Shown here: positions 1 through 37,227 of the stretch, in pieces
Layout of the letters: each line of letters opens with the position of its first letter
How positions within the stretch are numbered: the stretch's first letter is position 1
Assembly (NCBI GenBank): GCA_016183865.1
Contig: JACPDT010000130.1
Span: 7,841-45,067, forward strand
Source of the DNA: Armatimonadota bacterium
Lineage (GTDB): Bacteria; Vulcanimicrobiota; JACPDT01
Length of the DNA stretch: 37,227 nucleotides
Direction: 5' to 3'
The notes under the pieces: generated by a model
Seen by the model: the letters and a program-made list of their open reading frames with translations, nothing else
Databases searched by the model: none
What the model was told of the DNA's origin: nothing
Program-made: the position numbers and the translations under genes

Positions 1-1434
1 CAGCGTAAGGACGAGGTCGTTTGGCTCGAGCCTGGAAAGCAGGTATCGCAGGATCTCTTCCTTTGTCGGTATGAACAGCACTTCCCGCTCCTTTTCGCGA
101 TTTCGTATGCCCTCGGCCAGAAGGTCCGCACTGACTCCCACCAGCGGACATTCCCCTGCAGAGTAAATCTCGGTCACGATCGTTATATCCGCGTTCGAGA
201 AGGCAGATATGAATTCGTCCTTGAGAAATTTTGTTCTTGTGTAACGATGGGGCTGAAAAACAGCTATGATCCTGCGATCATAGCCGGATCGCGCAGCTTG
301 AAGAGTTGCACGGATCTTCGCAGGATTGTGCGCATAATCATCAACTACAAGGATGCCGTCCGCCTCACCCAGGACTTGAAACCTCCTCAGAGCGCCGCCG
401 AAATTGCGAAGCGCTTCCCTTACATTCTCGAAGCTGAGCCCGACCTGGAGACCGATCGCGGTGGCGGCCATCGCATTCTGTATATTGTGGAGGCCCGGAA
501 CCGATAACTCGAGTCTCCCCAGATCGCGCCCACAATAGGAGATGGTAGCAGAGGCGCAATGCTCCTTCAGGGTAATGTCTCTTGCGGAGAAATCCGCTTC
601 TTCATTGAATCCGTATGAAATCAGGCGACCTTTGAGACGGGGAAGAATCCTTCGAATCTGTTCGTCATCCACACAGAGAACGGCGCAACCGTGTTCGGCA
701 GGGATCTTGGACAAGAATTCCACAAATACTTCCACGACCCGGTTCATGGTGAGCTGGTAGTCAAAATGAAACGTGGAGAATGGGCCTGTTCCCAGGTTTA
801 CGTCGGCATCAATATTTGTGACAATTGCCATCTTGGGCCGCAACTTCAGGAAGGAAGCATCGCTCTCGTCAGCCTCGGCCACAAGGTATCTTCCCTTTCC
901 CAGCTTGGCGTTGGCCCCGAAATCGCTGAGCTCCCCCCCGATCACCACGGTCGGATCCAGGCCGTTTTTCTCAAGGATGAGGCTGATCATGGATGTGGTA
1001 GTCGTCTTTCCATGTGTGCCGGCGACGGCGATTCCCACACGCCCGCCCATCAGGTATCCCAACATTTCGGCTCTCTGGAGAACAGGGACTCCACAAGCCC
1101 GGGCGGCTACAATCTCGGGATTGTCCTCAGGGATGGCCGAAGATACAATCACCGCATCAGCTCCGCGGATATTCGATTCGGCGTGACCCACGAAAATTCT
1201 GGCGCCCAGATCCTGCATTTGTTTCGTAAGCCTGGTCTCCCGCAGGTCGGAGCCGGAAACTTTATAGCCCATATCCACAAGGACTCGAGCGACTCCGCTC
1301 ATTCCGATACCGGCAATACCTACGAAGTGGATTTGCTTGTATCCTTTCCAGCCTTTGTGGTTGCGTCTGTGGTTCAACTTCCGTTTCAAGGGAAGAATCT
1401 TGTCAGTCTTTCCGTCTGCATCTGATAATTTCAT
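1..1434 (-). CDS. murC: UDP-N-acetylmuramate--L-alanine ligase MurC, C-terminus beyond window
   Basis: MurC is the cytosolic ATP-dependent ligase that adds L-alanine to UDP-MurNAc. Translation gives 478 codons in frame to base 1 without a stop, so probably only a few dozen C-terminal residues are missing. The N-terminal glycine loop HFVGIAGIGMSG lies near residue 36, the P-loop GTHGKTTTT near 138, then EADESDASF, YAHNP and FQPHRYTRT, all MurC signatures. I chose ATG 1434 because a GGAG motif sits 7 nt upstream. It overlaps the end of murG by 32 nt. The first ~33 residues are a basic extension ahead of the usual family start. It is the last dcw gene visible here; ddlB, ftsQ, ftsA and ftsZ, if present, lie beyond the edge. 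Confidence 0.96.
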   Translation of the reverse strand, partial: MKLSDADGKTDKILPLKRKLNHRRNHKGWKGYKQIHFVGIAGIGMSGVARVLVDMGYKVSGSDLRETRLTKQMQDLGARIFVGHAESNIRGADAVIVSSAIPEDNPEIVAARACGVPVLQRAEMLGYLMGGRVGIAVAGTHGKTTTTSMISLILEKNGLDPTVVIGGELSDFGANAKLGKGRYLVAEADESDASFLKLRPKMAIVTNIDADVNLGTGPFSTFHFDYQLTMNRVVEVFVEFLSKIPAEHGCAVLCVDDEQIRRILPRLKGRLISYGFNEEADFSARDITLKEHCASATISYCGRDLGRLELSVPGLHNIQNAMAATAIGLQVGLSFENVREALRNFGGALRRFQVLGEADGILVVDDYAHNPAKIRATLQAARSGYDRRIIAVFQPHRYTRTKFLKDEFISAFSNADITIVTEIYSAGECPLVGVSADLLAEGIRNREKEREVLFIPTKEEILRYLLSRLEPNDLVLTL

Positions 1435-2527
1435 ACAGAATCTCCACGATTTCCTCGGATGCTTGAGGCTTTCCCAGGCTCCTGCTGGCAAAAGCCATGC
1501 GTTCCAGCCTGTCGGCATCGTTCAACAGACTCGACAGCGTATTCAAAAGAACCTCGCCCGAAAGAGAGTCCTCAAGGAGCACCACGGCGGCGCCGTGCCG
1601 TTCCAGGGTCCTGGCGTTATGTTCCTGGTGCCTGTCCCTGTGATGAGGGTAAGGAATCAATACGGCCGGTATCCCCCTCGCTGTCAACTCCGCGCAGGTT
1701 GTGGCGCCGGCCCTGCTCAACACGATGTCGGCCACGGCATAGGCATCACCCATATGGTCGCAATAAGGCATGATCTCATAGCGGATCTCGCTGTCCAGCA
1801 GGGAAAGTTTTCTTCTCTCTTCATCCACTTCGCAATAGAGCTTTTCCCCTGTGAGGTGCAGAATCTGCCAGTTCCGCAACTCTCTGGCCCTTTGAACCAT
1901 CTCCAGAACGGTTCTGTTGATTCTCTGAGATCCCTGGCTGGCCCCTGAAACCAGAATGACCTTTCGTATGCCATCCATCCCAAAGCGCGCAAGGGCCTCA
2001 TCCCGCGATGCGCGCAGGATCTCTTTGCGCACCGGGTTTCCCGGAACATCCACCTTGCTCCGACCCGGCAAGTACCGGACCGTTTCAGCAAAACTTGCCA
2101 AAACCCTGCCTGCGAAAGGCGCCAGATACTTTGTCGCCTTTCCGGGCAGTACATTCTGTTCCATGATGACAGCAGGTATTCCTGCAATCCGGGCGGCGAC
2201 AATCGCGGGGCCGCTGGCATAACCCCCGGTGCCCACCACGATGTCCGGCCTGAATTTCCGGAGGATACCGAAGGACTGGCCGACACCCCGAGCGACCTCG
2301 ATCAGGGACAGTGCATTCTTGAAGGGGTTTCGACTGGAGACATGTCTGCTCCTGACAGGGAGAAAGGAGAAACCCAGCCTTGGAACCACACGGGCTTCAA
2401 GGCCATTTGGCGTTCCCACGAACAGGACCGAAGTCGAGGGGGCCAGTGCCTCCGCTACGGCAAGACCGGGGTACAGATGCCCGCCTGTCCCTCCGCCGGC
2501 GATCACGACGCGGATCGAATCGTTCAT
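1403..2527 (-). CDS. murG: UDP-GlcNAc:undecaprenyl-PP-MurNAc-pentapeptide transferase MurG
   Basis: MurG is the peripheral membrane GT28 enzyme that converts lipid I to lipid II. The 374-residue product has the expected family length. It opens with VVIAGGGTGGHLYPGLAVAEAL (first glycine-rich loop), and later has VGTGGYASGP, EQNVLPGKATK, VSGASQGSQRIN (the G-loop before the C-domain) and LSRAGATTCAE (UDP-GlcNAc binding). The frame stays open well upstream, but ATG 2527 is chosen because it forms a 4-nt ATGA overlap with the ftsW stop and matches the family N-terminus. The Shine-Dalgarno is weak, which fits translational coupling to ftsW. Confidence 0.97.
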   Translation of the reverse strand: MNDSIRVVIAGGGTGGHLYPGLAVAEALAPSTSVLFVGTPNGLEARVVPRLGFSFLPVRSRHVSSRNPFKNALSLIEVARGVGQSFGILRKFRPDIVVGTGGYASGPAIVAARIAGIPAVIMEQNVLPGKATKYLAPFAGRVLASFAETVRYLPGRSKVDVPGNPVRKEILRASRDEALARFGMDGIRKVILVSGASQGSQRINRTVLEMVQRARELRNWQILHLTGEKLYCEVDEERRKLSLLDSEIRYEIMPYCDHMGDAYAVADIVLSRAGATTCAELTARGIPAVLIPYPHHRDRHQEHNARTLERHGAAVVLLEDSLSGEVLLNTLSSLLNDADRLERMAFASRSLGKPQASEEIVEILYEIIRCRRKD

Positions 2528-3714
2528 ACAGTGCTTCGCTTGACGTACATTTTCGGTTCCGGTTTCTTCAAGTGCGCCTTGCTGTCGCAGAGTCTTGAAA
2601 CATTGAGAAGCAGGCCGATCCCGAGGAGACTGAAAAACAATGAAGATCCCCCGTAGCTGACAAAGGGAAGCGTGATCCCCGTGGGGGGCAGCAGATTCGC
2701 CACTACCCCGATATTGATGACAGCCTGGAGACCCAACATCACCGTGATTCCGGATGCGAGGAGCATGGAAAACCGATCGGGCGCCCTCATAGCTATTTTG
2801 AATCCCCTGTAAATCAGGACCCCGAACAGAATCAGAAAGGCCGAGGCGCCCGCAAATCCAAGCTCTTCGCCGATGATGGAAAAAATATAGTCCGTGCTGC
2901 ATTCGGGGAGGTAAAAAAACTTCTGTCTGCTGTGCCCCAGGCCCAGACCCAGAAGCCTTCCTGATCCCAGAGCGAGCAGAGATTGAATGATGTGATAACC
3001 TGCCCCCGTGGGATCGCTCCAGGGATTTGCAAAAGCGAGCAGCCGCTTGAGGCGGTATCCCTCATGCATTATCCTCATGGCAACAAAGGGCAGGGTAATG
3101 CCGATCAGAGCAAACAGATGGGCGGGCTTTGCGCCTGCCAGAAACAAGACCACAAGAGAAGAGCCCGCAATGACCGTGGCCGTTCCCAGGTCTGGCTCGA
3201 GATCCACAAGGATGAGCACAAGGGCCATCACGAGAAGATTCGGGACAAGCCCTTTCCAGAAATCGGATACCGGTTTTCGTGGGCCGGCCGTCCCCCGCTC
3301 GGACGCAGACTGGCAGGGGGACAGGGACGCCGCAAAAAAGATGAGGAGAGCCAATTTTGCCAGCTCGGCCGGCTGAAGTGCAATCCCGCCCAGGAGAAGC
3401 CAGCGGCGTGCGCCTCCTGACTCCTGTCCTACCGCGGGAATCAGGACCAGGGCCAGGAGAGCGACGGCAACCGTCAAGAGCGCGGGCGCCCATTTTCTGA
3501 TGGAAGAGAGTCTGGCACGATATGCAATAAACATCGCCCCCACCCCAAGAAGGGCCCACAGCACTTGTTTCTTCAGGAAATAGGCCGGGTCGTTTCCGAA
3601 ATCGTGTGATGAAGAGGCGGTCACGGAGCTGGCGCTGTAAACCATTACAATTCCCATGGAAACAAGCAGAAACACCACAAGCAAGAGTATGAGGTCAGGA
3701 GATCTGGATTTCAC
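2524..3714 (-). CDS. ftsW: Lipid II polymerase / cell division protein FtsW
   Basis: A SEDS-family polytopic membrane protein that polymerises glycan strands at the septum together with the class B PBP encoded nearby. About ten hydrophobic segments are visible. Family motifs include MVYSASS near residue 26, ARRWLLLGGIALQPAELAKL (catalytic loop region), DLEPDLGTA, the long outer loop QKFFYLPECSTDYIFSIIGEELG, and PPTGITLPFVSYGGSS. The predicted protein is 396 residues. A TTG six nt further upstream is open, but GTG 3714 has a GAGGAGG motif 7 nt ahead, so I prefer it. It overlaps murD by 20 nt, and its TGA overlaps the murG ATG. Confidence 0.96.
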   Translation of the reverse strand: MKSRSPDLILLLVVFLLVSMGIVMVYSASSVTASSSHDFGNDPAYFLKKQVLWALLGVGAMFIAYRARLSSIRKWAPALLTVAVALLALVLIPAVGQESGGARRWLLLGGIALQPAELAKLALLIFFAASLSPCQSASERGTAGPRKPVSDFWKGLVPNLLVMALVLILVDLEPDLGTATVIAGSSLVVLFLAGAKPAHLFALIGITLPFVAMRIMHEGYRLKRLLAFANPWSDPTGAGYHIIQSLLALGSGRLLGLGLGHSRQKFFYLPECSTDYIFSIIGEELGFAGASAFLILFGVLIYRGFKIAMRAPDRFSMLLASGITVMLGLQAVINIGVVANLLPPTGITLPFVSYGGSSLFFSLLGIGLLLNVSRLCDSKAHLKKPEPKMYVKRSTV

Positions 3715-5098
3715 TTGCAAGCCTCCTCACTTCAGCCTGAAATACTTCTCCCCTCTCCTCGGCATTGCGAAACATGTCAAAGCTCGCGCAGGCGGGGGAG
3801 AACAGCACTACATCGGCAGGAGATGCCATCTCTCCGGCCCTTTTCACGGCTTCCCTGAAATCCGCCACTCTCTCAATCGCCCGCATCCCGCCTTTCCTGG
3901 CAGCGTGTTCCAGCTCATCCGCGCTTTCTCCCAACAGGAGAAGACATTTTGCCCTGGAGGCGATTACCGATCCGAGGTGAGTGAAATCCAGCTTCTTGTT
4001 CTTTCCCCCTGCTATCAGGATTACGGGAGAGCTGAAGCTTTCAAGGGCTGCCTGTGTAGCGGAGGGGTTTGTTCCTTTCGAATCGTCGTAAAAAGTCACT
4101 CCACGGATGGTTGCCACATACTCAATCCTGTGATGCTCCAGATTGAAATTCTCCAGGGCGCGCTGCACGTCATCCGGGCGCGCGCCCAGAACGACGGAAG
4201 CCAACGTTGCGGCGAGAATGTTCTCCCAGTTATGTCTTCCTGAAAGGCTGGCCCGGGCTCTGGCGCCATATGTGACCTTTTCTCCACGGAGGGACGTTGC
4301 CCAGGTCTCTCCCTCAAAAAATGCGCCCTCTTCCAGGGACTTCTTTTGTGAGAAGGGAAGACAGGGGCACCGTACTTTGGAAAATACAGGGGCTACAGCA
4401 GGGTCATCGGCATTCAGGACAGCGCAATCGGAGGGCTCCTGATATTCGAAGAGGCGTTCTTTCATTTTCCTGTATGTCTCAAAATCGGGATGGCGGTCCA
4501 GATGATCTTCGGAGATGTTCAGTAAAACCGCCACCCTGGGCCTGAAGGAAGAAATCGTCTCCAACTGGAAGCTGCTCACCTCCAGGACAACCAGGGAATC
4601 GGGACCGATCAGATGGAGCCCCTCCACCAATGGTGTTCCGATGTTTCCTGCCACGTGAACAGGCAACCCTTTTTCCCTGAGAATCGCTGCGATAAGGCGG
4701 GTGGTCGTCCCCTTGCCGTTGGTCCCGGTGACCGCGACGATGGGGGCGGGGCAGAAGCGGTATGCCAGCTCGATTTCCCCCATCAGAGGGATGCCCCTTC
4801 CTATTCCTTCCTTCACAATGTCGTTATCCAATGACACCCCAGGGCTCAAGAGCAGAAGCTCCGCGCCGGAGAGAGCCCGTTCCCCGTGCTCTCCAAGCTC
4901 CCACTGGCAACCCCATTGGGCCAAAAGCGGGAGATTCGGTGCATGCTCGGAAGGGGAACGCCTGTCCGTTACCAATACTCGGGCGCCCTGATTCGAAAGA
5001 AAACGGGCACAGGCCAGACCGGTCTTCCCCAAACCGAAGACGGTCACTCTCCTGCCGTTGAGCACCAGGTTTTTCTCAGGTTCTTGAAAAATTTGCAT
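3695..5098 (-). CDS. murD: UDP-N-acetylmuramoyl-L-alanine--D-glutamate ligase MurD
   Basis: MurD adds D-glutamate to UDP-MurNAc-L-Ala in the cytosol. The 467-residue sequence has the N-terminal Rossmann-like start VTVFGLGKTGLACARFL near residue 18, the ATP loop VTGTNGKGTTTRL near 122, NISEDHLDRH, HNWENILAA, and the C-domain signature FYDDSKGTNPSATQAAL followed by LIAGGKNKK. These motifs separate it from MurC, MurE and MurF in the same operon. The start ATG 5098 lies 6 nt after the mraY stop with little Shine-Dalgarno, so coupling to mraY is likely. Confidence 0.97.
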   Translation of the reverse strand: MQIFQEPEKNLVLNGRRVTVFGLGKTGLACARFLSNQGARVLVTDRRSPSEHAPNLPLLAQWGCQWELGEHGERALSGAELLLLSPGVSLDNDIVKEGIGRGIPLMGEIELAYRFCPAPIVAVTGTNGKGTTTRLIAAILREKGLPVHVAGNIGTPLVEGLHLIGPDSLVVLEVSSFQLETISSFRPRVAVLLNISEDHLDRHPDFETYRKMKERLFEYQEPSDCAVLNADDPAVAPVFSKVRCPCLPFSQKKSLEEGAFFEGETWATSLRGEKVTYGARARASLSGRHNWENILAATLASVVLGARPDDVQRALENFNLEHHRIEYVATIRGVTFYDDSKGTNPSATQAALESFSSPVILIAGGKNKKLDFTHLGSVIASRAKCLLLLGESADELEHAARKGGMRAIERVADFREAVKRAGEMASPADVVLFSPACASFDMFRNAEERGEVFQAEVRRLASEIQIS

Positions 5099-5104
5099 AA
5101 TTTT

Positions 5105-6067
5105 TTAAGTCAATTGACTCATATAAAGATACAGGCAAAACGCGCCTGCAAGAATATTCGCGATCCAGAATCTCACGGTAACCAGGGACTCCGGGGTCCC
5201 GCCCAACTCAAAATGATGATGGAGAGGGCTCATTCGAAAGATTCGCTTCCCTGTTGTCTTGAAAGAGATGACCTGCAGGATGACGGAAAGGGTCTCCAGA
5301 ACAAAAACCCACCCGAACAGGAGAAGCCAGATCTCCATTTTCATCAAGATGGCGCCCGCAGCCAGGGCGCCGCCGAGAGCCAGGGACCCTGTATCCCCCA
5401 TAAAAATTCGGGCAGGTGGGGCATTATGCCAGAGAAAGCCCAGACTGACTCCCACAAGGGCAGTGAAGCACAACGCCATCTCGTGATAGCCCGAGCTCCA
5501 GGCAGCCAGCCCGAGGAAAGACGCAGTGCCGGCCATCACTCCCGAAGCCAGGCCGTCCTGGCCGTCGGTGAGGTTCACGGCATTTGTGGTCCCGGCGAGA
5601 ACACAGAAAACAAGAATCAAATACCCCCATCCGAGATCAAAGGACCCCAGGAAGGGCACTGCCATCTTTGTCGAGACATGGCCCGCCCTGATGACATAAC
5701 CATAAAGCGCGAGAGCGATTACCGCCTGCCCGAGAAGCTTATGCCTGGCCTTGAGGCCCAGGGATCGCTTCTTGAGAACAATAATCCAGTCGTCCAGAAG
5801 GCCTATCAGCCCATTGGCAAGAGCGACCAGACAGAAAACCATCGGACCGGGTCCTCCCTGTCCAACCAACAGTATCGCCATAGGCAGAGCTGCCAGAAAG
5901 ACAATCCCTCCCATGGTGGGGGTTCCACTTTTCACCAGATGAGTGGATGGACCGTCGTCCCGAACCTGTTGAGAGACCTTCCTTGTAACAAGGAGCTTCA
6001 GAACAAGAAGAACTCCGAGCCACGTCAGAGCAAAGGCTGAAAGACCTGCCAGCAGAACTCGTCCCAA
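5105..6067 (-). CDS. mraY: Phospho-MurNAc-pentapeptide transferase MraY
   Basis: MraY transfers phospho-MurNAc-pentapeptide to undecaprenyl phosphate, giving lipid I at the inner face of the membrane. Signatures seen are SGTPTMGGIVFL near residue 48, LLDDWIIVLKKRSLGLKARHKLLGQ (the DD catalytic pair), NAVNLTDGQDGLA, FMGDTGSLALGG and MSPLHHHFELGG. At 320 residues it is close to the Bacillus length rather than the ~360 usual in Proteobacteria. The start is TTG at 6067, 6 nt after the murF stop; no better start with the family N-terminus is available. Confidence 0.96.
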   Translation of the reverse strand: MGRVLLAGLSAFALTWLGVLLVLKLLVTRKVSQQVRDDGPSTHLVKSGTPTMGGIVFLAALPMAILLVGQGGPGPMVFCLVALANGLIGLLDDWIIVLKKRSLGLKARHKLLGQAVIALALYGYVIRAGHVSTKMAVPFLGSFDLGWGYLILVFCVLAGTTNAVNLTDGQDGLASGVMAGTASFLGLAAWSSGYHEMALCFTALVGVSLGFLWHNAPPARIFMGDTGSLALGGALAAGAILMKMEIWLLLFGWVFVLETLSVILQVISFKTTGKRIFRMSPLHHHFELGGTPESLVTVRFWIANILAGAFCLYLYMSQLT

Positions 6068-6073
6068 ATTTCT

Positions 6074-7471
6074 CTACACTCCGGTTTCTTCCGCCGCTCC
6101 GCCCCCGAGGGCTAGAAGCGAATCGGAAACCTCATCCAGGCGCATTCCCCTGGACCCTTTCACAAGAACCACGTCATCCGGCGACAGGCAGGAGAAAAGC
6201 TCCTTCACGAGGGCCTCTTTGTCATCCCAGTGCCCAGCCCTCGTCCGGGCCAGCCCCGCCGCTACCGCCGATTCGGTGATCAAGCTTCCCAGCGAGCCCA
6301 CAGTATGAAGGGCATCCACGCCCGCGTCAAGGACGAGCCGTCCGATTCTCCCGTGAGCCTCTCCCGCAATTTTCCCAAGCTCCAGCATGTCCCCGAGAAC
6401 GGCTATTCGGCGTCCTGAAACAGGAAGGAGCTTCAGAGTCGAAAGCGCCTCTGCAACCGATTGAGGATTCGCATTGTAAGAGTCATCCAGCAGAGTCCAC
6501 CCTGCGCGGGTTTTCAATCTTTCCAGTCTTCTGGCGCTGGGCTTGATGGTCCCAAGTCGGAAACAGATCGAATCCAGGTCCATTCCGAGAACAAGAGCGA
6601 CTCCGGCTGCGGCCAGAATATTCCGGATGCTGTGGGCGCCCAGAATCGGAACCCGGCAATCCCTTGAATCCCCCTCAAAAGTCAGGGTGAACCGTGTCCC
6701 CGTGCTGCCCGGTACGAGGTTGGAGGCGGAGATGGGAGAATCTCCAAATCCGAACATCAAGGTTCTTCCTCGATAGACCTCCCTGAAAGAGCTTACCAGG
6801 GGATCGTCTCCATTCAGTACGGCTGTCCCCGCCGGGTCCATGGCCTCCAGAAGCTCCCTTTTCGCCAGGGCTATGTCTTTGGTGGAGCCAAGAAGCTCGT
6901 GGTGAGACTCGCCCACATTCGTGATCACACCGATCGTGGGCCTGGCCGTTTCCGCCAGCTCGCGAATCTGCCCCCGTCCCCTCATTGCCATCTCAAGGAC
7001 GAGAACCTCGTGCTCGGGCGCCAGCTCGAGCATGGTCATGGGAACACCATACTCATTGTTGAAATTTTCCTTTGAGCATAAGGTCCTGAAACGGCCGGAG
7101 AGCACGTGAGCCGTATAATCCTTTGTGCTCGTCTTGCCGCAACTTCCGGTAATGGCGACGACAGGGACAGGGAAGCGCATTCTGTGTGCCCTGGCCAGGA
7201 GATGAAAAGCCATCAGGGTGTCCTCTACCTGAATCAAGGCCCCTGGAAAAGCATCGGTCGCCGGGGGCCTGGAGGACAGAACAGCGGCAGCCCCCCTGGA
7301 GAGAGCCTCGGCGATGAAAGCGTGCCCATCGAATGATTTCCCGCAAAGGGGGACAAAGAGGTCCCCCTTTTTCAGTTTCCGCGTGTCGGTGCTGATTCCC
7401 GCGACAACGGCCTCAGGGTTTCCCTGAACCAGTTGCCCCTCCGTTGCCTCGAGAATCTCCTTGACTGTCAT
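6074..7471 (-). CDS. murF: UDP-MurNAc-tripeptide--D-alanyl-D-alanine ligase MurF
   Basis: MurF adds the D-Ala-D-Ala dipeptide and completes the cytosolic peptidoglycan precursor. The 465 residues carry the N-domain phrase GISTDTRKLKKGDLFVPL, the P-loop VAITGSCGKTSTKDY near residue 106, NNEYGVPMTMLEL, ITNVGESHHELLGS, and the C-domain DDSYNANPQSVAEAL with RIAVLGDMLELG. All are MurF-specific. ATG 7471 has a GAGGAG motif just ahead. It follows murE by 50 nt, one of the looser junctions in this operon. Confidence 0.97.
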   Translation of the reverse strand: MTVKEILEATEGQLVQGNPEAVVAGISTDTRKLKKGDLFVPLCGKSFDGHAFIAEALSRGAAAVLSSRPPATDAFPGALIQVEDTLMAFHLLARAHRMRFPVPVVAITGSCGKTSTKDYTAHVLSGRFRTLCSKENFNNEYGVPMTMLELAPEHEVLVLEMAMRGRGQIRELAETARPTIGVITNVGESHHELLGSTKDIALAKRELLEAMDPAGTAVLNGDDPLVSSFREVYRGRTLMFGFGDSPISASNLVPGSTGTRFTLTFEGDSRDCRVPILGAHSIRNILAAAGVALVLGMDLDSICFRLGTIKPSARRLERLKTRAGWTLLDDSYNANPQSVAEALSTLKLLPVSGRRIAVLGDMLELGKIAGEAHGRIGRLVLDAGVDALHTVGSLGSLITESAVAAGLARTRAGHWDDKEALVKELFSCLSPDDVVLVKGSRGMRLDEVSDSLLALGGGAAEETGV

Positions 7472-7521
7472 GGTCTCCTCGCTCTAATTTCAAAGTGCAA
7501 ATTCACGCAGAACCAGGCAAT

Positions 7522-8996
7522 TTACATTTTGCAATTTGCCAATGCCTCTCTCGCCACCTGACGATCGTCAAAGCAGACGGTCTTGTCGCGAAATATCTGA
7601 TAATCTTCGTGACCCTTTCCCGCGATCAGAACCAGGTCCCCTTCTTCCGCCATCCCGATACCCAATTGTATCGCCTTCCTGCGGTCGGGTTCTATGCAGT
7701 ACCGTCCAGCCGGTCCCCCCCGCGACTGAAGACCGTCTTTGAAGCCGACCTCGATCTCCCGAATGATCGAAATGGGCTCCTCAGTTCTGGGATTGTCGGA
7801 GGTAATGATGCAGAAATCCCCATATTGTGCGGCTACCCTCCCCATCATAGGACGCTTGGTGCGATCTCTGTCCCCGCCACAGCCGAAAATGACGATTTTC
7901 TTCCCTCTGCATATTTCTACTGCTGTAAGCAGGACATTCTCGAGTCCGTCGGGGGTATGGGCGTAATCCACGATGACCGAAAAAGGCTTATCCTGAACCA
8001 CTTCAAAGCGACCATCCACCCCTCTCACACTCTCGATCGCATCCTTTATGAGAGAAAGGGGAAAGCCCTGGGAGAGACCAAAGGAAAGGGCTGCCAGAGA
8101 ATTATAAACATTGAAGAGTCCGGTCAAATGCAACTGGAGCTCTGTCTCGCCCGAGGGGGTATGGGCCTTGTAAGAGACCCCTGAAGGAGACAGTCGGACA
8201 TCCACGGCCCGGACTTGCGATTTCTCCCTGATGCCGAAGGTCCACAAAGTCGTCTTGCAGACATCGCTGAAGCAGGAGCTCGCAGGATCGTCCTGATTGA
8301 TGATGGCCGCGGCATTCGGCTTGTATCGAGGCGAAAGGCCTGCGAAAAGCTTCAGCTTGGCCTCGCGGTAGGAATCCATGTCCTTGTGATAGTCCAGATG
8401 GTCCCTGGTCAAATTCGTGAATACGGCCGCATCGAACTCGCAGCCGTATACCCGTTCCTGATCCAGCGCGTGGGAGGAAACCTCCATGGCCACTGCCGAA
8501 ACGCCGAGGGAGCGCATCTTCGCCAGAAGCGCCTGCAAATAAAGGGATTCGGGAGTCGTGTTCCTGGCGGGGAGGACTTCCTTCCCGATCTGGTACCGTA
8601 TGGTACCAATCCCGCCCGGGCGAGAATCGCCTCACACAGGAAATTGGTGGTGGTTTTACCGTTTGTGCCTGTTATCCCCACCAGCTTCAAGTCCCTGGAA
8701 GGATGATTGTACCACTTGTCGCTCAGCACCGCCAGAGCCTTTCGTGCGCAAGGCACGACGACAACCGTGGCTTCGGCCGCCGTATCAAGATCATGCTGAC
8801 AGACGATGGCGACGGCGCCGGCGCGAACGGCGTCCTGGACAAAGGTGCGGCCGTCGAGAGAGGCCCCCGGGACGGCGCAGAAGAGAGAATTGCCCTTTAC
8901 TTCCCTGGAATCGCAGGAAATTCCGCCTATCTCAATGTCCGTTGGGCCGGAGACTCGTGACGTTTCCATCCCCTCAAGCAATGAACGAAGATTCAA
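7522..8996 (-). CDS. murE: UDP-MurNAc-tripeptide synthetase MurE (meso-DAP type), frameshifted as read at ~8610
   Basis: MurE adds meso-diaminopimelate to UDP-MurNAc-dipeptide. The N-terminal frame (start 8996) reads EIGGISCDSREVKGNSLF and the P-loop VGITGTNGKTTTNFL, ending its sensible match at ILARAG near 8612. The family sequence then resumes in another frame with IGTIRYQIGKEV, NTTPESLYLQ, MEVSSHALDQERV, FTNLTRDHLDYH and DNPRTEEP, the meso-DAP signature. Against the usual spacing between GTNGKTTT and IGT (for example Bacillus subtilis, from memory), about five residues plus one base are missing, so a 16-nt loss fits better than a 1-nt slip. MurE is essential, so either the assembly is wrong here, another copy exists, or the lesion is real and recent. 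Confidence 0.9.
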
Positions 8997-9014
8997 GAAA
9001 GCATCCCTTTTCTT

Positions 9015-10730
9015 TTACAACTGATCGGAAGTCGGTACTCCCAGACGCCAGAGTGCCTCTGTGGCGATTTCCCGAAAAACCGGCGCGGCCACCACACCGC
9101 CCCAGTAAACCCCCGCCGGCTCGTCTATTTTCACCAATATGACCAGTCGCGGCGCCTCGGCGGGAACGAACCCCACGAATGAGGCAACATATTTGCCGGG
9201 CACGTATCGGCCCTCTCTGATAACCTGGGCGGTTCCGGTCTTGCCCGCGACCGTATATCCCTTCACCCGCGCAGACTTGCCAGTACCCTTTTCGACGACA
9301 TGAACGAGCATCCTGGTAACTTGCCGGGAAGTTTCTTCCGTAATGACCCTCGGTCCGGGAGAAGGCACAAAGGTCTCGACAGCTTCGCCGTTCTTCCCCG
9401 CCAGAGCGCGGACCAATCTGGGTTTCATCGTTCTCCCCTGATTTGCGATGATTCCGAAGGCCTTCACAACCTGAATGGGGGTGACGCTGATGCCGTGACC
9501 AAAAGATATTGTTGCCAGATTGCACAGTTTCCATTCGGACAGGGACGGAAGGGTTCCTGCTGCTTCTCCGGGCAGGTCAACGCCTGTGGTCTTTCCGAAT
9601 CCGAAGCGGGTGAGGGCATGGTGGTAGCTCTGAGAACCCAGTCGCAGACCGACGCCAACGGCCCCCACGTTATACGAATATGTAAGAATGCCGTCCAGGT
9701 CCTCCCTGCCGCTGGGGCTGTCCAGGCCATCGTCCGCGTTGCGAATTCTCCACCCGTCCACCAGGATTGAGGAACCGCAGAAAAAGGAGTCATGCAGACT
9801 CACTGCGCCCTTGTCGAGGGCGGCCGCGATGAGAACGGCTTTCAATACGGAGCCGGGTTCATAGGAATCGGTGATTCCTCTGTTCCTGAGAACAGATTGG
9901 CGCGACTTGGAGAAGTTCTGACAATCAAATCCGGGAAGATTCGCGAAAGCCAGAACGTCTCCAGTTCGCGGCTCCATGACGATTGCTGTTCCACTCTTGG
10001 CGCCGTACTTCCTGATCGCCCTTGCCAGCTCCCGTTCTGCAACATACTGAATGGTTTCATCGAGAGTCAAAATAAGACTGTTTCCTGATTTTGAGGGCCG
10101 AAGGCTTCCCTTGGCGCCGGGGATGGCTCTTCCGAAAAGATCCGCCTCTGTAATCAAGTAGCCGGGCGCCCCTCTCAATGTCCTGTCATAGGCATACTCG
10201 ATTCCTGCAAGTCCCTGCTCGTCAATTCCCGCAAAGCCCAGCACGTGACTGGCCAGAGTAAGCTTGGGATAGATCCGCTTGCCGGTGGGCTCCTGGATTA
10301 CGTCTATCCCTGTAAGGTGGAGAGCCTTGATCTTCCCTGCCCGCTTGTCCTCGATCTTTCTGGCCACCCAGACAAAATCGCTTCTTGAGGTAAGATCCGC
10401 CAGAATACTTCCTGTGGGAACTTCCAGGATCGAGGAAAGAGTCCTCGCCGTGGAAGAAGAATCCTTTATCAACCTTGGATAAGCCGCAACGGACGATCCC
10501 AGAACGCTCACTGCCAGAGCCCGCCCATCCCTGTCGTAAATGTTCCCCCGCTCGGGGTTGAGAACGACTTTCTCGATCTGCTGCTTGAGCGCAAAAGCAT
10601 GCAACCTTGCCCCCTTGACCAGTTGTATGTCCGCGAGTCTCAGCAAAAGAAAAAAAAGGAGGAGGGCTTTGAGTGACCCGATGAGAACCAACCTTTTTCT
10701 TGTCCTTACAAGGCCGGCGCCTTCTGTCAT
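9015..10730 (-). CDS. ftsI: Class B penicillin-binding protein FtsI/PBP3 family (septal transpeptidase)
   Basis: This is the transpeptidase partner of FtsW that crosslinks septal peptidoglycan. One N-terminal membrane anchor (LIGSLKALLLFFLLLRL) is followed by the dimerisation domain (NPERGNIYDRDGRALA) and a transpeptidase domain with SxxK in EPGSVLKAV (more often PGSTFK), SxN in YSYNVGAVG and KTG in VAGKTGTAQ. There are no PASTA repeats. The frame is open to a TTG at 10769, but ATG 10730 is preceded by GAGGAGGG at ideal spacing, giving 571 residues. About 212 nt separate it from ftsL. That gap holds no gene I can support and only AT-rich stretches near 10900-10930. Confidence 0.95.
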   Translation of the reverse strand: MTEGAGLVRTRKRLVLIGSLKALLLFFLLLRLADIQLVKGARLHAFALKQQIEKVVLNPERGNIYDRDGRALAVSVLGSSVAAYPRLIKDSSSTARTLSSILEVPTGSILADLTSRSDFVWVARKIEDKRAGKIKALHLTGIDVIQEPTGKRIYPKLTLASHVLGFAGIDEQGLAGIEYAYDRTLRGAPGYLITEADLFGRAIPGAKGSLRPSKSGNSLILTLDETIQYVAERELARAIRKYGAKSGTAIVMEPRTGDVLAFANLPGFDCQNFSKSRQSVLRNRGITDSYEPGSVLKAVLIAAALDKGAVSLHDSFFCGSSILVDGWRIRNADDGLDSPSGREDLDGILTYSYNVGAVGVGLRLGSQSYHHALTRFGFGKTTGVDLPGEAAGTLPSLSEWKLCNLATISFGHGISVTPIQVVKAFGIIANQGRTMKPRLVRALAGKNGEAVETFVPSPGPRVITEETSRQVTRMLVHVVEKGTGKSARVKGYTVAGKTGTAQVIREGRYVPGKYVASFVGFVPAEAPRLVILVKIDEPAGVYWGGVVAAPVFREIATEALWRLGVPTSDQL

Positions 10731-10942
10731 CAAGACCCTCCTCAACAGGGGGGGATGGTTCGTGACCAAGGGGCGGTCACGCTCTTAGGGGAAGTTGTGA
10801 AAGGATGCCTGAGCAGTCTGGCGACCGGTACAGGCACATTTCCGGGCTGGTGGGGGCCCGGGGGGGAAGCTTTATCACTCCTTTCGGAAAGCAAACCATT
10901 GTATATATCAAAACATGACACAAAACATCGCCTCAATATTCT

Positions 10943-11335
10943 CTACCTGCGTGCAAAGACTCTGTTGGGAATAAGCCAGGCCGCCGTTTGTGAAGATACT
11001 ATGAGCCGTTCGTCGGGGGTTACCATACCCAGCTCCCGGCGCGCGATTTTCTCGATGCGGTCGAGAGAGCTCAAGCGTCCCAGCTCGATCTGCAAAGTTT
11101 CGTTCTCTCCCGCAAGGGTGCTCAGAGATTCCCTTAATTGGATCAATTGATACTGCTTTCCGACCGACAGGGAGCAGATCGTGAGGTAGAAAATAAGCAA
11201 AACACACGTGGATGCTATGCACGCCAGGCACTTGAGAAGGAAGATGCGTGCCATCTTTCGCTGCTTGTTGACAGATATCGTTTTCGCGGAATGGTACTCC
11301 AGATGTGCCCTTTTTGCCGCCAGCAAACCCTTCAC
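10943..11335 (-). CDS. ftsL: FtsL-like cell division protein
   Basis: A small bitopic protein of about 130 residues. It has a basic N-terminus, one membrane segment (CLACIASTCVLLIFYLTICSL, about residues 34-54), then a periplasmic heptad-like helix (QYQLIQLRESLSTLAGENETLQIELGRL) ending in RIEKIARRELGMVTP, the FtsL/DivIC pattern. FtsL bridges FtsQ/FtsB to FtsW/FtsI. Position between rsmH and ftsI is the classical one and gives most of the confidence, since FtsL sequences diverge strongly. The open frame starts with GTG 11335. The GGAGGTGA motif just upstream is spaced better for the TTG three codons later, so the start is uncertain by a few residues. Confidence 0.85.
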   Translation of the reverse strand: MKGLLAAKRAHLEYHSAKTISVNKQRKMARIFLLKCLACIASTCVLLIFYLTICSLSVGKQYQLIQLRESLSTLAGENETLQIELGRLSSLDRIEKIARRELGMVTPDERLIVSSQTAAWLIPNRVFARR

Positions 11336-11347
11336 CTCCGGTCATTT

Positions 11348-12226
11348 CTAAATTTTCTCCACAGCACGAAGCTTGGCGGATCTGGACCTCGGATTTTGCT
11401 GCATTTCGGCTTTGTCCGGTATAATCGGCTTTCTGGTGAGATCGGTCACGATTCCCTCTCTCGACATTTGTCTGAAGTACTGCTTGACGATCCGATCTTC
11501 CAGGGAATGGTAGCTGATCACGCACAGTCGTCCTCTCCTCGAAAGGCACTCTACCGCGCCTTCCAGTCCTCTCCTCAGGTTCTCCAACTCTTCGTTCACG
11601 GCCATCCGAATCGCCTGAAAACTCCTTGTGGCAGGGTGAATCCTGCGTCTTCCCCGGGGCATTCCCTTCAGGATCGCTGAGACCAGCTCCGAAGTGGTCT
11701 CGATTCTCTTTCTGCCTCTTTGCCTCATGATCGTCCGGGCGATCCTCCCCGCCCATCTCTCCTCGCCGAAGTCTTTCAAAATCCCGAACAGCTTCGACTC
11801 AGGCCATTCATTCACGACTTCCGCTGCCGTCAGGGCGCCGGACAGGTCCATGCGCATGTCCAGAGGTCCGTCCTCCTGGAACGAGAAGCCTCGGGCAGGG
11901 TCCCCAAGTTGTTCCGACGACATTCCGAGGTCGAGAAGAATCCCGTGAGCTTCCCGAATTCCGAGCTTCTCAAGCTCGCCTCTGATATCGCGGAAATTCG
12001 CCTTCCGAACCAGGCATCTCTCGCCGAAAACAAGGAGCCTTTCTCGGGCTCTCCCAAGGGCCTCCTCGTCCTGATCGAGGCCCACGACCAGACCCTGAGA
12101 TCCGATCGCTTTCAGTATCGCCTCCGCGTGCCCTCCTCTTCCGATTGTGCAGTCCACATACGTGCCGCCGGTCTTGAGGGCGAGCACCTCAACTACGGAA
12201 TTCAGGAGGACCGGTACATGAATCAC
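11348..12226 (-). CDS. rsmH: 16S rRNA (cytosine(1402)-N(4))-methyltransferase RsmH (MraW)
   Basis: RsmH methylates N4 of C1402 in the 16S rRNA P-site. The 292-residue protein starts HVPVLLNSVVEVL, then YVDCTIGRGGHAEAIL (SAM loop), GLDQDEEAL, GILLDLGMSSEQLGDPARGFSF, FGEERWAGRIAR, HPATRSFQAIRMAVNEEL and ISYHSLEDRIVKQYF, all RsmH hallmarks. The frame has a stop immediately before GTG 12226, so that GTG is the first possible standard start. It has almost no Shine-Dalgarno. A small upstream reading frame ends in a GTGA overlap with this start, suggesting translational coupling. Confidence 0.96.
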   Translation of the reverse strand: MIHVPVLLNSVVEVLALKTGGTYVDCTIGRGGHAEAILKAIGSQGLVVGLDQDEEALGRARERLLVFGERCLVRKANFRDIRGELEKLGIREAHGILLDLGMSSEQLGDPARGFSFQEDGPLDMRMDLSGALTAAEVVNEWPESKLFGILKDFGEERWAGRIARTIMRQRGRKRIETTSELVSAILKGMPRGRRRIHPATRSFQAIRMAVNEELENLRRGLEGAVECLSRRGRLCVISYHSLEDRIVKQYFRQMSREGIVTDLTRKPIIPDKAEMQQNPRSRSAKLRAVEKI

Positions 12227-12324
12227 TCAAAAAGCCTGGGAAAGGAGAACCGGCGAGATCGAACAAGGAGCAATAAGGGGATAGGAGGTTTGTCCGGGAT
12301 GTAGCTTGATGACCTCTTATCCAT
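12223..12324 (-). CDS. Possible 33-codon leader ORF between mraZ and rsmH
   Basis: Reading the mraZ-rsmH gap on the minus strand gives ATG (12324) and 33 codons ending in TGA, which overlaps the rsmH GTG as GTGA. A GAGG motif lies 7 nt before the ATG. The peptide is rich in proline, leucine and arginine (KPPIPLLLLVRSRR) and resembles nothing I recognise. Its interest is positional: rsmH has no good ribosome site of its own, and this frame would deliver ribosomes to it. It could equally be chance, since the gap is only 155 nt. Confidence 0.3.
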   Translation of the reverse strand: MDKRSSSYIPDKPPIPLLLLVRSRRFSFPRLFE

Positions 12325-12381
12325 ATTCCGACCTCGCGATCCTCCTTTCCACTAGGCTAGGGTCAACGGTGCTGCAGTCAG

Positions 12382-12834
12382 CTATATTTTATACTTGTCC
12401 ATCATGTACATCTTGACTTCCTTTTCTCGGGCGTAGAAGCGCTCCTTGGATTCGAGGTATCGCTTCTTCTGCCAGATCTCAACTCTCCGGCGATTTCCCA
12501 CGACGACCACGTCGTCGTCCACACCTGCGGCTTCGCGAAGTTTCGGAGGAATCACAATTCTTCCCTGGCTGTCCATCTCTCGTTCCTCGGCATCGGCGAA
12601 GAGAAATCGGGCGTAATCCTGCGCTTCGTCATCGAACTCGGAAATTGATTCGAATATTTGAACCTTCAACTCCCACTCATCCTGGGGAAGGACGTAGAGA
12701 CAGGATGCGTTCATTCCCCTCATCACAAAGAAGCGCTCTCCAAGAGCAGCTCTGAATTTCGCCGGGATGATGAGCCGCCCTTTCGAATCCAGGGCATGCT
12801 CAAACTCCCCCACAAAGGAGTGTTTCCTCTCCAC
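12382..12834 (-). CDS. mraZ: Transcriptional regulator MraZ
   Basis: MraZ is the AbrB-fold DNA-binding protein that heads dcw operons and represses its own promoter. Two tandem MraZ repeats are visible: SFVGEFEHALDSKGRLIIPAKFR, then EEREMDSQGRIVIPPKLREAAG, each with the DSKGR/DSQGR motif. The open frame extends to 12888, but that codon lies inside the promoter and upstream of the expected transcript start, so it cannot be used. GTG 12834 gives 150 residues, close to the usual ~150, with a GGAGGGG motif about 12 nt upstream. GTG 12813 is a shorter alternative. Confidence 0.93.
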   Translation of the reverse strand: MERKHSFVGEFEHALDSKGRLIIPAKFRAALGERFFVMRGMNASCLYVLPQDEWELKVQIFESISEFDDEAQDYARFLFADAEEREMDSQGRIVIPPKLREAAGVDDDVVVVGNRRRVEIWQKKRYLESKERFYAREKEVKMYMMDKYKI

Positions 12835-12850
12835 AATCTTGTATTTCCCC

Positions 12851-12885
12851 TCCACTTTACTCCACTCTACGCCATCATTATACCA
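12851..12885 (-). promoter_or_regulatory. Candidate MraZ operator: four TGG repeats at 10-11 bp spacing
   Basis: Minus-strand TGG triplets occupy 12885-12883, 12874-12872, 12864-12862 and 12854-12852, spaced 11, 10 and 10 bp. The last two sit in the identical word AGTGGAG. They begin at the -10 element and run across the expected start site. Known MraZ sites are short direct repeats with one-turn periodicity upstream of mraZ (TGGGN repeats in E. coli, AAAGTG-type repeats in Mycoplasma). A fifth TGG at 12833-12831 is about two turns further on. Confidence 0.65.
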
Positions 12886-12907
12886 CACAGTAGACGGGAT
12901 CTGTCAA
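12877..12907 (-). promoter_or_regulatory. Sigma70-type promoter of the mra/dcw operon
   Basis: On the minus strand TTGACA (12907-12902) and TATAAT (12882-12877) are both perfect consensus, 19 nt apart. A TG dinucleotide one base ahead of the -10 forms an extended -10 element, which can compensate for the long spacer. Transcription would begin near 12870, just upstream of the mraZ start. Confidence 0.8.
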
Positions 12908-13247
12908 GCCTTTTTCGCGGCCCCAGGGCCCGGTTACGCCGTTTTTTGGGCACCTTCTCCATATCTAGTGGCTACAGCGTGGTAAAGTCCCCAGATATAG
13001 TGGCAAGAAGGGAAAGAATTTTTTTGCAATTTGTTAACAAAGTTAAGAAGAGTGACCACGACGGAGCGTGACCCTCCCAGGGTCGTGCAGGGATTTCGTG
13101 CTGGAATGGATAACAAAGGATCAATCAGTGGCCCACGACAACAAAGCATTCAGCCGGAAGCGTCAAGGGATCAGCCGGATCATTCGTGAAAGTCCGGCTG
13201 AAAGCTGATAGCAGAGCTGAAAGCCACAGATACGGAGGCCCTCAGAG
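12908..13247. other. Non-coding region between mraZ and the response regulator, with palindromes
   Basis: No gene is supportable here. It contains a perfect 12-bp palindrome TTTGTTAACAAA (13030-13041), a GACCCT/AGGGTC hairpin (13070-13084), and a 9-bp perfect inverted repeat TCAGCCGGA/TCCGGCTGA with a 13-nt loop (13171-13201) lying 46 nt before the response regulator start. An imperfect duplication of a TAGTGGC word occurs near 12967 and 13000. I see no convincing plus-strand -35/-10 pair, so the promoter of the downstream gene is unassigned. Confidence 0.6.
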
Positions 13248-13988
13248 ATGAAAATGCTTCATTGTCCCAAATGCTATGCGGAAATCGCCGAAATTTCGCG
13301 GAAATGTCAGTATTGCAGCACGGATGTCATGTTGACGGAAGACAAGAGCCGCCTCACCTTCGCAAAATTGATCTGTCAGCGATGCAATTTCGGCAATCCC
13401 CCCGAGTTTCGGTTCTGCGGGAAATGCGGCGGAAAACTGATGAAAGTCTGTACGAACTGTGGTTTTGAGACCCTCCAGGAGGTCATTTACTGCGGACGGT
13501 GTGGAACCAAGTTTCCCGAATTCGAAGGGAAAGAAGGACTCACGACCGCAGACACCATCCAGATGCACGATCCAACATTGCTGCAGCCTCTAAGGGGAGA
13601 GCGAGCCACGATTCTGGTGGTGGACGACGAACCGTACATCGCGAAGCTGGTGCAACAAAACCTTGAGCTGGAGGGGCTCACTGTGGTCACAGCCGCCAAT
13701 GGGAAAGAGGCCCTCGACATGATTGACAAGCACCGCCCGAATCTGATCATCACCGATGTCATGATGCCGGAGATGGACGGCTTCGAGCTCTTGCGGAAGA
13801 TCAAGCAGGATCCGAAAATGACGGGGATCCAGGTCATCATGCTGACTGTGCTCGATGCATTTGAGGATATTCGCAGATCGGTGGTGGCGGGGGCCTTTGA
13901 ATATATCTGCAAACCCTTCGACCCCTATGAGCTGATCTGGAAAACCAAAAAGGCCCTCGGCAAGTATCACCGCTGGGAGGGAACCTAA
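13248..13988 (+). CDS. Zinc-ribbon array fused to a response regulator receiver domain
   Basis: This 246-residue protein begins with three pairs of CxxC motifs (CPKC and CQYC; CQRC and CGKC; CTNC and CGRC; residues 6-86), consistent with up to three small zinc ribbons. A receiver domain follows: acidic pair D126/D127 in ILVVDDEPY, phospho-acceptor D170 in IITDVMMPEMDG, T200 and K222 in YICKPFD. There is no DNA-binding or enzymatic output domain, so the ribbons may be the output or docking surface. ATG 13248 has GGAGG 9 nt upstream. No histidine kinase is nearby. Its TAA shares bases with the TAG of the convergent pilU-like gene, and a role in pilus control is only a guess from that neighbourhood. 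Confidence 0.9.
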   Translation: MKMLHCPKCYAEIAEISRKCQYCSTDVMLTEDKSRLTFAKLICQRCNFGNPPEFRFCGKCGGKLMKVCTNCGFETLQEVIYCGRCGTKFPEFEGKEGLTTADTIQMHDPTLLQPLRGERATILVVDDEPYIAKLVQQNLELEGLTVVTAANGKEALDMIDKHRPNLIITDVMMPEMDGFELLRKIKQDPKMTGIQVIMLTVLDAFEDIRRSVVAGAFEYICKPFDPYELIWKTKKALGKYHRWEGT

Positions 13989-15148
13989 GGCTGGGTTCCC
14001 GCCAGTTGGCCTCTTGTATCCACAGGCTTTTTCGGAGCTGTCTTGATCTTGAGCCTCAGGTCATTGGGGTTATCGGCGCTTGCCAGCGCGCTCTCCAGGG
14101 TGATCGCGCCCTCCTGATAGAGCTTGAACAAAGCCATGTCAATGGACTGCATGCCCTCGGTGTGAAAGAAGTCAATCTCCCTCTTTATCTGGGTCAAATC
14201 CCCACCCCGCGTCAACTCGCGAACACGGGCATTGAAGACGAGCACTTCAACCGCAACGGCCCTTCCGTTTCCGTCCGCTCTGGGTACAAGGCGTTGTGAA
14301 ACGACACCACGCATATTCAGGGACAACTGGAGGAATATTTCGGCGTGCTGCTCCTGGGGAAAGAAGCTGATCACTCGCTCAACGGCCTGTGAGGCATTGT
14401 TGGAATGCAAAGTGGACATGACCAGATGGCCTGTCTCAGCCATGAATACTGCAGACTCCACGCTTTCCTTGTCCCGCATCTCACCGATCAGGACAATATC
14501 GGGGGCCTGACGAACGGCATTTTTCAGCGCATCGCCCCAGTTATTGGTGTCTGTCCCGATTTCTCGCTGGCTCACGATGCACTTGTGATCTTGATGGAGA
14601 AACTCTATGGGATCCTCAATTGTCAGAATGTGACCTGTGCGATTGTTGTTTACATAGTCCACCATGGCCGCAAGGGTTGTGGATTTTCCGGAACCGGTGG
14701 GCCCTACCAGAAGAACTAGGCCCCGTTGATTCATGCAAAGGCTCTTCAGCACTTCGGGAAGCTTCAATTCTTCCAGACCCTGAATATCGGTGCGCACCTT
14801 TCTCATGACCATGCCCACCGATCCGCGCTGCCGGTAAATATTGACACGGAACCTGCCCACTCCTGAAAGGCTGTAAATCATGTTCACTTCGGGCCTGTCC
14901 TCAAATGATGCCTTTTGAGTGTTATTCATGATCTGCATGGCAAGAGATTCCGTCTGTTCAGGAGACAGGCTGTCCATCTTGACGGAGAAAAGCTGGCCCG
15001 CGATTCTCAGCATGGGGGGGCTTCCCACCTTGAAATACACGTCAGATGCGTCCCGCTCCACCATGGCTTTGAGGATCTCTTTCAGGATATCGAGCATGTT
15101 CAGTTTTTCGGCCTGGTCGGTCTTCGGCTCTTCGATCAGCATTTCCAT
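13985..15148 (-). CDS. pilU: PilT/PilU-family type IV pilus retraction ATPase (PilU-like)
   Basis: A hexameric cytosolic ATPase thought to power pilus retraction. The 387 residues show the N-terminal ASDVYFKVGSPPMLRI module, Walker A GPTGSGKST near residue 149, the Asp box TIEDPIEFLH, Walker B APDIVLIGEMRD and the His box GHLVMSTLHSNNA. The C-terminus (GMQSIDMALFKLYQEGAIT, NPNDLRLKIK) resembles PilU more than PilT, so I use that symbol cautiously. ATG 15148 has GGAGGAG 4-5 nt upstream. It stands alone here without other pil genes. A 7-bp inverted repeat lies between it and the preceding glycosyltransferase. Confidence 0.92.
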   Translation of the reverse strand: MEMLIEEPKTDQAEKLNMLDILKEILKAMVERDASDVYFKVGSPPMLRIAGQLFSVKMDSLSPEQTESLAMQIMNNTQKASFEDRPEVNMIYSLSGVGRFRVNIYRQRGSVGMVMRKVRTDIQGLEELKLPEVLKSLCMNQRGLVLLVGPTGSGKSTTLAAMVDYVNNNRTGHILTIEDPIEFLHQDHKCIVSQREIGTDTNNWGDALKNAVRQAPDIVLIGEMRDKESVESAVFMAETGHLVMSTLHSNNASQAVERVISFFPQEQHAEIFLQLSLNMRGVVSQRLVPRADGNGRAVAVEVLVFNARVRELTRGGDLTQIKREIDFFHTEGMQSIDMALFKLYQEGAITLESALASADNPNDLRLKIKTAPKKPVDTRGQLAGTQP

Positions 15149-15226
15149 TTACTCCTCCAAATCATTTCAGCACCTGGGTTGACGAAAGATTCTCCCTCCG
15201 GCCCAGGTTTCCTCCGCAGGGTCGCC

Positions 15227-16372
15227 TCACTGCACTTTTCGCAACAAGAGTTCCTCATACAGATTGGCCGTGTCCGCGACGGAACGGGAGGCCTGAAAAC
15301 GTCGGAGCACGGTGTCCCTTCCCCGCTCACCCATGGTGAGCCTCGAGTCGCGGGAGTCATAGAGCGATTTCAGGGCTAGAGCGAGTTTCTCAGGATTCCT
15401 TGGAGGCACCAGAAGACCGTTGTCTCTGTCGGCGATGATCTCAGGGACTCCTCCCACCGCCGATGCCACGACGGGAACTCCGCAAGCCATCGCCTCCAAC
15501 AGAACCAGCCCGAAACCCTCGTATCGCGAAGGCAGGACCAGAACATCGGAGGCGGAGATATACTCCATGGCCGGATAAAGGGCCCCCGGAAAACGTACAG
15601 CTCCATCAAGTGGCGCAGTTTCCCGCAGAAGCCTGGTTTTCAAAGGGCCGTCCCCCAGGATCACAAGATTTGCCTTCACGCCGGTTTTCAAGAAAAGCGA
15701 AAAGGCCTCGCACAACTCACTGTAACCCTTTTCTTCCACCAATCTCCCGACAGCCATAACAAGAAAATCGTCGCAACCTATCCCAAGCTCTGATCTTATT
15801 TCCCTTCCCGGGCGGGAAAGGGCCGTTTTTCCCACATCAATCCCGTTGGGAATGACGACAACTTTCTTCGCAGGCGCCACTCTGTGGGTGATGTAGAAAT
15901 TCTTTTCCTGCTCACTCAATGCCACAATTCGGTGACACCACGCGGAAGCAATTCGTTCGGCCGCTTTATACGCGATGGTCTCGAAGCGGGAGAAAAACCC
16001 CTCCAGGACGTGGCCGTGGGGGGTGTGAAGAACGATGGGCACTTTCTGCCTGGCACCGGCCAGACGCCCAAGAAACCCAGCCTTTGAAGTATGGCTGTGC
16101 AGAATATGGAAGGGTTGAGATCTCAGGATTGCCTCAAGGGCCCGGAGGGTCCTCAAGTCCTGAAAAAGGGAAACAGGGCGGATCAGACTCGGGACAGGGT
16201 ACAACCGGTGAGCCCTCCGACGCACCTCTTCTTCGAGATTTCTTTCCTCCGACGGTCCGAAAGCGACAGAGACGCGAAACCGTGCACTCGGGAGGCCTTC
16301 GAGCAGGGTCAGAAGCATCCGGGAGGCCCCTCCAAGCACGAGCCTTGTGATTACATAAAGCACATCAATCAT
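15227..16372 (-). CDS. GT4 family glycosyltransferase
   Basis: A GT-B fold glycosyltransferase of 381 residues, probably cytosolic and membrane-associated, acting on a lipid-linked sugar. It has the N-domain glycine loop RLVLGGASRMLLTLL, HSHTSKAGFLGRLA, then VVVIPNGID, AVGRLVEEKGY and LGDGPLKTRLL. The EX7E signature EGFGLVLLEAMACGVPVVAS is intact. Sugar donor and acceptor cannot be told from sequence. Its ATG overlaps the TGA of the upstream GT4 gene as ATGA, so the two are translationally coupled and probably act in sequence on the same glycan. Confidence 0.93.
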   Translation of the reverse strand: MIDVLYVITRLVLGGASRMLLTLLEGLPSARFRVSVAFGPSEERNLEEEVRRRAHRLYPVPSLIRPVSLFQDLRTLRALEAILRSQPFHILHSHTSKAGFLGRLAGARQKVPIVLHTPHGHVLEGFFSRFETIAYKAAERIASAWCHRIVALSEQEKNFYITHRVAPAKKVVVIPNGIDVGKTALSRPGREIRSELGIGCDDFLVMAVGRLVEEKGYSELCEAFSLFLKTGVKANLVILGDGPLKTRLLRETAPLDGAVRFPGALYPAMEYISASDVLVLPSRYEGFGLVLLEAMACGVPVVASAVGGVPEIIADRDNGLLVPPRNPEKLALALKSLYDSRDSRLTMGERGRDTVLRRFQASRSVADTANLYEELLLRKVQ

Positions 16373-17562
16373 GTATGGGAGTCCCTGATCACTTCGAGAA
16401 TGGTTTCCTCCACAATCTCCACTATGACGGGCCAGGAGAAATGTTCCGCAAATCGGCGACAGCGTAATGCCAGGTCCCTGCCCGGGCGTCCCCGGTCGAG
16501 CCGGCTCAGTATCCCCCTGGCAAGGGATGCGTCATCCGCGCCGGCGAGGAGGGCGTCCTGATCAAAAGGACCAAGAACCTCGGGGATCGCCCCCACAGGA
16601 CTTCCCAGGACAGGCAGGCCACAGGCCATCGCCTCCAGGATCACCATCCCAAAACCCTCGAGCTCCCTGGAGGGCAGGATGAAACAATCGCTCACCCGAT
16701 AGAGGCCAGGCAATCGTTCTTCGGGAACGAATCCCAAAAACTTCACACGTTCTTGAAGTCCCATCGCTGCGGCCCGCTTCTCCAGCAGCTTTCTCAACTG
16801 TCCATCACCAGCGATCAGGCAGAGCCAGTCGGACCGGATGCCCTGAACCCTGTTCAGGGCATTCAGCAATGCCTCCAATCCCATCCTTGGGATGAGATCC
16901 CTGACGGTCAGGAAGACAACCGTTGAGTCGGAAACTCCAAACTCCGTCATCCTTGCCTCCTGCCGGGCCCGAATGTCCCGATAAGGCGTGAAGCTGCCGC
17001 AATCCACTCCTCCGGGGATCACTGTGACTCGGGAAGGAGGGAGCTCAGGATGGGCACTGAGGCAGAGATCCTTCATGTATTGACTCAGTGTGAGCACCCT
17101 TTTGGCCCCAAGAACAACGGCCCTCTCCATCATGCGGCACAGGAACGTGATCGGCCACAGGGCGGGATTTCGAAAGCCGCGAAGAAGCAAGGACGGACGG
17201 CTCTGCACCTCGAGGTGCCAGGGAGAATGAAACGTGTAGATCTGCGGGACCCCTTCCAGGCTGCACAACTGATTGTAGACAAACCCGGAAAGGGGGTGAT
17301 GAAGGAGGACTACGTCCAGGGGTCGAGGTATCTCCCGCAAGGCCCGGGGAAGCCCGCTCCAGGTCCCTGCGAATCGTTCCAGGACAGTGGAGCGGTTTAC
17401 AGGATACCGCCGTATCCGGACAAGACCCGCTTCTTCCGTGGCTGAGAGAGAACCCCATCCCTGTGTGAGAAGAAAGACCTCGTGCCCCCTCTCTGCGAGA
17501 CCGTGGCCTACACCATGCACGACTCTGGAGCTGCCTCCTATGATGCCGCTTTCCACGGCCAC
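16369..17562 (-). CDS. GT4 family glycosyltransferase, N-terminus uncertain
   Basis: A 397-residue GT4 protein with SGIIGGSSRVVHGVGHGLAERGHEV, TFHSPWHLEVQSR, VTVIPGGVD, TVRDLIPRMGLEAL (usual R..RKG position), IAGDGQLRKLL and the intact EX7E motif EGFGMVILEAMACG. The first standard start is GTG 17562, but the family's first beta-strand (TKILIVSD) is encoded just upstream, between 17563 and an in-frame TGA at 17593-17595, with no ATG, GTG or TTG. ATT at 17580 with GAAGGG upstream is a possible start; otherwise the gene has lost its original beginning to the adjoining repeat. It is coupled to the next GT4 by ATGA. Confidence 0.9.
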   Translation of the reverse strand: MAVESGIIGGSSRVVHGVGHGLAERGHEVFLLTQGWGSLSATEEAGLVRIRRYPVNRSTVLERFAGTWSGLPRALREIPRPLDVVLLHHPLSGFVYNQLCSLEGVPQIYTFHSPWHLEVQSRPSLLLRGFRNPALWPITFLCRMMERAVVLGAKRVLTLSQYMKDLCLSAHPELPPSRVTVIPGGVDCGSFTPYRDIRARQEARMTEFGVSDSTVVFLTVRDLIPRMGLEALLNALNRVQGIRSDWLCLIAGDGQLRKLLEKRAAAMGLQERVKFLGFVPEERLPGLYRVSDCFILPSRELEGFGMVILEAMACGLPVLGSPVGAIPEVLGPFDQDALLAGADDASLARGILSRLDRGRPGRDLALRCRRFAEHFSWPVIVEIVEETILEVIRDSHT

Positions 17563-17606
17563 ATCGCTTACGATAAGAATCTTCGTAACCCTTCACCCCC
17601 ACCCAA

Positions 17607-17723
17607 CCTCCCCCCTCAAGGGGGAGGAGAAAGAAAGGATCCCCGCAGAGCCGGGATCCCGAGCCGCTCGACGCCGCTTCGATCAACCCTCAAGGGGGAG
17701 GAGAAGAAAGGATCCCCGCAGAG
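17607..17723. repeat. REP-like palindromic repeat, two direct copies in a divergent intergenic region
   Basis: CCTCCCCC and GGGGGAGG (17607-17614 and 17620-17627) form an 8-bp stem with a 5-nt loop. The downstream arm and about 30 nt after it occur again: 17613-17650 and 17687-17723 match except for one A. The block separates the divergent GT4 and polymerase genes and is open in the polymerase frame, which artificially lengthens that ORF. A related copy lies at 33532-33581. Confidence 0.75.
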
Positions 17724-17742
17724 GATTCAGAATCAACATCCT

Positions 17743-18948
17743 GTGAAAGCAGGTCAGCTCCTCTTATTGACCCTCGTCTATGTCACCCTCGCCGCTCTTC
17801 TGGCAAAAGTAACGGCAACTTTTGTAGTGGGCGGTGTACTGCTGTGTCTTCTGGTCATACTGCTCCTCATGGACCTGAGAATCGGACTGGCCCTTCTTCC
17901 GGTTTCCATCGCCCTGTCGCCTGAGTTTTCGGTGGGAAGCATTTCTCTTCGCCTGGATGATTTGCTGCTCGCGGTCATGATCCCTGTCTGGCTCGCCCGT
18001 TCCATCCTTCTTCGTGAAAAAATCCCCCAACCGCCGTTGACGCCCATGCTGAGTGCATTTCTATTCATCAACATCGCGGCCACTCTCTACGGACTGACCT
18101 TCGGGAATACAACGCCGTTTCTGGCCCTATTCCGAAACCTGAAATACCTGGAATACATCCTTATTTTTCATCTGGCTTACCACTTGCCTCGAACCGAGAA
18201 AGACAACAGGGTTTTTGTGTGGATCAGTCTGGCTGCCTCCGGACTTCTGGGCATCTTCGGACTGATTCAGCATCTGACAACAGGGCACGGAGTCCCCATC
18301 ACCGGCCCCAGGGGTGAGGATTACAACATTTTCGCAGGGTATCTCCTCATCCACGTCGCATGTGCCGCCGGACTCTGGTATTTTCTCAGAGATGGGACCC
18401 AGCGGCTTTTTGTGCTGGCAATCATCGCTCTTCTCCTGTATGATCTGGTCTTCACTCAATCGCGCACATCCTACCTGGCTTTTCTGGCAATCATCGTATT
18501 TCTTTCACTGCACAGAGACAAGAAACTCTTGTTTTTTTTGGCCGTTTTCCTCGTTTCCTACCCATTTTTTTTTTTTTTTTTTCGGTACATACTTCCGAAA
18601 GCGCCCTTCCTGGGGCTGGGTCTTGGATCAGCCTCCCTCACTGTTGACTGTGAGTACATACGCATCCTCTGGGAGACGGGCCTTGTGGGAATGGTCGCCT
18701 TCGGAAGAATCATTCTCTCGATCGTCGGCTCCGCGAAGAAAGCTCTGCTGTGGAAAGAGGCCCCTTTTTCCCAGGGCCTGGCCATGGGTGTTCTTGCCGG
18801 TGTTGTGGCCCTTCTGGTCCATAGTCTTGGGGCTACCTCATTTTCCACAATCCGAACGGCTTCATCCTTCTGGCTCCTTTGCGGCCTTTTATTCAACCGG
18901 CTCTTTCTCATCGAATGCCATTCACCACAGAGGCACGAAGAATCTTGA
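17743..18948 (+). CDS. O-antigen ligase/polymerase-like membrane protein (Wzy/WaaL superfamily)
   Basis: A polytopic membrane protein of about 401 residues with roughly ten hydrophobic segments. Superfamily traits are ITGPRGEDYNIFAGYLL, the central FTQSRTSYLAFLAIIVF, the PFLGLGLGSA motif and CEYIRILWETGLVGM. Such proteins polymerise or ligate undecaprenyl-linked glycans in the periplasm. Residues about 275-280 are six phenylalanines encoded by 18 consecutive T. The stretch that usually follows (R...R...W before the G.G.GS motif) is absent, so some tens of residues seem lost. The frame is open from 17482 through the repeat, but that part is repeat-derived. GTG 17743 is a plausible start without a strong Shine-Dalgarno. 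Confidence 0.83.
   Translation: MKAGQLLLLTLVYVTLAALLAKVTATFVVGGVLLCLLVILLLMDLRIGLALLPVSIALSPEFSVGSISLRLDDLLLAVMIPVWLARSILLREKIPQPPLTPMLSAFLFINIAATLYGLTFGNTTPFLALFRNLKYLEYILIFHLAYHLPRTEKDNRVFVWISLAASGLLGIFGLIQHLTTGHGVPITGPRGEDYNIFAGYLLIHVACAAGLWYFLRDGTQRLFVLAIIALLLYDLVFTQSRTSYLAFLAIIVFLSLHRDKKLLFFLAVFLVSYPFFFFFFRYILPKAPFLGLGLGSASLTVDCEYIRILWETGLVGMVAFGRIILSIVGSAKKALLWKEAPFSQGLAMGVLAGVVALLVHSLGATSFSTIRTASSFWLLCGLLFNRLFLIECHSPQRHEES
18565..18582 (+). repeat. Homopolymer of 18 T inside the polymerase gene
   Basis: Eighteen uninterrupted T encode exactly six Phe codons. A change by anything other than three bases would shift the frame. It could be a slipped-strand phase-variation tract or a consensus error in a low-complexity stretch. 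Confidence 0.9.
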
Positions 18949-19030
18949 AATTATGTAACTACTCAGGTAGTCAGGAGTCAGAATGAGGACGTGCCGTTTC
19001 CATTGCCGCAAACATTGCGGGAGGGTGGAA

Positions 19031-21436
19031 ATGAGAGTTTTAGGCTTGTGGGGTCTCACACTCGGGTTGGGGGCCCTGCTCAGGCTCGTTGCTGCCGTCT
19101 TTTTTGTGGGAATCAATGATATTCACACAGCGGACGAGCAAGTAATATCAGATATCGCAGAACATCTGTTAAGAGGCGCAGGCTTTTGCCTGGAGGATGG
19201 ACTCCCCACCACGCTCAGAGCGCCGCTGAACCCGCTCTTTCTTTCGGTGTTGTTTCGATTTTTCGATCAGAACTGGCCGACAATCCACGTGGTCTATGTG
19301 GGGCTTAGCCTGCTGACTTGTCCCCTCACTTTTCTCCTCGCGAAACAAATTGCCGGCGCCCGAGCAGGCTGGGCAGCCGCCGTGCTGGCTGCCGTTCACC
19401 CCTATCTCATCTTGAGCAGCGCCTACATTCTTGATGAGACACTCTTCACCTGCTTCTTCCTGGCAGGGGCCTGTTCCCTCCTGGCTTCGGAGAAGACGGG
19501 AGGTCGGGCCGGACTCGTGCTCGCCATGGTCACCGGCGTCCTGCTCGGAGCGGCCTCCCTGGTCAAGTCTGCCGGTCTCTTCTATTCCTTCGCCTTCTGG
19601 GGCTGGATGGCGACATTCAAGAAGAGTCGGCTTCCTCTCCTGGGGATCGGTCTTCTGGCCTTCCTTTTGACCATTTCCCCATGGACGATTCGAAACCGGC
19701 TGATCACAGGGAGCTTGATACCGATCGCGACGAATGGAGGCATGTCCTTTTGGGGGGGGAATAATCCAGTGGTTCTCTCAGATCCCTCCCTTGCGGGGTC
19801 CTGGATCTCGCCCTCAAAGCTCCCGAAGCGCCCTCCACCGGGCCTTTCGGAGGACCGGACAGATCGTTTGTATTACTCCTGGGGCTTCGCTTTTCTGCGG
19901 GAGAACATCAAAGAGGTCCCTCTTTTCTTTGCCAGGAAACTCCTGTGCTTCTGGGAATGGGGATTCTTCACATCACCGTGGAATCGCTTCGTTTCGGTCC
20001 TTTACGGAGCGGTTTTTCTTCCCCTTTCCCTTTTCGGAATATGGACCTTAAGAAAAAAAAGATCTCTGGTGTTCATACTTCTTCAGATCCTCGTTTTCTC
20101 AGGCCTGGCAGTCCTTGTAATCGCAACGGACGGTTCCAGCGGGATCCGCTACAGAGTCCCCCTGGAGCCTTTTCTTTGCGTTTTAGCCGGGGCGGCCCTA
20201 TGTTCCCTTGTTGGGCGAAAACCAGGCCGGAAAGCAGCCTCTCCCCTCAGGATCATGCTTGTGTGCTATCTGGATTTTGCCCGAAGCTCAGGGGCTGCCG
20301 TGCATACCTGGGAACTGGCAAGGCATCTGGCCGGAAACGGGCACAAAGTGTCTCTTTTCGCCCCCCCACCATCGGGCGCCCTGCTGTTTCCAGCCTGTCC
20401 CGGCCTGGAGATTGTCGCCGTACCTCGAAACGGCTCCTCTCTGTGGCATTATCTCGTTTTCCTGCTTCGTCTCTTCCTGGCTCTTCTGTCATCAGGATCC
20501 CGAAGGAAATACGACATCCTCTACGCGAGAGAGGCCATTCTGAACCCCGCGCCCGCCGTTGCATCGAAACTCCTGGGCCTCCCCCACATCGTGGAAGTCA
20601 ACGGCCTCGCGCCGGATGACCCCGATCTGGCCCGCCTGGCATGGTGGAAACGCCGATTGATAACCAGCTTCCGGCAAATGGATTTTCTCCTCACCGATCG
20701 CATTGTCGCCGTTTCTCCAGGCCTGGCAGGGGTCATCTCCAAAAGCTCCGGGGTCTCTTTGGAAAAAATTGCTGTTGTGCCCAATGGCTGCAATGAGGAA
20801 TTGTTTTGCCCGGGAGACACCCTGCAGGCACGAACAAAATTGGGTCTGGATCCTGAGAAAATTTACTTGTCCTTTACGGCAACTCTATATCCCCACGAGG
20901 GAGGAGAGATTCTACTCTCCGCCTTGAGCGGTGTTGTGGCGAGGCGCAAGGACATCCATCTCCTTGTAATCGGGCAGGGAACCTGTTTCGAAGCACTGAG
21001 GGAAAGAGCGCGGCGTCTGGGGATCGAGCCCTTTGTCTCCTTCCTGGGAGAGATCCCTTATTCAAAGACAACAGCATACATTCAGGCGAGCGATATCTGC
21101 CTGGCGCCCTATACGGAGGAGCGAAACGCCGCAATAGGTCTTTCCCCCCTCAAGGTTTACTACTATATGGCCTGCGGGCGACCCGTCATCGCCACGGACA
21201 TCCCCGGAGTGGGAGATCTGGTCAAGGCCTCGGAAGCCGGAATTGCGATACCTCCAGGTTCGCCTGAAAGCCTGGGAGAGGCAGTTCTTCTCCTCGCCGA
21301 TGCTCCTGAGCAAAGAAGAGAGATGGGAGAGCGAGGAAGGAGGCTTGTCGCGGAAAAATACACCTGGACACTGACCGCAAGAAGGATCGCCGAGGTTTGC
21401 GAAGAGGTACTCCGGCAAAGAAATGGGGAGAACTGA
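19031..21436 (+). CDS. Fusion of PMT/ArnT-type (GT39/GT83-like) membrane glycosyltransferase with a GT4 glycosyltransferase
   Basis: An 801-residue two-part protein. Residues 1 to ~410 form a polytopic PMT/ArnT-like unit: TM1 from residue 1, an acidic first loop (NDIHTADEQ), TLRAPLNPLF, AAVHPYLILSSAYILDETLFTCF, SPWTIRNRLITGSLIPIATNGG and a C-terminal RYRVPLEPF. Such enzymes use polyprenyl-phosphate sugars on the periplasmic side. Residues ~420 to 800 form a GT4 enzyme: FARSSGAAVHTWELARHLA, VVPNGCNEELF, LGEIPYSKTTAYIQASDICLAPY, PLKVYYYMACGRPVIATDIPG. The join is continuous, with no stop or frame change. ATG 19031 has GGAGG 6 nt ahead; ATG 18983 also has a ribosome site and would add 16 Cys/Arg-rich residues. 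Confidence 0.88.
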   Translation: MRVLGLWGLTLGLGALLRLVAAVFFVGINDIHTADEQVISDIAEHLLRGAGFCLEDGLPTTLRAPLNPLFLSVLFRFFDQNWPTIHVVYVGLSLLTCPLTFLLAKQIAGARAGWAAAVLAAVHPYLILSSAYILDETLFTCFFLAGACSLLASEKTGGRAGLVLAMVTGVLLGAASLVKSAGLFYSFAFWGWMATFKKSRLPLLGIGLLAFLLTISPWTIRNRLITGSLIPIATNGGMSFWGGNNPVVLSDPSLAGSWISPSKLPKRPPPGLSEDRTDRLYYSWGFAFLRENIKEVPLFFARKLLCFWEWGFFTSPWNRFVSVLYGAVFLPLSLFGIWTLRKKRSLVFILLQILVFSGLAVLVIATDGSSGIRYRVPLEPFLCVLAGAALCSLVGRKPGRKAASPLRIMLVCYLDFARSSGAAVHTWELARHLAGNGHKVSLFAPPPSGALLFPACPGLEIVAVPRNGSSLWHYLVFLLRLFLALLSSGSRRKYDILYAREAILNPAPAVASKLLGLPHIVEVNGLAPDDPDLARLAWWKRRLITSFRQMDFLLTDRIVAVSPGLAGVISKSSGVSLEKIAVVPNGCNEELFCPGDTLQARTKLGLDPEKIYLSFTATLYPHEGGEILLSALSGVVARRKDIHLLVIGQGTCFEALRERARRLGIEPFVSFLGEIPYSKTTAYIQASDICLAPYTEERNAAIGLSPLKVYYYMACGRPVIATDIPGVGDLVKASEAGIAIPPGSPESLGEAVLLLADAPEQRREMGERGRRLVAEKYTWTLTARRIAEVCEEVLRQRNGEN

Positions 21437-21470
21437 GCGGTCACGGATTCCACGGGTACGGTGGCCGCTC
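21435..21470. terminator. Hairpin between convergent genes, candidate terminator
   Basis: GAGCGGTCAC (21435-21444) pairs with GTGGCCGCTC (21461-21470) as a 10-bp stem with one G-T wobble and a 16-nt loop. It overlaps the stop codon of the plus-strand fusion gene and faces the hepT end. There is no T-run on either side, so intrinsic termination is uncertain. Confidence 0.4.
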
Positions 21471-21491
21471 GGAGATCAGCGGTGCAAAGTG

Positions 21492-21917
21492 CTAACCGAA
21501 GAAATGGTGAAACACGGCCTTCAGAAATTCATCCACATCGTCAAGGCTTTCTCGGGCAATTCTGTATACTCTTGAATCATCCACCTTCCAATACAAGTGA
21601 ACCAGCAGATTCCTGAACTTCGCCATTTGCGCGAGCTTCGCGGCGAGCTCTTCCCGAATCACGCCCTCCTCTCGTAAGACCGAAAAACAATCGGCATAAT
21701 CCTCCGGACACCTTCCGCCCTCCTTTGCAGCGATGTGGTTGCATATGTCAATTGCCCCTTCGGTGACCACGATCAGGAGGTACTTGACACTGTTTATCGC
21801 TTTTGAGTCGGCAAGAAACTGCTCCAGAGACAGAGATGCAATGCCCTCGATTTCTTTTTTCGCTTTCCGAATCTCTGAAGCCACTTCCCGAAGCCTGTCC
21901 GGATTGACCTTACCCAA
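21492..21917 (-). CDS. hepT: HepT-like ribonuclease toxin (HEPN domain)
   Basis: A 141-residue helical HEPN protein with the catalytic Rx4HxY motif intact (R102-H107-Y109 in FRNLLVHLYW). In characterised HepT/MntA systems the toxin is an RNase, and the partner nucleotidyltransferase blocks it by AMPylating the tyrosine of this motif. The start is TTG 21917 with an excellent AAAGGAGG 6 nt upstream, overlapping the antitoxin gene by 8 nt. The intact motifs and promoter suggest a live module. It sits alone between two glycan gene blocks, consistent with horizontal acquisition or a stabilising role. Confidence 0.92.
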   Translation of the reverse strand: MGKVNPDRLREVASEIRKAKKEIEGIASLSLEQFLADSKAINSVKYLLIVVTEGAIDICNHIAAKEGGRCPEDYADCFSVLREEGVIREELAAKLAQMAKFRNLLVHLYWKVDDSRVYRIARESLDDVDEFLKAVFHHFFG

Positions 21918-22290
21918 GGAGCACCTCCTTTAAGTGCTTCCGTGCCACGGGTTGGAAGTCATAATACTGGTCGCGGGTCCTCTCCACAAAACTGTCCCGC
22001 AGTTCCTCATCACGAGACAGGAGGACGATTCCCCGAGTGGCGTGGAAACGAAAGGCCAGGGTTGCGTGATTCAGGAGCCTGACATCCACGGGCCTTTTAA
22101 CAAGACGCTCAAGAGCGACGCCCAGCTCAAGCTCATAAGTGAGATCCTTCCCGGGATTGGAAAAAACAGCAATATCTATATCTCGAAACAGACCCCGCTT
22201 CTGGAAGGAACCGTGGAGATAGGCAAACACCACTTCTTCTCTTCCCGACAAGTGGTTTGTGATTGTTGCTATGATATCATTCCTGTCCAT
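21910..22290 (-). CDS. mntA: MntA-like nucleotidyltransferase antitoxin
   Basis: A 126-residue minimal nucleotidyltransferase with AYLHGSFQKRGLFRDIDIAVF: G27-S28 and the D37xD39 metal pair of the NTase fold, with a slightly short spacing. It would neutralise HepT by adding AMP. The frame is open 14 codons further, but ATG 22290 is preferred: AGAGG lies 6 nt upstream, and the extended start (22332) falls between the -35 and -10 of the promoter, upstream of the expected transcript start. The short 5' leader places it first in a two-gene operon. Confidence 0.9.
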   Translation of the reverse strand: MDRNDIIATITNHLSGREEVVFAYLHGSFQKRGLFRDIDIAVFSNPGKDLTYELELGVALERLVKRPVDVRLLNHATLAFRFHATRGIVLLSRDEELRDSFVERTRDQYYDFQPVARKHLKEVLLG

Positions 22291-22309
22291 GTTCAACCTC
22301 TGCAGATAG

Positions 22310-22339
22310 ATTATAGCACAAGATGAAGACAAGGTTCAA
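22310..22339 (-). promoter_or_regulatory. Sigma70-type promoter of the mntA-hepT operon
   Basis: Minus strand TTGAAC (22339-22334) and TATAAT (22315-22310), 18 nt apart, with a TG extended -10. Transcription would begin near 22303, about 13 nt before the mntA ATG. Confidence 0.65.
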
Positions 22340-22391
22340 TAGACGGGACCAGCCGGGATACACATGAAAATTGTGGGTTATCTAGTGTAAC

Positions 22392-22455
22392 GTCATTCCT
22401 GCGTAAGCAGGAATCCAGTATTAAGATTCTGGATTCCCACTTTCGTGGGAATGAC
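22392..22455. repeat. MITE-like palindromic intergenic repeat
   Basis: Terminal inverted arms GTCATTCC (22392) and GGAATGAC (ending 22455) enclose two inner hairpins: TTCCTGC/GCAGGAA (22396-22413) and ATTCCCAC/GTGGGAAT (22433-22452). This GTCATTCCxGCG...GGAATGAC design is a widespread dispersed non-coding repeat in Gram-negative genomes. One copy is visible in this window. Confidence 0.7.
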
Positions 22456-22481
22456 ATAACCCCTAAAACAAAGGTTGACAG

Positions 22482-22534
22482 CCCACTAGTGGGGGTGATG
22501 GTCCCACGTGGGACTTCCTGATATTCAAATATCA
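22482..22534. repeat. Three consecutive palindromes
   Basis: CCCACTAGTGGG (22482-22493) and GTCCCACGTGGGAC (22501-22514) are perfect palindromes. TGATATT/AATATCA (22519-22534) is a 7-bp inverted repeat around CA. They lie between the MITE-like repeat and the hairpin at the end of the long minus-strand operon. Confidence 0.55.
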
Positions 22535-22543
22535 GAATAGCGC

Positions 22544-22580
22544 CAAGCGTGGTTGACGGGCAACCCGCCGACCACGCTTG
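22544..22580 (-). terminator. Structured hairpin downstream of the long glycan operon
   Basis: CAAGCGTGGT (22544-22553) pairs perfectly with ACCACGCTTG (22571-22580). The loop contains a further CGGG/CCCG pair around CAA. It begins 19 nt after the last minus-strand stop codon, so it may end or protect that transcript. No T-run follows. Confidence 0.45.
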
Positions 22581-22598
22581 CAGTCACGGCCTGAGCGT

Positions 22599-22988
22599 TC
22601 AGGGATCCGCAGGGGCTTTCGTCTTGCTTCGAGATGGGGTACGGGCCCTTTCTTTCGCCAAAGTCGTGACCAGGACCAGAAGCCCTGCGAGGAATGTTGC
22701 GGAGAAGAAAATCCGTGCAAACTTGTCTTCGAGAAGACTCCACAAGAACATGCGCAGACTACTGCCGGACTCGGCAGTGAGGCCGATTTTTCCATAGATC
22801 CCCAAGCCCAGGATCGCCAGCGTCGGCCAACCATAGTAGGCCAGCCGAAAACGGCGCTCTCCGCGCGTCTGTCCCTTGTCGAACAGAGTCAGGAAGAAAT
22901 GGACCGCCAGGTAAGCAGGCACGATCATCAGGGCAGGGGTGAATATCTCCATTGGCGCTATCTCAAGGATATACCAGCAAATGCCCAT
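22599..22988 (-). CDS. Small membrane protein, unknown function
   Basis: A 129-residue protein from ATG 22988 (AAGGGG 8 nt upstream) with about three hydrophobic segments: FTPALMIVPAYLAVHFFLTLF, GWPTLAILGLGIYG and FFSATFLAGLLVLVTTLA. The C-terminus is charged (KERARTPSRSKTKAP). I do not recognise the family. The frame is open upstream to 23204, but that part is compositionally poor and lies in the shadow of the preceding small membrane ORF, with which it overlaps by 31 nt. It could be the second half of one gene split by a frameshift near 23000. It is last in the long operon. Confidence 0.55.
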   Translation of the reverse strand: MGICWYILEIAPMEIFTPALMIVPAYLAVHFFLTLFDKGQTRGERRFRLAYYGWPTLAILGLGIYGKIGLTAESGSSLRMFLWSLLEDKFARIFFSATFLAGLLVLVTTLAKERARTPSRSKTKAPADP

Positions 22989-23197
22989 GTAGATAACCCC
23001 TTGGAGAGTTTCTCGCTGTGCAAAAGGATACTCTTCACATAAACAAGCGCGAGAGCCACCCACACCATAATGCCAAATGAGACCAGGACATACTCTTGGG
23101 TCATGACGGGGACGCAGGCGTAGACGGGTGGAGAAAGGAGGAGCACGAGCACAGCGGCCGTTATCGCTGCTTGTATCGGAAGCCGCCTTTCTCCCAC
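22958..23197 (-). CDS. Small membrane protein with signal-like N-terminus, unknown function
   Basis: A 79-residue frame from GTG 23197, with GGGAGG 10 nt upstream. It has a signal-like segment (AAITAAVLVLLLSPPVYAC) and a second hydrophobic segment (YVLVSFGIMVWVALALVYV). The cysteine after VYA could be a poor lipobox. The tail after KLSKG loses its membrane-protein character exactly where the next frame becomes convincing, so this and the following ORF may be one frameshifted gene. The frame is also open upstream into the end of the radical SAM gene. Confidence 0.45.
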   Translation of the reverse strand: MGERRLPIQAAITAAVLVLLLSPPVYACVPVMTQEYVLVSFGIMVWVALALVYVKSILLHSEKLSKGLSTWAFAGISLR

Positions 23198-23238
23198 GCC
23201 GCAATGACCTCCCAGTCGGCAGACTAACAGCGCTACGT

Positions 23239-24345
23239 TTAAGAGCCCATGAGCTTCCGAATCAGAGAGCGGTTCTGCCATGGGTGGGCCAGAAGACTTG
23301 CCAGAATGTTCTCACCGGCGTTGCAGAAACAGTACCTGCAATCAGGCTCGAAACGACCTTTTCGAAAGTTTCGACGGAGGGGATCGAGATTCTTCCATTC
23401 GGATTGCAGGCTCTTTTGGGCGATGTTTCCACCATGCGCGAGAAGAGCGCAGGGCTTGAGACTCCCCTCATAGTCTACGTAGCCTGACCAGAAAGCCTTG
23501 ATACAACGAAACCCTGAGACCAATTCCTGCAGGTAGAAACCGGACTCCTTTCTTGCGAAGGACTTGAAATAGGGAACTGCGACCGTCTCGAACATGCGGA
23601 GATCGGTCCCGATACCCAGGCGGCGGGCAGTGATGAGCCCTCTTTGGATCTCGGCAACCAGAGCAGCGATATCCCCTTCATCGTCCAGGAGGAAAGAGGC
23701 TTTGATTGGAAGGGGAGGCTGATTGACGAAGATTCCCGCAGGGCTCACAGGCTGGAAGTGGACAAAGGGAATCCCCTCCTGGGCTGCCAGCTCGATGAGG
23801 GGTGAGATCTCCTTCAAGTTGTCTTTTCCAATGACCGCGTTCAAGGAAAGATCCCTGATCCCCGCTTCTCTGGCTCTTCCTATCGCAGAAAGAAGCTTCT
23901 CATAGATCCCCGGGACTCCTCTTATGATATCACACTGGGCCTTCTGACTTGAATCAATGGAAAGAGACAGGCGACTCCCCCGCTCAGAAAGGAGGGCCAA
24001 CTCATTGGAGGAAAGGGACGAAATTACGATGCCATTGGAAATCGCGGAAACACGAATCTTCCTGGATTCCAGCCGGGCGAGGATCTCCCACAGGTCCTTG
24101 CGGATAAAGGGCTCCCCCCCCACGAGGAGAACCTCTTCCACCCCCATTTCAGCCATCTCATCCACAATGGTGAGCATTCTCTCCGTGGGAAGAGCCGCTT
24201 TCGCCGAGATTCCCGGGGCCTCGCAGAAAACGCAGCGAGCGTTGCAGTGCCCTGTGACGGCCCAATCCAGTGTGACAGGTCGGGGCGAAGCATAGGTCTC
24301 GAAGGCCTGGAGAGCTCGCCGGAGCTTCCCGAAAGAGAGCTTCAA
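23239..24345 (-). CDS. Radical SAM protein with SPASM-like C-terminus
   Basis: A 368-residue radical SAM enzyme. C34-x3-C38-x2-C41 (CNARCVFC) binds the 4Fe-4S cluster, followed by LLVGGEPFIRKDLWEIL (GGEP binds SAM) and AISNG. The C-terminus has CIKAFWSGYVDYEGSLKPC and CRYCFC, typical of SPASM/twitch auxiliary clusters, which occur in peptide- and carbohydrate-modifying enzymes. Start TTG 24345 is preferred: GGAGG lies 8 nt upstream and it forms a TTGA overlap with the GT2 stop; a TTG at 24369 is weaker. No precursor-peptide gene is evident nearby, so the substrate may be a glycan or lipid carrier. That is inference. Confidence 0.9.
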   Translation of the reverse strand: MKLSFGKLRRALQAFETYASPRPVTLDWAVTGHCNARCVFCEAPGISAKAALPTERMLTIVDEMAEMGVEEVLLVGGEPFIRKDLWEILARLESRKIRVSAISNGIVISSLSSNELALLSERGSRLSLSIDSSQKAQCDIIRGVPGIYEKLLSAIGRAREAGIRDLSLNAVIGKDNLKEISPLIELAAQEGIPFVHFQPVSPAGIFVNQPPLPIKASFLLDDEGDIAALVAEIQRGLITARRLGIGTDLRMFETVAVPYFKSFARKESGFYLQELVSGFRCIKAFWSGYVDYEGSLKPCALLAHGGNIAQKSLQSEWKNLDPLRRNFRKGRFEPDCRYCFCNAGENILASLLAHPWQNRSLIRKLMGS

Positions 24346-25166
24346 ATGGGTTTCCTCCAATAAATCCAACCCCAGGCGGCTCCTGCGAGATAAAGAAAAA
24401 AAGCGAGAAACAGGATCCAGTTGCCTGTCAGGAGCGCCCCCGTCATGCGCGTCAGGTAGCGCACAATTCGTCGGCTGCGGGGTTTTCGCTCTTCGGGGGA
24501 GGAAAAATCAGCATAAGGCGTCTCATAAATGAGGTTCGAATGGAATTTGTTATCATGGGCGGCGCCCATCCCCCTGCGGAACATGTCCCTCATAAAAATC
24601 TTCGGAGTAGCAGGAAGAGGATGGTAAACAAGAGACTCGGGTGCCAGACAAATGCGATATCCCGCCTTCCTTACCCGATGCTTGAATTCCGCGTCATCTC
24701 CCCTGAGGAGCCGATCATTCTCCCCCCCCAGGTGCAGGTACAATTCCCTTCGAATAGCGCGGCATGCATGAGTCACCATGTCGGATTCAACGGGAGCCGA
24801 GACCACAGGGGATTCGCTTCTCGGCATTTTCGCCGCCACGAGTCGCTGCCAGGAATCTGCCGCCAGGGGAATATGCTGGGAGGCGCCTGCCATGCCGATG
24901 GAGGGATCTCCTCTGAGAGTTTGGATCAGGTTCTCGAAAAGCCTGGCATCCCCAATCCGAACATCGTCGTCCAGACTGACGAGAAATTCCCCCTTCGCCC
25001 GCCGGGCGCCTTCATTATGAGCTTTTGCGCAGGGACGGACCCCCTCCACGACAATGACCTCAACGTCCTGGATCGTCTGGGATCCTATGTCCCCGAGGAG
25101 TCTTTCCAGGTTGCCTCCTCTCTTACCATCCAGGGAGGGGATGATCACGGAGATGAGCGGTTCCAC
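24342..25166 (-). CDS. GT2 family glycosyltransferase
   Basis: A GT-A fold glycosyltransferase of 274 residues. It starts ISVIIPSLDGKRGGNLERLL, then IVVEGVRPCAKAHNEGARRAKGEFLVSLDDDVRIGD with the metal-binding DDD, and RGDDAEFKHRVRKAGYRICLAPESLVYH in the acceptor part. A C-terminal hydrophobic hairpin (GNWILFLAFFLYLAGAAWGWIYW) suggests membrane attachment. GTG 25166 gives the correct N-terminus, 2 nt after the stop of the upstream GT4. Donor sugar unknown. Confidence 0.92.
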   Translation of the reverse strand: MEPLISVIIPSLDGKRGGNLERLLGDIGSQTIQDVEVIVVEGVRPCAKAHNEGARRAKGEFLVSLDDDVRIGDARLFENLIQTLRGDPSIGMAGASQHIPLAADSWQRLVAAKMPRSESPVVSAPVESDMVTHACRAIRRELYLHLGGENDRLLRGDDAEFKHRVRKAGYRICLAPESLVYHPLPATPKIFMRDMFRRGMGAAHDNKFHSNLIYETPYADFSSPEERKPRSRRIVRYLTRMTGALLTGNWILFLAFFLYLAGAAWGWIYWRKPI

Positions 25167-25168
25167 GA

Positions 25169-26227
25169 TTAAGTCATTTCCTCGTACAATGCCTCCAGGC
25201 GGGCGAGCCAGACCCTGGAGTCGAACTCCGCCCGAACTCTTGCCAGATTCTGGTTTCGAATTCGTTCATACAAGTCCTTCTCCGAAAGGAGGCGAAGGAT
25301 TGCTTCAGCAAGTGAAGCGGAGTCATTCACGGGAACCATCAGAGCGTGGATATCGGGGGACATCCAACTCCTGACTCCCGGGGTTTCCGTCACAACCGGC
25401 GGCACTCCGCAAGCCATTGTCTGAAGGAGCGTTACAGAAACTGCGTCGGACGCGGGAATGGAAACTACGATACCGGAGGACTGCATTATTTCCGCCAGAT
25501 TCTCTTCAGGGACCGGGGCGGTGATGCTCACCATCTCCTGAAGCCCGAGGGAGCGGATTTGATCCTCCAGATTTCTCCTGTACCCAGAGTCCTCATTAAA
25601 GGCAAGCAAACGGAAACGGACCTCGGGCGCCGATTTCCTTACGATAGGCGCAGCCTCCACCAGGGTGTGAATCCCGTAAGTCGGGCGCATGGCCCGCGGG
25701 CTCAAGACCAGCAGAGGGCCGGCGCCTTTCCTCTGCCGAAACAGGGCCAGGTCCACGCCGATCTGGTGCATCCGGAGTCCCTCCCTTCTTACACCCAGTC
25801 CGATGCATTGATCATACGTGAGGGGCAGATTGGTGGTCACTCCGTCCGCCCGCAGGAGGGCTTGTCTGGTGAGCAGGTAAAAGAAGGGATAACGGATGCG
25901 CAGATCCACAAGCATGTCGCTTCCCTGCGTGGTGAGGAGAACCGGACGATAGCCGGACAGGGCAGCGATCCAGCCGGGGCCTGTGACATAAATCCCGTGT
26001 ACAAGGTCAGGCTTTTCCTTTTTGAGAACGCCTCGAACCCTTGACAGGGCGCCGACCAGATCCCAGGGGAAGCGAATATTGGATACATGAAGAATCTCCC
26101 TGACCCCTGGGATGGTCTTTCTGGCGCCATAGGAGATCAAGATCACCTCATCCCCTCTTGAGACCAGATGCTCCATCCAATGCAAGGGCACAGACGACGT
26201 AGGAACGGCCACAAAACAAATCTTCAT
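25169..26227 (-). CDS. GT4-like glycosyltransferase with degenerate EX7E motif
   Basis: A 352-residue GT-B protein from ATG 26227, which overlaps the upstream TGA as ATGA. The longer open frame upstream is the shadow of the preceding gene. It has KICFVAVPTSSVPLHWMEHLVSRGDEV, DLVHGIYVTGPGWIAAL, TTQGSDMLVD, LSPRAMRPTYGIHTLVEA and LQEMVSITAPVPEENL. The usual EX7E is replaced by DAVSVTLLQTMACG, so the glutamate that contacts the nucleotide-sugar is Gln and the first Glu is Asp. It may be a variant subfamily with altered donor use. Its place in the chain of coupled genes ties it to glycan assembly. Confidence 0.9.
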   Translation of the reverse strand: MKICFVAVPTSSVPLHWMEHLVSRGDEVILISYGARKTIPGVREILHVSNIRFPWDLVGALSRVRGVLKKEKPDLVHGIYVTGPGWIAALSGYRPVLLTTQGSDMLVDLRIRYPFFYLLTRQALLRADGVTTNLPLTYDQCIGLGVRREGLRMHQIGVDLALFRQRKGAGPLLVLSPRAMRPTYGIHTLVEAAPIVRKSAPEVRFRLLAFNEDSGYRRNLEDQIRSLGLQEMVSITAPVPEENLAEIMQSSGIVVSIPASDAVSVTLLQTMACGVPPVVTETPGVRSWMSPDIHALMVPVNDSASLAEAILRLLSEKDLYERIRNQNLARVRAEFDSRVWLARLEALYEEMT

Positions 26228-27432
26228 AGAAGCGTCTCCAAGGTGGAGGAAAGCAGGCGCCCCACAGCGCGGGAATGAAGCTCTTCTGGAAAATGGGGCA
26301 CCGGGGCGCCGCCTTCCTGAACTTGCAGCAGAAACTTCTCGAAAACCCCCACTTTGGTCTCGTCCTCCGGAGAGACGACACAGGCGCCGTGCCGCCGCAG
26401 GATGTTGCCCGCAGTCCCCTCCGGCGGAGTCAAGCCGAAGATCGGCCGGGCCATTGCCAGGCACTCCGGGATCTTTGCAGGGAAAAATGGGGCGCTCACT
26501 GAGAAAGGGGGATCCGTCAGAAGGATGGCGTGGGATTTTCTTAACAACTCTACGGCCCGCCCATGTTCCACCTCTCCGAGGTACGCCATTTCCCCTCCGG
26601 GGAAAGCCTCCTGAATCATGACCCTGTATTTCTCCTCAAGTCTGCCGATCAGTTGGACCCTGATCTCCGACGCCCCCGGCGATCTTGTCCGATAAAAGGA
26701 TTCCATCAGGTGGATCAGTGGGATCGGAGTCCTGGGACCATAGAAGTTCTGAGCGCACGTAATCACCCAGGGGGGCGGCGGTGGGGGCGTCCTTTCTTCT
26801 GCGCCCGTCTCCGCAGGGTCAAAGGAATGAGGTATGACCACACTTTTTCGGTTCCACTCAGGGGGGTAGCCTGAAAGAACAAAATCCCTGAGACTGTCTG
26901 CCGGGAAGATCAAGAGATCAGCCTGGGAAAGGACTTTCCTTTCCCAGGAAGATGAAATGACCTTGGAAACAGGACTGTTGGGCACATAAGGGCTGTTCGT
27001 CCAGGGATCGCTGAAGGCAGCGGCCCAGGGGAGGGAAAGGTTCCGGCTGATCGAGAGCGCCGCCAGATGTCCGGTAAAAGGCGAAGAGAGCGAAAGAATT
27101 ACATCAGGCTGAAAGGGGATCCGACTCGCCCCTTTCCTGGCAGGCCACAGCCATCCCACCTGGGGGTCGGGCAGAAACCGGAGGAAAGGCAGAAAAAAGA
27201 AAAAGGGATCGAGATTGATCGTCTTGATCCGCTGGACAGTAACCTCTCCTGGAAGAAATTCCAGGAGTGTCGTGTCTGACCGGTAAGGGGGGGCGATCCC
27301 CCCTGCCAGGACGTGAACCTGCCAGCCCAGCTCAGGTAAGAATCGCAACATCCTCCCCGCCTGGATCGCCTGGGAGCCCAGGAGGGGTGGGAAGAAATAG
27401 GAGATTACGAGAATGCCTTTGGATGATTTCAT
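26224..27432 (-). CDS. Glycosyltransferase, GT4-like (FPP-type N-terminus)
   Basis: A 402-residue GT-B protein. ATG 27432 begins ILVISYFFPPLLGSQAIQAGRMLRFL, the common start of sugar transferases that read YxFPP. It continues with LSSPFTGHLAAL, FSDPWTNSPYV, VVIPHSFDP, VITCAQNFYGPRTPIPLIH, QLIGRLEEKY and AYLGEVEHGRAVELL. The C-domain signature is FFPAKIPECLAMARPIFGL rather than EGFG. The start forms ATGA with the upstream methyltransferase, and its own stop forms ATGA with the downstream GT4. Confidence 0.9.
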   Translation of the reverse strand: MKSSKGILVISYFFPPLLGSQAIQAGRMLRFLPELGWQVHVLAGGIAPPYRSDTTLLEFLPGEVTVQRIKTINLDPFFFFLPFLRFLPDPQVGWLWPARKGASRIPFQPDVILSLSSPFTGHLAALSISRNLSLPWAAAFSDPWTNSPYVPNSPVSKVISSSWERKVLSQADLLIFPADSLRDFVLSGYPPEWNRKSVVIPHSFDPAETGAEERTPPPPPPWVITCAQNFYGPRTPIPLIHLMESFYRTRSPGASEIRVQLIGRLEEKYRVMIQEAFPGGEMAYLGEVEHGRAVELLRKSHAILLTDPPFSVSAPFFPAKIPECLAMARPIFGLTPPEGTAGNILRRHGACVVSPEDETKVGVFEKFLLQVQEGGAPVPHFPEELHSRAVGRLLSSTLETLL

Positions 27433-28388
27433 TTGTGCAGGATTAGATAAAGGCTTGTCGCCTGGGCAGGGAGGAGAGCCCTTCCGATGAGCTCGAAGAG
27501 ATCGTCTATCCATTTGTATCCCCTGATGATGGAATCCAGGGTCCAATGAGGGACTCCCCAGCCGATGGGGTGGACCTCCCTGATCCCAAAACCGATCTTG
27601 CGGCATTTCTCGGAAAGAGATCGGGCCGTGTAAAAATGAACATGGTCGGTCAGGGCCAGTGTTCTTGGCTCCAGGCGGTAGGCGAGCCTCCAGAAGAAAG
27701 CCCCTTCGTTGGGAACCCCCAGGATGAGAATGCCGGAGGGCTTAAGGATCCTCCGCGTTTCCGCCAGGGCCCTTTCGTCGTCCGGGATGTGTTCCAGCAC
27801 ATGATTGAAGAAAATCACGTCAAAGGAATCGTCCAGGGCAGGGTAGTCGGAAAGGTCCGCCAGGAAAAGATTCTTCTTCTCAGGCAGTTGACCGGCCCGC
27901 AGCAGACGCTTCAGATTGTAGTCGCTTCCATACAGATCTCCCGCAAGAGGGGCAAGCCACGAAAGGTTTCCCCCATCTCCGCAACCCAGGTCAAGAATGA
28001 CCGGTTTGCCCCGATTCTCGCTCCCGTATTTCTGCAGCACCCTTTCCACATACCGCCTTCTTTTGATCAAATGGTGACGATAGGGCCCGGTCCATTGCCT
28101 TGCCTGGGGCCCTTCGTACCACTGCCCCCGCCCTGCGCCGACCGCCTCCCTGATGGCTTCCTCGATCCCGGGGAAATCCTTGACAAGGATGGGGATGCCC
28201 TCAACAATGGGGATCTTGAATGAGCATTCCCCGCAATGCGCCGTGTCTTCACTCATTAGCGCAGAAAGGGGACTTCGACATGCCGGACATCTGAAAATGC
28301 CGCCCCGGGAGCTGCCTGGAATCTCAAGCTTCTCGGAAAAGGGATTCGTAAGCCTTTTTCTCCTTTTCTTCCATTTCTTCGCCTCCAT
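27429..28388 (-). CDS. Zinc-ribbon (Trm112-like) class I SAM-dependent methyltransferase
   Basis: A 319-residue protein. After a lysine/arginine-rich start, a zinc ribbon (CPAC ... CGEC, then IPIVEGIPIL) precedes a class I methyltransferase with VILDLGCGDGGNLSWLA (motif I), LFLADLSDYPALDDSFDVIFFNHVLEHIPDDERAL and ILKPSGILILGVPN. In glycan clusters such enzymes commonly O-methylate sugars; the target here is unknown. ATG 28388 is used; a TTG at 28430 is possible. It overlaps the upstream GT4 by 65 nt, an unusually large overlap in this operon. Confidence 0.9.
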   Translation of the reverse strand: MEAKKWKKRRKRLTNPFSEKLEIPGSSRGGIFRCPACRSPLSALMSEDTAHCGECSFKIPIVEGIPILVKDFPGIEEAIREAVGAGRGQWYEGPQARQWTGPYRHHLIKRRRYVERVLQKYGSENRGKPVILDLGCGDGGNLSWLAPLAGDLYGSDYNLKRLLRAGQLPEKKNLFLADLSDYPALDDSFDVIFFNHVLEHIPDDERALAETRRILKPSGILILGVPNEGAFFWRLAYRLEPRTLALTDHVHFYTARSLSEKCRKIGFGIREVHPIGWGVPHWTLDSIIRGYKWIDDLFELIGRALLPAQATSLYLILHK

Positions 28389-29475
28389 ACAGCAAGGCTC
28401 TTTCAGAGGATTTTCTCCCCATCTCCGCAAGAAGGTCGGGGTGCTCTATCAGTTGCTGAAAGGCCCTTTCGAAGCTCTCTGGAGTGTTCTCTACAACCAC
28501 GGCGATGTCCCCCACGGCTTCCGGCTCCTGTTCCCACCGGTTTCTCGCGACAACCAGGGGAAGCCCGGATGCCATGGCCTCAAGGGTCGGAATATGAATC
28601 CCCCCATGCTCGGAGGCGACTGCCAGTAAATCTGCATCTCCATAGTGGCGCTGGATCTCCTGGTTTGGAACGGATCGGATGAAACAGACCCTTTCCTCCA
28701 GGTTCAAGGTTCGAGCAAGGTCCGCAAGTGCCCGGTATTGCTCCCCATCCCCGATCAGGGTAAGATGAGCATCCAGATCGCGAATAGCCAGGATCAGCTT
28801 GTGCTGGCCCCTTTCTCTGATCATTCTGGAGACATTAAGGATCTTGAGCGGTCCTCCCCGGCGGGGAGAGCGCTCGATCCGGAAGCGGGACAAATCAACC
28901 CTGTTGTAAATGATCTCGATCTCCCTGGGCTCGAATTGCTTCGCATAAAGATAGGGCCAGCGATAGGCGCAAATGATCTTATCGGCGTTTCGGATCACAT
29001 AGGGCTCGATGAAGAAACGGGAGTACAAGGCATTGCGGAGGCGTTTCCATCTGCGGTTCTTCCAGTCCTGATAGCGTTCGTCCAGATCGTAATGGCCGTG
29101 GACCGACACGAGTACCGGAATGCCCAGAGCCCTTCCGCACTTCACCGCCATCCACCCGGCCAGCACGGGATTGTAAGCACGGACGACATTCGGCCTGACC
29201 TCGCTTATGTATTTCATCGCACTCTCAATCGGCGCATCATACGGCGTCCTTACCGGCAATGTCATATAATAGGACAACTCTCCCAAAGGATGAATGAGCA
29301 TCCGGGCATCACCGGCCAGGATGGAGACTTCCTCCGCAGTGGCATCCGAGTCCGCCGGGGACATCACATGAATCTCATCAAAGAGATTCCCCGGGTTCAG
29401 GTAGCGGGGTTTCAGCTCTCCTTTTTGAAGATACGCTTTCAGTGGATCATTGGGGAAGACGCAGAGCTTTCTCAT
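28324..29475 (-). CDS. GT4 family glycosyltransferase
   Basis: A 383-residue GT-B enzyme from ATG 29475, which overlaps the upstream aminotransferase TGA as ATGA; the longer frame is spurious. Features are PNVVRAYNPVLAGWMAVKCGRAL, VSVHGHYDLDERY, IEIIYNRVDLSRF, LNVSRMIRERGQHKLI, LIGDGEQYRALADLA, IRSVPNQEIQRHYGDADLLAVASEHGG and IPTLEAMASGLPLVV. The catalytic-site glutamate of LEAMASG is kept. The C-terminus is highly charged (GGEEMEEKEKKAYE). Confidence 0.92.
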   Translation of the reverse strand: MRKLCVFPNDPLKAYLQKGELKPRYLNPGNLFDEIHVMSPADSDATAEEVSILAGDARMLIHPLGELSYYMTLPVRTPYDAPIESAMKYISEVRPNVVRAYNPVLAGWMAVKCGRALGIPVLVSVHGHYDLDERYQDWKNRRWKRLRNALYSRFFIEPYVIRNADKIICAYRWPYLYAKQFEPREIEIIYNRVDLSRFRIERSPRRGGPLKILNVSRMIRERGQHKLILAIRDLDAHLTLIGDGEQYRALADLARTLNLEERVCFIRSVPNQEIQRHYGDADLLAVASEHGGIHIPTLEAMASGLPLVVARNRWEQEPEAVGDIAVVVENTPESFERAFQQLIEHPDLLAEMGRKSSERALLYGGEEMEEKEKKAYESLFREA

Positions 29476-30674
29476 GTTGCAAAATATCCCCGCACGGCAT
29501 CTGCTGTCACTTCCATGTCGCCTGGCCCTAACCACGGCTGGACAGGCAATGAGATGAGCCCTTTCCAGAGTCGGTCTGTGACCGGAAGGGGCGATCTGAG
29601 AAATTGCGCGAGATCGGGGCGCAGGTGGAGGGGCCAGTGTGTGAACTCAGGCTCGATACCGCGGCTCTCCAGAAAGCGATGGAGGGCCAGGACCTGCGGA
29701 CTCTTTTCCCGACAGGGCCCCGGGCTTCCGACATGGACAATGAATTTTGTAAAAGTGTGTCCAGGGGGGTCGGGAAGGGTGAGGCCCTCCACATCCGAAA
29801 GAAGGCGGATCAGTGTTTCCGCGTTCCCCCTTCTTCGTGCCTGGATTTCGTGATGCTTGCGGAGCTGGACCATGGCCATTGCTGCATCCTGCACGCTCAT
29901 TCTGCAGAGCGGCCTCTCCAGTTGCTGCACTGGCCGCCTCATCCTGTCAAAGGCCAGAAAAAATGGAAAGGTGTGCTTTCTCAGACGGAATCGAAGCATA
30001 GCCCGGAGCGCCCGCCCAAGTATGACGGCAAAGGGCTCGGCGGGAAGAGGCGGGGGGGCGGGCAGGTTCGGGTTGGACAGAATCAGGACCCCTCCTGCAG
30101 TGCTCATCAGAAGCTTCCCTGCGGAGAAGCTCAGAATCCCGGCATCTCCCCAGTTGCCGAGAAACCTGCCCCCATGGTCTCCCCCGAAAGCCTGAGCAGC
30201 GTCATCTATGACGAAAATGCGGAATCGGGCGGCCATTTCCACAATCTCGGCCATTCTTGCGGGTTTCCCGCCTGTGTGAGGGACCAGAATGGCCCGGGTC
30301 TTTTCCGTGAGGGCTGGCTCGATGGTTTCCGCTGTTGCGTTCAAATCCCCGGCGATGTCACAGAAGACAGGGGTTGCCGAGAGCCGCAAAATGGGCGCCA
30401 GCGCGGACCGACAAACAAGAGAAGGGATGACTACCTCGTCCCCGGGACCGATTCCCATGGATTTCAAGGCAAGAAAAATGGCGCACTGACCGGAGCTTAC
30501 CGCCATTACCCGGGAGGCGGAAAGGCGCCGAGTCAGCTCCGATTCCAGCGCCTCCACCGCATCCCGAGGCGGACTCAGAAAGGCTTCCAGCTCTTCTTCA
30601 TCCCAGTAGGGAACCAGATAGGGAATTCGATAAAAGGAATTCAGAAAGGAGCGGATCTTTCGGTCGAGCATCAT
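29472..30674 (-). CDS. DegT/DnrJ/EryC1/StrS-family PLP aminotransferase
   Basis: A 400-residue PLP-dependent aminotransferase of the sugar-aminating family. It has AVSSGQCAIFLALKSMGIGPGDEVVIPSLVC near residue 58, IDDAAQAFGGDHGG (Asp contacts the PLP ring) and LSFSAGKLLMST with the PLP lysine. Members convert nucleotide-linked keto-sugars to amino-sugars. No dehydratase or dehydrogenase that would make the keto substrate is visible, so that must be encoded elsewhere. The long proline-rich insert after the lysine (NPNLPAPPPLPAEP) is unusual. ATG 30674 is coupled to the upstream methyltransferase by ATGA. Confidence 0.93.
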   Translation of the reverse strand: MMLDRKIRSFLNSFYRIPYLVPYWDEEELEAFLSPPRDAVEALESELTRRLSASRVMAVSSGQCAIFLALKSMGIGPGDEVVIPSLVCRSALAPILRLSATPVFCDIAGDLNATAETIEPALTEKTRAILVPHTGGKPARMAEIVEMAARFRIFVIDDAAQAFGGDHGGRFLGNWGDAGILSFSAGKLLMSTAGGVLILSNPNLPAPPPLPAEPFAVILGRALRAMLRFRLRKHTFPFFLAFDRMRRPVQQLERPLCRMSVQDAAMAMVQLRKHHEIQARRRGNAETLIRLLSDVEGLTLPDPPGHTFTKFIVHVGSPGPCREKSPQVLALHRFLESRGIEPEFTHWPLHLRPDLAQFLRSPLPVTDRLWKGLISLPVQPWLGPGDMEVTADAVRGYFAT

Positions 30675-31519
30675 GGATTGCGCTCTTTCTCACATATGAT
30701 GAGATGCCGAAACGCAAAGGAGCGAAGAACCGGAAGGGAGCTGAGCCATTCTTCCAGCATGACCCCGGCCATCTTGTGTGTGAGCCAGCGAGCCGCTCTT
30801 GGATCCGGAATACCGGCTCTCATCGGCAGGACCTGGAAAAACCGGATCTTCCGGATGGTGAGAGCGGCTTTTTTCAGGAGGCGTCTCATCTCCGCAGGAA
30901 GCAGATGGGAGACAGGGGCCTTTTCCCGCATCGTAAGCCGATGATTCAAACTCCGGCGATTGCCCAGCTCCAGGAGCGCTTTTCCACCGGGGCGCAGGAT
31001 TCGGCCGATCTCCGACAGCGCTCTCTCCGGTGACGCCACGTGATAGAGAGTTGAAAAGGAACAGGCCAGATCAAAGGAAGCATCCGAAAGAGGGAGGGCT
31101 TCCAGGTTTCCTCTGAGGAAATAGGCTTCCGGCGCGTTTTTTGCCGCCTCCAGAAGCATGGGGGCGGAAAAATCCACACCAAGCCGAAGGCGGGCAACCC
31201 CTGAGATCGTCTCCAGGTGCCTCCCTGTGCCGCAGCCGAGGTCCGCCACATCGGCATTTTCGGCAAATCCGGAAAGAAGGGTCGCCCTTATTGTTTCCAA
31301 AGCTTTCTGGTAAGGCGGCGCCGAGCTCCGGGGGCGATCATAGGCGGGTGCATGGGCATCAAAGAAGGGGATGCCCGAAGGGCGCCCATCGAGGAGATCG
31401 GGAATGCCTGATTCGAGGGGGAAGATTCTCGAACAGCCTGAGCACCGCAGTGGCATACACCCTGAGAAGCGGCCCATGCACGCCGGGCATCGAATCAAAT
31501 CCAGGAACTCTTGATTCAT
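30671..31519 (-). CDS. Zinc-ribbon (Trm112-like) class I SAM-dependent methyltransferase
   Basis: A 282-residue protein opening with a zinc ribbon (IRCPACMGRF ... RCSGCSRIFPLESGIPDLL), then DVADLGCGTGRHLETI (motif I), LGVDFSAPML, DLACSFSTLYHVASPERAL and RILRPGGKALLELGN. Residues beyond 190 form a variable lid that would choose the substrate. ATG 31519 gives an ATGA overlap with the upstream methyltransferase; ATG 31525 two codons earlier is equally open. Confidence 0.9.
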   Translation of the reverse strand: MNQEFLDLIRCPACMGRFSGCMPLRCSGCSRIFPLESGIPDLLDGRPSGIPFFDAHAPAYDRPRSSAPPYQKALETIRATLLSGFAENADVADLGCGTGRHLETISGVARLRLGVDFSAPMLLEAAKNAPEAYFLRGNLEALPLSDASFDLACSFSTLYHVASPERALSEIGRILRPGGKALLELGNRRSLNHRLTMREKAPVSHLLPAEMRRLLKKAALTIRKIRFFQVLPMRAGIPDPRAARWLTHKMAGVMLEEWLSSLPVLRSFAFRHLIICEKERNP

Positions 31520-32427
31520 CGGCATTTGACGGCAATCGCAAAAAATAGCTCTCCCTCGGCGGGAAAGAGAATGCTCCGGATTCGGTCAAAGAAGGAGCGT
31601 CCCGAGTAGTATGTCTCGAAACGATCGAGTCGGAGCGGCGCATCGAAGAGCTGCTGCGGATGCAAGCCCTGCTGGATATTGGCTTCAAGATTTGCGCGGT
31701 TCATGGCCCTTATGGCTTCTTCTTCAGGCAGCTCGGGATAAAGAGACCGGGCCCAATGAGCCGCTTCCCTCCCCACCTTCCCGGGAAAAAGGGAATGCCA
31801 TTTGAATCGTGCGGCCAGGAAGAGGTAATGAATACGCCCTGGCGCGACCGCATGAGGCTCATGAATGACGATGGCTTTCCCCCCCGGTTTCAATACTCTG
31901 GCTGCTTCTCTCAGGCTTCTCCCCGGATCGGGCAGGTGGTGGAGAGTGGCGGCAAAGGTCACAATGTCCATGGAGTCGCTCGCAAAGGGGAGGTTCTCGG
32001 CATCTCCCTGAACCGGGTAAAGGTTGGGCCGCCCGATTGTGTCTCGAAGCCTTTCCAGCATGCCTCTGGAAATGTCGAGACAGCAGCAAATCTCCCAATG
32101 GGGGAAGTGCTTCGGAACAAACCCTGTCCCTGATCCGATGTCCAGAATGCGCCCCCCAGGCGGCACTTGCCCCAGGATCCGCTTGGCGAGACGGGCTTCG
32201 CGCCTGATATGCAGGTGCATCTCATCATATTGTGCAGCCTCCCGATCGTGGTGATCCCTGTTGATTCGTTTTGTCGGATCCTCCCAGGTTTCCTCGGGCA
32301 GGAAGACGGGGATCCCATCCTGGATAGGAAAGGGATGGTAACATTTCTCACATACCAAAGGATTTCCATCCCGGAGGCTGGCCTTGCACAGAGGGCAGGC
32401 GAGCAATTCAAGGATCCTGGTGCTCAC
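31516..32427 (-). CDS. Zinc-ribbon (Trm112-like) class I SAM-dependent methyltransferase
   Basis: A 303-residue protein from GTG 32427, which overlaps the FemAB-like stop as GTGA. The longer open frame is discarded because the zinc ribbon (ILELLACPLCKASL ... VCEKCYHPFPIQDGIPVFL) is the natural N-terminus. The methyltransferase core has ILDIGSGTGFVPKHF, CLDISRGMLERL, DIVTFAATLHHLPDPGRSL and VLKPGGKAIVIHEPH. It is adjacent to a second enzyme of the same design but not a recent duplicate, as the sequences differ strongly. Confidence 0.9.
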   Translation of the reverse strand: MSTRILELLACPLCKASLRDGNPLVCEKCYHPFPIQDGIPVFLPEETWEDPTKRINRDHHDREAAQYDEMHLHIRREARLAKRILGQVPPGGRILDIGSGTGFVPKHFPHWEICCCLDISRGMLERLRDTIGRPNLYPVQGDAENLPFASDSMDIVTFAATLHHLPDPGRSLREAARVLKPGGKAIVIHEPHAVAPGRIHYLFLAARFKWHSLFPGKVGREAAHWARSLYPELPEEEAIRAMNRANLEANIQQGLHPQQLFDAPLRLDRFETYYSGRSFFDRIRSILFPAEGELFFAIAVKCR

Positions 32428-33521
32428 CGATTCTCCCCCTTCAATTTGCGCACAAGATGAGCGGTCCTGCCCAAAAGAGAGTAACGACAGGTTTTCCCGA
32501 ACATCCTGATCGTCACTTTCTCCCCTCCCCACTTCTCCTTGAACCTCCGAATTCCTGACTCCTTGGGTGTGGCCGGATCAGGGGAGATTCCGGCAAGATC
32601 GTAAACCCGGGCGCCTTCTCGAACCGCCGTGCGAAGGATTTCGTCTTTCAGGAGATCATTGCCGTAAAGCTTCTCCCTGAAGCTCTTTTCCGATTGGACC
32701 GAGAAAAACTCTGTCCAGATGCCGTTGAATTTCCAGATCCCCAGTCCGCAAAGCGTCTCATTTCCGCGATGGGCGGCGAAGAAACGCAGGCAGGCGTCCG
32801 GTTGGAGGTGTTTCCAGAGACTTCTGAAGACCTGCCAGGGCGGAACGCGGAAGCCTTCAATGTCCTTCCTCCTGCTGGCCCTCTTGAAAAAGGCATAGTA
32901 CTGTGAAAGCTCCCAAAGGGTACTGATCTCTTTGATTTGAATTCCCTCGTCCCGAGCCCTGCGAATCGCCTTTCTTGCCGACTGACGATAGCGGCTCATC
33001 AAATCCTCCTCGCCACAGCGCAAGTCAAGAAGAAGGGTGGCCTCCTCCCGCTCGATCCTGTAGCCTGCTTCAAGAAAGGACGGCGCCCACAGGGAGGCTT
33101 CAGAGCCCATGTCGTGACAGGGCAGCCGAACTTTGTCCACAAAATGTATCCCATCTTCCTGAGCCTTTTTATCCAGGGCGGAGAGGAGGCATTTCGCCGC
33201 GGTCTGGTCCTCTTCCCCGAGGAAAAGAGGACCATATAGCCAGGTATAGGAAGGAAAAAGCTCCCTCACCAATCGCGTCAAGCCTCTTGCATTCGCGCCG
33301 CTCAAAGGGACATCCAGGAATTTCTTCTTGAAGAACAGGAGAAGGGCTGAAGGCTGCTTTGATTCATGATCACGGACGACAAGGTAGCGGGGCGCCCACT
33401 TGTTGCGCTCCCCCATCACCGCTGCCCAATGGGTTGTCTGGAAAATGGTTCCAGATGGAGAAGAAGCCACCCATTTGTTCCATTCTTCGGGATCCCAGTG
33501 ATCCTTGATGATGGCTTTCAT
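32424..33521 (-). CDS. FemAB/GNAT-fold aminoacyl-transferase-like protein
   Basis: A 365-residue protein starting KAIIKDHWDPEEWNKWVASSPSGTIFQTTHWAAVMG and ending with GNDLLKDEILRTAVREGARVYDLAGI and GIRRFKEKWGGE, the signature of FemAB/peptidoglycan-bridge and related glycan-locus enzymes. Family members add amino acids from aminoacyl-tRNA to lipid-linked precursors; the same fold occurs in exopolysaccharide clusters where the substrate is unknown. In this context aminoacylation of the exported glycan is a reasonable inference. ATG 33521 follows the flippase stop by 5 nt, and its GGGAGGGAG ribosome site lies in repeat-derived sequence. Confidence 0.85.
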   Translation of the reverse strand: MKAIIKDHWDPEEWNKWVASSPSGTIFQTTHWAAVMGERNKWAPRYLVVRDHESKQPSALLLFFKKKFLDVPLSGANARGLTRLVRELFPSYTWLYGPLFLGEEDQTAAKCLLSALDKKAQEDGIHFVDKVRLPCHDMGSEASLWAPSFLEAGYRIEREEATLLLDLRCGEEDLMSRYRQSARKAIRRARDEGIQIKEISTLWELSQYYAFFKRASRRKDIEGFRVPPWQVFRSLWKHLQPDACLRFFAAHRGNETLCGLGIWKFNGIWTEFFSVQSEKSFREKLYGNDLLKDEILRTAVREGARVYDLAGISPDPATPKESGIRRFKEKWGGEKVTIRMFGKTCRYSLLGRTAHLVRKLKGENR

Positions 33522-33526
33522 CCTGA

Positions 33527-34890
33527 TCAGCTCCCTCCCTCTGCCTCTCCCTCGAGGGGAGGGGGGGAGGTTGAGTGGGGGATGATTGCGCTGAGAAGAA
33601 TCCTCAATATTGAGAAAGTCGGCAATTTGAGAATGACAGTGGCTGAAACATAAACGGCGAAGGCCGCGACAGAGGCCGCGGCTATCTGCCAAAGAGCGGC
33701 CGGGCGCCATGGGAAGACAAGAAAGAAAGCTGCCGCGGAAGCTGCGACAATCTTGACGAGAGATTGAGGATGGTAAGCAAGAGGAAGGAGCGGTGATGTA
33801 ACGATCACCATTACGATGAGATGAAGCAGATAGGTGGCTGCTGTTGCAGTCGCGGCGCCGGTCGCCCCGAAAGGCGGAATCAGAAAGATGTTCAGAACCG
33901 TATTGACAGCGGCGCTCCAGCCGAAAAGCAGGGGCAAGACGTGCGTTTTCTTTGTGAGGGAAAGGACGATCTCTCCGAAACCGGAAATCATCAGAAACCC
34001 GTACCCGAAAGCCACAATGGGAAGATTGTGTGCCCCCTGCGCAAACTCAGAAGTCGTCAGGAGTCTCACAATCTGTGGCGAAAAAAGGACGGCCAGGACG
34101 AGGAGTGGGGCGATGATGAAAATCGAGGCCTGAAGCGTGTCCTGAAAGAGCTCCTTCACCTCTTCCTTCTTCCCCTCATTCCAGAGGCGTGAAGCGATGG
34201 AGGGAAGAATCAGAAAAATAGGGTTGAACACGACCATGGCCAGGGTATAGCCAAGACTGTACGAAACCGAGTAGATCCCGACTTCTTCCGCTCCTCTGAA
34301 GGCCCCAAGAAAATACCTGTCAGATACGCCTGCAACCCAGATGGAGAAGGCCATCGGCACATAAGGCAACCCGAAGGAGACCAGGGTCTTCGCATTCTTA
34401 AATTTCGGCCACGAGAAGCCGATTTCACGAATAACTCCGAATGAAGCCGCCCCAAGGACAATCCCATCCAGTATGATCCCCGCGAGGATGGCGCCTTTCA
34501 CTCCATAACCCGTGAGCACCAGTGCGGCCACAAGGAGGGTGCTGCCGAAGGATTCGGCGATGGTGAAGGCGGAATAGGTTTTCATCCTGACAAACACGCG
34601 ATAGTAGCGCTTGAAGACATCCTTTGTCGCGGAAAGAACGAGAGAGACCGCCCCCAGGCGCACCAGGAGCGCATGCTCTGCATTGCCGAAAATTCGGGAT
34701 GCCAGAATATCGGCGCCGAAGGGGTCAGGAGGCTCACGGTTGCTCCGATGAGGGCCCAGACCCCATAGTCAATGGTGCCGATGGCCCGTGTCAGAATGGG
34801 AATCAGAATGAATCCCTTGAGTTTCAGGGCAGCATCGGTGAGCGCGGAGATCGCCACATTCTTCGCAAACTCACGATAAACAGGTTTCAC
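33527..34890 (-). CDS. Wzx-like polysaccharide flippase, frameshifted as read at ~34715
   Basis: Polytopic flippases of this superfamily move undecaprenyl-linked oligosaccharides across the inner membrane. The N-terminal frame (ATG 34890, coupled by ATGA to the deacetylase) gives ILIPILTRAIGTIDYGVWALIGATVSLLTP and then loses sense. The family sequence resumes in another frame with ADILASRIFGNAEHALLVRL and continues through FVRMKTYSAF, VAGVSDRYFLGAF, GIYSVSYSLG and FGATGAATATA to 33527. Between LLTP and ADILAS, roughly 40-50 residues usual in the family are absent, so this is an internal loss, not a single-base slip. The last ~14 residues (STSPPPLEGEAEGGS) come from a REP-like repeat. Confidence 0.8.
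33532..33581. repeat. REP-like palindromic repeat, third copy, overlapping the flippase 3' end
   Basis: Read on the minus strand it shares about 19 of 20 bases with the block at 17596-17615 (CCCCCAC.CAACCTCCCCCC). It then has CCCTCGAGGG, where the other copies have the CTCAAGGGGGAG arm. It supplies the C-terminal residues of the flippase and the ribosome-binding region of the FemAB-like gene. Confidence 0.65.
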
Positions 34891-35744
34891 GAAGACCTCT
34901 CTCTAACCAAATTGGCAATTGTGCCGTAGGGAATATGGCGGAGGCCGGGCTTGGGGCTCAGGATCGAAAGAACCTGGCGCAAAATGCCGCGCCGGGTGAG
35001 AGCGCTCGGGTCGAAATAGTAGGTAAGGTATCCTTTCTGCCGGACAAGCTGGACGATGGATTCCGCCAGTATTGCCGTGAAATCGGCGGGATCGCGGCAA
35101 ATTGCCTTGTCTGAGTCCAGGAAGTTCCATGTGTCGAAAAGGGCGCCAGGGTAACGGGCGGAGGTCCCAAGAGGGATTTCCACGATCCCTGTGGGCGTCA
35201 GCGAGGGGCCGGAACCTTTACCGGATGTGTCCACGACCGTGGAAGAAGAAAAACGGTACCCCAGTTTCCTGAGAACGGGGTAAAGCTCTTCCGAATGATT
35301 GATCCCAAAGTGAGGGGTGCGAAAACCGGAAGGCGAATAGTCCAGGGCCTGCCCGCAAATCCGGTGACACTGGGCGATTTCCTCCGCCTTCTCCTCAAGG
35401 GACAGATCCTTGAATTGACGGCCCTGATTCAAGATTTCGTGATAAGGATGGGTGTGGGAATGGTTCAAAATCTCGTGCCCTTTCTTCAGGATCTCCCGAT
35501 GGATCTCAGGGAACCTCTCAATCCAAATCCCGATACATGCAAAAGCGGCGGGAATCCGAAAAGCCGCGAGTGCGTCCAGGATTTCCGGAAGGGCCTCAAG
35601 GTCTTCCTCCGTCTCGCAGTCAAAAGAAAGGGTGAAGCAGGGAACCTGGCCGGCCAAGGCCGGCAATCTGCCGGTTCTGCGAAGAATTCCGTTCAGGTCC
35701 CCCCTTCGAAGGGCGGATCTTATGCCATGAAATACGTTTTCCAC
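34887..35744 (-). CDS. NodB-family polysaccharide deacetylase
   Basis: A 285-residue carbohydrate esterase 4 type protein. CFTLSFDCETEEDLEAL carries the catalytic and metal aspartates (D-C-E in place of the usual DDG). ILNHSHTHPYHE gives the HxxxH metal ligands, and SPSGFRTPHFGIN is the RxPxG-like motif. Such enzymes remove N- or O-acetyl groups from glycans; exopolysaccharide loci often begin with one. There is no obvious signal peptide, so the cellular side is unclear. GTG 35744 is the usable start, with GAGGAAG about 11 nt upstream. It is the first gene of the long minus-strand operon and diverges from the B12 radical SAM gene. Confidence 0.88.
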   Translation of the reverse strand: MENVFHGIRSALRRGDLNGILRRTGRLPALAGQVPCFTLSFDCETEEDLEALPEILDALAAFRIPAAFACIGIWIERFPEIHREILKKGHEILNHSHTHPYHEILNQGRQFKDLSLEEKAEEIAQCHRICGQALDYSPSGFRTPHFGINHSEELYPVLRKLGYRFSSSTVVDTSGKGSGPSLTPTGIVEIPLGTSARYPGALFDTWNFLDSDKAICRDPADFTAILAESIVQLVRQKGYLTYYFDPSALTRRGILRQVLSILSPKPGLRHIPYGTIANLVRERSS

Positions 35745-35774
35745 AGTGAGTATGCTTCCTCAAGACGAATTCTC

Positions 35775-35793
35775 TTCCTCCCGGAAGGAGGAA
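35775..35793. other. Small inverted repeat in the 88-bp divergent intergenic region
   Basis: TTCCTCC (35775-35781) and GGAGGAA (35787-35793) form a 7-bp stem with a 5-nt loop, between the start codons of the divergent deacetylase and radical SAM genes. It could be an operator. I see no strong -35/-10 pair on either strand here. Confidence 0.35.
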
Positions 35794-35832
35794 ATCTGCA
35801 GGAATTGCCGATCCTTATACCAGGAGGCCGTT

Positions 35833-37227
35833 GTGAAAACCCTGCTGATTCAGCCGCCCCTGTACAATATTGCCCGCTATGGGAAGCCGGTTGTGGCGCC
35901 ATACGGCCCGCCGCTGGGAATCGGCTATATCGCGGCCTACCTGGAAAAGCTGGGGCTTCCCGTGCTTGCTGTGGACGCATCCTACCTGAAATGGGAAGAA
36001 GTTGAGCGGCTCCTCCTGTCCGAGGCTCCCGACATTGTGGGTGTTACCTGCCTCAGCGAGCAAAGGTCGAGCTCTTTCCGTCTGGCGAAACGGGCGAAGG
36101 CCCTGCTGCCTTCCTGCAAGACCATACTCGGGGGAGTCCACGGAAACTTCATGTACCGGCAGATTCTGACTCATTTCCCCTTTGATGCCGTTGTGCTGGG
36201 AGAAGGGGAAATCACAACAGCAGAAATCATCGAAGCCCTGGGTGCCGGTCGCCCCCTTTCCTCGGTTCCCGGACTGGCCTGCGTGGAAGGAGGGAAGGTG
36301 GTTCTCTCCCCGCCAAGAAGAGTCCTGGATCGCCTGGATGATCTCCCCTTCCCTGGGCACCGTTTCTTTCGGGGAAGCCGATATGTGCGCTATGCGCTCC
36401 TCTATGGACGATTTGAGGGAAAGGACCTCGGAAAGCTCAAGTTCATGCCTGTGATCACATCCAGGGGATGTGTGAAGCATTGCGAGTTCTGCTCGACTAC
36501 GGAGTTCTGGTCCGGACGCTGGCGCCATCGTTCTCCGGAAAATGTGGCGGATGAGCTGGAATGGCTCATTCGCGATCTCGGCGTCGGGTTCGTGAACTTT
36601 GCGGACGACATTTTCACGGTCAATGAAAAATTCGTGACATCCTTGTGCGAGGAAATCCTGCGGCGGAAGCTGGCATTTCTTTGGGATTGCGAGACCCACG
36701 CTCAGTTCGTTTCTCCCGAGATCCTGAGAATCATGAAACAAGCGGGCTGCATGGCCATCGCCTATGGCGTCGAGTCCGGCTCTGATGCGATTCTCTCCAA
36801 TATCCATAAAGGGTCCTCCAGAGCCCTTGTGGAGCAAGCCATCCGACTGACGAGAGAGGCCGGCATCCGGAGCAGTGTTCTCCTCATGGTAGGAAACCCG
36901 GGTGAAAGCGAGGCAACCGTCTCAGAGACCCTGTCCCTCCTCAAGGAAACAGAGCCCGATTATTTGACGGTTTCCATTACCATGGTCTTTCCGGGGACTT
37001 CCCTTCACAAGAGGGCCGAAAAAAAAGGATGGATAAAGGACGACTACTGGCTCACGGACCGCCCTGGCCCCTATTACACGGTTGAGCATCCCTTCGGAAA
37101 ACTCCAGAAATGGCAGGATAGTCTCCTTGCCGCCCATTCCCGCGGCATGGAACGATGGGCGCGGCGAGTCCGTTCCGCCGTTGAGAGGCTCACAGGTCTC
37201 AGAATCACCAGAAGACATTTCGGATTC
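35833..37227 (+). CDS. B12-binding domain radical SAM protein, C-terminus beyond window
   Basis: An open frame of 465 codons to the window end with no stop. Start GTG 35833 has AGGAGG 5 nt upstream. The N-terminal ~150 residues are a cobalamin-binding Rossmann domain (LLIQPPLYNIARYGKPVVAPYGPPLGIGYIAAYLEKLG, GVTCLSEQ, ILGGVHGNF, VVLGEGE). The radical SAM domain has C213-x3-C217-x2-C220 (SRGCVKHCEFC), FADDIFTVN, AYGVESGSDAIL and MVGNPGESEATV. The family includes methyltransferases acting on unactivated carbons and ring-rearranging enzymes. Substrate unknown; the neighbouring operon suggests a glycan, lipid or polyprenoid. Confidence 0.92.
   Translation, partial: MKTLLIQPPLYNIARYGKPVVAPYGPPLGIGYIAAYLEKLGLPVLAVDASYLKWEEVERLLLSEAPDIVGVTCLSEQRSSSFRLAKRAKALLPSCKTILGGVHGNFMYRQILTHFPFDAVVLGEGEITTAEIIEALGAGRPLSSVPGLACVEGGKVVLSPPRRVLDRLDDLPFPGHRFFRGSRYVRYALLYGRFEGKDLGKLKFMPVITSRGCVKHCEFCSTTEFWSGRWRHRSPENVADELEWLIRDLGVGFVNFADDIFTVNEKFVTSLCEEILRRKLAFLWDCETHAQFVSPEILRIMKQAGCMAIAYGVESGSDAILSNIHKGSSRALVEQAIRLTREAGIRSSVLLMVGNPGESEATVSETLSLLKETEPDYLTVSITMVFPGTSLHKRAEKKGWIKDDYWLTDRPGPYYTVEHPFGKLQKWQDSLLAAHSRGMERWARRVRSAVERLTGLRITRRHFGF

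Follow-up and report, generated by a model that had tools for sequence, protein, structure and literature searches.

On the minus strand of the window, that is, of the whole 37,227-nt stretch of DNA analysed here, 12 same-direction genes run from position 35744 down to 23239, and we consider it probable that they form a lineage-specific, mosaic operon that assembles and tailors a cell-surface glycan (an O-antigen, a capsule or another exported oligosaccharide) on a lipid carrier. The set of enzymes is in keeping with a surface-glycan locus of the ordinary, fast-evolving kind that encodes several tailoring enzymes. As predicted from the gene families, its product would likely be methylated, aminated, and N-acylated or aminoacylated.

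Gene content and organization of the operon

We delineated the chain by reading the open reading frames (ORFs) and by a family profile search of the window. As several listed ORFs carried spurious N-terminal extensions, the gene starts were re-read by hand. The genes are listed below in their order from 35744, with the supporting matches in parentheses.

34887..35744, minus strand: NodB-family polysaccharide deacetylase, NodB (PF01522, 5.6e-18)
33527..34890, minus strand: Wzx/MATE-type oligosaccharide flippase, Wzx, interrupted (PF13440, 8.8e-14, and PF01943 in the downstream frame; PF01943 positions 2-49, below cut-off, in the N-terminal frame)
32424..33521, minus strand: FemAB-family (FemX-like) transferase, FemAB, with ATG at 33521 (PF02388, 5.4e-16; PF13480, 1.7e-9)
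31516..32427, minus strand: Trm112-like zinc ribbon plus class I SAM methyltransferase, MT1 (PF08241, 9.4e-24; PF03966, 1.7e-7)
30671..31525, minus strand: CxxC...CxxC ribbon plus class I SAM methyltransferase, MT2 (PF08241, 1.6e-21; cysteine pairs)
29472..30674, minus strand: divergent DegT/DnrJ/EryC1/StrS sugar aminotransferase, DegT (PF01041, 4.8e-54; TlmJ, 5uid, 1.7e-34)
28324..29475, minus strand: glycosyltransferase GT4a (PF00534, 2.3e-22)
27429..28388, minus strand: CxxC...CxxC ribbon plus class I SAM methyltransferase, MT3, start uncertain (PF13489, 4.5e-21)
26224..27432, minus strand: glycosyltransferase GT4b (PF13439, 1.7e-8)
25169..26227, minus strand: glycosyltransferase GT4c (PF00534, 2.8e-23)
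24342..25166, minus strand: glycosyltransferase GT2 with a C-terminal hydrophobic segment (PF13641, 3.7e-13)
23239..24345, minus strand: radical SAM protein (PF04055, 4.7e-25)

Neighbouring genes share a 4-nt stop-start overlap at eight of the 11 junctions, the sequence being GTGA at NodB/Wzx and FemAB/MT1, ATGA at MT1/MT2, MT2/DegT, DegT/GT4a, MT3/GT4b and GT4b/GT4c, and TTGA at GT2/radical SAM. The spacing is 2-5 nt at the GT4c/GT2 and Wzx/FemAB junctions, and GT4a and MT3 overlap by about 65 nt when counted from the first plausible start of MT3. Such a run of 12 collinear genes, eight of whose junctions are start-stop overlaps, is well beyond what chance would produce. The original prediction had taken these overlaps to imply strict co-expression; they are real, and together with the collinearity they support a predicted co-transcription of the genes, but they are no proof of strict co-expression. 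The chain had also been drawn down to 22599, whereas the same-strand operon stops at 23239. Beyond it, the ORF at 22599-23204 had no family match in the profile search, and its plausible start (22988 or 22952) is separated from the stop of the radical SAM gene by about 250 nt. Among the NCBIfam matches listed, none of the 12 genes of the chain scored above a curated cut-off.

Tailoring enzymes

Pfam matches confirm that FemAB-like, NodB and radical SAM enzymes are all encoded in the operon, as originally proposed. The FemAB protein scores 58.9 bits against PF02388 (cut-off 24), which places it in the FemAB/FemXAB family; it has a PDB relative, 9wqw, named 'aminoacyl-tRNA-dependent peptide synthase' (2.2e-10), and this relation is too distant to infer activity. 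Similarly, DegT belongs to its family with 184.4 bits against PF01041 (cut-off 19.8), and no full-length relative above about 35% identity was found in the phylum search and the scan of named genomes described below. NodB carries the motifs SFDCE (40), HSHTH (95), FRTP (141) and YYFDP (242). Related deacetylases usually have a histidine in a late C-terminal motif. Since YYFDP stands near the C-terminus of NodB in place of a recognisable motif of this kind, its activity is uncertain. The radical SAM protein, numbered from a TTG at 24369, contains CNARCVFC (cysteines 42, 46 and 49) and GGEP (84), followed by later cysteines at 289, 307, 344, 347 and 349 that are consistent with a putative auxiliary Fe-S (Twitch/SPASM-like) domain. 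Among PDB structures, PqqE, SkfB and cytosylglucuronate decarboxylase are its best relatives. AlphaFold models built from three-sequence alignments were poor for both FemAB and the radical SAM protein (mean pLDDT 49 and 44, respectively).

Each of the three methyltransferases has two CxxC pairs followed by a glycine-rich SAM-binding motif, and their mutual identity is 26-30%. Their earlier description as three zinc-ribbon methyltransferases thus holds for the paired CxxC, present in all three, but only MT1 passes the Pfam cut-off for Trm112p.

Proposed pathway and the interrupted flippase

In the pathway that we propose, an undecaprenyl-phosphate initiating transferase encoded elsewhere would start the chain, and the three GT4s and the GT2 would extend it. 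The DegT enzyme would place an amine on a keto-sugar nucleotide, and the FemAB-family protein may then transfer an acyl or aminoacyl group to the amino sugar. O-methylation would fall to the three methyltransferases, removal of N-acetyl groups to NodB and, judging from its family, a radical modification to the radical SAM protein, after which the Wzx-type flippase would export the product. The original prediction of a methylated, aminated, deacetylated and perhaps aminoacylated glycan is a fair reading of what these families would do.

The Wzx flippase of the operon is, however, broken in this assembly. Its N-terminal frame runs from a GTG at 34890 to about 34722, residues 9-56 matching positions 2-49 of PF01943 below the curated cut-off; a change of frame follows near 34721, beyond which the continuing frame reaches 33527. 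In this downstream frame the PF01943 match begins at position 120 when read from the listed ORF start at 34663, and the PF13440 match begins at position 69 when read from stop to stop. We estimate that some 45-50 codons and the reading frame have been lost. Therefore, export would have to rely on the other flippase of the genome, unless the break arose in the assembly, as it may have done in a genome of 353 contigs. The loss of frame and codons is also what would be seen if the operon were a decaying or non-functional remnant, but we regard this as unlikely, since the other eleven genes are open and keep their overlaps, the SAM-binding, radical SAM and zinc-ribbon motifs are intact, the genome has one further full-length flippase match (contig C250), and the break itself may be artefactual.

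Quite improbable, in our view, is a small secreted glycosylated natural product, in which the radical SAM protein and the methyltransferases would decorate a sugar-containing metabolite instead of a surface polymer. The solved structures most closely related to DegT (TlmJ) and to the radical SAM protein (the three named above) do come in part from natural-product pathways, but we recognised no gene for an NRPS, a PKS or a precursor peptide in the operon, and its four glycosyltransferases and flippase point to the assembly of a lipid-linked glycan.

Comparison with known glycan loci

Like Wzx/Wzy O-antigen and capsule loci, the operon combines collinear glycosyltransferases, a DegT aminotransferase, methyltransferases and a Wzx-type flippase. 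Unlike them, it contains additional FemAB, NodB and radical SAM genes, its flippase is broken, and it lacks an initiating transferase, Wzy, Wzz and a sugar-nucleotide dehydratase/epimerase, so that it represents an incomplete pathway. The original prediction had proposed looking for a priming glycosyltransferase and a chain-length regulator just outside the window. Two matches to each family (PF02397, Bac_transf, for the initiating transferases and PF02706 for Wzz) do exist in the genome (4.41 Mb in 353 contigs, 96% complete), but all four are on other contigs. A candidate Wzy is the membrane protein at 17482-18948, which has only a weak match to an O-ligase-like family.

A likeness to XrtA/exosortase exopolysaccharide loci had been suggested as well, and the operon does share with these a polysaccharide deacetylase, GT4s and a FemAB-family protein (PMC1569441). 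The accompanying statement that no exosortase is seen was borne out and can be extended from the window to the whole 96%-complete genome, where we found no match to EpsH (PF09721) at E<=0.001; the likeness thus fails in the defining feature of such loci. Consequently, an XrtA/PEP-CTERM-type exopolysaccharide locus with its exosortase outside the window is very unlikely: the FemAB and NodB pair recalls such loci, the GT4s resemble XrtA-associated families, and DegT and FemAB genes occur together within one XrtA-type locus (L066, below), but apart from the missing exosortase, FemAB reaches only 38.2 bits against the XrtA equivalog TIGR03019 (cut-off 260.35) and NodB 45.3 bits against TIGR03006 (cut-off 276.2).

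The glycan genes for type B flagellin of Clostridioides difficile offer a further comparison, made here with part of the published account (PMC5207246). According to this part, a FemAB-superfamily gene lies downstream of these genes, and three genes in its neighbourhood are predicted to assemble a sulfonated peptidylamido-sugar. The two loci resemble each other in having a FemAB-superfamily gene beside glycosyltransferases and a methyltransferase domain, the C. difficile glycan containing a peptidylamido-sugar. They differ in that the C. difficile glycan is linked to flagellin, the neighbours there are an ATP-grasp and an ornithine cyclodeaminase gene, and neither NodB nor a flippase is mentioned in that part of the account.

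Distribution of the gene set in other genomes

We compared the operon with 149 genomes that share only the phylum with its host, so that the comparison is weak evidence on conservation in close kin. The radical SAM protein had no match at 1e-20 in these genomes, a negative that is somewhat weakened because the query did not include the N-terminal CxxxCxxC region; a full-length scan of the contigs of the named genomes returned no relative either. Weak matches were found for FemAB in four other genomes, for NodB in two and for MT1 in one. DegT had many distant matches, located in glycan loci of unlike content, and the full-length ones resemble generic DegT aminotransferases. Searches of the 149 genomes with these five proteins revealed no conserved cluster, and a plasmid search gave no close relatives of the radical SAM protein or FemAB. 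Scanning the named genomes with DegT, we recovered 80 distant loci with 25-37% identity in the best segment, among which a FemAB relative is encoded in only two (L066 and L067) and a radical SAM relative likewise in two (L073 and L113); the full gene set was present in none of the 80. Hence the statement that the exact combination is not recognised stands for the 149 genomes of the phylum and the 80 DegT loci. Insofar as no sampled relative keeps the set, the genes are scattered in relatives, an outcome that the original prediction had named as refuting it; since these relatives share only the phylum, this says little about close kin. Surface-glycan loci are common, variable and typically mosaic. 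A lineage-private combination is therefore to be expected, and if expressed, the operon would be one more gene combination among the very diverse surface-glycan loci of bacteria; alone, it leaves the picture of glycan biosynthesis unchanged.

One gene pairing, however, recurs in distant phyla. DegT adjoins FemAB in a genome of the phylum (L030) and in a member of the Krumholzibacteriia (L067), where a GT4b-like gene follows, and the two are one gene apart in a member of the Syntrophales (L066), beside XrtA-type ATPase and kinase genes. This pairing in three distant glycan loci suggests that FemAB may act on the amine installed by DegT, a candidate DegT-then-FemAB route to amino-acid-decorated sugars. 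That the operon makes a glycan with both a radical-SAM-generated sugar modification and an aminoacylated amino sugar, using divergent lineage-private enzymes, is conceivable but doubtful; we found no description of such a glycan in the literature searched.

Genomic surroundings of the operon

The window ends (37227) where the contig ends. Near the operon it contains further glycan genes, namely, two GT4s, an O-antigen-ligase-like protein and a protein with a PMT-like membrane glycosyltransferase and a GT4 in one chain. The last of these is a single 817-aa ORF (18983-21436, plus strand), possibly a genuine gene fusion. In the genome as a whole, 16 DegT-family matches were counted. Just beyond the downstream end of the operon lies a HepT toxin/MntA antitoxin (type VII) pair (21492-22332, minus strand), HepT scoring above its NCBIfam cut-off and MntA slightly under its own (57.5 of 60 bits). 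On the other side, a B12-binding radical SAM gene (35746-37227, plus strand) is divergent from NodB and cut by the contig end; its nearest NCBIfam family is BchE, below cut-off, and on contig C48 a relative of it lies next to an initiating sugar transferase. Close to intergenic regions, the translations of 33521-33600 and of about 17550-17700 resemble low-complexity repeat DNA (SPPPLEGEAEGGS, PPSPRGRGRGR and PPNLPPQGGGE), and these are probably short dispersed repeats. Finally, a dcw division/cell-wall cluster is located near the glycan genes (1403-12888, minus strand), in which MurG, FtsW, MurD, MraY, MurF, MurE, FtsI, RsmH and MraZ were assigned by eye.
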